A DNA stretch of 64,000 bases, taken from Rhodocyclaceae bacterium (GTDB lineage: Bacteria; Pseudomonadota; Gammaproteobacteria; Burkholderiales; Rhodocyclaceae). Under the pieces are notes generated by a model. The model was given only the letters and a program-made list of their open reading frames with translations, had not been told where the DNA came from and did no database searches. Location: assembly GCA_019455325.1 (NCBI GenBank), contig JACFMQ010000004.1, positions 186,001-250,000 on the forward strand, given 5' to 3'. Every line of letters begins with the position of its first letter. The stretch's first letter is position 1. Positions 1 to 64,000 of this stretch are shown one piece after another. A program made the position numbers and the translations under genes.

Positions 1-99
1 CATGATCTGGCGCATCAGCGAAACCATCTCGTCGTGGAAGATCTCGCGGTGCTCGATGACGCGTTGCAGGGCCTCCTGCGGCTTGAACGGGTGGGTCAT
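1..99 (-). CDS. trpD: Anthranilate phosphoribosyltransferase, N-terminal fragment
   Basis: Only the first 33 codons are in the window; the gene continues past base 1. The reading frame starts [19 protein letters not shown] and matches the usual N-terminus of TrpD, which transfers phosphoribosyl to anthranilate in tryptophan synthesis. The ATG at 99-97 overlaps the trpG stop codon (ATGA), so the two genes are translationally coupled as in the classical trpGD pair. The assignment rests on the N-terminal motif plus context. Confidence 0.8.
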
Positions 100-668
100 C
101 GGGCGTGCTCCGCAAGGAAGTTCTTCAGCAGGTCGTGACCGGACTCGGTCAGGATCGATTCGGGATGGAACTGCACGCCCTCGACGGCCAGCGTCTTGTG
201 GCGCAGGCCCATGATCTCGCCGTCGTCGGTCCAGGCGGTGACGTCGAGGCAGTCGGGCAGCGATTCGCGCGCGACGGCCAGCGAGTGGTAGCGCGTGCAG
301 GTCAGCGGGTTCGGCAGCCCCTTGAAGACGCCGACGTCCTGGTGATGAACCGGCGAGGTCTTGCCGTGCATGAGCTGCTTGGCGTGCACGACGCGGCCGC
401 CGAAGGCTTCGCCGATGGCCTGGTGGCCGAGGCAGACGCCGAGGAGCGGAATCTTTCCGGCGAACTCGCGGATGGCGGCGAGCGAGACGCCGGCCTGCGC
501 CGGCGTGCACGGCCCGGGCGAGATCACCAGGTAGGCGGGGTCGAGCCGCGCGATCTCGGCGAGCGAGATGGCGTCGTTGCGGAACACCTTCACCTCCTGG
601 CCAAGCTCGCCGAAGTACTGGACGAGGTTGTAGGTGAAGGAGTCGTAGTTGTCGATCATCAGCAGCAT
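96..668 (-). CDS. trpG: Anthranilate synthase glutamine amidotransferase subunit
   Basis: A 190-residue class I glutamine amidotransferase that supplies ammonia to TrpE for anthranilate formation. The N-terminus [19 protein letters not shown] is diagnostic of TrpG/PabA. The nucleophile cysteine lies in [15 protein letters not shown] near residue 78, and the catalytic His-Glu pair is in FHPES near residue 167. Length is normal. Its partner trpE lies about 36 kb away at 37010-38497 on the same strand, with a T6SS island between them. The 239 bases upstream (669-907) hold no recognisable gene and must contain whatever promoter now drives trpGD. I saw no convincing -35/-10 pair there. Confidence 0.95.
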
Positions 669-907
669 ATGCAGCCTGTCCTATTGATTTGATTCGACCT
701 CATGGAGGTCCTGCGGGAGGTTCGTGCCCGCCTGGATACCCGCATTCCGTCCGATACCCTGCGCCGATGGTCTGAAAGTGCCCGCGCCCGCACCAAACGG
801 CGCATTTTCGCACGTATCGTCTGGCGCACAAACCGCCGAGCGGTCGGGAAAGTCCGGCACGAAGCCGCGCGAAACCCTGCTGGCACGGGGCGCCTGGGCT
901 GGAATGG

Positions 908-1195
908 CTACGCGAGCCGTGCGAATTTCCCTTTGAGCCGGTGCGGCCGCTGCCAGCCGGCCTCGGAATAGCTGTCGACGAAGCAGACGTTCACATCGGC
1001 CATGCCCATGCTGCAGGGGTAGATCCATACCGTCGCATCCTGCTTGTCACGCGTGATGAACCACAGCGCGTCGCCGCGCGCCAGGCCCCAACTGCCCACG
1101 CGATGCACCAGCAGATCGGCTTGCCCGCGATCGCGCACGAAGGCCACGCGCACCTGCGCCTCGCCCATGCTTGCCGCCTGATAGACCCTTGCCAT
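908..1195 (-). CDS. Small DUF6150-like protein of unknown function
   Basis: A 95-residue protein beginning MARVYQAASMGEAQVRVAF. The pattern QADLLVHRVGSWGLARGDAL followed by WFITRDKQDATV and CFVDSYSEAGW resembles, from memory, the DUF6150 family. These are small cytosolic proteins of unknown function. I chose the ATG at 1195 because conservation starts there; the frame remains open upstream but that part looks non-coding. No signal peptide or membrane segment is seen. It lies between the trpG promoter region and the T6SS effector cassette and could belong to the ancestral trp neighbourhood or to the island. Confidence 0.7.
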   Translation of the reverse strand: MARVYQAASMGEAQVRVAFVRDRGQADLLVHRVGSWGLARGDALWFITRDKQDATVWIYPCSMGMADVNVCFVDSYSEAGWQRPHRLKGKFARLA

Positions 1196-1277
1196 CGCAG
1201 CGCCTCCACACTTTTTGGCTTGCCCTGCCCTCATTGCCGTTCCATACTCACGGCATACTTCTGCGAGGGGATGCCGC

Positions 1278-1616
1278 ATGTTGCTCGAACTCCTGCTTCG
1301 CCTGCGCAACGGTCGCGAACGCGTCAGCGTCATCCTGCGTCCTGGCCGCCCCCGCCCCGAGCTGGGCACTGTGCTTCCCCAGGAAGACGACCGCCGCAGT
1401 TCGCTGCCGCAGCGCTGGGGCTGGCAACGCGAAGCGCCGCGCAGGGAAGCGCCCGTCGGCATCGAAGAGGCCTTGCCCGTGCGCACGCAGACCATCCTGT
1501 CGCACGGCGTGCCGGCAGATGTGCGCGCGGCCATCAATGGCGAAGTAACCGATGCGATTCCCGCCTCGCGCAAGGATGCCGGCCGGGTCGACGTCAAGAT
1601 ACGCATAGACGCCTGA
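1278..1616 (+). CDS. Hypothetical protein, 112 residues
   Basis: An open frame starting MLLELLLRLRNGRERVSVIL and ending GRVDVKIRIDA, preceded by a GAGGGG ribosome-binding site about 7 bases from the ATG. It is the only plausible plus-strand gene in the first 40 kb and is divergent from the DUF6150-like gene. It is rich in Arg and Pro and has no recognised domain or membrane segment. The C-terminal third (ADVRAAINGEVTDAIPASRK) looks protein-like, which is why I prefer it to the overlapping minus-strand frames. It could still be a chance GC-rich ORF. Confidence 0.4.
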   Translation: MLLELLLRLRNGRERVSVILRPGRPRPELGTVLPQEDDRRSSLPQRWGWQREAPRREAPVGIEEALPVRTQTILSHGVPADVRAAINGEVTDAIPASRKDAGRVDVKIRIDA

Positions 1617-1761
1617 GTCGCTGCTCAGATCTCCGCCGGAAGTCTGGTGCTATCGGACCGACACCGACACGTGCCGCATCAACCAGGCAACTCGACCCAC
1701 GAGGCAATCGCGGTCGGTGTCGATTGCGCCGAGTACCGGGCTGTGAGCATCGTCGACCGCA

Positions 1762-2802
1762 TCACCCGACCGTCTTGCTGCCAGTGCGGAGCCGTTGCGT
1801 GGTCTGGTCGTGGACCTGGTAATGTACCGTAGTGCGGCCGTTCGAGCCGCGCTTCGCCATCACGAATGCAGTGTTGCCTGGGCCGTAGTCGGATCGACCG
1901 AAGGTGTTGCGGGTACCCAGGGTCTGGTTCAACTGCTGTCCCGATTCGTGGGGGCGGATGTGCAGCAGGGCACGCCGCTGGCTGGTCACCGAACAACCGC
2001 TCAACTGGGTCGTCACGGTAATGGTCTGGGCGCGTTGACGCAGGTTGGTGTCGCGGACACGGCCCTGGTTGAATCCTGGCACGGTCATTTCGCTGAGATC
2101 GGGGCCCCGGCCGCGCGGCGGACGCAGGCGGTCGTCACGCGCCTGCAGCATCGGCAGGAACGCGGCCTGGAATTCGTTGCCGACCTGCGTGCTGCCGAAC
2201 GTGTGCCGATGCCCCTCGGTCTGCGACGACATCAGCAGGTGCAGATGCCCCTTGGGCTGGCGCGTGACCCCACGGGAATCGGTGATCGGCCCCATATCCG
2301 GCAGGGTCGAGTAACGCGGCACGGTGCGGAACTGGAAGGTCTCGCGGGTACGCGACTGGCCACCCGGGTGCTCCGGGTGCTGGATGATCGACTCAACCGC
2401 ATAATCCTTCAGGAACTCGTCGGGATGACGAGTGAAGTACTGGTCGACCGACAGATGTCCATATTGCAATCGCCGACCCTGTTCCGAAATCGTCTGGCTG
2501 CGCACGCGATCGCCGATGCCGCGAACGATCGGACCGGCCGTCTCGCGGTTGGTGGTCTCGGTCGGCGACGCCAGCCAGTTCACCGCCTTCAGACCGAGCG
2601 CGTAAGCGCCGCGCTGTGGCAGGGTGTAGGCGGTGACGCCGCCGAGCAGCATACGCCCGGCACCCTTGGCCATGCCGCTCCAGGTGCCGCCGGTGCCGCT
2701 GTTGTCGTACACCTCCTTGGCGCCCTGCACGACGTTGCCGGCGCCGCTCGCGTTCCAGACGAAGGAGGCGGCCGAGGAGGTCCATCTGCGCCAATTACTC
2801 AT
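1762..2802 (-). CDS. Putative T6SS effector with CNF1/BLF1-like deamidase motif
   Basis: A 346-residue protein at the distal end of the island operon. The N-terminal third is Gly/Ala rich with an amphipathic or weakly hydrophobic stretch near residues 48-77. The C-terminal domain carries TTQLSGCSVTSQRRALLHIR: an exact LSGC motif (Cys270) followed by His281. LSGC with a downstream His is the signature of the CNF1/BLF1/CheD-fold glutamine deamidases; in CNF1 and BLF1 the Cys-His spacing is 15 and 12, here it is 11. If real, it would deamidate a glutamine in a host protein. The spacer before its ATG contains CCTGAACGGAG, shared with other cassette genes. No immunity-like neighbour is evident. 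Motif-based inference only. Confidence 0.6.
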   Translation of the reverse strand: MSNWRRWTSSAASFVWNASGAGNVVQGAKEVYDNSGTGGTWSGMAKGAGRMLLGGVTAYTLPQRGAYALGLKAVNWLASPTETTNRETAGPIVRGIGDRVRSQTISEQGRRLQYGHLSVDQYFTRHPDEFLKDYAVESIIQHPEHPGGQSRTRETFQFRTVPRYSTLPDMGPITDSRGVTRQPKGHLHLLMSSQTEGHRHTFGSTQVGNEFQAAFLPMLQARDDRLRPPRGRGPDLSEMTVPGFNQGRVRDTNLRQRAQTITVTTQLSGCSVTSQRRALLHIRPHESGQQLNQTLGTRNTFGRSDYGPGNTAFVMAKRGSNGRTTVHYQVHDQTTQRLRTGSKTVG

Positions 2803-2816
2803 ATCCTGATCTCCGT

Positions 2817-3056
2817 TCAGGGACCGGGTTTGTGCGGGATCGTGCGATACACCGGCTTGGGGCTCCGCTGTACGGCTTCACCGACGCGCTGCATCGCTGC
2901 GCCCATTCCGGCGCGAACCATCGGGCTGAGCTGTTGCGAACGGCCGACCTCGAAGCGGTCACCATGGTCGACAAAGCGCCACCCGGTCGGGTTGGTGTGG
3001 AATCCGCCCTGGATGGCAATGCCGTAGCGCCGCTCCATCAAATCGATGGCGTTCAT
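2817..3056 (-). CDS. Small hypothetical protein in effector cassette
   Basis: A 79-residue protein (MNAIDLMERRYGIAIQGGFH...) ending just 14 bases before the LSGC effector gene. The sequence is soluble, mildly basic and without Cys, signal peptide or membrane segment. Its upstream spacer carries CCTGAACGGAGGA, which supplies the ribosome-binding site. Its position before the LSGC protein suggests a partner, chaperone or immunity role, but nothing in the sequence proves any of these. No family recognised. Confidence 0.6.
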   Translation of the reverse strand: MNAIDLMERRYGIAIQGGFHTNPTGWRFVDHGDRFEVGRSQQLSPMVRAGMGAAMQRVGEAVQRSPKPVYRTIPHKPGP

Positions 3057-3091
3057 GCTGGATGTTTCCTCCGTTCAGGATGCGGGAGCTG

Positions 3092-4081
3092 TTACAGGTT
3101 CTGGAAGCGTCCCCGGTGGTCGACCGTGTCGTTGCCGACCTGGCGGCTGCTGGACAGGAACTGCCCCTTCTGATTGCTCGTGAACATGCCGGCGTTGTTG
3201 CGCTTGGTCAGCGCGGTCGAGGTCTGCATGTCCGAATAGCCGAAGTCCCGGTAGGCGTTGAACAGGCGGATGCCGCGCCGGGTCGGATCGAGGTGTCTGT
3301 CGAGCGGCATGTCGAACCCGGTGCTGACCCGCGAGTTGCCGGAGCTGTGGCCGAGGCGCAGGTTGCCGGTGGAATCGAAGGTGTGCTTCATGAAGCGTTT
3401 GTAGTGCCCCTCGCTGCCCTGATCGAAGGCCTTGTGCAGGTCCTTTGCCATGCGGTTGCGCTTCGCCACGAAGGCGTTGGCCTCGTTCATGCCGCCGCCG
3501 CCGATCACCGTTCCGTAGCCCTCGGTCCTGGATTCCTCGCGCAGGATTTCCCGGCCGATGCTGCGCATGCGCCCGATCGCCGCGGCCTGCTGCGCGATGC
3601 CGCGGAACTGGGTCTGGAGATTGCCTCCACCGGTCGCCGTGCTGCGTCCGGCGAGGAATTCCAGCGTGGTTCGGTTGAGCATGTGCTGGCCAGTGCCGCT
3701 GGCGATGATGTGGTCGATCGAGGTCGGCCCGGGGTTGCGGCCCCTGGAAACGTCGAGTTCCTGCACCGTCAGGCCGCGGCCCATGGCCTGCGCGGCGTTC
3801 ACGTAGGTCATTCGGTTGGGGTTGTACTGGGTGTAGCGGCTGGTGACCTTCTTGGTGCCGTAATGCTGGTGCAGCAGGCCGCGCTCGTTGGCCGAGAAGC
3901 CGATCCCGGGGCCGTACTTGACCTGGTGCAAAAGCTTGCCGCCGCTGGAACGGCCGGTGTCGTAGTAGAACGGCGAGGTGCCGGGAGTGCTGCCGCTCGT
4001 GGTCTTCGCCTGCTTGGAGCCGACCCGGGGTTGGGACGAGTTGCCGCTCATCTGCTGGAAGCTGCGTTTGTTCGAGGACAT
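3092..4081 (-). CDS. Unknown protein of effector cassette (IDHI motif)
   Basis: A 329-residue protein with a low-complexity Ser/Gln/Lys-rich N-terminus (MSSNKRSFQQMSGNSSQPRV) and a more ordered remainder. The segment GPTSIDHIIASGTGQHMLNR near residue 120 has a D-H...H...N arrangement reminiscent of HNH-like nucleases, but spacing is not convincing enough to assign one. There is a Gly-rich run (VIGGGGMNEANAF) near residue 195. It is soluble, with no membrane segment. It is tightly packed between the HG/C peptidase-like gene and the 79-residue gene. Probable effector or effector partner; function unknown. Confidence 0.6.
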   Translation of the reverse strand: MSSNKRSFQQMSGNSSQPRVGSKQAKTTSGSTPGTSPFYYDTGRSSGGKLLHQVKYGPGIGFSANERGLLHQHYGTKKVTSRYTQYNPNRMTYVNAAQAMGRGLTVQELDVSRGRNPGPTSIDHIIASGTGQHMLNRTTLEFLAGRSTATGGGNLQTQFRGIAQQAAAIGRMRSIGREILREESRTEGYGTVIGGGGMNEANAFVAKRNRMAKDLHKAFDQGSEGHYKRFMKHTFDSTGNLRLGHSSGNSRVSTGFDMPLDRHLDPTRRGIRLFNAYRDFGYSDMQTSTALTKRNNAGMFTSNQKGQFLSSSRQVGNDTVDHRGRFQNL

Positions 4082-4105
4082 GCTGGGTCACCTGGCCGGA
4101 GGGCG

Positions 4106-5104
4106 TCAGTCGAATTTGTCGAGGTGGGTGAAGGTATGCGCGACGGTACTCTGGCGCACGGTCTCCATCGGATTGGTCAGGTTGCGCTGCTTCTGCCCGA
4201 TCGGATTCGAGAGCTGACTGCCACGGCCCTCGTAGGCCTTGATCTGGAATGGCTGGTCCGGATGGACGGCCTTTAACTGGCGCTGCAGATGCACCCCCGG
4301 CGCGCGCTTCACGCCGGCGTCGGTGGCGATCACCGGCTGATAGGTATCGGGCTTGGAATAGATGTCGGTGCGCACCGGATTCGCGCTCCAGCACGACTCC
4401 ATGCGCAGGTCGGTGAAGCGGTCCAGCACGCCCTGCTGCTTGAATTCCTTGGCGAGATCGTCGAAAAGCTTGTACTGATGCATCTTGGTTGGATTCTGCA
4501 CCGTGGTGAATGCGGGGAAGTCCGGCCCGCCGTGGCCAAGCAGGTGCAGCTTGCGAGTCGTACGACCGGTCTCATGGGGATCCAGATCGCCCATCCGGAT
4601 GAAGCGCATGTTGGCGTGCAGGTGTTCCTCTTCGCCGAGCCCCGCGACCATGCTCTCGTCGGCGCGCACCTTCGTGCGCAAGTGCGCAACCTCCGGCGAG
4701 TCCGACGCGTAGGCGGTGGAGCTGCGCGCCCCCCAGTGCCGGTAGAGATAGCGCAGCGGGTTATACCAGCCATAGTTGCGGTCGGCCTCGGCGCGCACGG
4801 TGCGGGCGAGCTCATCCTTGGATTCCTCGACGTCACGGGGGTAGTCGATGCGGCTCTGGGCGATCTCCTGGCGCTTCTCCTCATGCTTCTGACGCAGTTC
4901 TTCGAGGACCTCCGGGGATGACGCGATCACCGTCATCGCGGATTGCTTGCGCTGCTCCACCGGCAGGTCGGGATCGGTACGCGCCTGCTCCTGGGCCCGC
5001 CTGTAACGGCCGCGGTTGAGCGCGTAGGCCTGGTCGTAGATGTCGCCCTGGCCGGACCAGGCATAGGCGTAGGAGGTCTTCTTCCGGCGTGGTTCGCTGC
5101 TCAT
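4106..5104 (-). CDS. Putative effector with clan-CD (caspase-like) peptidase motifs
   Basis: A 332-residue protein. The N-terminal half (about residues 30-110) is highly charged and probably helical (EVLEELRQKHEEKRQEIAQ). The C-terminal half contains KLHLLGHGGPDF (His191) and, 47 residues later, FTDLRMESCWSA (Cys238). A hydrophobic strand ending in His-Gly followed by a second ending in Cys is the hallmark of clan-CD cysteine peptidases such as caspases and the C80 domain of MARTX toxins. The LFDDLAKEF helix between them resembles the equivalent helix in C80 domains. Proteolysis of host proteins or self-processing are both possible. No direct homologue recognised; the call is motif-based. Confidence 0.55.
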   Translation of the reverse strand: MSSEPRRKKTSYAYAWSGQGDIYDQAYALNRGRYRRAQEQARTDPDLPVEQRKQSAMTVIASSPEVLEELRQKHEEKRQEIAQSRIDYPRDVEESKDELARTVRAEADRNYGWYNPLRYLYRHWGARSSTAYASDSPEVAHLRTKVRADESMVAGLGEEEHLHANMRFIRMGDLDPHETGRTTRKLHLLGHGGPDFPAFTTVQNPTKMHQYKLFDDLAKEFKQQGVLDRFTDLRMESCWSANPVRTDIYSKPDTYQPVIATDAGVKRAPGVHLQRQLKAVHPDQPFQIKAYEGRGSQLSNPIGQKQRNLTNPMETVRQSTVAHTFTHLDKFD

Positions 5105-5129
5105 GGTGTCTGTCCTCGTTCAGGGCGTC

Positions 5130-6029
5130 TCAGACGAGCACGCCGGGGTTGAAGTGGCCGCCCAAGCTGCCGGTCCCGCCGCCGTCAGGATCGCGTTTCG
5201 GTCCGCCGAAGTCGTGGCGCTTGCGTGCCTCGCTGGCACAACTGCCGGGCCCCCAGCGAAACGGCACCGGCTGACTCTTTTTTGGGTTCATGGGTTGCCA
5301 GCCGAGGTTACGCTTGGCGTCGCGTTCGCTCATGAAGGCAAACTCGAAGATCCGTTCGGGGCCGATCTCGGTGAACTCGACGTGGCGGCTGGGAACCACC
5401 ATGCCCTGCGAGCGATAGTCCTGCCCGCCGCCCTGGGTATCGCGCACGAAGCCGCCGGTGCCGGAACGGGGAATGCGCATCAGCACCGCGCCGTCGTCAC
5501 GCATCGGTTGGTGCGTCATATAGTCGAGCGAGCTGCCGATGTCGCTGCTCAGATAGAGGTTCTCGCGGTTGGGGCCCTCGCGGGCGAGCTGCCGCATGTC
5601 GCGGCGCAGCCGCCCAGTTAGATCTTCGACGACATTCTGCGGTACGCCGGAATTCACCAAGTCCCGCGCCATGCCGATACGCCGGGTGTAGTCACGCAAT
5701 TGGTCCGCCCAGCTCACCGGGTTGTCGCGCCCGGTCGCCTGGTCGAGCCCGACGCCGCGCCGCGGTTGCAGGGTCAGCGGCATCATCCCGCCGCTCTGGC
5801 GCATCAGCTCGAAGTTCTGCGGCGTGGTGACGTGATACCAGTGGCCGGTCTGCTGCTCGGGCGGCGGGGGCTGGTAGACGCGCACCATCGGCAGCACCCG
5901 GCCGCCGTGGTCCGAGGGCAGCGACATGGAGTTACGCCGACGCGGGTTGGGCGCGACGTTGGGGCTGACCACCTGGCTGAATTCGGTGCTGCGACGGCGC
6001 AGCCCGAGATGGAAATCGTCTTGGGACAT
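5130..6029 (-). CDS. Putative effector with ADP-ribosyltransferase-like fold
   Basis: A 299-residue soluble protein. Residues 64-85 read WYHVTTPQNFELMRQSG, the His-x-Thr strand that opens ADP-ribosyltransferase (ART) and KptA/DarT-like folds. Residues 158-171 (LYLSSDIGSSLDYM) match the central aromatic/Ser strand, AVLMRIP (181-187) the next strand, and SRHVEFTEIGPERIFEF (214-230) the C-terminal strand that normally carries the catalytic Glu (E219 or E221). That order of motifs supports an NAD-using ART toxin. The tail is Gly/Pro rich. The gene follows a 51-residue ORF at 15 bases. Substrate unknown; the family call is an inference. Confidence 0.5.
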   Translation of the reverse strand: MSQDDFHLGLRRRSTEFSQVVSPNVAPNPRRRNSMSLPSDHGGRVLPMVRVYQPPPPEQQTGHWYHVTTPQNFELMRQSGGMMPLTLQPRRGVGLDQATGRDNPVSWADQLRDYTRRIGMARDLVNSGVPQNVVEDLTGRLRRDMRQLAREGPNRENLYLSSDIGSSLDYMTHQPMRDDGAVLMRIPRSGTGGFVRDTQGGGQDYRSQGMVVPSRHVEFTEIGPERIFEFAFMSERDAKRNLGWQPMNPKKSQPVPFRWGPGSCASEARKRHDFGGPKRDPDGGGTGSLGGHFNPGVLV

Positions 6030-6043
6030 GGGAGCGCTCCGGC

Positions 6044-6199
6044 TTAGAAATCCTTCTGCTTGGTGACCACGCCATGGTGAGCACGCTGTGCCCCAGGCCC
6101 CAGGTCGGACGGGAGAGAGGAGGATGCAGCCGGGCCTGTATTGCGGACCACGGTCGCGGTGGGCCGAAGCGGTTGCGGGGTGCGGTCTTCACTGGACAT
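6044..6199 (-). CDS. Small hypothetical protein, 51 residues
   Basis: A short frame beginning MSSEDRTPQPLRPTATVV and ending GVVTKQKDF. Its ATG overlaps the last 11 bases of the upstream GNAT gene, and its TAA stop is 15 bases before the ART-like gene. It thus exactly fills the gap and would be translationally coupled. Like several cassette proteins it begins Met-Ser-Ser/Gln with polar residues. It is Pro/Thr/Ser rich, probably disordered, with no known family. It could be a linker or adaptor for the following effector. Confidence 0.45.
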   Translation of the reverse strand: MSSEDRTPQPLRPTATVVRNTGPAASSSLPSDLGPGAQRAHHGVVTKQKDF

Positions 6200-7292
6200 G
6201 GCGGCAGGCCTCCTGGATTAGTGGGGAGTGGGAGTTTGGTTTAGGGCGCACGTGGGCGCCGCCGGTGGAGATCGCGCAGACCCGCGCGGCGCTGCCCATG
6301 CGCATGAACAGAAAGCGCAGTTCCTCGGCCAGCGTGGCGGCGGAAGCTTGGGATGACGCGCGGCGGTAGTATCGTTCTCCGTCCCGATCGCTGCGGATCG
6401 CGAGCTCCACCGGGGTGAAGCCGAGCTTGGCGAGGGCCTTGCGCGAGGGGAGGTTGTCCGCGAAGCACTTCGCGTAGCAGACGCGCAGGCCCCAGTGGGT
6501 TTCAGACAGTTCGAACAGCAAGCGGGCGGCCTTCGGGCCAAGTCCCAGGCCCTGAAAATCCGCCGCGATCCAGTAGTAGAAAAAGCCGACGTCCTCGGCC
6601 ATGACCAGGCTCACCGAGCCGATGAAACCCCAGTCCCGGTGCCAGACGGCGAAGGTCATCTGGTCGTCGAAGGCTCGGCAGTCGTCCACCCAGGCGTGCC
6701 ATTCGGCGGCATCGGCGAACCGGGGCAGGCAGCAGCGCGTGGCGATTTCGGGGTCGTGGTAGGCCCAGGCGAAATCGTCGCAGTGCGCGTGATCGAGCGG
6801 CACCAGGCGCAGGCTGGCATCGCCCCAGGCCGGGCCCGGCATCGGAAGGCACCAGGGCTGGCGCAGGGTTGCCAGGATCGCCGCGTGCAGGGCAGTACAG
6901 CGGTCTTCATACGGATGGGTGAACAGCAGGCGGCGGCTGAGATCGAGAGCCGGTTCGAGTTCGCCGCCGCGCCAGCAGGCGACGGCCAGGTCGAGTTCCT
7001 CGGCCAGGCAGGCCTCGCCGAGCGCGTGGCGGATCCCCCCGAGATGACGGATCAGCGGCAGGTCGTCGCAGGCCACGGCGACCGCGAGCAGGCGTGCCCG
7101 GGTCTCGGCGTGCCCGGGGTGCCGGCCGAGGCCCGGATCGGCGTCCAGGTAATGGCGCAGCGCCAGCAGCCAGGTGATGCGCGCCTCGGGATGCGGGCGG
7201 CCCTCGGCTTCCCAGGTGCAAAGGGCCTGCGCAAGGGGCGGTTGTGGCGGGTTCAATGCGGGGATGACGGGTGGCACACGGTCGGCGGACAT
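6189..7292 (-). CDS. GNAT-family acetyltransferase with N-terminal helical domain
   Basis: A 367-residue protein. Residues 1-150 are Ala/Leu-rich and helical. Residues 160-310 form a GNAT domain of the RimJ/RimL type: LRLVPLDHAHCDDFAWAY at the start, then WGFIGSVSLV, FFYYWIAADFQGLGLGPKAA (acetyl-CoA pyrophosphate loop) and LPSRKALAKLGF. It is the first of three related proteins in the cassette (with 7557-9614 and 11517-12554), which share the same domain and a short C-terminal EEL..L.MRM.S signature. Acetyl transfer to a protein or toxin is the likely chemistry, but the substrate is unknown. It could act as modifier, chaperone or immunity factor for neighbouring effectors. Confidence 0.8.
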   Translation of the reverse strand: MSADRVPPVIPALNPPQPPLAQALCTWEAEGRPHPEARITWLLALRHYLDADPGLGRHPGHAETRARLLAVAVACDDLPLIRHLGGIRHALGEACLAEELDLAVACWRGGELEPALDLSRRLLFTHPYEDRCTALHAAILATLRQPWCLPMPGPAWGDASLRLVPLDHAHCDDFAWAYHDPEIATRCCLPRFADAAEWHAWVDDCRAFDDQMTFAVWHRDWGFIGSVSLVMAEDVGFFYYWIAADFQGLGLGPKAARLLFELSETHWGLRVCYAKCFADNLPSRKALAKLGFTPVELAIRSDRDGERYYRRASSQASAATLAEELRFLFMRMGSAARVCAISTGGAHVRPKPNSHSPLIQEACRHVQ

Positions 7293-7294
7293 GA

Positions 7295-7573
7295 TCAGTG
7301 CGGCCTTCCGGATGGGTCCCGAGTCTGGGTCGATGCGCCGGGTTTACAGGCGGGGAGGTTGGCGAATCCGAGCGCGGACTTCTGGTCCATCAGTGCGCTC
7401 AGATCACGTTTCGCCTCACAGTGCAGGGCATTGCAGTGCAGTTCGGCAGCGGAGTCGAGGTCACGATGCGCTGCGGGCAGGAAAAGCAGGGCCCAGGCTC
7501 CCTCGGTGCAGAACCGCGCGTGGCGGTCATCGACATCGACTGCGGCTCCAGGCACATCAGGAAACCTTCCCAT
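7295..7573 (-). CDS. Small hypothetical protein coupled to GNAT genes
   Basis: A 92-residue frame starting MGRFPDVPGAAVDVDDRHAR. Its ATG overlaps the last codons of the GNAT gene upstream, and its TGA lies 2 bases before the next GNAT gene's ATG, so it bridges the two. The segment FCTEGAWALLFLPAAHRDLD looks protein-like. It contains several Cys/His (LHCNALHCEAKRD) that could bind metal. No family recognised, and a chance ORF cannot be excluded. Confidence 0.4.
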   Translation of the reverse strand: MGRFPDVPGAAVDVDDRHARFCTEGAWALLFLPAAHRDLDSAAELHCNALHCEAKRDLSALMDQKSALGFANLPACKPGASTQTRDPSGRPH

Positions 7574-9614
7574 ATCTCCCCTCCCTGTCCGTTGAACGAG
7601 ATACGCTGCAACCCGCTTCCTGGCATTCGCCATCCGGAAACGAGAAGGCGCTGCCCGTGCGCTTCGAGAAGGCGCGCAGGCGTTCGCCCGGATCGCGACG
7701 CTCCCCGTCGTGGAGAAGCGTCTTGACGAAGAACCGCATGTCCTCGTCAGGTCGCGCCGCCCGCAGCGGCAGCGCGGCAAAGCGCAAGCGGTCGAGGCTG
7801 CGCATGGATCGATGATTGTCCGGGTAGACCGCGGTGAATACGCACGCCACCCCGCGTTCCCGGAGCATTGCCATGAGGCAGGCCGCCGCGCGGGACGAGA
7901 AGCCCAGGCCCTGATGGTCCACGCCGATCCAGAAATGCATGAAGGCATCGCCCGCCGACCAGTGCGCGCTGACGACGCCCACGAAGCCGCGCTCGGCATG
8001 CATCACGGCACAGTCGAGACGGTCGGCCTGCCGTGCGCGGGCGGCGATCCATTCGCACACCCCGGCGACGTCCGCAAACGCGGGCAAGCGGGCCATCAGG
8101 CCGATCTGCGGATCGCGATACTGGTAGAAGAAATCGGCGGCATGCGCCTCGTCCAGCAGCATCAGGCGCAGCGGACCATCGCAGGCATGAGCCGGCAAGA
8201 AGGCTGAACACGCCTGCTGGCGCGCCAGCCGTTGCGCAATGCGATCGATCGCGCACCCCAGTTCCTCGTGCGCAGGGGAACCCTCGGGCAGCGTCTGGCG
8301 GGCATGGCTCAGGCTGACCCGGGCAGCCTCCAGTTCACCGGTGCGCTCCTGGCATTCGGCCAGCATGTGCCGGCAAAGCGCACGATCGCCGTGATCGTGC
8401 AGGGCCTGTTGCAGGAGTCTGCGCGCCTGTCCCCAGTCTTCCAGGTGCATGGCCAGCGACGCCAGGCTGCAGCTCAACGGCAGATCGCGCCACCCCGGGT
8501 AGCAGTTGCCGCTCAGGCGGGAGAGCAGTTCGCGCCAATGCCCGAGGGCCGCGCCCTGCACCTCGCCGGCCAGGGACTGCAAGACTTCCGCGCACGCCGG
8601 CACGAGGCGCGGATCGGCCTGCACCTGCTCGACCCAGGCCGCATAGCTTGCAGAATCGGGCTCGACGCCCCGCATGGCCGACACGGCCGCGGCCCGCACG
8701 TCCGGATGCGGCAGTTCGAGCATTTCCGCCAGACAGGCCCGCAACTGCCCGCCGCGCCTGTCGTGCACGGCCAGTTGCAGCACACGTCCGCAATCGTCGT
8801 GCTGCGATTGATGCACCGTGGCGCCTAGGGCACGATGCCAGCGCGCCAGCGCTTCGAAATTCACGCCCGCTGCCGCCAGCATGCCGCCGCGGATCTGGAT
8901 CAGCTCCGTGACGCCGGCATCCGAGGCGCGGATCAGCATCCGCCCGCCTGTCGCCGCGAGCAGGGACTGCACACTGCGCATGAACCCGACCGGCAGACTC
9001 AGCGGCGCGCTGTTGATCGCCCGACGATACGCGGCCAGCAAGCTGCCCAGACCATCCCGCGCCGGCAGAGGCTCCCACTCGATCTGCCCGTCCGCTTGCG
9101 GCGCCCCCGCCAGCAATTTGCCGTAATGGCAGGCGAACGAGGCCTGTTCGCGCGAGGCGCACGCACCGTGCGCCAGCACCATCGCGGGATTGCGCATGCC
9201 ATAGCGGCCAAAGCCTTCCTCTTCATCGGCAATCACCAGTCGCCCGGCCCGCACCTGGGCGCGCAAGGCATCGACTTCCATGAGCATGGCGCGCTGTGCC
9301 TCGCTGACACAGCAGGCCAGATAGCGCAGCATCGGTGCGCGTGGTGCGCGCTCCGCCAGATGGCGCAGCACCAGCCAGGCACGCTCGCCGTCGCCGGGCG
9401 CCAGATCGATGACCCACACCGGCTGTGCCGGGTCGATGTCACGCGTGGATAAGCCGCTGCGCAGGAAATACAGGATGGCGCGAGCATCGTCCCTGGCTTC
9501 AGCCTGCGAGTGCAAAGCGCCGATGCGCCGCCATGCGGCCCCGTCTGCAACCGGCGACCGCGCATTCAGGGCATCAGCGCAGATCGAAGGATGCGCTGGC
9601 TGCAGCACATTCAT
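7557..9614 (-). CDS. Large multidomain protein with C-terminal GNAT domain
   Basis: A 685-residue protein. I chose the ATG at 9614 (MNVLQPAHPS) because a GGGAGA ribosome-binding site precedes it; a GTG at 9668 in the same frame is the alternative. An N-terminal region near residues 60-330 has VWVIDLAPGDGERAWLVLRH, resembling motif I of SAM-dependent methyltransferases of the MidA/COG1565 type, though degenerate. A middle helical region (about 330-480) looks TPR-like (LEDWGQARRLLQQALHDHGD). The last 200 residues are a GNAT domain homologous to the two other cassette GNATs (FMHFWIGVDHQGLGFSSRAA). The domain combination is unusual, and substrate and role are unknown. Confidence 0.75.
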   Translation of the reverse strand: MNVLQPAHPSICADALNARSPVADGAAWRRIGALHSQAEARDDARAILYFLRSGLSTRDIDPAQPVWVIDLAPGDGERAWLVLRHLAERAPRAPMLRYLACCVSEAQRAMLMEVDALRAQVRAGRLVIADEEEGFGRYGMRNPAMVLAHGACASREQASFACHYGKLLAGAPQADGQIEWEPLPARDGLGSLLAAYRRAINSAPLSLPVGFMRSVQSLLAATGGRMLIRASDAGVTELIQIRGGMLAAAGVNFEALARWHRALGATVHQSQHDDCGRVLQLAVHDRRGGQLRACLAEMLELPHPDVRAAAVSAMRGVEPDSASYAAWVEQVQADPRLVPACAEVLQSLAGEVQGAALGHWRELLSRLSGNCYPGWRDLPLSCSLASLAMHLEDWGQARRLLQQALHDHGDRALCRHMLAECQERTGELEAARVSLSHARQTLPEGSPAHEELGCAIDRIAQRLARQQACSAFLPAHACDGPLRLMLLDEAHAADFFYQYRDPQIGLMARLPAFADVAGVCEWIAARARQADRLDCAVMHAERGFVGVVSAHWSAGDAFMHFWIGVDHQGLGFSSRAAACLMAMLRERGVACVFTAVYPDNHRSMRSLDRLRFAALPLRAARPDEDMRFFVKTLLHDGERRDPGERLRAFSKRTGSAFSFPDGECQEAGCSVSRSTDREGRYGKVS

Positions 9615-9664
9615 AGTGCATTTCTCCCTATGGAAGCAGGAAGTGATCGCATCGCCTGGCTGGA

Positions 9665-10384
9665 TCACCCCCAGACAAGGGGTTTTGGCCGGTTGGGCGC
9701 ATAAAGCGCAGGAAACGGCGCCGCGTCCCGCTTGCTGATGCTGTCGGTCACGAACGCGTCCTTCAGAATCTGGCCGTCCTTGTCATGGCCATCCATGACG
9801 GTGAACTGGGCATGGAGATGGGACAACTGGGCTTTCTGCAGCCAGGGCGCCATACCCTCCACATGGTCGATGCCCGGCACGCCGCCGAAACGCCCGGCAT
9901 TGGGCAAGGGGTTCATGAACATGGGACGGCTTCCCAAGGGTGTGTCGACGTTGCCCACCACTGCGGAATAGCCGGAGGAAAGCGTATGCAGCACCTCCCG
10001 CCCGGTGGCCGTGGGCCGATTGTCCGACTCGGACCAGAGGTTGGCCTTGGTGGGGGGCGAGGCCAGGATGCCCCGGTTGCCTTTGTCCAGATGGGCGATC
10101 AGCCAGGAATCGTTGATCTGCGGGCTCCAGGCGCGAGGCAGGCCGCGCCCCATCTTCTGGGGCGTGAACAGGGACAGGCTGTTTTCCAGCTGACTGCGCC
10201 AAGTCGTGCCCTTGGTGCCGAACAGCGTGTCCTTGTCGCCCAGCCGTTCCATGTAGAAGGCGTTGCCGGTCTGCTTGGCGTTGAAAGTGCGGGTATAGGT
10301 CGCCTGACTGGCAAACTGGTTCTGCAACTTGCTCCAGCTCTTGAACTTACCGACACTGCTGGTCACCAACCGTGTGGGATTCAT
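9665..10384 (-). CDS. Unknown protein downstream of deaminase-like effector
   Basis: A 239-residue protein starting MNPTRLVTSSVGKFKSWSKL, preceded by a strong AAGGAGGA ribosome-binding site. It is basic and aromatic-rich, soluble, with no signal peptide. Segments such as GVPGIDHVEGMAPWLQKAQL and SHLHAQFTVMDGHDKDG contain several His/Asp that could bind metal. It sits directly after the deaminase-like gene (89-base gap) and just before the large GNAT protein. Candidate effector, effector partner or immunity protein; no family recognised. Confidence 0.6.
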   Translation of the reverse strand: MNPTRLVTSSVGKFKSWSKLQNQFASQATYTRTFNAKQTGNAFYMERLGDKDTLFGTKGTTWRSQLENSLSLFTPQKMGRGLPRAWSPQINDSWLIAHLDKGNRGILASPPTKANLWSESDNRPTATGREVLHTLSSGYSAVVGNVDTPLGSRPMFMNPLPNAGRFGGVPGIDHVEGMAPWLQKAQLSHLHAQFTVMDGHDKDGQILKDAFVTDSISKRDAAPFPALYAPNRPKPLVWG

Positions 10385-10473
10385 GCTTCCTCCTTGCGTA
10401 TCCGATCATTGAAAGTCGGGTGGGCGGGAACGGCCAGCAGCTCATGCCCGGCGCCCTCCCCCCGGCATTCGGG

Positions 10474-11520
10474 CTAGCGGCGGTGATGCTCGTACAACTT
10501 CGTCAACTCCTGATCGTGGGAGGAATCGCCTCCCAACTCGCTCATGGGCGTCGCCCGGACCACCGTGGACCTGCTGGCCTCGTTGAAACCGGCGCCGGGC
10601 CTCTGGCCGCCGAAGGGGATGCCAGGCGTGCCGGAGAACACCGAGTCCCTGCCGCTTCTTTCATGGAACATGCGCCCGCAGTTGAAACAGACCTGGTTGG
10701 GAAAGCTGGCGAACATCCCCACCAAACCGCTGTCCTCGTGAATGGAAGTGGCGCGATGCCGGTCATGCAGGGTCATCGCCATGGGTTCCGAGTGGTAGGT
10801 CATGGACGGCATGCCCTTCTTGCCGTCCGACCGGGCCACCTCGATGCCGGGAGCGAACAGGCTCTGGCGCTGCGGGAGATCGTGGCGGGCATGCAGCCCC
10901 TGTCCCGAGACACCCATGGCATGGGTCGATTCCAACGCCTCGAAGCTTTGGCTGGCCGGATTGAAACGGATCCTGGTGACATCCGACAGGATGGCATTCA
11001 CCGGCTGTACCTTGCCCCTGGTGTTCCGCGCGTGGGTACCCAGGCGTTGCGCCGAAGCGGCGAAGGACTCGCTGAAATCACTGCCGCTTTTCACCGCCGT
11101 ATCCCGCAGCGCTTCGGTGGTGGGCAGGGAATGCAGGCGCCAGCCCTTCACCTCGCCGCCGGGCAACGCCACAAAGCCGGAGATGGAAGCGCGCCGGGAG
11201 CGGTACATCGTCCCATCCGGCAAGGGAGTGCTGCCGTCGCCCCAGTTCTGTGTCGTGTCGATCGGCACCAGCCCTGTCTCCCGGCGATAGGCTTCGGCGC
11301 CCTCGCCGGTAGAAAAATGCAGATTGGACAAGTCATGCCATTTCAGGCCCCGACCGGACTCCATCCTTCCGGGAGAAAAAGCCGGATGGGAGAATGTCAG
11401 GGAAGGCCTGACCAGCGGCGGACCGATGTGAGGCGGCGGAGAGTTCTGTCTCCTCGATTTGCTAGGGGGCTCCTTACCCTCACTCTCGCCGGAGCCGGTC
11501 CGCTTTAACGCCCTTCTCAT
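10474..11520 (-). CDS. Putative nucleic-acid/nucleotide deaminase toxin
   Basis: A 348-residue protein. The ATG at 11520 overlaps the stop of the upstream GNAT gene (ATGA), and the N-terminus MRRALKRTGSGESEGKEPPS is basic and disordered. The C-terminal domain holds TYHSEPMAM (His243, Glu245) and, 33 residues on, FPNQVCFNCGRMF (Cys278, Cys281). H-[AS]-E plus C-x2-C at about 30 residues is the zinc site and catalytic Glu of the cytidine-deaminase superfamily, to which the toxins DddA and SsdA belong. The expected chemistry is deamination of a base in nucleic acid or of a nucleotide. It follows the T6SS structural genes, so delivery by this system is likely. No clear immunity gene follows. Confidence 0.65.
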   Translation of the reverse strand: MRRALKRTGSGESEGKEPPSKSRRQNSPPPHIGPPLVRPSLTFSHPAFSPGRMESGRGLKWHDLSNLHFSTGEGAEAYRRETGLVPIDTTQNWGDGSTPLPDGTMYRSRRASISGFVALPGGEVKGWRLHSLPTTEALRDTAVKSGSDFSESFAASAQRLGTHARNTRGKVQPVNAILSDVTRIRFNPASQSFEALESTHAMGVSGQGLHARHDLPQRQSLFAPGIEVARSDGKKGMPSMTYHSEPMAMTLHDRHRATSIHEDSGLVGMFASFPNQVCFNCGRMFHERSGRDSVFSGTPGIPFGGQRPGAGFNEASRSTVVRATPMSELGGDSSHDQELTKLYEHHRR

Positions 11521-12554
11521 GCCCCACCCCCGATCATCAGCGGCGCCGCCACCCGCGTATCCGAGTGCATCCGCATCATCAGTTCGTGCAATTCCTCCAC
11601 CATCCGCGCGCGCGGCGCCGGCTCCCCCAGGCGGTAGAAACATTCCTCCTCATCCAGCGGCGCTGCGCGGATGTCCAGCTCGACGAATCCCAGACGTTCC
11701 AGCAAGCGGCGCGAAAGCGCGTTGCGTTCAAAGACCTTGGCGTAACAGACCCGGAGCGAGGGAGCCGCCCCTTCCAGCAGCAATTCGGCGGCACGGCGGG
11801 CCAGACCCTGGCCGCGAAAATCAGGCCCCAGCCAGTAATAAAGAAAGCCGATGTTTCCGGCCCATACGAGATGGACGCAGCCGACGAAGCCCCAGTCGGC
11901 GTGGAGGATGGCCAGGCACCATTCATCCCCGATGCGGTAAAGATCGTCCAGCCAGGCATGCCACCGTGCATCGTCGTGGAATGCCGGCATGCGGCAAAGC
12001 TCGCGGATGTCCGCCGCGTGGTATTGCCAGGCGAAATCCGACAGATGCTGATGTCCCAAGGGCTCCAGGCGCAGATCGTCGGCCTGGAAGCGGGGCCGCC
12101 CCTCGCGCCAGGCCAGCCAGTCCGACAACTCCCGATACGCGGCAGCGAAGCGGTGGTCGCGAGGCGCCAGCAACTGCCAGCGCCAGGCCAGGGTCAGGGC
12201 TGCCTCGGCATCGCCTTGGGCATGATGGGCGGCGATCGAACCCAACGCCGCCGCCGCGTCCAGCTCGCCGCGCCGTTCCAGTTCATCCCCCAGGACCAGG
12301 GCCAAGGGGTGATCCCGCCAGACCGCCGCCAGGGCCAGCAAGTCGCGCCGCCCTTGGGCGTCCAGGGACCAGCCCTGCGCCTTCCAGGCCCGGCGCAGGC
12401 CGGAAAGCCAGAACCGCCGGCCCGGTCCCGGCAGTTCGCCACTGGCCGTCAGCAGCTCCGGCAGTGCTGCCCGCAACTGGCGCATGGGCCAGCCAGCCCG
12501 TTCCAGGGCGCGGCCCCAGTCCGCCAGAACATCCTCACGACGCGGCGCGTGCAT
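11517..12554 (-). CDS. GNAT-family acetyltransferase with N-terminal helical domain
   Basis: A 345-residue paralogue of the gene at 6189-7292, with the same order of an N-terminal helical region and a C-terminal GNAT domain. Landmarks are LRLEPLGHQHLSDFAWQY, WGFVGCVHLV, GFLYYWLGPDFRGQGLARRA and LSRRLLERLGF, with the tail EELHELMMRMHSDTRV. I chose the ATG at 12554 over the in-frame GTG at 12560 because a GGGGTG ribosome-binding site fits it better. The stop overlaps the start of the deaminase-like effector, a coupling that suggests the two proteins work together. Substrate unknown. Confidence 0.8.
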   Translation of the reverse strand: MHAPRREDVLADWGRALERAGWPMRQLRAALPELLTASGELPGPGRRFWLSGLRRAWKAQGWSLDAQGRRDLLALAAVWRDHPLALVLGDELERRGELDAAAALGSIAAHHAQGDAEAALTLAWRWQLLAPRDHRFAAAYRELSDWLAWREGRPRFQADDLRLEPLGHQHLSDFAWQYHAADIRELCRMPAFHDDARWHAWLDDLYRIGDEWCLAILHADWGFVGCVHLVWAGNIGFLYYWLGPDFRGQGLARRAAELLLEGAAPSLRVCYAKVFERNALSRRLLERLGFVELDIRAAPLDEEECFYRLGEPAPRARMVEELHELMMRMHSDTRVAAPLMIGGGA

Positions 12555-12567
12555 GGTCACACCCCGA

Positions 12568-12898
12568 TCAGTCGCCCACCAGCGGCTTCAGGATGGAAGC
12601 CGTGAACCGGCGCCGCCCCATCGCCCGCTGATTGAATTGCTCCACGGTGGGAGTGATCGGGTCCGACAGGCGGTCGCGGATGACGCCTCACCGCTCCCCG
12701 GTCCGAACCCGTCATCGGCTTGGACGGCACAGGTTCCGATTGCGAGCGACGGCGCCCATCCGCCTCCGGCAGCGACGACAAGGGCATTTTCTCGTGCTGC
12801 CGGCCGCTGCGCCATTGCGCCGCCAATGCGTCCTGACGCAAGGATGGCGGCGCCAGCCGGCCATGCCCGCCTTTCTTCCCTCTATTGTCCATAGACAC
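12568..12898 (-). pseudogene. Small gene apparently broken by a 1-base frameshift
   Basis: From the ATG at 12898 the frame reads MSMDNRGKKGGHGRLAPPSL and stays protein-like to about 12690 (EPVPSKPMTGSDRGAV). The coding signal then continues in another frame as VIRDRLSDPITPTVEQFNQR and AMGRRRFTASILKPLVGD, with a stop at 12568-12570. Removing one base in the GAGG at about 12687-12690 would join them into a basic protein of about 109 residues. As written, the first frame instead runs on to 12557. The break may be a genuine mutation, a sequencing error or programmed. The gene lies between the KNWE-repeat protein and a GNAT gene. Confidence 0.4.
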
Positions 12899-12918
12899 CT
12901 CCGGTCAGATTAAGCGCG

Positions 12919-13923
12919 TCAGCCATGAGATTTCCCCAATGCCTTGCCCAGCGCATGCGCCTGACGCGCCACCTTCAGCAGATCGGACAGCGAAGCCTTG
13001 CCCTTCTTCGCGCCGGATGCCGCACCGCCGCCAAATTGCAGGTCGATCTGCAGGCCGGCCGGCTGCTCCGGCTCCGGCCGGCCGAGTACCGCGTTGGACC
13101 GCGGCCGCCCACCCTCGCGCGGCGCGCTGTGCCCGAGCGCATCCTCCCAATTCAGGCGCGGCTTGCCGACCATGATCCGCAGACGCGGGCCGCCCTCGCC
13201 ACCCTCGCTGGATTTACCCTTCCACTCGGTGAATCCGTTCTCCGCAGTGGCGTGCTCCCAGTTCTTGTGCACCGGTCCGACCATGAGGCGCAGGCGCTTG
13301 CCGCCCTCCCCGCCCTTCTCGCCGCCGCCGGCTTTCAACTCGCGATAGCCGTGTTCAGGGGTGGCCTGCTCCCAGTTCTTCTGCGGTTTGCCGACCATCA
13401 CGCGCAGACCCTTGCCGTCGCCGCCGACCTGGCCGCCCCTCACTTCATGGAAACCGTTCTCCGCCGTCGCGTGTTCCCAGTTCTTCTGCGGCCGGCCGAC
13501 CATCAGCTTCACCCCCTTGGGCTGCGCTGCCGTCGTCCGCCCACCGCCCTCGGCCCGGCGAACATTGCCGGGAGTGAACTTCGATAGCTCACGCGCCGCG
13601 CCCTGCAACTCCTTGGCCGCTTTCAGACCGTGCTTGAGCAAACTCCCCAGGCTTGGTTGCCTGCCCATCGCACTCACGTGGGACGCTGCGCGCGACAGGG
13701 GCTTGGCGATCTTGCCCAGCGTCTTGAGGGTTGCCGCGCCCTGAGGCGCAGAACTCCTTTTCGAGCTGCCGCGCTGGGCGGGCGGCGGCTGCACGCGCAG
13801 GTTGATGTTGAGCTTCGGCTTGCTCTTGGCGCCGGATGCGGCGGCACTTGCCCTGTGCAGCGCGCCGGCCAGGCGCATTGCCGCCGGTGCCAGCTTCAGG
13901 GCCGTCGAGATGGCGGAGGGCAT
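12919..13923 (-). CDS. Repeat protein with four MVGxPxKNWE motifs
   Basis: A 334-residue basic protein of no recognised family, following tssA. Four imperfect repeats of about 25 residues are spaced 35-38 residues apart at residues 137-161, 172-196, 210-234 and 247-270. Typical units are LMVGRPQKNWEHATAENGF and VMVGKPQKNWEQATPEHGY; Gly/Glu/Lys-rich linkers separate them. The two ends mirror each other: an Ala/Leu helix next to ASGAK and a short strand (LNINLRV at the N-side, LQIDLQF at the C-side). No signal peptide is seen. A scaffold or adaptor that presents several identical binding modules, perhaps for the cassette proteins, is a reasonable guess. Confidence 0.75.
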   Translation of the reverse strand: MPSAISTALKLAPAAMRLAGALHRASAAASGAKSKPKLNINLRVQPPPAQRGSSKRSSAPQGAATLKTLGKIAKPLSRAASHVSAMGRQPSLGSLLKHGLKAAKELQGAARELSKFTPGNVRRAEGGGRTTAAQPKGVKLMVGRPQKNWEHATAENGFHEVRGGQVGGDGKGLRVMVGKPQKNWEQATPEHGYRELKAGGGEKGGEGGKRLRLMVGPVHKNWEHATAENGFTEWKGKSSEGGEGGPRLRIMVGKPRLNWEDALGHSAPREGGRPRSNAVLGRPEPEQPAGLQIDLQFGGGAASGAKKGKASLSDLLKVARQAHALGKALGKSHG

Positions 13924-13948
13924 GATTTCTCTCGATTCATGGGCCGGC

Positions 13949-15070
13949 TCAGCCTGCGCCCAGCCCCGTCTGCGTGCCGCCCGGCTCGTCCAGCCCCAGC
14001 AGCTCGAAGATGTTGATCTGCCCGCCGCAGCGCAGGAACACCTCGTTGTAGAGCTGCGCCGTGTTGAGGTTGCCCCAGGCCACCGCGCGGCGGATCAGGT
14101 AGGGCACCGGGCTGTGCGGCTCGATGTGCTCGAGGATCTGGGCGATGTGCGCGAGCGCGGCATAGGCCTCGCGGCGGTCCGGCATCATGCCTTCGCCCGG
14201 CTCGCCGGCATCGGCGGATTCAGCGCCCTCGCCCGTCGCAGCCATTGCCTGCGCCGCAGGCGCCAGGTGGATGCCGCGCCGCCGCGTCTCGGCCTGCATC
14301 ACCACCTCGATACGCTGCAGCAGGCTGCGCATCGCGCCGAAGCCCGGCGCGTCGTCCGCCATCTGTCCGGCCAGCGTGGTTTCCAGCGCGTCCAGCGCCC
14401 GCAGCCCGGTTTGCAGGCATTCCAGGTGGAAAAGAATGCGCTCCTGCGGCGTGCAGGCGAGCGCAGCCCCTACCTCGGCGAGCGTGGCGCCTTCGATCTC
14501 GGCGTCGGCCTTCTTGCCCAGCGAAGCGCGCAGTTGTTCGTTGCGCTGCGCCTGCTCCCAGTCGTTCCAGGCGTACTCGTGCTCGCCGCCGGCCGCGGTC
14601 AGCGGTACGCGGCGCAGCGGCGGCAGCAGCTTCTGGTTGATCCACTGCAGCAGGTTGATGCGATGCTCGCCGTCCTGCGGGTGCATTTGCGCGTCGAAAC
14701 GCCGGAACAGGCCGTCGATGAGCGCCAGGCAGGGCGCCACGGCCTGCAGGCCGGTGCGCCCGATGAGCGCCTCGAAGAGCCAGGCCGCCAGTTGCAGGTC
14801 CTTGCTGCGCGAGGCCAGCGCCTGCGCCGCCAGTTCGCTGGCCGCGACCCAGTTGGCGCGCTTCAGTTCGCGCTCCCAGGGGCCGAGCGGCAGGCTGGCG
14901 TCCTCCTCCTCGCGCTCGACGCGGATGCGCCGGTAGCTCTCGTCCTGCGCGGCCGGATGGCCGACGGGCCCGTCCTGCGCGACGGGCGCCAGCAGGGCGC
15001 TGCCGCGCACGCCGACCAGTTCCTCGAAGAATGCGTCGATTGCCGTGGGCAATGCGTCGGGCTGATTCAT
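13949..15070 (-). CDS. tssA: T6SS baseplate/cap protein TssA
   Basis: A 373-residue protein with an ImpA_N-type N-terminal domain (YRRIRVEREEEDASLPLGPW, then DLQLAAWLFEALIGRTGLQA) and the C-terminal IEPHSPVPYLIRRAVAWGN signature of TssA proteins. TssA associates with the baseplate and primes or caps sheath polymerisation. I start it at 15070 because AGGAGGTGAGGAG lies just upstream; the Met at 15097 is an alternative. It is the last recognisable structural gene before the effector cassette, 30 bases after tssM. Confidence 0.85.
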   Translation of the reverse strand: MNQPDALPTAIDAFFEELVGVRGSALLAPVAQDGPVGHPAAQDESYRRIRVEREEEDASLPLGPWERELKRANWVAASELAAQALASRSKDLQLAAWLFEALIGRTGLQAVAPCLALIDGLFRRFDAQMHPQDGEHRINLLQWINQKLLPPLRRVPLTAAGGEHEYAWNDWEQAQRNEQLRASLGKKADAEIEGATLAEVGAALACTPQERILFHLECLQTGLRALDALETTLAGQMADDAPGFGAMRSLLQRIEVVMQAETRRRGIHLAPAAQAMAATGEGAESADAGEPGEGMMPDRREAYAALAHIAQILEHIEPHSPVPYLIRRAVAWGNLNTAQLYNEVFLRCGGQINIFELLGLDEPGGTQTGLGAG

Positions 15071-15100
15071 CTCCTCACCTCCTTCTTGCGGGTTCATGGG

Positions 15101-18100
15101 TCACCACGCCTCCGGTGCGCTGTACGGGAAGGCCGGCAGCTTCAGCGCGGTCGTTGCCTGCGTCTTCGGATCGATACTGCTCATGCCGATGCCGACGAAC
15201 AGCCGGGCGCGCCCCTGCGCCGCCTTGCCGTCGGCGCCCGGCCCGCCGGCGAGCGGCACCGAGAATTCGAGCAGGCGCCGCTTCGGGTCGGCCGGATCGA
15301 ATTCGGGCAGCCCCTGCGGACGATGCGCCGCGAACAGCCGCAGCAGCGACCACGGCGCATCCAGGTCGAAGCGCGCGCGGCGCTCCTCGACCCGCAGGCC
15401 GGTCTGCCGGGGATCGCGCTGCGGCAGCCAGGGCGAACGGTCGGCCCAGGTCAGCGCCAGCGACAGCGCCTGGCCCGCGTACCAGTCCAGCGCGGTCGGG
15501 CGATTCGGGAAGCCGGCGTGCGCCGAACCCGAACTCAGTTGCCAGCCGATCAACTGGTCGGCGCCGGACGACGCTGAAGGCATGGCGTTGAACGCGATCG
15601 ACAGGCCGATCGGCTGGCCATGCTCGCCCGCCAGAAGATTGCCGCCGAAGAACGCCGCCACGGCGTCGAGCTGGGCGATGAAGCGGTGCTCCTCGCTCCA
15701 CTCCTTCTTCGGCAGGGCGGCCATGGCGTCGCGCAGCGCGGCCCGCTGCGCCGCGAAGTCGAGGAAGAAGGCGCGCACCGTCGCCGGGCTGGCGTCGCGC
15801 GCGCCCGGCTCGCCGAAGGGGTAGCGTCCGGCCAGGTCGCGGTTGAAGCGGCCCGCCCAGCCCTGGTAGACCTCGAAGCCCTGCGCCTGCACGCGGTCCA
15901 CGCAGCGCAGCGACACCTGCTGTTCGAGCCGGCCGCGCAGCACCGAGAACAGGTCGTTGCCGGGCTCGGGGGAAACGTAGGCAGCCAGCGTCTCCTCGCA
16001 GTTGGCATAGCTCAGGCCGCTGAGCTGGCGGATGAAGTAGCCGTCGAGCGCGGCCACCTGCCCGCTCGGCTCCTTGGCCTGGGTGTAGCGGTTGAGTTCG
16101 GCGGTGGTGTTGGCCCAGTAGGTCTGCGTCTGCGCCGTGTCGCGCTGCGCCGCGTTGACCGCCGGCGCGGCCTGCATCAGGGAGACGAAGGGCGCGGCGT
16201 AGCCCACCAGCACCTGCGCGCGCGCCACCTGGCGGGCGAGATAGTCCTTGAGCACCGGCAGGCTGCCGGTATCGAACAGCTCGTCGCCGCCGCTCGCGGC
16301 CTGCGGCGCGTACAGACGACTCGCCGCGGCGAGCGCGCTGACGCTGCCGAGTTGGTCCGCCGCGAAATCGAAGACGCACTGGCGCACGTTGCCGCCGCCG
16401 CTGGCAAAGCCGTAATCGGCATAGGCCTTGAGCACGTTCTGCAGGGAAGGCAGGGCCTGCGCCACCTCACTGCCGGTGCGGGCCAGGTCGGCGTCGGCGC
16501 GGCTCACCGCATCGAGGCTGACCAGCGGGATCGGCGAGCCGCCCGGCAGGCGCTGCGCGCGCTGCATCGCATCGTCGAGCGCGCGTTCCAGCGCGGCGCG
16601 CGCGAGGCGGTCGTAGAGCGGGCGCTCGGCCGTGCCGGTGAGCGGCAGCTTTCTGGCCTCGGCGAACTTCTCGTAGTCGGCGAGATAGCCGGCCGCTTCG
16701 ACGATCTCGGCGGCATGCCAGCGCGCCGCGCTGCCCGCGCAGCCGAAGCTGCGCGGCGCGTTCAGGCGCATGAAGCCCAAGGCCACCAGATCGGGCAGAC
16801 CGGCCAGCTCGCTCTGCAGCGCCGGCGCGAGTTCCATGCTTCCTTCGCCCGCCGAGAACACCAGACCGTAGGGCGCCAGCGTCATGCCGGCGAGGACCTT
16901 CATCTCGGGGTGGAAGCACTGCTCGCGGTCGAAGCGGCTCACCGTGCGGCGCAGCGTCTCGGGGTAGGCATAGCGCGTCTGAAGCGTTTCCAGGCTGTTG
17001 CGCACGCTGCGCAGGATGCTGCCGCAGGGGCTGCTCTCGGCGGTGGCGGAAAGCCAGGAGGCGCGCGTCCAGGCCAGCCAGTCGGCGAATTCCCGGGTGT
17101 TCTCCAGCACCTTGGCTTCGCCGTCCGACAGCGCCTTGAGCAGACCTTCGCCCTTGGCCACCTCCCTGCTCAAGGCCGCGCGCACGGCCTCGCCCTGCAG
17201 GTCGATCCGGGTCGCCAGCCGGGTGCGCATCTTCAGGGGCAGATCCACGTTCTGCCAGGGCGCCGGCGTGCCCTTGTCGGCCCGTTCGCTGAGCTTGCTC
17301 ATGGCATCGTCGAGGATGTTGCCGGGGCGCCTCACTTCGTCCGGCATGCTGGCGCCGAACGCATAGCCGCCCAGGTCGGCGAGGATCTGCAACTGCGCGC
17401 CCTCGCCCAGCGTATGGGCCATCCAGGCCAGGGTATGGAAGCGCTCGAGGTTTTCTTCGAGCGCCAGCACCGCGGCCACGTCGTCGCGCAGCGCCGCTTC
17501 CTGGGCGGCCAGGCCGACCGGCGGCACGACGTCGTCGGTGCCGGCGACGAGCCGGCGCGCCTTCTCGCCGAGGTGGCAGGCCATCGCCGGCATGAGCACG
17601 CGCGCCACCGTGGAGGTGCCGATGCGGCTGGCGCTGCGGCTGGCGATGCGCCCATCCACCCAGGACGCCGGCACGGCCAGGTAGGTGGTGTCGGTATTCA
17701 GGCTGGCCACCTCCTTCAGCAGCGGATAGACGATCTCGCTGGACAGGCAGCCGGCGTTCTGCGCGCTCGCCGGCGTGGCGCGCCCGAGCGTATCGATGGC
17801 GCTCACCAGCCCGTCGACCTGCTCGGCGAAGCGCACGCTGGCGAAGCCGAGCGCCACGCACAGGCCGAGCACCGCCGCCACCGAGCCGATCTGCACGGCG
17901 CGGATCAGGCGGTTGCGCGACAGCAGGCCCTGTCGCGTCGGCCGCGCCAGGCTGCGCTCGGCCAGCGCCTTGCCGTTGACCAGCGTGTCGACGAAGGACA
18001 CGTCGGTGCGCACGTCCGGCCGCAGGCTGCCGTCGGCATCGACCGCGCCGGTGAAGTAGAAGCCGCGGAACAGGTGCCCGGTCTGCCAGGCCGTGGCGCG

Positions 18101-19045
18101 GAAGACCGTGTCCAGCCACGGCGCCAGCGGCTTCTTCAGGGCCATGAGATGGCTGGGGAAGAGGAAGAACCCGTCGACGTCGGCGATCTGCCGGGTATGC
18201 GCCGCCACCGCCACCTGCAGGTTGCGCAGGCGTTCGCCGAGCGCGTCGAACCCCGCCTCCGCCCACGCCTTCGGCGTGTTGCTCTGGTCCTGCGGCGTCG
18301 CCGAGTAGCCGAACAGTTCATGGCGCCGCTCGCCGGGCTGGCATCGCCAGAAGGCGCCGAAGCCGCCGAGCGCATCGCATTGGGTGACCACCACGTAGAC
18401 CGGCAGGGCGAATTCCAGCGTTTCCTGCAGCGCGACGAGCTGGCGGTTCACGCTGGCGGCCAGGCGTTCGCGTTCGCTGGCCTTGCCGTCGCGCAGGGTG
18501 CGCGCCGACACGCAGAGCAGCACGCCGTCGAGCGGCCGCTCGGGGCGCAGCGCGTCGAGATCCGCGAGGGTCTTCTTCCAGGCGGCGCCTTCGTCGCTGT
18601 CGGGGTCGGCGACGGGCAGGCTGCCGTCGACGTCGATCAGCACGCCGTTGCCGAGGAAGGTCCAGCTCGTGCCCTTCGCCTTCAGTTCGGCGGCGCGCGC
18701 CGGCGGCGCGTGGCGCCAGCTCTCGGACACCGAGCCGACGACGCTGCTCTTGCCGGCGCCCCGCTCGCCGAGCACCAGCATCCAGGGCTGGTCGTAGCGC
18801 CACTCGCGCCGCGTGGCGAGGTAGTCGAACGCGTCGAGCACGCCGCGCAGGCGGTCGCCGAGGCGCGCGCAGAGGCCGCGCGGCGCGCTCGCCTCGTCGC
18901 ACTTCGCGACGACGATCTTCGGTTTGCGCAGGCGCATCGCCAGGAGCACCGCCAGCAGCGCGACGAGCACGACCCCGACGGCCACCAGGGCTTCCTGCGG
19001 GATGTGCCATTGCGACAGCCATTGGCCGACGGCGGCGAAGTCCAT
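15101..19045 (-). CDS. tssM: T6SS inner-membrane protein TssM (IcmF)
   Basis: A 1314-residue membrane protein that with TssL and TssJ forms the trans-envelope complex. One membrane segment near residues 20-37 (VAVGVVLVALLAVLLAM) is followed by a cytoplasmic ATP/GTP-binding domain with Walker A GERGAGKSS at about 93-101. A second membrane segment lies near 375-395 (VAAVLGLCVALGFASV), followed by a large periplasmic domain. The start at 19045 (MDFAAVGQWLSQW) overlaps the tssL stop (TGATG); the frame is open further upstream but that sequence belongs to tssL. Length is within the upper range of the family. Confidence 0.95.
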   Translation of the reverse strand: MDFAAVGQWLSQWHIPQEALVAVGVVLVALLAVLLAMRLRKPKIVVAKCDEASAPRGLCARLGDRLRGVLDAFDYLATRREWRYDQPWMLVLGERGAGKSSVVGSVSESWRHAPPARAAELKAKGTSWTFLGNGVLIDVDGSLPVADPDSDEGAAWKKTLADLDALRPERPLDGVLLCVSARTLRDGKASERERLAASVNRQLVALQETLEFALPVYVVVTQCDALGGFGAFWRCQPGERRHELFGYSATPQDQSNTPKAWAEAGFDALGERLRNLQVAVAAHTRQIADVDGFFLFPSHLMALKKPLAPWLDTVFRATAWQTGHLFRGFYFTGAVDADGSLRPDVRTDVSFVDTLVNGKALAERSLARPTRQGLLSRNRLIRAVQIGSVAAVLGLCVALGFASVRFAEQVDGLVSAIDTLGRATPASAQNAGCLSSEIVYPLLKEVASLNTDTTYLAVPASWVDGRIASRSASRIGTSTVARVLMPAMACHLGEKARRLVAGTDDVVPPVGLAAQEAALRDDVAAVLALEENLERFHTLAWMAHTLGEGAQLQILADLGGYAFGASMPDEVRRPGNILDDAMSKLSERADKGTPAPWQNVDLPLKMRTRLATRIDLQGEAVRAALSREVAKGEGLLKALSDGEAKVLENTREFADWLAWTRASWLSATAESSPCGSILRSVRNSLETLQTRYAYPETLRRTVSRFDREQCFHPEMKVLAGMTLAPYGLVFSAGEGSMELAPALQSELAGLPDLVALGFMRLNAPRSFGCAGSAARWHAAEIVEAAGYLADYEKFAEARKLPLTGTAERPLYDRLARAALERALDDAMQRAQRLPGGSPIPLVSLDAVSRADADLARTGSEVAQALPSLQNVLKAYADYGFASGGGNVRQCVFDFAADQLGSVSALAAASRLYAPQAASGGDELFDTGSLPVLKDYLARQVARAQVLVGYAAPFVSLMQAAPAVNAAQRDTAQTQTYWANTTAELNRYTQAKEPSGQVAALDGYFIRQLSGLSYANCEETLAAYVSPEPGNDLFSVLRGRLEQQVSLRCVDRVQAQGFEVYQGWAGRFNRDLAGRYPFGEPGARDASPATVRAFFLDFAAQRAALRDAMAALPKKEWSEEHRFIAQLDAVAAFFGGNLLAGEHGQPIGLSIAFNAMPSASSGADQLIGWQLSSGSAHAGFPNRPTALDWYAGQALSLALTWADRSPWLPQRDPRQTGLRVEERRARFDLDAPWSLLRLFAAHRPQGLPEFDPADPKRRLLEFSVPLAGGPGADGKAAQGRARLFVGIGMSSIDPKTQATTALKLPAFPYSAPEAW

Positions 19046-19806
19046 CAGCCGGCCCCCACGCTCTGGCGGAAGGGCTCCATCAGCCGGAACCACAGGGCGC
19101 TCGACGCCAGCAGGTAGAGCAGCGCGGCGACGCCGGCCGCCGCGTACCAGGGCGTCAGCGGCGCCAGGCGCACGCCCTCGCCTTCGTCGAGCAGATGCTG
19201 CAGCGCCTGCGGGAAGGCCGGCCCCTGCGGCGGCGCGGCCGGATCGCGCGACACCACGCTGAACAGGCGCTCGCGCGTCTCCTTCAGCATGGCCTCTCCC
19301 TGCTCGCCGCGGTACTTCCCCTTGAAGCCGAGTTGCAGGGCGAGCACCATCACCGCCGCCAGATCGACGTGCAGCGCGTCGCGCTTGCGCGTCCCGAGCA
19401 GCTCGTCGGTGATGGCAAAGAAGCGCACGGCGGCGTTCCGCGAGCGGAACAGCCGGTGTTCGAGGAGCACGTCGAGCCAGGCCTCGCGCCCCGCCCACTC
19501 GATCTCCAGGACGAACAGCTCGTCGGCCAGCGCGGCCATGGCGTAGAGCGCCATGCGCTGCGCCTTCGCCTCGTCGGCGGTGCCGGTGCGCGCCACCGCC
19601 TGCCACTGCGCGCGCAGCAGGCCGGCCAGCCGCCCGCTGACGCGCGCGGCCAGATCGCCGGGCTCGCTGGGCGGCGCTTCGTCGCCGACGGTGAGCATGG
19701 CGGCGAGGCGGCCCTCGGCAATGGCCTGCTTGATGCCCGCCAGTTCTTCGAAGAACTCGGCGAAGCGCGCCAGCAGGAAGAAGGCGGGTTCGGCGCGTTC
19801 AGGCAT
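19045..19806 (-). CDS. tssL: T6SS inner-membrane protein TssL (DotU/IcmH family)
   Basis: A 253-residue protein with a cytoplasmic DotU domain (AFFLLARFAEFFEELAGIKQ near the N-terminus, ALADELFVLEIEWAGREAWL, LGFKGKYRG) and a single C-terminal membrane anchor at about 220-241 (YAAAGVAALLYLLASSALWF). It binds TssM and the baseplate. It has no C-terminal peptidoglycan-binding OmpA extension. It overlaps tssK by 8 bases at its start and tssM by one base at its end. Confidence 0.95.
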   Translation of the reverse strand: MPERAEPAFFLLARFAEFFEELAGIKQAIAEGRLAAMLTVGDEAPPSEPGDLAARVSGRLAGLLRAQWQAVARTGTADEAKAQRMALYAMAALADELFVLEIEWAGREAWLDVLLEHRLFRSRNAAVRFFAITDELLGTRKRDALHVDLAAVMVLALQLGFKGKYRGEQGEAMLKETRERLFSVVSRDPAAPPQGPAFPQALQHLLDEGEGVRLAPLTPWYAAAGVAALLYLLASSALWFRLMEPFRQSVGAG

Positions 19807-21226
19807 GGGCCGGCGCGGCTCCGGTGGCGGCCTGCGGCGCGGACGGCGCGTGCTTGCGGTGGTGCAGGATCACCGCCGCCGGCGCCCCGGCGGCGTCCCC
19901 GGACACCAGCAGCGAGCGGCCGGCGCGGAAGCAGTCGACGGCGCCGTGCTGCGGCAGCTCGACGCTCTGGCTGCGCAGCTCGCAGACGATGGCATCGCCG
20001 CGCAGCCCGAGATCGGCAACCTCGCGCGCGCCGAGCAGGCGGCGCTGGGCGCCGGTATGCCGGCGCTGGCGCAGGGTCGGCTGCAGGTCCTCGCTGGCGA
20101 TGTTCGCCTGCTCGATCCAGGTCCGCAGCTCGTGCGCCGTCTGTCCGTCCCGCGGCCGCAGCTCGATATGGACGACGTCCGGCGCGTCGTTCGGCAGGCG
20201 GCGGGCGAACACCCCGTCGCGCACGCGGGCAAAGCTCAGGCTCTCCCAGTCGGTGTTGATCAGGGCGAGCTTGCGCTGCACGAAATCGATCACCGCCTGG
20301 AACGGCGGGAAGCAATCGGCGTGCGCGTACGGTTCCATCGCCGGCGGCCGGGGGTTGCTGCCGATCCCGCTCATCTGGCCGGCGATCTGGGCCAGCGCCA
20401 GCCAGGCCTGCTGCGGCGTGCACAGCGGGTCGACCAGCGCCGCGTCGAGCAGCGGCAGGCAGGCCGAAATCCGGCGGGCCACGGTCAGGTGCGCGCGCGC
20501 TTCCGCGCCCATCACGGCGAGCGCCTCGGGCGCATCGTCCTGCGCCGTGCCGACCAGCTCGCGCAGCTTCTCCCACATCGCCTCGCGCAGGGCGGCAAAG
20601 CGCCTGAGCAGGCCCTGCTCGCCGAGGAAAGCCGAGGCGCCGAGGCGCAGCATGGGCGGGTGGTAGGAGGAGAGCGCGATCTCGCCCTGCGCGTTGCGCA
20701 TCACTTCCAGCAGCGGCACCGCCGGGTAGCCCGAGGGCAACTGGTCGGCGGCGAACAGCTCGATGCGGGCGCGGCCGCGCTCGACGGCGACGTCGCCGAA
20801 GCCGGTCACTTCGTCGAGGGTTTCGGCGCCGGGCAGGCCCTCGTAGCGGCGCATCGAGGTGCTCGGCACGGCCAGCGCGCCGGTGCGCGGCGGCAGCGCC
20901 AGATAGACGCGCACGGGCTTGCCGGCCTGCGCGCAGTGCGCGCTCACGTCGATGGTTTTCGGCGCCCGTCCGTCCTGGCTCGACACCAGCAGCGGCAGGC
21001 CGTCCGGCATGACGCCGGCGAACTCCGTGACGCTGATCATGCCGGTGGGCAGCACTGCGCCGTCCACCGCCAGGTGGCGCACGCCCCAGCAATGCGCGCT
21101 GAGGCCGAGCAGGCGCTGGTGGAGTAGCGCCTGGGCGTGGATGTCGTTCTGCTGGAAGTGCTGCGGCGAGAGCAGCATGCCCTCGGACCAGAGCACGGCA
21201 TCGGGCAGGAAGTTCGTCTCGGTCAT
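19799..21226 (-). CDS. tssK: T6SS baseplate protein TssK
   Basis: A 475-residue protein. The N-terminal FLPDAVLWSEGMLLSPQHFQ is the family signature, and the rest shows the usual shoulder and head domains, with SFARVRDGVFARRLP in the C-terminal half. TssK links the baseplate wedge to the TssL/TssM membrane complex. The gene order tssJ-K-L-M with short overlaps is standard. The last 40 residues are Ala/Pro rich. Confidence 0.95.
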   Translation of the reverse strand: MTETNFLPDAVLWSEGMLLSPQHFQQNDIHAQALLHQRLLGLSAHCWGVRHLAVDGAVLPTGMISVTEFAGVMPDGLPLLVSSQDGRAPKTIDVSAHCAQAGKPVRVYLALPPRTGALAVPSTSMRRYEGLPGAETLDEVTGFGDVAVERGRARIELFAADQLPSGYPAVPLLEVMRNAQGEIALSSYHPPMLRLGASAFLGEQGLLRRFAALREAMWEKLRELVGTAQDDAPEALAVMGAEARAHLTVARRISACLPLLDAALVDPLCTPQQAWLALAQIAGQMSGIGSNPRPPAMEPYAHADCFPPFQAVIDFVQRKLALINTDWESLSFARVRDGVFARRLPNDAPDVVHIELRPRDGQTAHELRTWIEQANIASEDLQPTLRQRRHTGAQRRLLGAREVADLGLRGDAIVCELRSQSVELPQHGAVDCFRAGRSLLVSGDAAGAPAAVILHHRKHAPSAPQAATGAAPAHA

Positions 21227-21238
21227 GCGCCTTTCTCC

Positions 21239-21718
21239 TCAGTGTCCGCTCACGGCGATGTCGTCCGGCTGCAGGCGCAGTTCGGCGCGCGCATAAGGGG
21301 TCAGGGTGATCGCCGGCCAGCCCGCCTCGCCCACGTAGTTGGCGAAGACGAGCACGGCCACGGCCTTGGCAACCCTGGCCGGCAGCTCGGCCTTGAACGC
21401 GGGATAGGCCGCCGGCACCTGCAGGGACTTCACCTCGATGTCGGCGGCCAGCGATTTCTGCAGCGCCTGGCGCTGGCGGAACCACTCCGGCCCGGTGCCC
21501 GGCAGCTTCGCCAGCGCCGCGTCGCTGTAGACCGCCACCACGTCGAGCTGCGTGGCGCTGCCGCCGTTGGCGGCCGGATCGGCCGACACCCGCAGCGTGC
21601 GCAGCGCGGCGTGCGCCGGGCCGAGGCCGATCAGCCCCTTCACCGAATCGATGGCGCTGCATCCGCCCAGCAGCGCCAGGCATCCCGACAGCATGAGCAC
21701 GAGCGCGCGGCCGGTCAT
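21239..21718 (-). CDS. tssJ: T6SS outer-membrane lipoprotein TssJ
   Basis: A 159-residue lipoprotein with signal peptide MTGRALVLMLSGCLALLGGC and a lipobox ending at Cys20. The mature part has TssJ/SciN features (LDVVAVYSDAALAKLPGTGP, then AVAVLVFANYVGEAGWPA). It anchors the TssLM complex to the outer membrane. Its ATG overlaps the stop of the DUF4150 gene (ATGA), tying the tip module to the membrane-complex genes in one transcript. Confidence 0.9.
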   Translation of the reverse strand: MTGRALVLMLSGCLALLGGCSAIDSVKGLIGLGPAHAALRTLRVSADPAANGGSATQLDVVAVYSDAALAKLPGTGPEWFRQRQALQKSLAADIEVKSLQVPAAYPAFKAELPARVAKAVAVLVFANYVGEAGWPAITLTPYARAELRLQPDDIAVSGH

Positions 21719-22092
21719 GAGAGGTAGATCACCTTGAACTGCCCCGGCGTCAGCGAGATGCCGACGCAGTTGGGCAGCAGGCCGTTCTGCCCGTTGATCG
21801 AGGTCAGGCGCGAAGCGAAGACGCAGCCCAGCGCCACCTTGAAGCTGCCCAGCAGCGAGCGCTTAGGGCCCATGCACATGCCCGAGGCGACGCCGACGCC
21901 GGCGTCGCCGGCGCTCAGCGCGCCGATGGTCAGGAGGTTCTCGGCCAGCCCGCCGCCCAGGATCACGTTGAACACCGTCGGCACGTTGCTCACCGAGAAG
22001 TCGAGATTGACCTGCGGCACCGGCACCGGGCCGACCATGCAGACGTCGGGAAAGCCGAGGTTGAGCACGCCGAGATTGTTGTTCACGAACAT
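21715..22092 (-). CDS. DUF4150 PAAR-like spike-tip protein
   Basis: A 125-residue protein starting MFVNNNLGVLNLGFPDVC and containing PVPVPQVNLDFSVSN and ASGMCMGPKRSLLGSFKV, the conserved pattern of DUF4150. DUF4150 is a PAAR-like domain that sharpens the VgrG spike and can carry effectors. Three Cys residues may contribute to metal binding at the tip. No toxin extension is fused to it. It is the only PAAR-type protein in the island, so it probably caps the spike. Confidence 0.85.
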   Translation of the reverse strand: MFVNNNLGVLNLGFPDVCMVGPVPVPQVNLDFSVSNVPTVFNVILGGGLAENLLTIGALSAGDAGVGVASGMCMGPKRSLLGSFKVALGCVFASRLTSINGQNGLLPNCVGISLTPGQFKVIYLS

Positions 22093-22096
22093 CGCC

Positions 22097-22648
22097 TCAC
22101 CCCATGCTGATGCGTTCTGCGTCGGCCTTGATGTCGCGCTCGGCCGTGAGCAGCGCATCCTGGGCGTGCAGCTTGAAGAGGTGGCGCACGTCGAGCAGGC
22201 AATGCCCGGCGCGGCCGATCAGATGGCGTGCCTGCTGGACGAGGCTTTCCGCCACCGTGACGAAAAGGTTGGGCGCCTGCAGCGTGAGACTGCCGGTGAG
22301 CGTCATCAGCCGCGCCTCGCCGGCGCTCACCAGCGCCAGGCTGTCGACGGCGTGCACGCTGACGTTCGCCTGGCGCAGCGCCAGGCTGCGGCAGGCCGGC
22401 ACGCTCAGCGCCGCCTCGGCGCCGCTGCGTTCGAGCACGTGCAGCACGTGGCAGGTCGCCCCCGCACTGCCGCCGACCAGCACCAGATCGCCGGTCTGCG
22501 GTTCGAGCAGGCAACTCGCCGCGCGGCGCGCCTGGCGGCCGTTCGCCAGCAGACAGGTGTCGGCGTCGAGCAGCATGGCCACGCGCGTCTCTTCGAGCTG
22601 CACGCGCTGCGCGCGGGCGCTCGCCGGGGCCGGGTTCACGGAATGCAT
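22097..22648 (-). CDS. DUF3540 T6SS-associated protein
   Basis: A 183-residue protein that matches the DUF3540 pattern (RVAMLLDADTCLLANGRQAR, GDLVLVGGSAGATCHVLHVL). The beta-rich C-terminal part has LTLTGSLTLQAPNLFVTVAE-like strands that may form a helical stalk. DUF3540 genes occur with DUF2169, pentapeptide and DUF4150 genes in T6SS loci and are thought to help load or build the spike tip. The start at 22648 overlaps the end of the pentapeptide gene by 13 bases. Confidence 0.8.
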   Translation of the reverse strand: MHSVNPAPASARAQRVQLEETRVAMLLDADTCLLANGRQARRAASCLLEPQTGDLVLVGGSAGATCHVLHVLERSGAEAALSVPACRSLALRQANVSVHAVDSLALVSAGEARLMTLTGSLTLQAPNLFVTVAESLVQQARHLIGRAGHCLLDVRHLFKLHAQDALLTAERDIKADAERISMG

Positions 22649-23730
22649 GGCAGATCCTCCAGATCGAGATTGGGGCGTTCGAGCGCCAGCAGGTCGGCGT
22701 CGGTGCCCTGCTGGCCGCGCCGCGAGGCGCCGCGCAGGCGCACGTCGTCCAGCGCGGCGCCGTGGAAGACGCAGCGGTCGAGCCGCGCGCCGGAAAGATC
22801 GCTGTCGCTCAGGCGGGCATGCGCGAAGCGCACGTCGGAAAAATCCGCGTCCGCCGCCCGCAGGCCGACCGCTTCGCTCTTCTCCCAACTGCCGCCGGCC
22901 AGGCGCGCGCCATCGAAGCGGCAGGCGCGCAGGCGCGCGTTGTAGAACATGGCGCGGGAAAAATCGGCGTCGCGCGCGTCGCACCCTTCCAGGCGCGCCG
23001 ACAGCAGCAGGGCGTCCGGCGCCTGCGTGCCGCGCAGGCGCGTCCCGGCGAAATGCGTCTGCATCAGGTTGCAGCCGGCGAGCACGGCGCCGGAAAGATC
23101 GCTGTCCGCGAAGCGTCCTTCCTGCAACTGGCACAGGTCGAAACGCAGGCTGCCCAGGGCCATGCCGCGCCAGTCGTTGTTCATCAGCGCGCTGCGCTGC
23201 GCGCGCAGGCCGGCCACGTCGGTGGTGCGCAGGTCGCTGTCGGTGAGCGCGGTCTGCGCCAGCGTGGCGCCGGCCAGCGACGCCTCGGCCAGATCGCAGC
23301 GCCAGAGCACCGCGCTGTCGAGCCTGGCGCCCGTTAGCGCGGCGCCGCGCAGGTCGCAGCCGGTGAGCGCCACGTGGCTCAGGCCCGCGCCCTGCGCCCG
23401 CACCGCCCGCAGGCTGCAGTCGACCAGGGCCGCCTGCGACAGGGCCGCCGCCTCCATGGCCGCAGCATCGAGCGCGCAGCGGATGAACTGGGTCTGCGCC
23501 AGCGCGGCGCCGGCGAAATTCGCGCCGGCCAGGCGGCAATCGATGAAGGTGGCGCGCGCCAGCGCGGTGCGCGAAAGGTCCATGCCGCCCAGCTCGCACT
23601 CGCGCAGCACGGCGTCGGCCAGCGACGCGCCGCGCAGGTCGATGCCGCGCAGGTCCGCCTTTTCCAGCGGCCGCCGGCGGCGGATGTGCCAGGCGATGGC
23701 GGCCGGATCGACGAGCGCCGGGGCCTTCAT
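22636..23730 (-). CDS. Pentapeptide-repeat protein of T6SS tip module
   Basis: A 364-residue protein formed almost wholly of A(D/N)LXX-type pentapeptides (ADLRGIDLRGASLADAVL, FADSDLSGAVLAGCNL), which fold into a right-handed quadrilateral beta-helix. A short non-repeat N-terminus (MKAPALVDPAAIAWHIRRRR) and an acidic C-terminus flank the helix. Pentapeptide proteins accompany DUF2169/DUF3540/DUF4150 in T6SS cargo modules; an adaptor or spike extension role is inferred. The ATG overlaps the stop of the DUF2169 gene (ATGA). Confidence 0.9.
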   Translation of the reverse strand: MKAPALVDPAAIAWHIRRRRPLEKADLRGIDLRGASLADAVLRECELGGMDLSRTALARATFIDCRLAGANFAGAALAQTQFIRCALDAAAMEAAALSQAALVDCSLRAVRAQGAGLSHVALTGCDLRGAALTGARLDSAVLWRCDLAEASLAGATLAQTALTDSDLRTTDVAGLRAQRSALMNNDWRGMALGSLRFDLCQLQEGRFADSDLSGAVLAGCNLMQTHFAGTRLRGTQAPDALLLSARLEGCDARDADFSRAMFYNARLRACRFDGARLAGGSWEKSEAVGLRAADADFSDVRFAHARLSDSDLSGARLDRCVFHGAALDDVRLRGASRRGQQGTDADLLALERPNLDLEDLPCIP

Positions 23731-26411
23731 GGCAGGCTCGCTTTCTCGTCGATGAGGGCGCGCGAACGGTTGGCGCCGCTGAAGTCGGCCTCGCTGGCGT
23801 CCATCTGCGCGAGCACGGCCTGGGTGAGCGTGGCCTGCGCGAAATCGGCCTTGCGGCACATCGCCTGGAAGAAGTCGGCGCGCGCCCCGCGCACGCGGCG
23901 CAGGCGGCTGCGGAAGAACAGCGAGCGATAGAGGCGCGCGCCTTCGAGATTGGCGTCCGACAGGTCGGCCTCGCCGAAGTCGCTCTGCGCGAAGGTTCCT
24001 GCGCCGAGATCGGCGCCGCGCAGATTGGCGCCGCGCAGGCCGCAGCGGCGCATCAGCGCGCCGCGCAGATTGGCGCCCTGCCAGTCGGCCTTGCCGCCGC
24101 CGTGCACACTGAGCAGTTCGGCGGCCGGCCACTGCGACGCGGCCAGCGTCGCGTCGAGCAGCACCGAGCGGGTGAGGCGCGCGGCGCCGAAATCCGCGCC
24201 GGCAAGCTGCGCGCCCTGCGCCACCACCTGCTGCCACTGCGCCTGCCGCCAGCGGCTGGCCGCCGCCTGCATGCCGACGAACACGGCGCGCGCGGCGCGG
24301 CTGTCGTCGAGTACCGCGCCGGTCAGATCGATGCGCAGGGCGAGCAGGTCATCGAGCAGCGCGCCGGCCAGGTTCGCCTCGCGCCACAGCGCGTCCATGG
24401 CCTGAGCGCCGCGCAGGCTGGCGGCGCCGAAGTCGGCGCCGGCCGCGCTGCTGCCGCTGAGGTTGGCGCCGTCGAGGCAGGCGTCGGCGAGCTGCGCGCC
24501 GTCGAGGCGGGCCGCGGTGAGCACGGCGCGGGCGAGGTTGGCGCCGCGCAGGTCCGCGCCGCGCAGGTCGGCCCGCTCCAGTTGCGTTTCGCGCAGATCG
24601 GCGCCGCGCAGATCCGCGCCGGCCAGATCGGCGCCGGCCAGATCGCGGCCGGCGAGCGCGACGCCTTCGCGCAGCCACTGCATCGCCTGCTGCCCCAGCG
24701 CGCTCGCCGCAGCGGCGGGCAGCGCCTCCGGCAGGGCGCCGGGCGTCGGCGCGGCGGCGCGGGCGGCGCGCTTCATGGACTGGGCCGCGCCGAGCGCCTG
24801 GGCGATCTGCGCGCGCTGTTCGGCGCCGACGCTGCCGGCCTGCGCCGCCTCGGCGCGATCGAGCGCCTCGGCCAGTCCGGCGGGCAGCGCCAGGTTCTGC
24901 GGCGCGACGAGGTCGGTGGCCTCTTCCTGGGCCCGGGCCAGCGCCTTGGCGGTCGCTTCTTCCGCAGTGGGCGCGGCCGGCGGCGGCGCATCCGGGAACT
25001 GCGCGCGCAGGGTCTGCCGCAGGCGTTCCTGCTCGGCGGCCAGCCGCGCCTCTCCCTCGGCGCGCACCTTCGCCGCCAGCGCCGTGGCCTGCGCCTGCAG
25101 TTCGGCCAGGTCGAATTCGCCTTCGGCCAGCGCATCGGCCGGGATGCCGGCGAACGCGGGCGGTTCGACGCGCGGCGGGACGTAGTCGGCCGGCGGCGTC
25201 AGCCCGCTCTGCGCCCAGAAGTCGGCCATCTGCTCGTCGAGCAGTTGCTGGCGCTCGGCCTGCTGCGCGGCGGCCTCGGCCTCGCGGCGCGCGGCGCGGG
25301 CGGCGATCTGCTCCGCGCTGCGCGGCGGCGCCAGTTGCGCTTCGTCGAAGGCGTGCAGCGCGGCCGTCGCCGGGTCGAGGCGCAGGCCGAACACCTCGCG
25401 GTAGTGGGCGAGCGGCCGCGTCTCGTCGAGTTTTTCGTAGGCCACCATCAGGGCCCGCACGTCGAGCGCGTCGCTGTCCGCTACCGGCGCTTCGCCGCGG
25501 AACACGAGCAGGCCGAGATCCTGATCCGGAAAGAACCAGACCGTGTCGCAGGCCAGCGCGATCTCTTCGGCCCCCTCTGCCCCCTCGGCGCCCTGCCCTT
25601 CGCGCAGCAGGAAGGCGCGCGCGCGCAGGCCCGGCAGCCGGCCGCGCAGCAGCGCATGCTGCGGGTGCAGACCTTCGAGGGTGTAAGGCTCGTCGCCGCG
25701 CAGCGCGCCGGCGAACTGCTGGTCGGCCGGCGCGCGGTTGAACAGGCCGAAGTCGAAATCGCGCGGCAGGCCGGGGAAATCCTCGGCCAGCCAGCGTTTG
25801 TCGTAGCTGCCGCTGGCGCGGCGCGCGCGCTCGGCGTGCAACAGCGGCTGCGGCGCGAAGCCGGCGGCCGGCAGCCGCTGGCGGCCCGGCATCACCGGCA
25901 GGCCGGGATACTCGACGTTGGGCATGGCGCCGGCGCGCGCGCGCAGCCAGGCGAAGCGCGGCAGGAAGGCGCGGCCCTGCGGGTTGTCGTGCCCGGCGCC
26001 GCCGTAGGCGCGCTCCCAGGTGAGCGGCATGTCCTTGAAGGGCACGGGTTCGTCCACGCAGACGGCGGGCCATGCGCGGCGCGTCCAGGCGCGCTCGCCG
26101 AGCACGTGCAGGCATTTGTCCACGGGGCCGCAGTGCAGGCGCACGCACAGGCAGGGCACCGGCGCGGCGGCATGGGCGCTGCCGCTGAGCAGCACCTCGC
26201 CGCGCGCCTTGGGCAGGATGTGGTCGAGCGGCAGGCCGGCGGGCAGCGCCGGCACCAGCTTGGCCCACTGCAGGTTGTCGGCGAGCAGCCGGTCGAGCGC
26301 GCCCTGGCCGAGCGGAAAGAAGCCCAACGCGGCGACGGCGAGACGATGCGCGCCGCGGTATCGGTAAGGCCGGTCGAGCACGCCGAGGGTGAGCGGTTTG
26401 ACGATCTTCAT
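23727..26411 (-). CDS. DUF2169 adaptor with C-terminal pentapeptide repeats
   Basis: An 894-residue two-part protein. Residues 1-350 match DUF2169 (YRYRGAHRLAVAALGFFPLG at the start, PLTWERAYGGAGHDNPQGRA). DUF2169 proteins act as chaperone/adaptors for loading effectors or PAAR-like tips on VgrG. Residues about 360-600 are an Ala/Glu/Arg-rich helical linker (REAEAAAQQAERQQLLDEQM). Residues about 610-890 are pentapeptide repeats (GRDLAGADLAGADLRGADLR). It follows vgrG by 7 bases. Two consecutive pentapeptide proteins in one module is notable. Confidence 0.9.
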   Translation of the reverse strand: MKIVKPLTLGVLDRPYRYRGAHRLAVAALGFFPLGQGALDRLLADNLQWAKLVPALPAGLPLDHILPKARGEVLLSGSAHAAAPVPCLCVRLHCGPVDKCLHVLGERAWTRRAWPAVCVDEPVPFKDMPLTWERAYGGAGHDNPQGRAFLPRFAWLRARAGAMPNVEYPGLPVMPGRQRLPAAGFAPQPLLHAERARRASGSYDKRWLAEDFPGLPRDFDFGLFNRAPADQQFAGALRGDEPYTLEGLHPQHALLRGRLPGLRARAFLLREGQGAEGAEGAEEIALACDTVWFFPDQDLGLLVFRGEAPVADSDALDVRALMVAYEKLDETRPLAHYREVFGLRLDPATAALHAFDEAQLAPPRSAEQIAARAARREAEAAAQQAERQQLLDEQMADFWAQSGLTPPADYVPPRVEPPAFAGIPADALAEGEFDLAELQAQATALAAKVRAEGEARLAAEQERLRQTLRAQFPDAPPPAAPTAEEATAKALARAQEEATDLVAPQNLALPAGLAEALDRAEAAQAGSVGAEQRAQIAQALGAAQSMKRAARAAAPTPGALPEALPAAAASALGQQAMQWLREGVALAGRDLAGADLAGADLRGADLRETQLERADLRGADLRGANLARAVLTAARLDGAQLADACLDGANLSGSSAAGADFGAASLRGAQAMDALWREANLAGALLDDLLALRIDLTGAVLDDSRAARAVFVGMQAAASRWRQAQWQQVVAQGAQLAGADFGAARLTRSVLLDATLAASQWPAAELLSVHGGGKADWQGANLRGALMRRCGLRGANLRGADLGAGTFAQSDFGEADLSDANLEGARLYRSLFFRSRLRRVRGARADFFQAMCRKADFAQATLTQAVLAQMDASEADFSGANRSRALIDEKASLP

Positions 26412-26418
26412 GGCCGGC

Positions 26419-29001
26419 TCACACCACCAGCATGATGACGGGAATCTGGATCGACGGCCCGCTGATGTCGATCCCCACGGTGCTCCCCTTGACCGACAGG
26501 GTGAGGCCCGAACCGAGCACCTCGATGCGCGTCGACGCGCCGGTGACCTCGACCGAGGTGCTGTTGCCGACGACGTTCACATTGTTGCTGTTGCCGGTGA
26601 CGCTGACGCCGCTGTGGCTGCCGGTGATGTTGGCCGAGAGCGCCACGCCGGTGAGCGAGGCGCTGTTCACGCTGCCCGACAGGCTCAGGTCGACGGAGGC
26701 GCCGAGCAGCGCATTGACGTTGCGCACGCCGGTGGCGGAATTGCTGTTGCTGACGCCGACGGCGTCGTTGCTGTTGCTCGCGCCGATCGCCGAGGAACTG
26801 CTCTGCGCGCCGATCGCCGTGAAGTTGTGGACGATCGCATGCGTGCTGCGGTTGGTCGCCGTGCCGGTGATCGTGGAACTGTTCTCCGAATCGCCGTAGA
26901 TCTCCGAGACGCTGCCGACCTTGCCGTGATGCTCGCTGCGGCTGGCGACGCCGCCGTGGAAGGTGCTGACGCTCTTGGTCGCACCGTACGCCACGCTGCT
27001 GCTGTAGGAATCGCCATAGACCACGCTCTTGCTCGCCTGCACGGCAGCCAGCGCCTCGGCATCGCTCTGCTCGCTGCTGGCGAGCGAAGGATCGCACTTG
27101 CCGGTGACCGATTCGTGATAGCTGCGCCCGGTGGCCGAAAAGCTCTTGCTCTCCTTGCCCCAGGCATAGCTGTAGTTCGAGCCGTAGGCCCAGGATTCGC
27201 CGAGCATGCCCTGCTCCTTCTGCTCGGACTCGGAATAGCTGTAGTTGCCGCCGCGCGAATAGCCCGCATCGCGGAACACGCCGCGCGCATAGGCTTTCTC
27301 GACGAGCGCCGCGGCGGCATCGACGGCGCCGCGCGACCAGGGCTGGCCGAAGCGGATGCTGCGGCCGTCGCCGAAGCTGGTGGAGTAGCTGTTGCCGATC
27401 TGGCTGTGCGCCGTCCAGCCCGAGTCGGTGACGGTCCTGCTGCCGTCGACCTGCACCATGTTCTGGATTTCCGGCAGTTCCGATTCGTCGTTGGCGCGCG
27501 TCACCCAGACGTTGCTGCCGACCTCCGGCATCGTCTGCATGTGCGCGGCGAGCTTCACCCACACCGGCGGCGCATCGCGCGTATCGGTGGAGAAGCGCAC
27601 GTAAACGCCCTTGGCGCGCAGCTCCGCGTACACGCCCTGGGTGTCGGTCAGGGTTTCGGAGGCGCCGCTGAAATCGTCGGGCACGTAGTAGGGCCAGTCG
27701 CGCACGGCGTCGTCGCCGTCGGCGGTGGTCACGGTGGCCAGCACCACGCCTTGCTGGGTGTCCTGCAGGCTGGCGCTGGCGATGAGGCCGCCGGCCACGG
27801 TGGCGCTGAACTGGTTCTGGTATTCGCCGTCGAGCGTCGAGCTGTGCTGCACCTGGGTGAGCACGAAGGCGCGGCCGTCGAGTTCGGGGCGCACGCCGGG
27901 CGGCATGGCCGCCATGCCGAAGCGGTGGCCGGCGCGCAGGAAGGGGCAGCGGCTGGCGCCGTCGAGCCGCAGGTCGGCGCTGGACATGGCCTGATCGGTG
28001 GTCTGCGCGTAGTCGCGCACTTCGCCGTCGCAGTAGCCGTACTGCACGATCTTGTACTGGTGGAAGGGCAGTTCGCCGACGTCGGGCCGGCTGTCGGCGC
28101 GAAAGCTGGCGTGGCTGGCGAGCGGTTCGGCCGGCTGGCGCACGTCCCAGGCCTCGCGCTGCAGCGTGAAGACGCCGCGCACGCCGGTGCTGCCCATCGA
28201 CTGCCGGTAGGTGTATTGGGTGATGACGTCCGCTTCGTGCAGGCCGAGTTCGTCCTCGTCGGTGAAGGTGTAGCGCAGCGGTTCGTCGCCGGGACGCGCG
28301 GCGGGATAGCCGGGGCGGTTGGCGAAGACCATGCAGTGGCCGTCGGCGCGATGCTCGAAGTAGAAGAAGATGTGCGCCCGGCTCATCAGGCGGTGCATCA
28401 GGTCCATGTCGGATTCGCCGGCCTGCATCCAGTCCTGGGTGCGCGCGGAGGCGACGTTGTCCTCGCCCGCCAGGCCGTCGAAGTTCGCCTCCACGCGGTG
28501 CTCGCGGCACAGCGTGGCAAGCGCCTCGCGGATGTTCAGGTGGCGCAGGATGCGATAGCGGTTGGTGAGCGTCATGCGCCAGGCCATCGGCCGCATGGTG
28601 ATGTGGTAGACGCCGGGCCGGTCGATGGCGAAGCTGGCGACGATGCCGTTGAACAATGCGAAGGAGCGCGCCTCGCCGCTGCCGTCGAGCGCCTTGAGGA
28701 AGGCCTGGTGGGCGAGCTTGCGGTCCTCGAACTGCACGCCGGCGACGCCGACCGTGATCGGCCGGCCGATGATCTGCGAGAGGTCGATGGTTTCGCCCGC
28801 CGGATCGGTGTCGCCGTGCAGTTCGAGCTGGTACTCGAAGAGGTCGGAGACGCTTTCCTGCCCCTGGAAGCTGACCAGGCGGAAGACGTTCTCGCCGACC
28901 ACCGCGCCGTGCGGCATCTCGATGCAGCAGTGCTGGAACAGTAGCGGCTGATCGCGCAGGGCGATCCGGGTGGCGGCGGCGGGTTCGAGCGGCGCGTTCA
29001 T
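26419..29001 (-). CDS. vgrG: T6SS spike protein VgrG with Ser/Asn-rich C-terminal stalk
   Basis: An 860-residue protein. Residues 1-450 are the gp27/gp44-like head (LVSFQGQESVSDLFEYQLEL, WMQAGESDMDLMHRLMSRAH). Residues about 450-560 are the gp5 OB-fold region (GVYVRFSTDTRDAPPVWVKL, VWVTRANDESELPEIQNMV). The remaining 300 residues are a low-complexity Ser/Asn/Tyr/Gly-rich region with many degenerate repeats (YGDSYSSSVAYGATKSVST), ending in alternating beta strands (SVTGNSNNVNVVGNSTSVEV). They presumably form an elongated beta-prism needle rather than a catalytic domain. It is the only vgrG in the island and overlaps tssG by 4 bases. Confidence 0.95.
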   Translation of the reverse strand: MNAPLEPAAATRIALRDQPLLFQHCCIEMPHGAVVGENVFRLVSFQGQESVSDLFEYQLELHGDTDPAGETIDLSQIIGRPITVGVAGVQFEDRKLAHQAFLKALDGSGEARSFALFNGIVASFAIDRPGVYHITMRPMAWRMTLTNRYRILRHLNIREALATLCREHRVEANFDGLAGEDNVASARTQDWMQAGESDMDLMHRLMSRAHIFFYFEHRADGHCMVFANRPGYPAARPGDEPLRYTFTDEDELGLHEADVITQYTYRQSMGSTGVRGVFTLQREAWDVRQPAEPLASHASFRADSRPDVGELPFHQYKIVQYGYCDGEVRDYAQTTDQAMSSADLRLDGASRCPFLRAGHRFGMAAMPPGVRPELDGRAFVLTQVQHSSTLDGEYQNQFSATVAGGLIASASLQDTQQGVVLATVTTADGDDAVRDWPYYVPDDFSGASETLTDTQGVYAELRAKGVYVRFSTDTRDAPPVWVKLAAHMQTMPEVGSNVWVTRANDESELPEIQNMVQVDGSRTVTDSGWTAHSQIGNSYSTSFGDGRSIRFGQPWSRGAVDAAAALVEKAYARGVFRDAGYSRGGNYSYSESEQKEQGMLGESWAYGSNYSYAWGKESKSFSATGRSYHESVTGKCDPSLASSEQSDAEALAAVQASKSVVYGDSYSSSVAYGATKSVSTFHGGVASRSEHHGKVGSVSEIYGDSENSSTITGTATNRSTHAIVHNFTAIGAQSSSSAIGASNSNDAVGVSNSNSATGVRNVNALLGASVDLSLSGSVNSASLTGVALSANITGSHSGVSVTGNSNNVNVVGNSTSVEVTGASTRIEVLGSGLTLSVKGSTVGIDISGPSIQIPVIMLVV

Positions 29002-30083
29002 GCGGTCTCCATCCGTGGTTCATGGGCGCTGACGCGAAAACGCAGCGGCGCCACGGCCTGCCCCCCCAGCCAGGCGGTCTGGCCGAGGCGCAGCCCGAGG
29101 CTTGCGCCGTCGCTGACGAGCCGCGCGGGCGGCACGGTGCCGGGGACGACGTGCAGACACACCTCGCAATCGAAGCGGCGATCGAGCAGCAGGCGCAGCA
29201 TCGCCACCAGGCCGCGATGCGCGGGGCCAGGCAATTCCTCGCCCGGGCGCGCCGGACGCAGCGGCAGCAGGGCGCAGGCGGCGGCGTAGGGCAGCGCATC
29301 GACGACCAGGCGCACGGCGGCGTGCGCGTCCCAGGTGCGGCGGCCGAGCAGGCTGTCGTGGCCGAGCGCATGGCTGCGCCGGCCCAGCGCGAGGCGGTCG
29401 GAGGCCTCGATGTCGCGCCAGCCGCCGAGCAGGGGTTCGAGCCGCGCGGCCACGCCCAGATAGGCGGAGAGCACCTGGCCGACGACGATGGCGCTCTTGC
29501 GCACGTTCGCCAGCAGGCCGGCGATCCCCAGCCAGGTGCGCATCGGCAGCGGCATCTGCGCCTGCTGCGCCGGCAGCGCCAGGCCCATCAGCGCGGCAAG
29601 CTGGCCGGCGTGGCGCGTGTCGGCCGGTTCGGCCGGATCGAGCGCGCGCAGCGCGCGGATCTTCAGCTCGTGGCGCAGCACGTGCACGCGCTGGTTGAAC
29701 ACGTCGAGGAAGGCCGCCATGGCGCGCCCGCCCATGCGTTCCTGCTCGCGCACCCATTCGAGGAAGGGTTCGGGCAGCGGGCCCAGCTCGCTCGCCAGGC
29801 AGTAGTTCGGCGTGCGCACCTCGATGCGCGCCGGCATCTCCTGCGCGTACCGGACCTCGCTGCGGAAGGCCGGCATCGCGCGCGTGCCGGCCAGCCGCGT
29901 CACCTCGCGCCCGGGAAAGGCGGCGCGCAGGTCGGCGCGAAAGCGCAGGCGCTGGCCGATCGGCCAGGCGCCGTCGCGCCGGTGGCGCAGCAGGCGCACC
30001 AGTTGGAACACGTCGAAGCGGGCGTACTGCTCGCCCAGCACGCGGTTCAGAGCAGGACCTGGTTGCCCGCCAACGGTGGCCAT
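28998..30083 (-). CDS. tssG: T6SS baseplate protein TssG
   Basis: A 361-residue baseplate wedge protein. Family marks include YARFDVFQLVRLLRHR near the N-terminus and, in the C-terminal half, VRKSAIVVGQVLSAYLGVAA and LGRRSHALGHDSLLGRRTWD. I keep the ATG at 30083, preceded by GAAGGA, which overlaps the tssF 3' end by 37 bases; a later GTG near 30040 is an alternative. It works with TssF, TssE and TssK in the baseplate. Confidence 0.9.
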   Translation of the reverse strand: MATVGGQPGPALNRVLGEQYARFDVFQLVRLLRHRRDGAWPIGQRLRFRADLRAAFPGREVTRLAGTRAMPAFRSEVRYAQEMPARIEVRTPNYCLASELGPLPEPFLEWVREQERMGGRAMAAFLDVFNQRVHVLRHELKIRALRALDPAEPADTRHAGQLAALMGLALPAQQAQMPLPMRTWLGIAGLLANVRKSAIVVGQVLSAYLGVAARLEPLLGGWRDIEASDRLALGRRSHALGHDSLLGRRTWDAHAAVRLVVDALPYAAACALLPLRPARPGEELPGPAHRGLVAMLRLLLDRRFDCEVCLHVVPGTVPPARLVSDGASLGLRLGQTAWLGGQAVAPLRFRVSAHEPRMETA

Positions 30084-31861
30084 TCCTTCACCACTCCTTT
30101 CACGTCAGGCATGCGCAGGCGAAGCTGCACGACGGTGTTCACGCTGGCATACAGCGTGAAGAAATGCCGCAGCACGGCGGCGAACAGCACGGCGCTGGTC
30201 TCCTCGAAACGGTGGTGATCCAGGGTCAGGTCGATCTCGCAGCCCTGCACGTAGCCGCGCCGCCCCATGCGGCCGTGCCAGCGCACCAGCGGCCGCGAGT
30301 CGAGCGCGCGGATGCCGTCGATGGCGCGATGGCCGAGCGTGCTGGCCGGCCCGACGTGCATGCGCAGGATGTCCTTGAGCGCGGCCAGCGCCTTCGGGCC
30401 GTCGGCCAGCGACAGGTGGTTGAGGGCGAGCTGCGAGGCCAGCAGCCAGGGGCGGGCGCCGGTCATCGGCGGCGTCTGGTGCGCGGTCGGCTTGCCGAGC
30501 ACGCGCAGGGCGTTCACCGGCGCCGCGCCCTCGATCTGCAGCTCGTCGCCGACGCGCAGGCGTTCGGGCATGCGGCGGTTGGTGCACAGCGCGCTGCCGC
30601 CGACCACGTCGTCGGCGGGATCGGTCAGCTCGAAGCGCGCGTCGAGGAAGGACACGTAGATCTCGGTGCCGCCGATGCGCGCGCGCTGGCTCGCTTCGCG
30701 GCGCGTGAAATAGAAGTAGTCCTGCAGCTCGATCTGCTGGAAGGCGTCCATCGAGAAATACGGCACCAGCGTGCGCGGCGCCGCGCCGGCGCGCACGGCG
30801 TCGAGGCGCTCGACGCGGTAGATCTCGCAGTTGGCGTGCTGGGTGGCGTCGCCGGTGAGCCGGTATTCGTAGCGGCTGTGGTCGAGCGTCAGCGGGTCGA
30901 TGCGCTGGCTGTAGAGGTTGATCAGCGGCACGCAGTTCGTGCGCAGCATCGCCGGCGCCAGGCGCAGGCCCGGATCGGGCGGCACGTCGAGCAGGAAGAG
31001 CAGGTCGACGGCCGGCGCATCGCTGCGGATGTCCAGCGCGGCGACGTCGAAGAACAGGAATTTCTCGGGGAAGGCGAAGTATTCCTGCAGGATGCGGAAG
31101 GCCGGATGGGCCTGCGGCAGGGCGGGCAGCGCCGCCTCGTCGTCGGCGAAGCCGACCCAGCGCAGCGATTCGCCGGCCAGGCGGTGGACGCTGCCGGCGT
31201 CGTCCTCGCCGATCTCCGCCACCGCCAGCCCGCGCAGGTGGACGCCGAGCAGATGCTGCAGGCGATGCGCCGGGCCGGCTTCCGGATTCAGATGGAAACG
31301 CAGGTTCTTCGGCTGCATCCGGTCGAGCGGCGTGCGCCCCTGCTTGAACAGGCGCGCCCTGATGATGCCGCGCACCTCGTCGTCGGCGGCCAGTTCGGGA
31401 TAATCGTCCGGCGACACGATCGCCAGCTCGCCGACCCGCAGCGGCCACAGCGCGGTCTCGAAGCAGGTGCGGAAGCGGCAGGCGAGCGCGCCGCCGCGGT
31501 CGCCCCGGACGCTGGCCCGCACGTTGCGGCCGCGCTCGATCACGGCCATGCCGTCCGGCTGCACTTCGAACTCGGCCACCAGCATGCAGGGCAGCGGCGC
31601 TTCGAGGTGCGGGTAGAGGTCGGCGAGCAGCGCATTCGGCAGCTCCGCCTGGTCGACCTCCAACTGGTGGCGCAGGCGGCCGGTGAGATAGGCGAAGGAC
31701 TGCATCAGCAGATCGACCTGCGGGTCCTGCGAGCGGCCGCGGTGGATGCCCAGCGCCTGCGCCTGTTCGGGATGGTCGTTGGCGAATTCGCTGGCCTCGT
31801 CGCGCAGCGCGGCGAGTTCCTGCCGGTAGAAATCCTTGAGGCGGTCGGAGCTGCCGTACAT
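30047..31861 (-). CDS. tssF: T6SS baseplate protein TssF
   Basis: A 604-residue protein beginning MYGSSDRLKDFYRQELAALR with EFANDHPEQAQALGIHRGRS and DPQVDLLMQSFAYLTGRLRH close behind, the canonical TssF N-terminus. TssF is the scaffold of the baseplate wedge with TssG and TssE. Length is normal, and the gene starts 15 bases after the tssE stop. Confidence 0.95.
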   Translation of the reverse strand: MYGSSDRLKDFYRQELAALRDEASEFANDHPEQAQALGIHRGRSQDPQVDLLMQSFAYLTGRLRHQLEVDQAELPNALLADLYPHLEAPLPCMLVAEFEVQPDGMAVIERGRNVRASVRGDRGGALACRFRTCFETALWPLRVGELAIVSPDDYPELAADDEVRGIIRARLFKQGRTPLDRMQPKNLRFHLNPEAGPAHRLQHLLGVHLRGLAVAEIGEDDAGSVHRLAGESLRWVGFADDEAALPALPQAHPAFRILQEYFAFPEKFLFFDVAALDIRSDAPAVDLLFLLDVPPDPGLRLAPAMLRTNCVPLINLYSQRIDPLTLDHSRYEYRLTGDATQHANCEIYRVERLDAVRAGAAPRTLVPYFSMDAFQQIELQDYFYFTRREASQRARIGGTEIYVSFLDARFELTDPADDVVGGSALCTNRRMPERLRVGDELQIEGAAPVNALRVLGKPTAHQTPPMTGARPWLLASQLALNHLSLADGPKALAALKDILRMHVGPASTLGHRAIDGIRALDSRPLVRWHGRMGRRGYVQGCEIDLTLDHHRFEETSAVLFAAVLRHFFTLYASVNTVVQLRLRMPDVKGVVKEWPPLAGNQVLL

Positions 31862-31876
31862 CGCGCGTCCCGCCGC

Positions 31877-32263
31877 TCAGACCGGCGCCGCCAGGCGCAC
31901 GTCGCGCGCCTGCTCGTCGCCGGGAAACAGGGCGCTGACCACCAGGCAGAACGGGCAGCCCGCCGGCGCGTTCGGCTGCGGGTCGGTTTCGACCGTGACG
32001 CGCACGTTCTTCAGGCGCGGCTCGTGGCGCGCGATGGCCTCGGCGAGGCGCTGCGCCAGCGCTTCGAGCTGCACCGAGGCGGCATGCCCGATCTCGACCG
32101 GGCTGCGCACGCCCCAGGGCACGACGGCGATCGCCTCGCCGGCGTGGCGCGCCGTGGCGAGGAGGCGCTGCACCTGCGCGAGGACGGCCGCCTCCTCGTC
32201 GAAGGGCTCCGGCCGGCCGTCGAGGCCGGGCGGACGCACGCTGAGTCGTTCGAACAGAAACAC
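31877..32263 (-). CDS. tssE: T6SS baseplate protein TssE (gp25-like)
   Basis: A 128-residue gp25/lysozyme-like baseplate protein. I chose the GTG at 32263 (VFLFERLSVRP) because GGGAGAG precedes it by 6 bases; the frame is open further upstream without coding character. The family pattern IRxNLxxLLNTR is replaced by VQRLLATARHAGEAIAVVPW, and EPRLKNVRVTVE matches the conserved EPRL strand. It starts sheath assembly at the baseplate. Confidence 0.85.
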   Translation of the reverse strand: MFLFERLSVRPPGLDGRPEPFDEEAAVLAQVQRLLATARHAGEAIAVVPWGVRSPVEIGHAASVQLEALAQRLAEAIARHEPRLKNVRVTVETDPQPNAPAGCPFCLVVSALFPGDEQARDVRLAAPV

Positions 32264-32324
32264 GCTTGACTCTCCCGTCCGCGGCCGCGCGACGCCCCGG
32301 CGGGCGGGCGCGGCCACGGAGCGA

Positions 32325-32876
32325 TCAGGTGAAGTTGCCGATCGGACGGTTGTGCATGATGCTCCAGCCGCTGCGGATGCTGCCGGGACGCGAGACATCG
32401 ACGTCCTGGGTGGTGAAGGTCCACAGAATCTCGGTGAAGTTGATCTTGAACTGCTCCGTCGGCATGTCGTCCGGGTGCGACTGGAACTGGATCTCGCTGA
32501 TGATCGCGTCGCGCAGCTCCATGGTGATGATGTTCGCCGTCTTGTCGCCGGAGTTGCGCGCGATGTAGATCTTCGTCGGATTGTCCTTGCCGACGCCCAG
32601 CGGCGCCGCGCGCAGGCAGTAGTCGTAGAGCTTCACCGAGGTCTGGTCGACGTACTTCACGCAGGTGAACTCGGTGATCACCGGCCGGCCCGAGGTGCGC
32701 GCCTTGTTGCTCACGTCGGTGGTGATCTGCTGCTTCATGCCGTGGTGGATGGAGACCAGCTCCAGGCACTTGCCGAACTGCAGGTTGTCGTCGCGCCATT
32801 CGGCGTCGATGTGGGTCGAGCTGGTCTCGCCGATGATGTCGTCGGCGTTGCCGGGCTGCAGGAGAATCAGGTCCAT
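32325..32876 (-). CDS. hcp: T6SS inner-tube protein Hcp (TssD)
   Basis: A 183-residue tube protein. Family features are GKCLELVSIHHGMKQQIT at the N-side, RPVITEFTCVKYVDQTS, and the C-terminal EILWTFTTQDVD. Hexameric rings form the secreted tube and can carry small effectors. It is slightly longer than the usual 160-172 residues. It is 30 bases downstream of the tssB-tssC fusion gene and first in line before tssE. Confidence 0.95.
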   Translation of the reverse strand: MDLILLQPGNADDIIGETSSTHIDAEWRDDNLQFGKCLELVSIHHGMKQQITTDVSNKARTSGRPVITEFTCVKYVDQTSVKLYDYCLRAAPLGVGKDNPTKIYIARNSGDKTANIITMELRDAIISEIQFQSHPDDMPTEQFKINFTEILWTFTTQDVDVSRPGSIRSGWSIMHNRPIGNFT

Positions 32877-32906
32877 TGCTTTTCCTTCCTCATGTCACGT
32901 TCGGGT

Positions 32907-34838
32907 TCAGGCGGGCAGATCGGCGACGAGGCGGATCGAGGCCGTCAGCTCTTCGAGCTGGAAGTGCGGCTTGAGGAACACGGTCGCCCGGTAGGCGCCC
33001 GGCTCCCCCGGCACGTCGACGACGACGATCGACGCCTCGCGCAGCGGAAAGGCGGACTTGACGTCCTGCGAGGCGTTGTCGTCGAGCAGCACGTACTGCG
33101 AGATCCAGGCGTTGAGAAAGGTCTCGACGTTGGCGCGCGTCAGGAAGCCGCCCACCTTCTCGCGCACGATCACCTTGATGTAGTGGGCGAAGCGCGACGC
33201 GGCGAGGATGTAGGGCAGGCGCGACGACAGCGCGGCGTTGGCGTTGGCGTCGGCGTTGATGTAGCGCTTCGGCCGGTTGGTGGTCTGGCCGCCGAAGAAG
33301 GCCGCCTTGCCGCTGCCCTTGCAGTGGCACAGGGCGATGAAGCCGAGGTCGTTCAGCTCCTTCTCGCGGCGGTCGGTGATCGCCACCTCGGTCGGGCAGA
33401 ACAGTTCCTTGATGCCGTCGTCGCCGCCGCTGGCGAAGGTATAGATGGGCAGCCCCTCGACCAGGCCGCCGCCCTGGACGCCGCGGATCGCCGCCGTCCA
33501 GCTGTAGAGCGAGAAGGCGTTGGTGATCCGCTCGGCGAGGAAGTAGGCGGCGTTGCCCCAGAGGAAATGATCGTTCTCGGGCACGTTGCCGGCGGCGAGG
33601 ACCTGCTCCTCGAAGTCGAAGCCGTCGGCCGGCAGGGTCTTCTCGCCGTACGGCAGGCGCAGCAGCACGCGCGGCATGACCAGCGAGACGTAGCGCGAGT
33701 CCTCGGTGTCGCGGAATTCCATCCACTTGGTCAGGTCGGCCCCCTCGAAGATCTTCGCCAGGTCGCGCGGCTTGGCCAGGTCGGCGTAGCCCTTGAGGCC
33801 GAACATCTCCGGCGAGGCCGCCGACAGGAAGGGCGCGTGCGCGGCGGCGGCCACCCCGGAAATCTTCTCCAGGAAGCTCATGTTGGGCGCGCCCGGGCCG
33901 AGCTCGTAGCCGCCGAGCAGCAGGCTGTAGGGCGAACCGCCGTAGGTGCCGTACTCGGCTTCGTAGATCAGCTTGAAGAGCTTGCTCTGGTCGAATTCGA
34001 CCGCCTTGTCCATGTCGTCCTGAAGCTCCTTCAGGGTGGCGTTGAACACGCGCAGCTTCAGTCGGGTGCCGGTTTCGCTGCGCGACACCAGATGGAAGAG
34101 GCCGCGCCACGTGGCCTCCATTTCCTTGAAGCGCGGCGCGTGCATGACGGCGGAGAGCTGCGCGCTCAGCGCGCTATCGATCGCCCGCACGGCGAAGTCG
34201 ATCGACAGCGCCGCGCCACGGCCCTTGCCGCCCGGCGCGGTGATCACCGGGACGACGTGCTTCTCGAAGGCGGCGGCGAGGCCGGTCTTGAAGCCATCGT
34301 CCTTTTCCGGAAAACCTTCCGCGAGCTTGCCGGCGAGTTCCTCCGACCACGCCGACGCTTCCTCCACGCCGGCGGTCGCCGCTTCCAGCGCCTGCGCGGC
34401 GACGTCGCTGATTTCCGCGCGCGCCTGCGCATCCCGCAGCAGCTTGCGCTGCTGGAACACCTCATCGAGCGCGCCGACCTTGTCGACCACGCGGATCGGA
34501 TCGAAATCGCTCAGGCTCTCGAACACGATGGCGCCATTGAGCTTGCCCGTGCCGCCCGGCAGGACGTTGTCGACGTCCTTTAGGGCGACGCGCGGCGCGC
34601 TCTGCTTGAGCACCTCGTTGAAGCTGTCGCGGTCGATGTCGACCATCTTGCGTTCCTTGATGTCGGGAGGAACCGCCGGATCGGCGTCCGGATCGCGGTC
34701 GCCGCTCAGGTCGGCGAAGATGCCGACGATGAAGGGCAGCTCGCGCTTCTCGATGGCTCCATTGGTATGCACGTCGTAGGTGATCCGCACACGCGGCGGC
34801 CGCACCCGCAACAGCTTCTTCTGCACGCTTTCACTCAT
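32907..34838 (-). CDS. tssBC: T6SS contractile sheath protein, TssB-TssC fusion
   Basis: A 643-residue single chain that joins the two sheath subunits. Residues 1-140 are TssB: VQKKLLRVRPPRVRITYDV, LPFIVGIFADLSGD, KMVDIDRDSFNEVL. Residues about 195-643 are TssC: SIDFAVRAIDSALSAQLSAV, FKEMEATWRGLFHLVS, RVLLRLPYGEKT, LPYILAASRFAHYIKVIVRE. The 50-residue junction (DVAAQALEAATAGVEEASAW...) replaces the TssB C-terminus and the TssC N-terminus. It holds no Met between residues 64 and 232, so no separate TssC start is present. GAGG lies 7 bases before the ATG. It is the first gene after the sigma-54-like promoter. Confidence 0.9.
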   Translation of the reverse strand: MSESVQKKLLRVRPPRVRITYDVHTNGAIEKRELPFIVGIFADLSGDRDPDADPAVPPDIKERKMVDIDRDSFNEVLKQSAPRVALKDVDNVLPGGTGKLNGAIVFESLSDFDPIRVVDKVGALDEVFQQRKLLRDAQARAEISDVAAQALEAATAGVEEASAWSEELAGKLAEGFPEKDDGFKTGLAAAFEKHVVPVITAPGGKGRGAALSIDFAVRAIDSALSAQLSAVMHAPRFKEMEATWRGLFHLVSRSETGTRLKLRVFNATLKELQDDMDKAVEFDQSKLFKLIYEAEYGTYGGSPYSLLLGGYELGPGAPNMSFLEKISGVAAAAHAPFLSAASPEMFGLKGYADLAKPRDLAKIFEGADLTKWMEFRDTEDSRYVSLVMPRVLLRLPYGEKTLPADGFDFEEQVLAAGNVPENDHFLWGNAAYFLAERITNAFSLYSWTAAIRGVQGGGLVEGLPIYTFASGGDDGIKELFCPTEVAITDRREKELNDLGFIALCHCKGSGKAAFFGGQTTNRPKRYINADANANAALSSRLPYILAASRFAHYIKVIVREKVGGFLTRANVETFLNAWISQYVLLDDNASQDVKSAFPLREASIVVVDVPGEPGAYRATVFLKPHFQLEELTASIRLVADLPA

Positions 34839-34976
34839 TTGCTTGCCTCATTCAAGGGTCCGGGAAGATCGCCCGGACTCGAATCCGGACGGCCGCCATC
34901 GGCGGCAGCGTTCGAGAACTCGCGTGCGGCCCGGCGCGATCGCCGCTGCTGCCCGGAGTTGCCTCGGCATGCTGTT

Positions 34977-34992
34977 ATCAATTCCCGTGCCA
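34977..34992 (-). promoter_or_regulatory. Sigma-54-type promoter before tssBC
   Basis: The minus strand reads TGGCACGGGAATTGAT, preceded by C. It matches the consensus YTGGCACGRNNNTTGCW at all but one position (TTGAT in place of TTGCW at the -12 element). It lies about 140 bases upstream of the tssBC ATG, and a sigma-54 activator is encoded 750 bases further upstream. The -12 mismatch may weaken it. Confidence 0.65.
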
Positions 34993-35079
34993 GCCTGGGC
35001 TTTTCGTCCATACCGTTGAATTAAAATGATTATTTCGAAATACGGGCGGACTGGCGCAGGAAGCGCCCCGGAATGGAAA

Positions 35080-35103
35080 GCGCCCGCGCATCGACGCGGG
35101 CGC
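35080..35103. repeat. Perfect 9-bp inverted repeat with 6-base loop
   Basis: GCGCCCGCG at 35080-35088 pairs with CGCGGGCGC at 35095-35103. No U-rich tract follows in either direction, so it is not a standard intrinsic terminator, although it lies where transcription from 35315-35566 should end. It may be an activator site or a weak terminator. Confidence 0.4.
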
Positions 35104-35314
35104 GAATGACGAAATCATTCAGAATCAAAGGCATGCGTGCATTCTCTCGTCATGGGTCGGCAATAACGAAGGCAGGCGGGGGTAGGTCGATTTTTTCCCG
35201 CAGGAGAGAAAAATTCTTCCTCGCGGACGGCACGGCCGAACGCCGGCGCGCGCCGCGGGAAGGCGACGGCAAGGAACGGGCAGGGGAAAGACGGAGGCGG
35301 ACGGAGCCGTCGGC

Positions 35315-35566
35315 TCAGTCGGCGGGCGCCGGGCGCGCGCGGCGCCACAGCACGCTGTTGCCGATCATCAGGCGCTCGACCGCACCGGCGGCCTCCAGCC
35401 GCTCCAGCGCAACGGTCGTGATGATCGGAGACTCCGGCAGGTCGGGCCAGAAGATCCACCAGCGATGGATGCCATCGAGCGTGTCCGCGCTCTCCGGCCG
35501 CTGCGCCAGAAACTCGCGGATCGCCGCTTCGGCAAAGAGAACGGTCTGTTCGTCGATCATGGTCAT
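35315..35566 (-). CDS. Small hypothetical protein next to T6SS regulator
   Basis: An 83-residue protein starting MTMIDEQTVLFAEAAIREFL and containing GIHRWWIFWPDLPES and TTVALERLEAAGAVERLMI. The pattern of helices followed by a short LERLEAAGAVER segment resembles a winged-helix, but I would not assign a DNA-binding role. It lies between the sigma-54 activator and the tssBC promoter on the same strand. It may be co-transcribed with the activator. Function unknown. Confidence 0.6.
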   Translation of the reverse strand: MTMIDEQTVLFAEAAIREFLAQRPESADTLDGIHRWWIFWPDLPESPIITTVALERLEAAGAVERLMIGNSVLWRRARPAPAD

Positions 35567-35737
35567 GGGTTTCCGGGCGATACGCACGCAACGAACGTGC
35601 CCACGACGCGCCGCCATCGGGCATTCCTCCGAGGAGGAAATCCACCCGACCGGGGAAAGAATCACCCGGCGGCATCCATGGAACGAAACCCGCGAACGGC
35701 GGCGCGGCTGGCGAAACACGCCAGGCGCGCGGGGCGG

Positions 35738-36739
35738 CTATGCCGCGGCGCCGTCGTCCTCGTGGCCGATGCCGTACTTGCGCACCAGCTTGCCGAAGGC
35801 GCTGCGATCCTGGCGGGCCAGGCGTGCGGCGCGCGAGATGTTGCCGTCGGCGCGCGAGAGCATGGCGAACACGTAACTGCGCTCGAACTCGGCCACGGCC
35901 CGCGCCTTCGCCTCGCGGAAAGCCGGCAGCTCCCCCTTGCCGGCATCGCTCGGCCGCATCGCGGACGCGGGCATCAGCTCGGCGCGCGACTCGGCCAGGC
36001 GCAGCTCGCTTTCTTCGCACAGCAGGAATTCCCGATGCATCACGTTTTCAAGCTCGCGCACGTTGCCGGGCCACGGGTAGCGCTCGATGAAATCCCGCCC
36101 CTCGGCATGCAGCCGCTTGAGCGGCAGCCGGTACTGGTGGCTGAAGCGCTGCAGCATGGCGCGCGCCAGCACCTCCGCGTCCCCCTCCCGCTCGCGCAGG
36201 GGCGGCATGTGCAGGGTGATGACGTTCAGGCGGTAGAGCAGGTCCTTGCGGAACAGGCGCGCCTCCGCCAGGCACCGCAGGTCGGCGTTGCTCGCCACCG
36301 CCACCCGCACGTCCACCTGGCGCAGGGTGCCGCCGCCGACGCGGCGATAGGTGCGATCCTGCAGGAAACGCAGCAGGGCCGCCTGCGCCCTGGGGCTCAG
36401 GGTATCGACCTCGTCTAGGAACAGGGTGCCGCCGGCCGCCTCGCCGATCAGGCCGGCGGAGGCGTTCTTCGCATCGGTGAAGGCGCCGCGTTCATGGCCG
36501 AACAGCTCGCTCTCCACCAGCGATTCCGAGAGCGCCCCGCAATTCACAGGGACGAAGGGGCGATCGGAGCGGGCGCTGAGATAGTGGATCGCGCGCACCG
36601 CCAGCTCCTTGCCGGTGCCGGTCTCGCCATTGACCAGCACGGTCGCGTCGAGGCGCGCCATGCTGTGTATCTGGGCGACGGTCTTCTGGAACTGGGGAGA
36701 CGAACCGATCAGATTGAAGCGCGACAGACCTTCCATCAT
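35738..36739 (-). CDS. Sigma-54-dependent transcriptional activator lacking a sensor domain
   Basis: A 333-residue bacterial enhancer-binding protein. It consists of an AAA+ domain from near residue 10 (NLIGSSPQFQKTVAQI; Walker A GETGTGKE; Walker B GGTLFLDEVD; sensor RFRKDLLYRLN-type LFRKDLLYRLNV) and a C-terminal Fis-type helix-turn-helix (DGNISRAARLARQDRSAFGK). There is no N-terminal receiver, GAF or PAS domain. The sigma-54 contact loop reads GAFTDA in place of the consensus GAFTGA. The start at 36739 (MMEGLSRF) follows GGGAG; a longer frame exists upstream but looks non-coding. Position suggests it activates the T6SS promoter at 34977-34992. Confidence 0.85.
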   Translation of the reverse strand: MMEGLSRFNLIGSSPQFQKTVAQIHSMARLDATVLVNGETGTGKELAVRAIHYLSARSDRPFVPVNCGALSESLVESELFGHERGAFTDAKNASAGLIGEAAGGTLFLDEVDTLSPRAQAALLRFLQDRTYRRVGGGTLRQVDVRVAVASNADLRCLAEARLFRKDLLYRLNVITLHMPPLREREGDAEVLARAMLQRFSHQYRLPLKRLHAEGRDFIERYPWPGNVRELENVMHREFLLCEESELRLAESRAELMPASAMRPSDAGKGELPAFREAKARAVAEFERSYVFAMLSRADGNISRAARLARQDRSAFGKLVRKYGIGHEDDGAAA

Positions 36740-36973
36740 TGCTCCCTTCAGGGCGAATCCCGGGGCTGCGTGCATCCCTTCCGGCAGACCGGCGGGCGCC
36801 CGCCGGGCCTGGCGGCACGCCGGCGGGTTTCCATATGGCATTCGACGTCAAAGCGAGCAGTAAAGGACAAGCCGGCGGCGACGTCAACCATTCCAATGGA
36901 TTAATGTCGTTCCGGTAGGCTGCGGTGGCAGCGCATCTTCGGGCGGTCGGGGCGCCGCGGCCGCCGTCCCGCC

Positions 36974-37001
36974 GCGCATCGCCGGGCTGCCGGCGATGCG
37001 C
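36974..37001 (-). terminator. Strong hairpin directly after trpE
   Basis: GCGCATCGCCGG (36974-36985) and CCGGCGATGCGC (36990-37001) form a perfect 12-bp stem with a 4-base loop, 8 bases beyond the trpE stop. No U-run follows, but such GC-rich hairpins commonly end transcripts in high-GC betaproteobacteria. It would prevent read-through from trpE into the T6SS island. Confidence 0.65.
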
Positions 37002-37009
37002 AGCGGCGG

Positions 37010-38497
37010 TCATTCCATCCGCGTATCGAGCCCGTGCTCGGCCATCTCCGCCGCGCGCAGCACGGCGCGCGCCTTGCTCTGGGTTTCCTGCCATTCGGCG
37101 GTCGGATCGGAGTCGGCGACGATGCCGGCGCCGGCCTGGACGCTGAGCTGGCCGTCCTTGATCACCGCCGTGCGGATGGCGATCGCCAGATCCATGTCGC
37201 CGTGGAAACCCAGGTAGCCGATGGCACCGCCGTAGATGCCGCGCTTCACCGGCTCCAGTTCGTCGATGATCTCCATGGCCCGCACCTTCGGCGCGCCGGA
37301 GAGCGTGCCGGCGGGCAGCGTCGCCTTGAGCACGTCGAGCGCGTTCAGCCCCGGCCGCAGCTTGCCCTCGACGTTGGAGACGATGTGCATCACGTGCGAA
37401 TAGCGTTCGATGACCATGTTCTCGGTGACGCGGACCGAGCCGACCTGGGCGACGCGGCCGGCGTCGTTGCGGCCGAGGTCGAGCAGTTGCACGTGCTCGG
37501 CGCGCTCCTTCTGGTCGGCGAGCAGTTCCTTCTCCAGCGCCTGGTCTTCCTCGTGCGAGGCGCCGCGGCGGCGCGTGCCGGCGATCGGGCGGACGGTGAC
37601 GACGCCTTCGCCGTGCTCGTGTTCGAGGCGCACGAGAATCTCCGGCGAGGCGCCGACGATGTGGAAGTCCTCGCAGTCGAAGTAGTACATGTAGGGCGAC
37701 GGGTTGAGCGTGCGCAGCGCGCGGTAGAGCGCCAGCGGGCTCGCCGTGAACGGCTTGGTCATGCGCTGCGAGAGCACCACCTGCATGACGTCGCCGTCCT
37801 TGATGTACTGCTTGGCCCTGGCCACGGCGGCCTTGAACGGCCCTTCGCCGAAGATCGAGACGGCCGGCTGCGACGGCGTCGGCTTCTCTTCCGGGATGCA
37901 CGCCGGCGCACGCAGCCTGGCCAGCAGTTCCTTGAGTCGCGCGCGCGCCTTCTGGAAGGCGCCGGGCACACCGGGTTCGGCGTAGACGACCAGCGTCAGC
38001 TTGCCGGAGAGGTTGTCGACGACGGCGATCTCTTCCGAGAGAAAGAGCAGGATGTCCGGCGTGCCGAGGTCGCCGGCCTTCTGCGTGCGGGTCAGCCGCG
38101 TCTCGACGTAGCGCACCGTGTCGTAGCCGAAGGCGCCGACCAGGCCGCCGCAGAAGCGCGGCAGGTTCGACGCGGGCGCGGCGCGGAAGCGCGTCATGAA
38201 CTTCTCGATGAAGTCGAGCGGATTGGTGTCGTCCTCGCGCTCGGAGATGCGCTGGCCGGTCAGCACCAGCACCTGGTGGCCGTAGACGGCGATGCGCGTC
38301 GGGCTGGAGATGCCGATGAAGGAATAGCGGCCGAAGCGCTCGCCGCCCTGCACCGATTCGAGCAGGTAGGAATACGGCGAGTCGGCCAGCTTCAGGTAGA
38401 TGGACAGCGGCGTGTCGAGATCGGCGAAGGTCTCGAGCGTGACGGGGATGCGGTTGTAGCCCTGCGCGGCGAGCGCGTTGAATTCGGTTTCGGTCAT
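37010..38497 (-). CDS. trpE: Anthranilate synthase component I
   Basis: A 495-residue chorismate-using enzyme that makes anthranilate with TrpG. Chorismate-binding marks include [64 protein letters not shown] and [20 protein letters not shown]. The N-terminal region has the Trp feedback-site pattern [18 protein letters not shown]. It lies downstream of gph with a 158-base leader that encodes a Trp-rich peptide. Its partner trpG is 36 kb away, which is unusual. Confidence 0.98.
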
Positions 38498-38575
38498 GGT
38501 GCCCTCAAGCGGGAATTTCGTTATGCGGTCCGGGGATGTCTTGTTCTTGTCCGCCCCGGCGACGGACGGAAATCG

Positions 38576-38659
38576 TCAGCGTTGGCGCGAACGCCACCAC
38601 TCGCGGCGCCAGGCGCCGGAGAACGATTCCGTCGAAATAACGAAGGGCTTGCGGGTCAC
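38576..38659 (-). promoter_or_regulatory. trpL: Putative trp leader peptide (attenuator) before trpE
   Basis: A 27-codon frame starting with GTG (overlapping the gph stop as GTGA) and ending GAWRREWWRSRQR-stop. It carries three Trp codons, two of them adjacent, and WWRS resembles the WWRTS end of the E. coli TrpL peptide. Downstream and before trpE the RNA can form alternative hairpins: GUCCG with CGGAC, or CCGGGG with CCCCGG whose first arm lies in the loop of the former. A stable GGCG-UUCG-CGCC stem sits over the last codons. No U-run was seen, so a translational or Rho-linked form is possible. Confidence 0.55.
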
Positions 38660-39348
38660 GATGCGGGCAGTGTCTGTCGGTTGATTTCGGCCACGCGGCG
38701 CGCGGCTTCGAGCAGGTCGGATACTAGCGCATCGCAATTGGCCGTGTCCACCGGCCCTTCCTCGGTGTAGCCGTAGGGCACGGCGAAGGCGCGGCAGCCG
38801 GCGGCGCGGGCAGCGAGGATGTCGTTGTCGGAGTCGCCGATGTGCAGGTTTTCCTCAGGCCGCACGCCGAGGATGTTGCAGGCATGCAGGATCGGCTCGG
38901 GATGCGGCTTCCTGTTCGCCGTGGTGTCGCCCGACACGGCGACGACGAAGAAATCGGCCAGCCCGGTCTTTTCCAGCAGCGGCCCGGTGAAGGCCGTCGG
39001 CTTGTTGGTGACGACGGCGAGCGGCAGGCCGAGGCCGCGGAAGGCGGCGAGCCCCGCGCGCACGCCGGGATACTCGCGCGCCGCGCGGCCGTTCACGTCG
39101 GCGTAATGGCGGCGGAAGACGGCGATGGCGTGTGCCAGCAGCTCGCCGTCGGGCGCCCGGCCGTCGGCGGCGGTGAGGCAGCGCTCGACGAGCACGGCCA
39201 TGCCCTCGCCGACGAAGCGGCGGACCCGGTCGACGCCGTGCGGCGCCCGGCCCAGTTCGACCATGGCCGCGTCGCAGGCGGCGGCGAGGTCGGCGACGGT
39301 GTCGAGCAGCGTGCCGTCGAGATCGAAGGTGACGGAACGGATCTTCAA
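38656..39348 (-). CDS. gph: Phosphoglycolate phosphatase (HAD family)
   Basis: A 230-residue HAD phosphatase that removes phosphate from 2-phosphoglycolate. Motif I is [12 protein letters not shown], motif II VVTNKP, motif III/IV KPHPEP and [12 protein letters not shown]. The start is a TTG at 39348 overlapping the rpe stop (TTGA), giving [12 protein letters not shown] as the N-terminus; this is the only start that fits family length. The order rpe-gph-trpE is typical of betaproteobacteria. Confidence 0.93.
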
Positions 39349-40034
39349 ACCTTGGCCAGCTCCGCGCGCAGCGCGCCGATCACCGAGTCGTAGCGGTGCG
39401 GGTCGCTCTCCCTGCCGGCGCCATAGACGGCCGAGCCGGCGACGAAGGCATCCGCGCCGGCGCGGGCGATCTCGGCGATGTTGTCGACCTTGACGCCGCC
39501 GTCCACCTCGAGCCGGATGCGGCGGCCGGTGCGTTCGGCGTAGGCGTCGATTTTCGCGCGCGCGGCCTTGAGTTTTTCCAGCGTCGCCGGGATGAACTTC
39601 TGCCCGCCGAAGCCGGGGTTCACGCTCATCAGCAGCACCAGGTCGAGCTTGTCCATGACCCAGTCCATGTGTTCCAGGGACGTCGCCGGGTTGAAGACGA
39701 GGCCGGCCTGGCAGCCGCTGTCGCGGATCAGGCCGAGCGTGCGGTCGACGTGTTCGGACGCTTCCGGGTGGAAGGTGATGATGTTGGCGCCGGCCTTCGC
39801 AAAGTCGGGAACGATGCGGTCGACCGGCTTGACCATCAGGTGCACGTCGATCGGCGCCTCGGTCAGCGGCCGGATCGCCTCGCAGACGAGCGGACCGATG
39901 GTCAGGTTCGGCACGTAGTGGTTGTCCATCACGTCGAAGTGGATCCAGTCGGCGCCGGAAGCGATGACGTTCCGCACTTCCTCGCCGAGCCTGGCGAAGT
40001 CGGCCGAAAGAATGCTGGGGGCGATGACGTGCAT
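39345..40034 (-). CDS. rpe: Ribulose-phosphate 3-epimerase
   Basis: A 229-residue TIM-barrel enzyme that interconverts ribulose 5-phosphate and xylulose 5-phosphate. Motifs: [48 protein letters not shown] and [13 protein letters not shown] start it at the ATG at 40034 (MHVIAPSIL); a Met seven residues upstream is possible. Its TGA overlaps the TTG start of gph. Confidence 0.97.
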
Positions 40035-40061
40035 GGCGGCGGTTCCGGGAAGCAAAGCGCG

Positions 40062-40070
40062 ATTCTAGCA
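40062..40070 (-). promoter_or_regulatory. Extended -10 promoter element for rpe
   Basis: TGCTAGAAT on the minus strand, 27 bases before the chosen rpe ATG, matches an extended -10 (TGnTATAAT) with one mismatch. No good -35 was found. The same nine bases precede secA, and TGCTAAAAT precedes lpxC. Confidence 0.45.
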
Positions 40071-40090
40071 AGAACCTCGGCGGCCCCGTC

Positions 40091-40119
40091 TTGTCATGGC
40101 CGGCGCTTTGCTGTGCAAT
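40091..40119 (+). promoter_or_regulatory. Sigma-70-like promoter for apaG
   Basis: TTGTCA at 40091-40096 and TGCAAT at 40114-40119 with a 17-base spacer, 35 bases before the apaG ATG. The -35 is 5/6 and the -10 4/6 to consensus. Confidence 0.4.
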
Positions 40120-40153
40120 GCTCCGACCCCCACGACAACGCCCCGACCCCGAC

Positions 40154-40537
40154 ATGAGCCAGGATGCCAGATACGCCATCGAAGTCCGCGCCGTCCCGCA
40201 GTTCGTCGCCGACCAGTCGAACCCGGAGGACGAGCACTACGTGTTCGCCTACACGATCACCATCCGTAACGTCGGCACCGTCGCCGCGCAACTGATCTCG
40301 CGCCACTGGATCATCACCGACGCCGACGAGCGGGTGCAGGAAGTGCGCGGCCTCGGCGTCGTCGGCCAGCAGCCGCTGCTGCAGCCCGGCGAGCGCTTCG
40401 AATACACCAGCGGCTGCGCGCTGCCGACGCCGGTCGGCACGATGCGCGGCAGCTACCGGATGGTGGCCGAGGACGGCACGCACTTCGACGCCGTCATCCC
40501 CGAGTTCACGCTCGCCGCGCCGCGCATGCTGCATTGA
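40154..40537 (+). CDS. apaG: ApaG domain protein
   Basis: A 127-residue beta-sandwich protein (Co2+/Mg2+ efflux-associated in name; exact function unsettled). Family marks: VFAYTITIRNVGTVAAQLIS, RHWIITDADERVQEVRGLGV, GERFEYTSGCALPTPVGTMR and GSYRMV. The ATG at 40154 fits the conserved N-terminus MSQDARYAIEV. It is divergent from rpe, and its stop overlaps the TTG start of the methyltransferase gene. Confidence 0.95.
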   Translation: MSQDARYAIEVRAVPQFVADQSNPEDEHYVFAYTITIRNVGTVAAQLISRHWIITDADERVQEVRGLGVVGQQPLLQPGERFEYTSGCALPTPVGTMRGSYRMVAEDGTHFDAVIPEFTLAAPRMLH

Positions 40538-41127
40538 CGCTGCGCACCGCCTACACGCTGATCGCCCCGTTCTACGACCTGGCGATCGAACGCGCGACGC
40601 GCGCGGCGCGCCGCGCCAGCCTGGCGCAGTTGCCGGCGACGCCGGCGCGCGTGCTGGTGAACGGCGTCGGCACCGGCCTCGACCTGCCGCTCTTGCCGCG
40701 CCAGCATCGCTACGTCGGCCTCGACCTCACCGCCGCCATGCTCCGGCGCACGCTGCCGCGCGGCACGGACCTGGACTTTCGGCCGGTGCAGGGCGACGCG
40801 CACGCGCTGCCCTTCGCCGACGGGAGCTTCGACCACGCGGTGCTGCACCTGATCCTCGCCGTCGTGCCGGACCCGGGTGCCTGTCTGGCCGAGGCCGCGC
40901 GCGTGCTCCGCCCCGGCGGCAGCGTGCTGGTCTTCGACAAGTTCCTGAAGCGCGGCCAGCCGGCGCCGCTGCGGCGCCTCGCCAACCCGCTCGTGCGCCG
41001 GCTGGCGACGCGGCTGGACGTGGTCTTCGAGGAGGTGCTCGACGCGACGCCGGGCCTGCGGCTGGAGCACGACGCGCCGGCGCTGGCCGGCGGCTGGTTC
41101 CGGCTGATCCGCCTAAGCCGCGTCTGA
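40534..41127 (+). CDS. Class I SAM-dependent methyltransferase
   Basis: A 197-residue methyltransferase of the Methyltransf_11/UbiE-like group. Motif I is RVLVNGVGTGLDLPLL (Asn replacing the usual acidic or Gly residue), motif II YVGLDLTAAML, then GDAHALPFADGSFDHAVLHL and EAARVLRPGGSVLVFDKFL. The start is a TTG overlapping the apaG stop (TTGA), the only start that keeps the AdoMet-binding N-terminus. Substrate not determinable. Its 3' end overlaps that of the convergent permease gene by 15 bases. Confidence 0.85.
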   Translation: MTLRTAYTLIAPFYDLAIERATRAARRASLAQLPATPARVLVNGVGTGLDLPLLPRQHRYVGLDLTAAMLRRTLPRGTDLDFRPVQGDAHALPFADGSFDHAVLHLILAVVPDPGACLAEAARVLRPGGSVLVFDKFLKRGQPAPLRRLANPLVRRLATRLDVVFEEVLDATPGLRLEHDAPALAGGWFRLIRLSRV

Positions 41128-42189
41128 ATCGTCGGCCGGGCCGAGGGCGTCGGCAACCCAGGCTTCGAGCAGCGTCCACGTCACGGCGAGCACCACCGGG
41201 CCGATGAACAGGCCGATCAGGCCGAAGCCGAGCATGCCGCCGATGACGCCGGCGAAGATCAGCAGCAGCGGCAGATCGGCGCCGCGCTTGATCAGGACCG
41301 GCCGCAGGAAGTTGTCGAGGGTGCCGACGATCAGGCTCCAGACGAACAGCGCGATCGCCCAGCCGGTGTCGCCGCTCCAGAACAGCCAGCCGGCCGCCGG
41401 CAGCAGCACGAGCATCGGCCCGATCTGGGCGATGCACAGCATCAGCATCAGCGCCGACAGGAAGCCGGCGAAGGGCACGCCGGCGACGGCCAGGCCGACG
41501 CCGCCGAGCAGCGTCTGCACGATGGCGGTGACGCCGACGCCGAGCGCGACGCCGCGGATGGCCTGGGCAGCGAGGACGACGGCGTTCTCGCCGCGCTCGC
41601 CGGCGAGCCGCCGGCCGAAGCGGAGCAGCTTCGCCGCAGCCGCCTCGCCGCTGCCGTACATGACCGCGGCCAGCGCCACGACGAGCAGGAACTGGACGAG
41701 CATGACGCCGACGCCGCCGGCCTCGGCGGCCAGCCACGCGCCGACGTTCGCGGCGTAGGGCGTCGCCCGCCCGATCAGTCCCTCCGGCCCGGCGGCGGCG
41801 GTTTCGCGCCAGAAGCCGGCCAACCTTTCGCCGATCAGCGGCAGCGCGCGCACGAAGTCGGGCGGCGGCGGCAGGCCGCGCTCGGCCAGCGTGCGCCCCC
41901 AGTCGGCGACGCGGTCGGCGTTGTCGACCAGGGTGCCGATCGCCAGCCACAGCGGCACGACGAGCAAGAGCAGCAGGGCGAGCGCCATGATCGCCACCGC
42001 CGGGCCGCGGCGGTCGCCGAGGCGGCGTTCGAGCGCGAGGAAGAGCGGCCAGGTGGCGACGACCAGCATCGCCGCCCACACCGCCGCGCCGAGAAAGGGC
42101 TTGAGAATCCAGAACGAGGCGCCGACCAGCCCGGCGATGCAGGCGACAGCCAGCAGCGTGCGCGTCAGGTCGTGCCGGGGCGCGGGCAC
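41113..42189 (-). CDS. AI-2E family (PerM/YdiK-like) membrane transporter
   Basis: A 358-residue integral membrane protein with about seven or eight hydrophobic segments, starting with LLAVACIAGLVGASFWIL and LGAAVWAAMLVVATWPLFLA. The C-terminal half has the family signature TLDNFLRPVLIKRGADLPLL followed by LIFAGVIGGMLGFGLIGLFI. Members export small molecules or ions; the substrate here is unknown. It begins 3 bases after the argJ stop, so it is probably the last gene of a secA/argJ transcript. Confidence 0.9.
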   Translation of the reverse strand: MPAPRHDLTRTLLAVACIAGLVGASFWILKPFLGAAVWAAMLVVATWPLFLALERRLGDRRGPAVAIMALALLLLLVVPLWLAIGTLVDNADRVADWGRTLAERGLPPPPDFVRALPLIGERLAGFWRETAAAGPEGLIGRATPYAANVGAWLAAEAGGVGVMLVQFLLVVALAAVMYGSGEAAAAKLLRFGRRLAGERGENAVVLAAQAIRGVALGVGVTAIVQTLLGGVGLAVAGVPFAGFLSALMLMLCIAQIGPMLVLLPAAGWLFWSGDTGWAIALFVWSLIVGTLDNFLRPVLIKRGADLPLLLIFAGVIGGMLGFGLIGLFIGPVVLAVTWTLLEAWVADALGPADDSDAA

Positions 42190-42192
42190 GGA

Positions 42193-43431
42193 TCAGCTCC
42201 GGTAGTCGGCGTTGATCTTGACATAGTCGTAGGAGAAATCGCAGGTGTAGACGCTGGCCGCCGCCGTGCCGCGGCCGAGGTCGACGCGCACCGTGATCTC
42301 CGCCGCCTGCATGATGCGCGCGCCGTCCTCCTCGCGGTAGCCGGCGGCGCGGCCGCCCTTCTCGGCGACGAGCACTTCCTCGCCGTCGCTGCCGAGCCAG
42401 ACGCGCACGCCGTCCACGTCGAGGTCGTCGACGCCGGCGTAGCCGATCGCCGCCAGGATGCGGCCGAGGTTGGGGTCGGAGGCGAAGAACGCGGTCTTCA
42501 CCAGCGGCGAGTGGCCGACCGCGTAGCCGACCTTGCGGCACTCCTCGCGGTCGCGGCCGCCGCCGACGGCGACGGTGATGAACTTGGTCGCGCCCTCGCC
42601 ATCGCGGACGATGGCCTGCGCCAGCTCGCGGGCGACGGCGATCACCGCCGCGCGCAGATCGTCGTAGCCGGCGTCCGTCTCGTCGGAGAAGCGCGCACCC
42701 GACTGGCCGGTGGCGATCAGCACGAAGGAATCGTTGGTCGAGGTGTCGCCGTCGACGGTGATGCAGTTGAACGACTCGTCGGCCGCCTCCCTGACCAGCT
42801 TCGCCAGCAGCGGCTGGGCGACGCCGGCGTCGGTGGCGACGTAGCCGAGCATGGTCGCCATGTTCGGCTTGATCATGCCGGCGCCCTTGGAGATGCCGGT
42901 GATCGTGATCGTTTTCCCGCCGATGTCGACGCGGCGCGAGGCGGCCTTGGCGACGGTGTCGGTGGTCATGATGGCGTGCGCGGCGGCGTGCCAGTGGTCG
43001 GCCGCGAGGTCGGCCGCCGCCTTCGGCAGGCCGGCGACCAGGCGCTCGACCGGCAGCGCTTCGAGGATGACGCCGGTGGAGAACGGCAGCACCTGCGCAT
43101 CGCCGACACCGAGCGCCTGCGCCACGGCGGCGCAGGTCGCCTCGGCCGCCCGCAGGCCCGGCTCGCCGGTGCCGGCGTTGGCGATGCCGGTGTTGATCAC
43201 CAGCGCGCGGATTTCGCTCCCCTGCGCCAGGTGGCGGCGGCAGACCTGCACCGGCGCCGCGCAGAAGCGGTTCTCGGTGAACACGCCGGCGACCGTGGCG
43301 CCGGCGTCGAGCGCGAGCAGCGTCAGGTCGCGGCGGTTCTGCTTGCGGATGCCGGCCTCGGCGACGCCGAGGCGGACGCCGGCGACGGGAAAGAGGGCTG
43401 TGGGAGCGGGCGTGGCGTAATTGACGGGCAT
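42193..43431 (-). CDS. argJ: Bifunctional ornithine acetyltransferase/N-acetylglutamate synthase
   Basis: A 412-residue enzyme that recycles the acetyl group in arginine synthesis. The autocleavage region [20 protein letters not shown] contains the nucleophilic Thr in MATML. Other marks: [27 protein letters not shown], and [19 protein letters not shown]. The ATG at 43431 ([11 protein letters not shown]) is the family start; the frame continues into the repeat element upstream, which is non-coding there. SecA precedes it. Confidence 0.97.
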
Positions 43432-43440
43432 GAGGTCAGA

Positions 43441-43511
43441 GAGGAGTGAGGAGAAAGGAGTGAGGAGCGGGCAAGGCGGAGTTTTGCTCCTCACTCCTCA
43501 CCCCTTGCTCC

Positions 43512-43515
<4 letters not shown>
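43441..43515. repeat. GTGAGGAG palindromic element, copy 1 (secA-argJ)
   Basis: Left arm 43441-43467 and right arm 43487-43515 are imperfect inverted repeats made of GTGAGGAG/GGAGTGAGGAG units around a 19-base centre. The right arm overlaps the secA stop codon (TGA at 43514-43512 lies inside a GTGAGG unit). The 3' end of secA therefore comes from the element. Related copies are at 55576-55659 and 57709-57789. Confidence 0.8.
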
Positions 43516-46229
<2,714 letters not shown>

Positions 46230-46271
46230 CGTGGGGACGACCGAGGTCGTGGTGGATTCGGGAAAGCGCGG

Positions 46272-46280
46272 ATTCTAGCA
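46272..46280 (-). promoter_or_regulatory. Extended -10 promoter element for secA
   Basis: TGCTAGAAT on the minus strand, 42 bases before the secA ATG. It is identical to the element before rpe and is followed in both cases by a CGCGCTTT-like stretch. No clear -35. It lies just downstream of the M23 terminator hairpin. Confidence 0.4.
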
Positions 46281-46281
46281 T

Positions 46282-46303
46282 GCCGGCGGAGAGCACCGCC
46301 GGC
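46282..46303 (-). terminator. Hairpin after the M23 peptidase gene
   Basis: GCCGGCGG (46282-46289) pairs with CCGCCGGC (46296-46303) around AGAGCA, 11 bases past the stop of the peptidase gene. No U-run. It is a plausible terminator between the peptidase gene and secA. Confidence 0.45.
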
Positions 46304-46314
46304 GCGGGCGCCGG

Positions 46315-47244
46315 CTAGCGGCGCGCCCTGCCGGCCTGCGCCAGTTGCGTCCCCTGCTGCAGGAAGCGCGAGGGATTCTGGGCGACGCCCTTGTAGCGGA
46401 CCTCGAAGTGCAGGTGCGGGCCGGTGGAACGCCCGGTGTTGCCCGAGAGGGCGATCTTCTGCGAACGGCGGACGACCTGCCCGACCTTGACGGAGAGCTT
46501 GGAGAGGTGCGCGTAGCGCGTCGAGAAGTCGTTGCCGTGGTCGATCTCGACCAGGTTGCCGTACTGCGGATGCATCTCGGCGGTGACGACGACGCCGCCG
46601 GCGGCGGCGATCACCGGCGTGCCGACCTCGGCGGCGAAGTCGATGCCCTCGTGCATGGCGCCGGTGCCGACGATGGGGTCGACGCGCCAGCCGAAGCCCG
46701 AGCCGACGTAGTTGCCCTGGATCGGCGTCACCGTCGGCAGGAGCGAGCGGCGCACCTTGTCGTCGAGCAGTCGGGACTCCATGGCGCTCAGGGAATCGAG
46801 GCGGAACTCGACGTGCCGGGCCAGCCGGTCGAGGGCGTAGCCCAGCTCGACGGTGGTCTGCGGCTGCGCCAGCAGCAGCGGCCCGCCCTGGCCGCCGCGG
46901 AAATCGATCGGCTTCTCCTCCGGCTTGACGCCGGCCAGCGACGAAACGCGCTCGCCGAGCGAGTCCAGGCGCAGCAACTGCGCCTGCATCTGGCCGAGCC
47001 GGGCAGCCATGGCGTCGAGGTTGTCGCGCATGAAGGCATCGTGGCGCTCGGCCTCCTGCTTGTGCACCGAGAGCACCATGTGTTCCAGGAAGGGCAGGCG
47101 GAACTGGACCGAGAGCCAGGAGAACAGCGCCGAGGTGGCGAACATCAGGGCGAGGAAGAGGGTCGCCGCAGCGAGCACGAAACGCGGCGTGACAACGAAG
47201 GTTTTGGCGGTTGCCAGCCTGTTCGAGACCAGAATAATATGCAC
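46315..47244 (-). CDS. M23 family peptidase, membrane-anchored
   Basis: A 309-residue probable murein endopeptidase. One N-terminal membrane segment (residues about 23-46, VLAAATLFLALMFATSALFS), then a predicted coiled region, then an M23/LytM domain with GFGWRVDPIVGTGAMHEGID (first zinc His), VEIDHGNDFSTRYAHLSKL and GRSTGPHLHFEVR (HxH). All metal ligands appear present. The start is a GTG (VHIILVSNRL) preceded by GGAGGA. It lies upstream of secA and is divergent from dciA, a common betaproteobacterial arrangement. Confidence 0.93.
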   Translation of the reverse strand: MHIILVSNRLATAKTFVVTPRFVLAAATLFLALMFATSALFSWLSVQFRLPFLEHMVLSVHKQEAERHDAFMRDNLDAMAARLGQMQAQLLRLDSLGERVSSLAGVKPEEKPIDFRGGQGGPLLLAQPQTTVELGYALDRLARHVEFRLDSLSAMESRLLDDKVRRSLLPTVTPIQGNYVGSGFGWRVDPIVGTGAMHEGIDFAAEVGTPVIAAAGGVVVTAEMHPQYGNLVEIDHGNDFSTRYAHLSKLSVKVGQVVRRSQKIALSGNTGRSTGPHLHFEVRYKGVAQNPSRFLQQGTQLAQAGRARR

Positions 47245-47269
47245 TTCGCTGCAATCCTCCTCAAGGCCG

Positions 47270-47713
47270 ATGTTCCGTTCCCCTCACCCCATCGACGACT
47301 ACCTCGCGGACGGCGAGGGCGCCGGCAGGCTGCTGGCGCATGCCGCGTCGTTGCGGAAGCTGGCGCGCATCTATCAAAACGCGGCGCCGGAACACCTCGC
47401 GCAGGCCAGTCGGGTGGCCAATCACAAGTCGGGGACGGTCGTTATCCACGCCGACAACGGCGCGGTCGCGGCGAAGCTGAGGCAGATGGCACCGACGCTC
47501 GCTCGCGAATTCTCAAATCGGGGCTTCGAGTGTAACGGCGTCCAGGTAAAAGTACAAGCTCTTGAAATATCAGATCATTCCAGACCGCCGCCGTATCGCC
47601 CGCTGCCGGCGGTGGCCGGCCGGGAACTCGCCGACCTGGCCGCCGACATGGCCGATTCGCCGCTGCGCGCGGCGATCGAGACGCTGCTGCGGCGTTCGGC
47701 TAGAGCGGAATGA
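47270..47713 (+). CDS. dciA: DUF721/DciA-like protein
   Basis: A 147-residue protein with the DUF721 pattern: LRKLARIYQNAAPEHLAQAS, NHKSGTVVIHADNGAVAAKL and RQMAPTLAREFSNRGF. DciA loads the DnaB replicative helicase in bacteria that lack DnaC. The C-terminal 40 residues are family-variable. The start at 47270 follows AAGG and is 25 bases from the divergent peptidase gene. Confidence 0.85.
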   Translation: MFRSPHPIDDYLADGEGAGRLLAHAASLRKLARIYQNAAPEHLAQASRVANHKSGTVVIHADNGAVAAKLRQMAPTLAREFSNRGFECNGVQVKVQALEISDHSRPPPYRPLPAVAGRELADLAADMADSPLRAAIETLLRRSARAE

Positions 47714-47888
47714 CGGCGACGCGCTCGAGCACCAGCAGCGCGAAGATGAGGAGCGCGACGAACAGCGCGTAGCGGAAGACGCGCCAGGAGAATTGAACGA
47801 ACTTCCGGTCGCCGGAAAACAGATAGGCGACGATGCCGCCGATCACGGCAATGACGACGACGACGGCAAGCAGGCGGAGGATCAGCAC
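47700..47888 (-). CDS. Small two-helix membrane protein
   Basis: A 62-residue protein with two membrane segments (LRLLAVVVVIAVIGGIVAYL and FRYALFVALLIFALLVLERV) joined by FSGDRKFVQFSWRVF. Small proteins of this shape are common beside lpxC/dciA in betaproteobacteria. Its 3' end overlaps dciA by 14 bases, tail to tail. It starts 19 bases after the lpxC stop. Function unknown. Confidence 0.8.
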   Translation of the reverse strand: MLILRLLAVVVVIAVIGGIVAYLFSGDRKFVQFSWRVFRYALFVALLIFALLVLERVAVIPL

Positions 47889-47907
47889 CGGGCGTCCGGC
47901 CGGCCGC

Positions 47908-48828
47908 TCAGGCGGCGGCGCTGGCCGCCAGCCAGCGGGCGACCGCGGCCGGTGCGGAAGCCGCCTCGGCGAAGCTGACCAGTTCCCACGAATCGCGGGC
48001 TTCGAGCAGCGCGCGCGCGAGCTGGTTGTTCAGCGCGTGGCCGGATTTGTGCGCGGAGAATTCGGCGAGCAGCGGATGGCCGAGCAGGTAGAGGTCGCCG
48101 ATGGCGTCGAGCACCTTGTGCTTGACGAACTCGTCGGCGTAGCGCAGCCCGTCGGCGTTGAGCACGCGGTATTCGTCGAGGACCACCGCGTTGTCGAGGC
48201 CGCCGCCCTGGGCGAGCCCGTTCTCGCGCAGCCACTCGACCTCCTGCATGAAGCCGAAGGTGCGCGCGCGCGCCACTTCGCGGACGTAGGAGTTCTCGGC
48301 GAAATCGACGACCACTTCCTGGCCGGTGCGGTCGATCGCCGGATGGTTGAAGACGATCGAGAACTTCAGGCGGAAGCCGTCGTAGGGCGTGAAGCGCGCC
48401 CACTTGTCGCCGTCCCTGACCTCGATCGGTTTGGTGACGCGGATGAAGCGCTTCGCCGCCGCCTGTTCCTCGATGCCGGCGGACTGGATCAGGAAGACGA
48501 AGGGCGCGGCGCTGCCGTCGAGGATCGGCACTTCCGCCGCATCCAGGTCGACCCAGGCGTTGTCGATGCCCAGCCCGGCGAAGGCGGACATCAGGTGTTC
48601 GATGGTGCCTACCTTGACGCCGTCGCGTTCGAGGCAGGAGCACATGCGCGTGTCGCCGACGGCGACGGCCGAGGCGGGCAGATCGACCGGCACGTCGAGG
48701 TCGACGCGGCGGAAGACGATGCCGGTATCCGGAGCGGCGGGCCGCAGCACCATGTTCACGCGTTCGCCGGAATGCAGGCCGACGCCGGTCGCGCGAATCA
48801 GGGTCTTGAGCGTGCGCTGTTTGAGCAT
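47908..48828 (-). CDS. lpxC: UDP-3-O-acyl-N-acetylglucosamine deacetylase
   Basis: A 306-residue zinc enzyme committing UDP-GlcNAc to lipid A synthesis. Zinc and catalytic motifs: [40 protein letters not shown] and [16 protein letters not shown]. The start at 48828 gives the standard N-terminus [20 protein letters not shown]. It follows ftsZ at the end of the dcw cluster, with its own promoter-like element between. Confidence 0.98.
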
Positions 48829-48849
48829 GTGTCTGAAAAATATGGGAAA

Positions 48850-48873
48850 GCGGCGCATTTTAGCATGCGCCGC
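48850..48873 (-). terminator. Hairpin between ftsZ and lpxC
   Basis: GCGGCGCAT (48850-48858) pairs perfectly with ATGCGCCGC (48865-48873). On the minus strand it is followed by CTTTCCCATATTTTTC, a T-rich tail, so it probably ends the ftsZ transcript. Confidence 0.6.
48857..48865 (-). promoter_or_regulatory. Extended -10 promoter element for lpxC
   Basis: TGCTAAAAT on the minus strand, 28 bases before the lpxC ATG and inside the ftsZ terminator hairpin. It is one base different from the rpe and secA elements. The -35 is weak. Confidence 0.4.
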
Positions 48874-48916
48874 CTTCCCTTTGCAGAGGCTTTACATCTT
48901 CGTTACAAGTGCCGGC

Positions 48917-50080
48917 TCAGTCGGCCTGCTTGCGCAGGAAGGCCGGAATGTCGTAGCGGTCAACGCCGCTGTTCGCCAGCGCCTCGACCGTCGTGCTGCC
49001 GCGCTTCCTGACGATCGCCGGCACGTTGTCCAGCTCGCTGTAGTTGATTGCCGAGGCGTCGTGCGTGCCCGTGGCCTGCAGCACCGGCGTGTTGATCACC
49101 TCGAAGGACTGGCGCTTGGCCTGCGCCTGGCCGAGGCCGGTAGCGACGACGGTGACGCGGATGTTCTCGCCCATGGCCTCGTCGTAGACCGCGCCGAAGA
49201 TGATGTGCGCGTCCTCGGCGGCGAACTCGCGGACGGTGTTCATCACTTCGTTCACTTCCTTCATCTTCAGGCCGCGCGTCGAGGTGATGTTCACCAGCAC
49301 GCCCTTGGCGCCGGAGAGATTGATGCCTTCGAGCAGCGGCGAGGCAACCGCCTGCTCGGCGGCGATGCGCGCGCGGTCGACGCCGGCGGCGCTGGCCGAG
49401 CCCATCATCGCCATGCCCATCTCGCCCATGACCGTGCGCACGTCCTCGAAGTCGACGTTGACCAGGCCGGGGAAGTTGATGATCTCGGCGATGCCGCCGA
49501 CGGCGTTGCGCAACACGTTGTCGGCGGCCTTGAAGGCCTCGTCCATCGACACGTCGTCGCCGAGCACTTCCATCAGCTTGTCGTTGAGGATGACGATCAG
49601 CGAGTCGACCTGCTTCTGCAGCTCGGCGAGACCGGCCTCGGCGATCTTCATGCGCTTGCCTTCGAAGGCGAAGGGCTTGGTGACGACGGCGACGGTCAGA
49701 ATGCCCAGCTCGCGCGCCACCTCGGCGACGATCGGCGCGGCGCCGGTGCCGGTGCCGCCGCCCATGCCGGCGGTGATGAAGACCATGTGCGCACCCTTCA
49801 GCGTCTCGGCGATGCGCTCACGCTCTTCCAGCGCCGCGCTGCGGCCGGCCTCCGGCTTGGCGCCGGCGCCCAGGCCGCTCTGGCCGAGCGCGACCTTGAC
49901 CGAGGCGGTGCTGCGCTTCAACGCCTGCGCGTCGGTGTTGGCGGCGATGAACTCGACGCCGTTCACGCCCTCGCGGATCATGTGGTCGACGGCGTTGCCG
50001 CCGGCGCCGCCGACGCCGATGACCTTGATCACGGTACCGCTCTCGTTCGTCACTTCTTCGATGTCGATGATTTCAAACAT
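48917..50080 (-). CDS. ftsZ: Cell division GTPase FtsZ
   Basis: A 387-residue tubulin homologue forming the division ring. Tubulin signature AGMGGGTGTGAAPIVAEVAR, GVGGAGGNAVDHM at the N-side, and NVDFEDVRTVMGEMGMAMMG. The C-terminal tail RYDIPAFLRKQ is the FtsA/ZipA-binding peptide. It lies 31 bases after ftsA. Confidence 0.99.
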   Translation of the reverse strand: MFEIIDIEEVTNESGTVIKVIGVGGAGGNAVDHMIREGVNGVEFIAANTDAQALKRSTASVKVALGQSGLGAGAKPEAGRSAALEERERIAETLKGAHMVFITAGMGGGTGTGAAPIVAEVARELGILTVAVVTKPFAFEGKRMKIAEAGLAELQKQVDSLIVILNDKLMEVLGDDVSMDEAFKAADNVLRNAVGGIAEIINFPGLVNVDFEDVRTVMGEMGMAMMGSASAAGVDRARIAAEQAVASPLLEGINLSGAKGVLVNITSTRGLKMKEVNEVMNTVREFAAEDAHIIFGAVYDEAMGENIRVTVVATGLGQAQAKRQSFEVINTPVLQATGTHDASAINYSELDNVPAIVRKRGSTTVEALANSGVDRYDIPAFLRKQAD

Positions 50081-50111
50081 GGTGGGGCCTCCTCTGCAAA
50101 AAACTCGTTGA

Positions 50112-51341
50112 TCAGAAATTCTTTTCGAACCAGGACCGCATGCGTCCCAGGACCTGCCTGAAACTGCGCGTCTCGTGCACCTTCTGGCCGCGCCGGTGCT
50201 GCGTCTGCGCTTCCAGCAGCAGGCCGTAGGCGGTCGAGAAGCGCGGGCTCTGCACGACGTCGGCGAGCGCGCCCGAATACTTCGGCAGACCGAGCCGCAC
50301 CGGCATGTGGAAGATCTCCTCGCCGAGCTCGATCATTCCCGGCATGGCCGCGGTGCCGCCGGTGAGCACGATGCCCGACGAGAGCACCTCCTCGAAGCCG
50401 GCGCGGCGCAGCTCGGCCTGGATCAGCTCGAACAGCTCCTCGACGCGCGGCTGGATGACGTCGGCGAGCGCGCGGCGGGAAAGCTTCCTGCTCGGCCGGT
50501 CGTCGACGCCGGCGACGTCGAGCACTTCCTCGGGGTCGGCGAGCTGGGAGAGCGCGCAGCCGTGCCGGCACTTGATGTCCTCGGCCTCGCGCGTCGGCGT
50601 GCGCAGCGCCATGGCGATGTCGTTGGTGATCTGGTCGCCGGCGATGGGGATCACCGAGGTGTGGCGGATCGCGCCCTGCGTCCACACGGCGATGTCGGTG
50701 GTGCCGCCGCCGATGTCGACGAGGCAGACGCCGAGATCCTTCTCGTCCTCGGAGAGCACGGCGTAGGAGGACGCCAGCGGCTGCAGCACCAGGTCGTTCA
50801 CCTCGATGCCGCAGCGGCGCACGCACTTGACGATGTTCTGCGCCGCCGACACGGCGCCGGTGACGATGTGCACCTTCGCCTCCAGGCGGAAGCCGCTCAT
50901 GCCGATCGGCTCGCGGATGCCGTCCTGGTCGTCGATGATGAACTCCTGCGTGAGGATGTGCAGGATCTCCTGGTCGGCCGGGATCGGCATGGCGCGCGCC
51001 GTCTCGATCACGCGCTCGACATCGGTCGGCGTCACTTCCTTGTCCTTGATCGCCACCATGCCGTTGGAGTTGAAGCTGCGGATGTGGCTGCCGGCGATGC
51101 CGGTATAGACGTCGCGCACCTTGCAGTCGGCCATCAGCTCGACCTCCTGGATCACGCGCGAGATGGCGCCGACGGTCTCCTCGATGTTGACCACCACGCC
51201 CTTCCGCAGGCCCCGCGACTCCTGCGAGCCGATGCCGATGACGTTCAGCCGGCCCTCCGGCGTCACCTCGGCGACCAGCGCGAAGATCTTCGCGGTGCCG
51301 ATGTCCAGGCCGACGATCAGGTCCTTGCTGTCTCTGCTCAT
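50112..51341 (-). CDS. ftsA: Cell division protein FtsA
   Basis: A 409-residue actin-like ATPase that tethers FtsZ to the membrane. Phosphate-1 LIVGLDIGTAKIFALVAEV, phosphate-2 VCLVDIGGGTTDIAVWTQG, adenosine SGIVLTGGTAAMPGMIEL. The C-terminal amphipathic helix is LGRMRSWFEKNF. It starts in a 4-base overlap with ftsQ. Confidence 0.98.
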   Translation of the reverse strand: MSRDSKDLIVGLDIGTAKIFALVAEVTPEGRLNVIGIGSQESRGLRKGVVVNIEETVGAISRVIQEVELMADCKVRDVYTGIAGSHIRSFNSNGMVAIKDKEVTPTDVERVIETARAMPIPADQEILHILTQEFIIDDQDGIREPIGMSGFRLEAKVHIVTGAVSAAQNIVKCVRRCGIEVNDLVLQPLASSYAVLSEDEKDLGVCLVDIGGGTTDIAVWTQGAIRHTSVIPIAGDQITNDIAMALRTPTREAEDIKCRHGCALSQLADPEEVLDVAGVDDRPSRKLSRRALADVIQPRVEELFELIQAELRRAGFEEVLSSGIVLTGGTAAMPGMIELGEEIFHMPVRLGLPKYSGALADVVQSPRFSTAYGLLLEAQTQHRRGQKVHETRSFRQVLGRMRSWFEKNF

Positions 51342-52087
51342 TGCTTGCCTTTGCTCTCAGTTGCCTGCGCCGGCGGCACGCGCAGCGCGAATCCGTTGGG
51401 GTAGCGCATGTCCACCACGCTCGGCCGCGCCTTCGCCGCCGTCAGCACGCTCGGGTAGTGGTCGACGAAGCGCCGCAGGCGGTCGCGGATCGGCAGCCTG
51501 GCCTGCTGCCGGCCGAGCTCGACGACCATGCCGTCGTCCAGCTTCAGTTGCAGCGCCAGCCGCGGCGACATGTTCAGGCTCTGCGGCGCGCGGCCGAGCG
51601 GCCGCAGCAGCTCGGCCGCCTCGTGGTACCAGGCGAGCAATTCCGGTGCCACGGCCAGCGGTCCGTGCAGCACCGGCAGCGGCTGCGGCACGGACAGCGC
51701 GGCCGGAAAGACCTCGCCGTAGGAATTGACCAGTTGCCCGCCGCCCTCGCCCCAGCGCGCCGCCGGCCGGTGCTCCTCGATGCGCACTTCCAGGCTGGAC
51801 GGCCAGCGCCGGCGCACCTCGGCGTGCCGCACCCAGGGCAGCTTCTCCAGCGACAGGCGCAGCGCCTCGACGTTCACGCTGAAGAAATTGCCGCGCACGA
51901 GGCCGGCGAGCGCCCGCTCGACGTCCGCGCGCTTCACCTCGACCAGTTCGTGCGCGATCGCCACCTGCGTCAGCCGGAAATGCGGCAGGCGCGTGAACCA
52001 GAGGACGGCCGCCACCAGCAGCGCGGCCGTCGCCGCTGCCAGGAGCAGGTCGGCGACGGCGGTCATCAACTGGGGTTTGTTCCACAT
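51338..52087 (-). CDS. ftsQ: Cell division protein FtsQ
   Basis: A 249-residue bitopic protein that bridges early and late division proteins. It has one membrane segment at about residues 13-31 (LLLAAATAALLVAAVLWF), a POTRA domain from FRLTQVAIAHELVEVKRADV, and a beta domain with WVRHAEVRRRWPSSLEVRIE. It is flanked by ddl and ftsA as usual. Confidence 0.95.
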   Translation of the reverse strand: MWNKPQLMTAVADLLLAAATAALLVAAVLWFTRLPHFRLTQVAIAHELVEVKRADVERALAGLVRGNFFSVNVEALRLSLEKLPWVRHAEVRRRWPSSLEVRIEEHRPAARWGEGGGQLVNSYGEVFPAALSVPQPLPVLHGPLAVAPELLAWYHEAAELLRPLGRAPQSLNMSPRLALQLKLDDGMVVELGRQQARLPIRDRLRRFVDHYPSVLTAAKARPSVVDMRYPNGFALRVPPAQATESKGKQ

Positions 52088-52108
52088 GGCTCATTCGCGC
52101 TCCCGCGT

Positions 52109-53029
52109 TCATCCCTTGGCCGCGAGCGCCAGCACGCGCAGCACCAGCGCGTCGTAGTCGATGCCGGCGACGCGCGCGGCCATCGGCACCAGCGAGTGGT
52201 CGGTCATGCCCGGCGCCGTGTTCACTTCGAGGAAATACGGGTCGCCGGCCTCGTCCATGAGGAAGTCGACGCGCCCCCAGCCGCGGCCGCCGAGCACGCG
52301 GAAGGCCGCCATCGCCTGTTCCCGGATGCGCAGTTCCTGCGCTTCCGGCAGGCCGCAGGGGCAGAGGTAGCGCGTGTCGTCGCGCTCGTACTTGGCCTCG
52401 TAGTCGTAGAACTCGGTCGCCGGCTCGATCTTGATGATCGGCAGTACCTGGTCGCCGAGGATGCCGACCGTGTATTCGCCGCCGAGGATGCCGCGCTCGG
52501 CGATCACCAGCGGGTCGTACTGCGCCGCCAGCGCGTAGGCCGCGGCCAGGTCGCCCGGCCGCTTGACCATGGTGATGCCGATCGACGAACCCTCGCAGGC
52601 CGGCTTGACGAAGAGCGGCAGGCCCAGCGCCCCCTCGACCTCGGCGAAGTCGCTCTGCGCGTCGAGCAGCGCGTAGTCCGGCACCGGCAGGCCGGCCGCC
52701 TTCCACAAGAGCTTGGTGCGCCACTTGTCCATGCCCAGCGCGGAGGCCATGACGCCGCTGCCGGTGTAGGGGATGCCCATCAGCTCGAGCGCGCCCTGGA
52801 TCGTGCCGTCCTCGCCGTGCCGGCCGTGCAGCGCGATGAAGACGCGGTCGAAGCCGCGCAGTTCGTCGAGCGCGCGCTCGGCCGGATCGAAGGCGTGCGC
52901 GTCGACGCCCTGCCGCGCAAGCGCGGCCAGCACGCGGCTGCCGCTGTTCAGCGAGACCGCGCGCTCGGCCGAGGTGCCGCCGTAGAGGACGGCGACCTTT
53001 CCGAAATCCTTGACGTTCATCGCACTCAT
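52109..53029 (-). CDS. ddl: D-alanine--D-alanine ligase
   Basis: A 306-residue ATP-grasp enzyme of the DdlB type. Marks: [59 protein letters not shown], and [20 protein letters not shown]. Starts at 53029 or at the Met three codons later (53020). It follows murC closely. Confidence 0.97.
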
Positions 53030-53030
53030 C

Positions 53031-54419
<1,389 letters not shown>

Positions 54420-54521
54420 GACCAACCTCTTCCGACGCGGCGGACGCAGGGACGCGGGCCGCCGCCCCCGCCGCTTGCCGCCATGCCCTGGCGCCCGCGG
54501 CGCCGAATGCGTTCACGTGGT

Positions 54522-55613
54522 TCATTTCCTCGCCAGCTCCTCGCACGCCTGCGCGACGATCGCCGCCGCGTCCGGCCTGGCCAGCTCGCGCGCGCGCTCG
54601 GCCATCTGCTGCAACTGCTCGCGGCCGTAGTTGCGGACCAGCGCCACCTTCTCCGGCGTCAGATCGGACTGCGGCAGCAGGATGGCGCCGCCGGCGTTGG
54701 CGAGGAACTTCGCGTTGCCCGTCTGATGGTCGTCCACCGCGTGCGGATAGGGCACCAGGATGCCGGCAACGCCGGCCGCGGCGAGCTCGGCGACGGTCAG
54801 CGCGCCGGCGCGGCAGATCACCACGTCGGCCCACGCATAGGCGCCGGCCATGTCGTCGATGAAGGCGACGCAGTGCGCCTGCACGCCGGCCGCGGCGTAG
54901 TTCTCCTGCAGCGCGGCGAGGTGCTTCTCGCCGGCCTGGTGCACGACGGTCGGCCGTTCCTCCTCGGGAATCAGCGCCAGCCCCTTCGGCACGGCGTCGT
55001 TCAGCGCCTGCGCGCCGAGGCTGCCGCCGAGCACGAGCACGCGGATCGGGCCGTCGTGCGCCGCGTAGCGCTCGGCCGGCGCCGGCAGCGCGGCGATCTC
55101 GGCGCGCACCGGGTTGCCGGCCCAGACGCAGCCCTTGAGCACGTCCGGAAAGCCCGACAGCACGCGGTCGGCGACGACGGCGAGGACGCGGTTGGCCAGG
55201 CCGGCGACGGAATTCTGCTCGTGCAGCGCCAGCGGCCGGCCGAGCCAGGCGGCCATCATGCCGCCGGGAAAGCTGATGTAGCCGCCCATGCCGAGCACCA
55301 CGTCCGGCCGCACGCGGCGAATCTCCCGACGCGCCTGCCAGAAACCGGAGAGCAGCGCGAACGGCAGCAGCAGCTTCCTGACGAGCCCCTTGCCGCGCAG
55401 CGCGGCGAAGCGCACCGGCGCCAGCTCGTAGCCGTGCGCCGGCGCCAGCTTCGCCTCCATGCCGTCCGGATTGCCCATCCAGACGACGCGCCAGCCGCGC
55501 TCGCGCAGGAGGTCGGCGACGGCCAGCCCCGGAAAGACGTGGCCGCCGGTACCGCCGGCCATGACCAGCAGAGTCCGTGAGGAGGGATGAGGGAGGAGAG
55601 AGGAGGAAGGCAT
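54522..55613 (-). CDS. murG: Lipid II synthase MurG
   Basis: A 363-residue glycosyltransferase adding GlcNAc to lipid I. Marks: [60 protein letters not shown], and [20 protein letters not shown]. The chosen ATG at 55613 ([17 protein letters not shown]) is preceded by GGAGGAGG; both this ribosome-binding site and the first 12 residues come from the palindromic element inserted upstream. The Met of MAGGTGG at 55562 is an alternative but would cut the first strand. Confidence 0.95.
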
Positions 55614-55659
55614 CGCCTCCTCCGCACCGCTCCTCACTCCTTGCTCCTCACTCCTCACT
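55576..55659. repeat. GTGAGGAG palindromic element, copy 2 (ftsW-murG)
   Basis: The left arm (55576 to about 55609, GTGAGGAGGGATGAGGGAGG...) and right arm (about 55614-55659, ...CTCCTCACTCCTTGCTCCTC...) are imperfect inverted repeats. The element lies between the ftsW stop (55664) and the murG core and contains the ATG and ribosome-binding site now used by murG. Confidence 0.8.
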
Positions 55660-55663
55660 GTCG

Positions 55664-56827
55664 TCACAGCTTGGCCCCCCGCATCAGTTGCCGGTTTTCC
55701 CAGTCGACGCGCAGCAGGATCGCCAGCGCCGCGCAGTTGGCGAGGATGCCGGAGCCGCCGAAGCTCATCAGCGGCAGCGTCAGCCCCTTGGTCGGCAAGA
55801 GGCCCATGTTCACGCCCATGTTGATGAACGCCTGCACGCCGATCCAGATGCCGATGCCCATCGCCACCAGCGCCGGGTAGAGCCGTTCGAGCGCCACCGC
55901 CTGGCGGCCGATGGCGAAGGCGCGCTGCACGATCAGCGCGAACAGCCCGACGACGACGACGACGCCGACCAGCCCCAGCTCTTCGGCGATCACCGCCAGC
56001 AGGAAGTCGGTGTGCGCCTCGGGCAGGTAGAAGAGCTTTTCGACCGAGGCGCCGAGGCCGACGCCGAAGACCTCGCCGCGGCCGAAGGCGATCAGCGCGT
56101 GCGAGAGCTGGTAGCCGCGGCCGAAGGCGTCGGTCCACGGGTCCATGAAGCCGAAGATGCGGTCGCGCCGGTACGGCGAGACAACGATGAGCACGGCGAA
56201 GGCAACGAGCAGCAGCACGACGAGGATGGCGAACAGCCGCGCGCGCATGCCGCCGAGGAAGAGGATGCCCATGGCGATGGCGATCACGACGACGAAGGCG
56301 CCGAAGTCCGGCTCCTTCAGGAGCAGCACGCCGACGAAGATCATGGCCCCGGCCATCGGCAGGAAGGCCTTCTTGAAATCGTGCATCACCGCCATCTTGC
56401 GCACCGTGTAATCGGCCGCGTAGAGCACGGCGAAGAGCTTCATCAGCTCCGAGGGCTGCAGGTTGGCGACGCCGAGCGGCAGCCAGCGGCGGGCGCCGTT
56501 CACCTCGCGGCCGACGCCGGGGATCAGCACGACGACGAGCAGCAGCACGCCGGCGACGAACAGCCACGGCGCCAGTTGCTGCCAGGCCGAGAGCGGCACC
56601 TGGAAGGCGACGGCGGCGGCGACCATGCCGATGGCCAGAAAAACGGCGTGGCGCACCAGGAAATAGGCCGGCTGGTTGCCGGTGAAGCGGCTGCCCTCGG
56701 CGATGGCGATCGACGATGAATAGACCATGACCATGCCGAGAAAGAGGAGCAGCAGCGAACTCCACAGCAGCGTGGCGTCCACTTCGGCGGGCGCGCGGCG
56801 CGGCGCGTCGATGGTCTGCATCAGCAT
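55664..56827 (-). CDS. ftsW: Lipid II polymerase FtsW (SEDS family)
   Basis: A 387-residue polytopic glycosyltransferase that makes septal peptidoglycan with FtsI. About ten hydrophobic segments; SEDS marks include [57 protein letters not shown] and [19 protein letters not shown]. Start at 56827 overlaps the murD stop; a Met two codons later (56821) is equally possible. Confidence 0.97.
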
Positions 56828-58281
56828 GCCGCGCCCTCCCGCGCCCGCACCGCGGCGACGAAGGCTTCGGCGCGGTGCGCGTAGTTGCGGTACATGTCCA
56901 GGCTGGCGCAGGCCGGCGACAGCAGCACCGCGTCGCCCGGCTGCGCCGCTGCCGCGCAGAAGGCCACGGCCGCATCCATGTCGGCGCAGCGCAGCGTCGG
57001 CAGGCCGCTGCCGGCGAGCGCCGCCTCGATCGCCGGCGCGTCGCGGCCGATCAGCGCCGCAGCGCGGCCGTGCGCGGCGAGCGCCGCCCTGAGCGGCGAG
57101 AAATCCTGCCCCTTGCCGTCGCCGCCGAGAATGATCGCCAGCCGGCGGCCGCCCGTGCCCATGCCGTTGATCGCGGCCAGCGTGGCGCCGACGTTGGTGC
57201 CCTTGGAATCGTCGTAGTAGTCCACTCCGCCGATGCGCGCGACGAATTCGACGCGGTGGGGCAGGCCCTTGAATTCGCGCAGCGCCGGCACGCAGTCCTG
57301 CGGCCGGATGCCGGCGCCTTCGAGCAGCGCCAGCGCGGCGAGCGCGTTGGCCGCGTTGTGCAGGCCGGCGAGCTTCATCTCGGCAGCCGGCAGCAGGCGT
57401 TCGCCGCCGCGCACGAGCCAGCCGTCGACGAGGCCGTAGTCCGCGTCGCGCGGCGGTTTGTCCAGGCCGAAGGTGACCAGCGCCTTGCCGCAGCGGCCCA
57501 GCCCCAGGCTGCGGTCGTCGTCGCGGTTCAGCACCATGCGCCGGCAGCCCTTGAAGATGCGCGCCTTGGCCGCGGCGTAGTCGTCGAGGCCGGCGTAGCG
57601 GTCGAGGTGATCCTCGGAAACGTTGAGCACGGTCGCCGCGTCGGCGTTCAGATGATGCGTCGTCTCCAACTGGAAACTGGAGAGTTCGAGCACCCATAGA
57701 GGCGGGAAGGAGTGAGGAGTGAGGAGTGAGGAGGCAAGGCCCGCCTCGGCCGCGGGTCGACTCCTCGCTCCTGACTCCTCACTCCTCACGGATGACGGCG
57801 CGTCCAGCGCCGTCATCAACGCATCCAGCGCCGACGGCGAGATGTTGCCGCAGGCCGTCGCCGGCACGCCGGCGGCGTTCGCCAGATGCGCGGCCAGCGC
57901 GGTGGTCGTCGTCTTGCCGTTGCTGCCGGTGATGGCGACGATCTTCGCCGCCGGCGCGCGTTCGCGCAGCCCCTGCGCGAACAGCTCGATCTCCGAGACC
58001 ACCGGCACGCCGCGCGCCAGCGCCGCCTGCACCTGCGCTTCCTGCACCGGCAGGCCGGGCGAGATGGCGATCAGGTCGACGCCGGCGAAGCTCGCCGCGG
58101 CGAACGGCCCGGCGATCAGCCCGGCATCCGGCACGGCGGCGGCCAGCTCGGCGGCGTTCGGCGGCACCGCGCGGCTGTCGGCGACGCGCACGCGCGCGCC
58201 GGCGCGCGCCAGCCACCTGGCCATCGCCAGCCCCGATTCGCCGAGGCCCAGTACCAGCGCCTGTCTGCCCTTGAGATCCAT
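56821..58281 (-). CDS. murD: UDP-MurNAc-L-alanine--D-glutamate ligase with in-frame insertion
   Basis: A 486-residue Mur ligase adding D-Glu. ATP loop [19 protein letters not shown], then [35 protein letters not shown] and [40 protein letters not shown] in the C-terminal domain. Residues about 164-194 ([20 protein letters not shown] and on) are encoded by a palindromic repeat element and are absent from normal MurD, making this protein about 30 residues longer. The insertion sits in a loop just before the conserved [10 protein letters not shown] strand and keeps the frame, so the protein is probably functional. Confidence 0.96.
57709..57789. repeat. GTGAGGAG palindromic element, copy 3 (inside murD)
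   Basis: Left arm 57709-57733 (GGAGTGAGGAGTGAGGAGTG...) and right arm 57761-57789 (CTCCTCGCTCCTGACTCCTC...) are inverted repeats around a 27-base GC-rich centre. It lies wholly within murD and adds an in-frame Ser/Arg/Glu-rich loop. An adjacent 11-bp perfect inverted repeat occurs at 57791-57817 and may or may not belong to it. Confidence 0.8.
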
Positions 58282-59369
58282 CACCGCAGCTTCAGCGTCG
58301 ACAGCCCGAACAGCACGAGCATGATGGTGATGATCCAGAAGCGGACCACCACCTGCGTTTCCTTCCACCCGCCGAGTTCGTAGTGGTGGTGCAGCGGCGC
58401 CATGCGGAAGATGCGCTTGCCCCCGGAGAACTTGAAATAGAGCACCTGCGCCGCCACCGACAGCGTCTCGGCGACGAAGACGCCGCCCATGATCGCCAGC
58501 ACGATCTCCTGGCGGACGATCACGGCGACGGTGCCGAGCGCGCCGCCGATGGCCAGCGCGCCGACGTCGCCCATGAACACCTCGGCCGGATAGGCGTTGA
58601 ACCAGAGGAAGCCGAGCCCGGCTCCGGCCATGGCGCCGAGGAAGATGCACAGCTCGCCGGCGCCGGGGACGTACGGCACCAGCAGGTATTTGGCGTAGAC
58701 CGCGTTGCCGGCGACGTAGGCGAAGATCGCCAGCGCCGCGGCGACCATCACCGCCGGCATGATCGCCAGGCCGTCGAGGCCGTCGGTCAGGTTCACCGCG
58801 TTCGAGGTGCCGACGACGACGAAGTAGGTGAGGATCATGAAGCCGACGACGCCGAGCGGATAGGCCACGGTCTTGAAGAAGGGCACGATCAGTTCCATCT
58901 GCGCCGGCAGCGTCGCCGTCATGCCGAGGTAGACGGCGACGGCGACGCCGATCACCGACTGCCAGAAGTACTTCCAGCGCGAGGCCAGCCCCTTCGGGTC
59001 GCGGTAGACCACCTTCTTCCAGTCGTCGTACCAGCCGATGGCGCCGAAGCCGAGCGTGACGATCAGCACCACCCAGATGTAGCGGTTGCTGAGGTCGCCC
59101 CAGAGCAGCGTGGTGACGGCGATGGCGATGAGGATGAGCACGCCGCCCATGGTCGGCGTGCCCGACTTGACGAGGTGCGTCTGCGGGCCGTCGGTGCGCA
59201 CCGCCTGGCCGATCTTCTTCGCCGCCAGCCAGCGGATGACGCGCGGGCCGGCGATGAACGAGATGATCAGCGCGGTCATCGCCGCCAGCACCGTGCGCAG
59301 CGTGATGTAGCCGAAGACGTTGAAGGCGCGCACGTCCTGGCCGAGCCACTGGGCGAGCATCAGGAGCAT
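58281..59369 (-). CDS. mraY: Phospho-N-acetylmuramoyl-pentapeptide transferase
   Basis: A 362-residue polytopic enzyme making lipid I. Marks: [39 protein letters not shown] with the catalytic Asp pair, [40 protein letters not shown] and [20 protein letters not shown]. Its ATG overlaps the murF 3' end by 10 bases, and its stop overlaps the murD start (TGATG). Confidence 0.99.
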
Positions 59370-60757
59370 GGCGGGCCCTCCGTCGGCGCCGGCGCGATGG
59401 CCTCGGCCACGCGCTCCATGCGCATGAAGCGCGAGCCCTTGACGAGCACGGTGGTGTTCGCCGTCAGCTCGGGCTTCAGTGCCTCGATCAGTTCTTCGAT
59501 CTTCTTGTAATGGCGGGCGCCGTCGCCGAAGTTGCGGGCGGCGACGACGCTCGCCTCGCCGAAGGCGAACAGCGCGTCGACGCCGGCGCTCTTGGCGTAG
59601 CCGCCGATCTCGTCGTGGTACTGCGCCGAGGCGTCGCCGATCTCGCCCATGTCGCCGAGCACCAGGATCTTGCGGCCGATGGTCGAAGCGAGCACGTCGA
59701 TGCCGGCGCGCATCGAATCCGGGTTGGCGTTGTAGGTGTCGTCGAGGACGACGGCGCCGTTCAGGCCGGCGCGCCGCTGCAGGCGCCCCTTGATGCCCTT
59801 GAAGGCGGCCAGGCCGCGCTCGATGGCGGCGAGCGGCGCGCCGGCGGCGTAGGCGGCGGCGACGGCGGCGAGCGCGTTGCGCGCGTTGTGCAGGCCGGGC
59901 AGCGCCAGGTCGACGGCGCCTTCGCCGATCGGCGTGATGAAGTGCAGCTCGGTGTCCAGCCCGTGCAGGCGGACGTTGCCGTGCACCTCGGCGGCCGGGT
60001 CGAGGCCGAAGCCGACGACGCGGCGGTCGGCGTTCTGCGCCCGCCACAGCGCGGCGTGCGGATCGTCCTCGTTGATCACGGCGACGCCGCCGTCGGCGAG
60101 GCCGTCGTAGATCGTGCCCTTCTCCAGCGCGATGGCGTCGAGCGAGCCCATGCCCTGCAGGTGCGCGCGCTGCGCGTTGGTGATGACGGCCACGCTCGGG
60201 CGGGCGATGCGCGTCAGGTAGTCGATCTCGCCGGGATGGTTCATGCCCATCTCGACGATCGCTGCCTTGTGACCGGCGTTCAGGCGCAGCAGCGTCAGCG
60301 GCAGGCCGATGTCGTTGTTCAGGTTGCCGTGCGTCGCCAGCACCGCGTCGCCCCAGGCAACGGCGAGGATGGCGGCGATCATCTCCTTGGTCGTCGTCTT
60401 GCCGTTCGAGCCGGTGACGGCGATCAGCGGCAGGTCGAAGCCGGCGCGCCAGTGCGCGGCCAGGCGGCCGAGGGCGAGGCGGGTGTCGGGCACGGCGATC
60501 AGCGGCAGCCCGGCGTCGGCGAGGCCGGCGGCCGCGTCGTCGGCGACGACGGCGGCAGCGGCGCCGGCGGCCGCAGCGGTGCCGACGAATTCGTGGCCGT
60601 CGAAGCGCTCGCCGCGCAGTGCGATGAACAGATCGCCGGCGGCGAGCGCGCGGCTGTCGGTGGACACGGCGGCGAATTCCGCCGCGCCGGCGGACTCGTC
60701 GAGCAGGCGCCCGCCGAGCGCGGCGGCGGCAGCGGACAGGTTCATCATCGCACTCAC
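59360..60757 (-). CDS. murF: UDP-MurNAc-tripeptide--D-Ala-D-Ala ligase
   Basis: A 465-residue Mur ligase completing the pentapeptide. ATP loop [60 protein letters not shown] and [20 protein letters not shown]. Starts at 60757 or the Met three codons later. A 91-base gap separates it from murE. Confidence 0.98.
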
Positions 60758-60848
60758 CGCGGCACCCTCCCGGCCGGCCGCCCGCGGGCGGCGACGATCG
60801 CGGTTCCGGTGCCTGGCTGATGCCGCTCCGGGCGGCCGTGCGCTGCGC

Positions 60849-62309
60849 TCATGCGGACTCCTGGCGGGCGACCAGCGCGGCCTCGGCCTCGGCTCGGTCG
60901 GAGAAGGGATGGAAGGCGCCGGCCACCTCCTGGTAAGCCTCGTGCCCTTTGCCGGCGAGCAGCACGACGTCGGCCGGCGCGGCGCCGGCGATGGCGGCGG
61001 CGATGGCCTGGCGACGGTCGACGACGACCTCGGCGGCCGGCGCGCCGGCGCGGATTTCCTCGATGATCGCCGCCGGCGATTCGCCGCGCGGGTTGTCGCT
61101 GGTAAGCACGACGCGGTCGGCGAGGCGCGCCGCGACCTCGCCCATCAGCGGCCGCTTGCCGTGGTCGCGCTCGCCGCCGCAGCCGAAGACGCAGAGCAGC
61201 CGCCCGCCGCGCGCGTCGGCCTCCTCGCGCAGCGCGGCCAGCGCATTGGCGAGCGCATCCGGCGAATGCGCGTAGTCGACGACGACCAGCGGCAGTCCGT
61301 CGCCGCCCAGGCGCTGCATGCGGCCGGGCGGGGCGTCGAGCGCCGAGAGGCGTTCCGGCAACTGCTCGAACGGCAGGCCGGTGGCGAACAGCACGCCGGC
61401 CACCGCCAGCAGGTTGGCGACGTTGTAGCGGCCGACCAGCCGGCTCCTCACCTCGGCCTCGCCCTGCGGCGCGCGCAGCGTGAAGGCCAGCCCGCCGGCC
61501 GCGTGGCGGACGTCGGCGGCGGAAAGCAGCAGGTCGACCGAGGCGGTGGCGTCGGCCAGCGTGTAGCCGACCTTGAGGCGCGCCTTGGCGACGCCGGCCA
61601 GACGCCGGCCGAAGGGATCGTCGAGGTTGAGCACGGCGGCGCGCAGGCCCGGCCAGAGGAAGAGCTTTTCCTTCGACGCGGCGTAGGCTTCCATCGTGCC
61701 GTGGTAGTCGAGGTGGTCGCGCGTCAGGTTGGTGAAGGCGGCGATGTCCACGCGCGCGCCGTTCAGCCGGCCTTCCTCGATGCCGATCGAGCTGGCTTCC
61801 AGTGCGCAGGCATCGGCGCCGCGGTCGAGGAAGTCGGCGAGGCAGCGCGCCAGCGTCGTCGCCTGCGGCGTCGTGAAACCGGTCTCGTCGAGCGCGTCGG
61901 GAAAGCCGGCGCCGAGCGTGCCGACGATGGCGCAGCGGCGCGGGTGCGCGCGGGCGATCCACTGCGTGCAGCTCGTCTTGCCGTTGGTGCCGGTGACGGC
62001 GATCAGCGACAGCCGCTCGCTCGGGTCGCCGAGCACGGCGTGCGCGAGACTGCCGGCGAGCGCGCGCAGGCCGCGCACGGCCAGCGCCGGCACCGGCAGC
62101 GCGTCGCCGGATACGTCGCCGCCCTCGAAGAGGACGGCGACGGCGCCGCGCACGATGGCGTCGTCGATGTAGCGGCGGCCGTCGGCGCGGTCGCCGGGAT
62201 AGGCGAGGAACAGATCGCCCGGCCGCACCAGGCGCGAGTCGTCGGCGACGCCGGCCGGCTCGACGCCGAGCGCGGCGAGGCGGCGCAGGAGTTCGGCGGC
62301 GGCGCTCAT
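60849..62309 (-). CDS. murE: UDP-MurNAc-L-Ala-D-Glu--meso-diaminopimelate ligase
   Basis: A 486-residue Mur ligase. ATP loop LIAVTGTNGKTSCTQWIARA, SSIGIEEGRLNGARVDIAAF, and the DNPR motif (VVLTSDNPRGESPAAIIEEI) that selects meso-diaminopimelate, as expected for a Gram-negative. It starts 80 bases after the ftsI stop. Confidence 0.98.
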   Translation of the reverse strand: MSAAAELLRRLAALGVEPAGVADDSRLVRPGDLFLAYPGDRADGRRYIDDAIVRGAVAVLFEGGDVSGDALPVPALAVRGLRALAGSLAHAVLGDPSERLSLIAVTGTNGKTSCTQWIARAHPRRCAIVGTLGAGFPDALDETGFTTPQATTLARCLADFLDRGADACALEASSIGIEEGRLNGARVDIAAFTNLTRDHLDYHGTMEAYAASKEKLFLWPGLRAAVLNLDDPFGRRLAGVAKARLKVGYTLADATASVDLLLSAADVRHAAGGLAFTLRAPQGEAEVRSRLVGRYNVANLLAVAGVLFATGLPFEQLPERLSALDAPPGRMQRLGGDGLPLVVVDYAHSPDALANALAALREEADARGGRLLCVFGCGGERDHGKRPLMGEVAARLADRVVLTSDNPRGESPAAIIEEIRAGAPAAEVVVDRRQAIAAAIAGAAPADVVLLAGKGHEAYQEVAGAFHPFSDRAEAEAALVARQESA

Positions 62310-62388
62310 TGGACGACCCTCCTGTCGCTGCGCGACATCCTCCCCGAGGGAGGGTGAGCGCCTCCTACGGGCGGCCGGGCGGCGGCGC

Positions 62389-64000
62389 TCACAGCCGCCC
62401 CCTCACCGGCGCCTGCGGCGCGTCGGCGACGGTCAGGCGCGCGTCGGGCGGGATGCCCAGCGTGCGCAGGACGCCGCCGGTGATCGCGGCGAACACCGGC
62501 GCCGCCACGTCGCCGCCGTAGTGGCGGCCGGCGGAAGGTTCGTCGATCATCACGGCGACGATGATGCGCGGATCGGACGCCGGCGCGAAGCCGACGAAGG
62601 ACGACACGTACTTGTCGGCGTAGGCGCCGCCCTCGATCTTGTGCGCGGTGCCGGTCTTGCCGGCGACGCGGTAGCCCGGCACCTGCGCCTTCGGCGCCGT
62701 GCCGCCGGGGCCGGCGGCCATTTCCAGCATGGCCCGCACCTCGCGCGCGGTCTGCGGCGAGAACACCGGCACGCCGGTCACCGGGCCGTCGTCGACGCGC
62801 GTCAGCGACAGCGGCAGCAGCTCGCCGTCGCGGGCGAACACCGTGTAGGCGCGCGCCAACTGCATCAGCGACACCGAGATGCCGTGGCCGTAGGACATCG
62901 TCGCCTGCTCGATCGGCCGCCAGGTCTTCCAGGCGCGCAGGCGGCCGGTCACCTCGCCGGGGAAGCCGAGGCGCGGCACCTGGCCGAAGCCGATGGCGTC
63001 GAACATCTCCCACATCTCGCGCGGCGCGAAGTTGGCGGCGATCTTGGCGGTGCCGACGTTCGACGATTTCTGGATGACCTGGGCGACGGTCAGCCGGCCG
63101 TGCCGGTGCGCGTCGGAGATGGTCGCGCTGCCGATGGTCAGGCGCCCCGGATCGGTGTCGATCACCGAGTCGAAGCGGAACTTGTTCGATTCGAGCGCCA
63201 GCGCCGCGGTGAAGGGCTTCAGCGTCGAGCCCGGCTCGAAGGTGTCGGTCACCGCGCGGTTCCTGAGCTGCGCGCCGGAGAGGTGCTGCCGGTTGTTCGG
63301 GTTGTAGGTCGGCCAGTTGGCGAGCGCCAGGATCTCGCCGCTCTTGGCGTCGACGACGACGGCGCCGCCGGCCTTCGCCTTGTGCCCGGCGACCGCCTGC
63401 TTCAGATGACTGTAGGCGAGGTACTGGATCTTCGAGTCGAGCGCCAGGCGGAGGTCCCTGCCGTCCTGCGGCGGCCGGATCGAGCCGACGTCCTCGACGA
63501 TGCGGCCGCGCCGGTCGCGGATCACGCTGCGGCTGCCGGCGTGGCCGACCAGGCTCTTCTCGAAGGCCAGCTCGACGCCTTCGAGCCCCTTGTCGTCGAT
63601 GCCGGTGAAGCCGACGATGTGCGCCGTCATCTCGCCGGTCGGGTAGTAGCGGCGGTATTCGTCGTTCTGGTAGACGCCGGGCAGCTTCATCGCCGCGATG
63701 CGCTCGGCCACGTCCGGCGCCACCTGCCGCTGCAAATAGACGAAGCCCTTGTCGCTGGCCAGCTTGCGCGTCAGCTCCTTCGGCTCCAGGTCGAGCGCCT
63801 TCGCCAGCAGTTGCGACTGCTCGCCGTTCAGGCGGGCGTCCGAGGGAATCGCCCAGATCGACTTCATCGGCGTCGAGATCGCCAGCGCGTCGCCGTTGCG
63901 GTCCGTGACCTTGCCGCGCGACGCCGAGATTTCCAGGTCGCGGCGGTAGCGCGACTCGCCCTTCTCCTGCAGGAAATCGTTGTTCACGATCTGCAGATAG
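62389..64000 (-). CDS. ftsI: Peptidoglycan D,D-transpeptidase FtsI (PBP3), N-terminus beyond the window
   Basis: At least 537 residues of the septal transpeptidase. The open frame runs past base 64000, so the short cytoplasmic tail and membrane anchor are missing here. The visible part begins YLQIVNNDFLQEKGESRYRR. Transpeptidase motifs: FEPGSTLKPFTAALAL (active Ser in STLK), IQKSSNVGTAKIA (SxN) and YRVAGKTGTAHKIEGG (KTGT). The N-terminal part carries ISASRGKVTDRNGDALA of the pedestal domain. Confidence 0.97.
   Translation of the reverse strand, partial: YLQIVNNDFLQEKGESRYRRDLEISASRGKVTDRNGDALAISTPMKSIWAIPSDARLNGEQSQLLAKALDLEPKELTRKLASDKGFVYLQRQVAPDVAERIAAMKLPGVYQNDEYRRYYPTGEMTAHIVGFTGIDDKGLEGVELAFEKSLVGHAGSRSVIRDRRGRIVEDVGSIRPPQDGRDLRLALDSKIQYLAYSHLKQAVAGHKAKAGGAVVVDAKSGEILALANWPTYNPNNRQHLSGAQLRNRAVTDTFEPGSTLKPFTAALALESNKFRFDSVIDTDPGRLTIGSATISDAHRHGRLTVAQVIQKSSNVGTAKIAANFAPREMWEMFDAIGFGQVPRLGFPGEVTGRLRAWKTWRPIEQATMSYGHGISVSLMQLARAYTVFARDGELLPLSLTRVDDGPVTGVPVFSPQTAREVRAMLEMAAGPGGTAPKAQVPGYRVAGKTGTAHKIEGGAYADKYVSSFVGFAPASDPRIIVAVMIDEPSAGRHYGGDVAAPVFAAITGGVLRTLGIPPDARLTVADAPQAPVRGRL

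Follow-up and report, generated by a model that had tools for sequence, protein, structure and literature searches.

A natural single-chain TssB–TssC sheath protein in a type VI secretion system in which no ClpV was detected

Type VI secretion systems (T6SSs) are usually described as reusable weapons because ClpV resets the sheath after use. In the canonical systems the sheath is made from two genes and two chains, TssB and TssC (VipA and VipB), a ClpV is present and, in most classes, TssC carries an N-terminal helix of the LLDxII type, according to the available portion of PMC4239648. Excerpts of this source and of PMC5048182 describe the binding of ClpV to this helix, which reads LLDEII in VipB; for HsiC1 of P. 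aeruginosa the helix is described as not required for ClpV1 binding (PMC4239648). Other T6SSs are reported without this component, as far as the available text of each source goes: the Campylobacter jejuni cluster contains no tssH (PMC6927950), T6SS-1 of Azoarcus olearius is tssH-less and expressed, with no secretion seen (PMC6423157), neither of these two texts mentions a fusion, and further systems without ClpV are on record (PMC9048695). In Francisella, which also has no ClpV, ClpB colocalises with contracted sheaths, whose disassembly depends on it (PMC5481754, in part). A fused sheath protein has one clear published precedent in the open-licence PMC literature, the roseobacter TssCL, an apparent TssB–TssC fusion of 1,684 amino acids found beside intact tssB and tssC (excerpts of PMC9515649), whereas the original prediction had named no described natural fusion. 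The available part of PMC2660368 mentions no TssB–TssC fusion, and no report of a T6SS with a fusion as its only sheath gene, or of a link between such a fusion and the absence of ClpV, was found in the open-licence PMC literature.

The locus presented here lies in a window of 64,000 nucleotides from a member of the Rhodocyclaceae (contig JACFMQ010000004.1). It shares both sheath domains, the fold and the remaining machinery with the canonical systems, and it differs from them in its single gene and chain, its ClpV content and its TssC N-terminus. Like TssCL, the window protein naturally combines VipA and VipB domains in one chain, but TssCL has two VipA domains and is accompanied by separate tssB and tssC in the published excerpts, whereas the window protein has one VipA domain and is the only sheath gene found. 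The IglA/IglB system of Francisella resembles that of the window in being without ClpV; its sheath, however, consists of two proteins (3j9o chains A and B) and not of one chain, and it is for Francisella that the available text documents the role of ClpB. The sheaths of phages, R-pyocins and extracellular injection systems are single chains with a common sheath fold, as is also seen in the model predicted for the window protein, but sequence identity is only about 10% and the window protein sits in a T6SS cluster and is a TssBC protein by its sequence.

The fused sheath gene and its island

The sheath gene is one uninterrupted frame of 643 codons, from ATG to TGA, that reads from 34838 to 32907 on the minus strand, which bears out a prediction made with no strand given; the plus-strand reading of this interval contains a stop. 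The encoded protein is matched by Pfam T6SS_VipA (E-value 2e-31), VipB (7e-114) and VipB_2 (8e-43), and both NCBIfam models, TssB and TssC, score above their cut-offs. Of the complete TssB and TssC signatures claimed at the outset, both domains are indeed present, but the NCBIfam TssC alignment begins at model position 47 of 473, and the predicted TssC half is not quite complete, the N-terminal part that normally binds ClpV being absent.

No internal methionine had been noticed near the junction, and this holds, since the first in-frame ATG after residue 120 is codon 232. A separate TssC made from an internal start was considered and rejected: no Shine–Dalgarno-like word was found by a word-list scan in the 20 nt preceding GTG codons 127, 158, 198 and 217 or ATG 232, and ATG 240, which does have such a word upstream, sits within the TssC core, leaving no candidate with a word of this kind ahead of the core. 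That the frame is two genes run together by a sequencing or assembly error, the event on which the prediction might have foundered, has a negligible probability, because the same fusion is present in independent genomes, at 88% identity in Pseudothauera nasutitermitis, at 81%, and at 64% in another genus of the same family. These copies rule out such a join together with the coding signature, which is continuous over the linker (third-position GC of 0.85–0.93 over the junction, with codon-position GC coding-like throughout). The window genome comprises 4.46 Mb in 31 contigs and is 100% complete with 2.03% contamination; no second sheath gene was found in it beyond the fused one.

The surrounding island is a T6SS by its sheath, its tube, baseplate and spike (Hcp, TssE, TssF, TssG, TssK, VgrG and TssA) and its membrane complex (TssJ, TssL and TssM), and its predicted boundaries, trpE and trpG, are confirmed (Table 1). 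Set against the 13 genes that we take to be the usual T6SS core, it misses tssH only. The absence of tssH from the island, which had been claimed from the window, extends to the whole window genome, where no match to the ClpV model TIGR03345 exceeds the cut-off of 884.95 bits; the top match, at 829.6 bits, is ClpB (TIGR03346, 1433 bits; cut-off 1232). ClpV in related genomes with canonical systems scores 1233–1306 bits, and on these scores the two proteins are well separated. A ClpV hidden elsewhere in the window genome was thus considered and not found by the whole-genome profile search.

Table 1. Predicted features of the T6SS island and the fused sheath gene, in window coordinates.
Feature	Position	Strand	Basis or remark
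trpG	96-668		island boundary
TssA	13949..15097	(-)	family match
TssM (IcmF)	15101..19045	(-)	Pfam IcmF-related_N; NCBIfam below cut-off
TssL (DotU)	19045..19806	(-)	family match
TssK	19799..21226	(-)	family match
TssJ-like lipoprotein	21239..21718	(-)	lipobox, place, and weak matches beside TssK in split loci; no family match
PAAR-like tip protein	21715..22092	(-)	Pfam Tox-PAAR-like
DUF3540 protein	22100..22597	(-)	approximate ends
Pentapeptide-repeat protein	22636..23739	(-)	approximate start
DUF2169 and pentapeptide-repeat protein	23727..26411	(-)	Pfam
VgrG (TssI)	26419..29001	(-)	Pfam Phage_GPD; NCBIfam VgrG below cut-off
TssG	28998..30083	(-)	Pfam
TssF	30047..31861	(-)	Pfam
TssE (gp25-like)	31877..32398	(-)	Pfam GPW_gp25; NCBIfam below cut-off; real start probably 3' of ORF start
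Hcp (TssD)	32325..32876	(-)	Pfam T6SS_HCP above cut-off; NCBIfam below cut-off
TssB–TssC sheath protein, single-chain, 643 aa	32907..34838	(-)	Pfam VipA, VipB, VipB_2; NCBIfam TssB and TssC above cut-off
TssC gp25-like domain (PF18945), residues 531-641	32916..33248	(-)	Pfam
TssC N-terminal sheath domain (PF05943), residues 216-520	33279..34193	(-)	Pfam
Inter-half linker, about residues 141-215	34194..34418	(-)	predicted helical; without LLDxII-type ClpV-binding motif
TssB (VipA) domain, residues 11-156	34371..34808	(-)	Pfam T6SS_VipA
Sigma-54-like promoter box TGGCACGGGAATTG	34979..34992	(-)	154 nt upstream of fused gene start codon
Sigma-54-dependent activator (bEBP)	35738..36841	(-)	Pfam Sigma54_activat
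trpE	37010-38497		island boundary

The longest ORF over tssM (15101-19606) begins 187 codons early and crosses tssL in another frame, and a mechanical ORF call there would over-lengthen TssM and mask tssL (19045-19806). Between trpG and tssA (1762-13923) lie several proteins with GNAT domains, together with others of lower GC for which Pfam gave no match; this interval, seemingly a variable cargo or effector/immunity region, is shorter in P. nasutitermitis. The latter organism (Zoogloeaceae) has the same island flanked by trpE and trpG, its compared T6SS genes being 74–92% identical to those of the window. No match to the fused sheath was found in six other members of the window genus (two of them 65–74% complete), which points to horizontal transfer of the system. 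No Rfam family reaches its gathering score in the window.

Fused relatives and the occurrence of ClpV

Relatives were collected by a scan of named genome contigs with patterns in the TssB N-terminus, and the best 80 of 499, ranked by similarity to the fusion, were read as stop-to-stop frames, on which all fused and split calls rest. The 49 fused and 31 split loci among these 80 reflect that ranking and are distinct from population frequencies. Open-frame length suggested additional fusions, for example in G040, G051 and G056, where the DNA shows split genes, and a plasmid locus of Paraburkholderia phymatum, fused by coverage, turned out on reading to be split with a ClpV ORF nearby. The hosts of fused loci include Lysobacteraceae, Rhodanobacteraceae, Rhodocyclaceae, Chitinibacteraceae, Oxalobacteraceae, Burkholderiaceae and Zooshikella, as well as two Holosporaceae and two metagenome-assembled genomes (MAGs), one from SAR324 and one from Desulfobacterales. 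An even draw across the phylum took in 398 genomes; a TssC match was present in 88 of them, and at least four of the 30 loci read are fused (the window, L112, L113 and L117), a lower bound. Among 297 genomes of the family the corresponding figure is 86, with six fused-type by coverage: the window genome, G030, G670, G574, G584 and G738, the last four of which appear from their coordinates to be the genomes of L031, L030, L033 and L076.

The linkers of the fused proteins range from 57 to 377 residues. Those of ten loci from Rhodanobacteraceae and Herbaspirillum (L060, L061, L069, L074, L077, L078, L079, L080, L082 and L083) are about 200–220 residues long and very rich in alanine, and perhaps form a long coiled coil projecting from the sheath; linkers of about 370 residues occur in Rhodoferax (L058) and an Oxalobacteraceae MAG (L092).

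A tree of the TssC core (126 rows, quick method), from which L007 and L108 (same locus as L036) as well as L024 and L025 were excluded, groups 48 of the 53 fused rows into a single clade with an SH-aLRT of 100; the second TssC rows of G086 and G090 are pieces of one frame. In a tree of TssB and TssC together, made by a careful method from 64 rows chosen from the 126, a single clade (100/99) takes in 31 of the 36 fused rows, the two Holosporaceae and L066 form a separate fused clade (100/99), and fused L084 and L117 are single rows that are long or weakly placed. Constraining all fused rows to one group is borderline rejected (p-AU 0.049). As judged from these sequences, the fusion is a conserved lineage and likely arose at least twice.

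A search for further fusions accompanied by loss of ClpV had been proposed, and it succeeded on both counts: beside the fused majority of the best 80 relatives, none of the 37 genomes in which a fused TssC is the sole TssC found has a ClpV above the family cut-off. These 37 consist of 35 of the 50 genomes formed by the 49 fused-locus genomes and that of the window, plus G110 and G169. By comparison, ClpV exceeds the cut-off in 27 of 31 genomes reached through split loci, the partial ClpV of G513 (locus L085) being counted among the misses. It also does so in 13 of the 49 fused-locus genomes, all 13 of which carry a split TssC as well. Of the 17 ClpV copies in these genomes, 15 share a contig with the split TssC and are no more than 20 kb away from it; the remaining two (G067 and G069) sit on other contigs than the split TssC. 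G317 has one ClpV, no more than about 10 kb from its split TssC. Two further genomes with an extra split TssC beside the fused one were scored as not above cut-off, G068 with a partial ClpV at a contig edge and G081 with a match of 776 bits 9 kb from its split TssC. Within flanks of up to 10 kb, often ended by the contig, no ClpV ORF was found at any of the 49 fused loci, whereas 21 of the 31 split loci have one. Scoring took in the best 15 or fewer of up to 32 candidates per genome in the 49 fused-locus genomes, at most 19 per split-locus genome and at most three per even-draw genome; a ClpV missed in fused genomes, many of which are MAGs, is possible in principle.

The original prediction held that the fusion and the absence of ClpV fit together, and they do so in one direction, as the fused-only genomes show, but the reverse fails. 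Split systems without ClpV above cut-off were found in G448, G452, G504, G519 and G524, and one of the two split systems of G032 has no ClpV of its own; loss of ClpV therefore does not need fusion. The G032 system (G032:C1:1504934, L011) belongs to the window's family, and the one ClpV above cut-off in that genome adjoins the other system (4.35 Mb); the case resembles the tssH-less T6SS-1 of A. olearius. G448 (L115) and G452 (L120) are small genomes of 1.4 and 1.2 Mb with split TssB and TssC and no ClpV above cut-off. Both are placed near the Holosporaceae fused group, on weak branches, which suggests that loss of ClpV can precede fusion. An independent-pairs test of fusion against ClpV (coding L085 as 'ClpV present', fused rows as 'absent' by rule, and L114, L116 and L128 as stateless) yields 1 to 4 pairs, too few for power. 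The association of fusion with absence of ClpV is strong but comes from few independent events.

Docking helix, predicted structure and sigma-54 control

Ahead of the TssC core, an LLDxII-like motif is carried by 55 of the 74 split rows, where shuffling predicts 4.5; among the fused rows the count is 10 of 53 against a predicted 3.3, a slight excess over chance. As for the TssC-core tree, L007 and L108 were left out of this count and of both sigma-54 counts given below. When read by eye, the ten fused matches fall in the TssB tail, in the linker interior or at the core start, while several motif-less split rows represent a class with a different N-terminus. In the early fused branches the segment after the helix is retained and the helix itself is altered, again as read by eye. 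The TssC N-terminus had been described as buried in a fusion linker; it does lie inside the chain, but in the fused proteins the putative ClpV-docking helix has been lost or altered and not only buried.

The structure predicted for the fused protein from 35 sequences has a mean pLDDT of 77.5, and its linker is predicted to be helical (pLDDT 88–94 over residues 141–210). The model matches T6SS sheath chains in structure comparison, and its residues 34..535, covering both halves, match a single-chain contractile-injection-system sheath at 3.4 Å over 234 residues, a resemblance of fold that is no indication of function. In VIA-align, used as a second look at listed folds, model residues from 167 on superpose on VipB residues from 17 on, and the place may thus still be filled by a helix.

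Upstream of the fused genes, the pattern TGGCA[CT]N5TTG is found within 400 nt in 35 of 52 cases, against 0 of 74 TssB frames of split loci (frames, not loci), with about 0.2 expected by shuffling in either set, the strength of this contrast being partly fitted because the pattern was relaxed after the window's copy was known. One fused row was dropped for short upstream DNA. A stricter sigma-54 pattern matches upstream of 5 of the 52 fused genes and 4 of the 74 split-locus frames. A homologue of the window activator, a comparison in which any sigma-54 activator would match, is present in the flanks of 27 of 49 fused loci and none of 31 split loci.

Fate of the contracted sheath

We consider it probable that the island encodes a complete T6SS which works without ClpV on a single-chain TssB–TssC sheath, and that the contracted sheath is most likely used once. 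At the level of sequence, a conserved fusion and the absence of ClpV are established. That the fused sheath is not recycled by ClpV is the most likely reading and follows almost directly. Each protomer of the sheath would be supplied folded and in one piece, like those of phage tails and extracellular contractile systems. With ClpV absent and the docking helix at the TssC N-terminus gone, there would be no dedicated unfoldase to grip the sheath after firing, and once contracted it would be left in place or slowly cleared by housekeeping chaperones or proteases. Sigma-54 control, with an activator encoded nearby, would suit a weapon assembled when needed and not cycled.

The fused sheath might instead be recycled by the general chaperone ClpB, acting on another exposed segment, perhaps the linker itself, an explanation that we find plausible but rather doubtful. 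It has the precedent of Francisella in its favour (PMC5481754, available portion), and ClpB is present in the window genome; 41 of the 49 fused genomes have a near-full-length match of 760–875 bits to the ClpV model, the score range of ClpB, a figure that rests on that range and may include a ClpV in G081. ClpB is common in any case (above cut-off in 8 of 14 control genomes), and its presence accordingly proves little. It is missing or fragmentary in six fused MAGs (G064, G077, G083, G088, G094 and G099), which is indistinguishable from incompleteness. Evidence against ClpB comes from the chromosome records, of about 0.6 Mb each, of Candidatus Nesciobacter abundans (G095) and Candidatus Cytomitobacter indipagum (G097), which have fused sheaths (L067 and L071) but no ClpB that could be found, although both belong to the second fused group and not to that of the window. 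They have no ClpV match at 1e-150, and the ClpB model, which elsewhere also detects ClpA at about 400 bits, gives weak AAA matches of 16–22 bits only, so that no Hsp100 unfoldase (ClpV, ClpB or ClpA) was found in either. The T6SS of their lineage is termed probably non-standard in the available text of a review (PMC11909080).

Fusion and loss of ClpV could also be two traits of one old lineage that are functionally unlinked, the fusion merely fixing stoichiometry. The single clade that holds nearly all fused TssC-core rows, with independent origins amounting at most to a few, and the split sheaths that are also without ClpV are what such a coincidence would produce; we nevertheless regard it as unlikely, since the ClpV-docking helix appears lost or altered in the fused proteins and the second, apparently separate fused group is also without ClpV above cut-off. 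Decay of the system, with fusion as part of it, is very improbable. The six congeners without a match, some of them incomplete, indicate that the system is dispensable, and the T6SS-1 of the related A. olearius is expressed with no secretion seen in the accessible part of PMC6423157, but long intact frames persist in 49 loci from several phyla and the T6SS genes remain closely similar between the two genera that share the trpE–trpG island.

Beyond single use of the window's sheath, a wider reading, which we put forward tentatively as an even chance would overstate it, is that a widespread T6SS lineage reverted to a phage-like, one-piece, single-use sheath: ClpV and the docking helix would have been given up, TssB and TssC fused, and building placed on demand under sigma-54, with some protist endosymbionts retaining no Hsp100 unfoldase at all. 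A conserved one-piece sheath without ClpV and its docking helix would allow the value of recycling to be tested directly in nature, and the fused lineage may be seen as a natural bridge between the two-chain sheaths of T6SSs and the single-chain sheaths of phages. A sheath of one chain should also be convenient for structural work. Together, these observations suggest a largely overlooked type of T6SS, one in which the sheath is not reset by the usual route.
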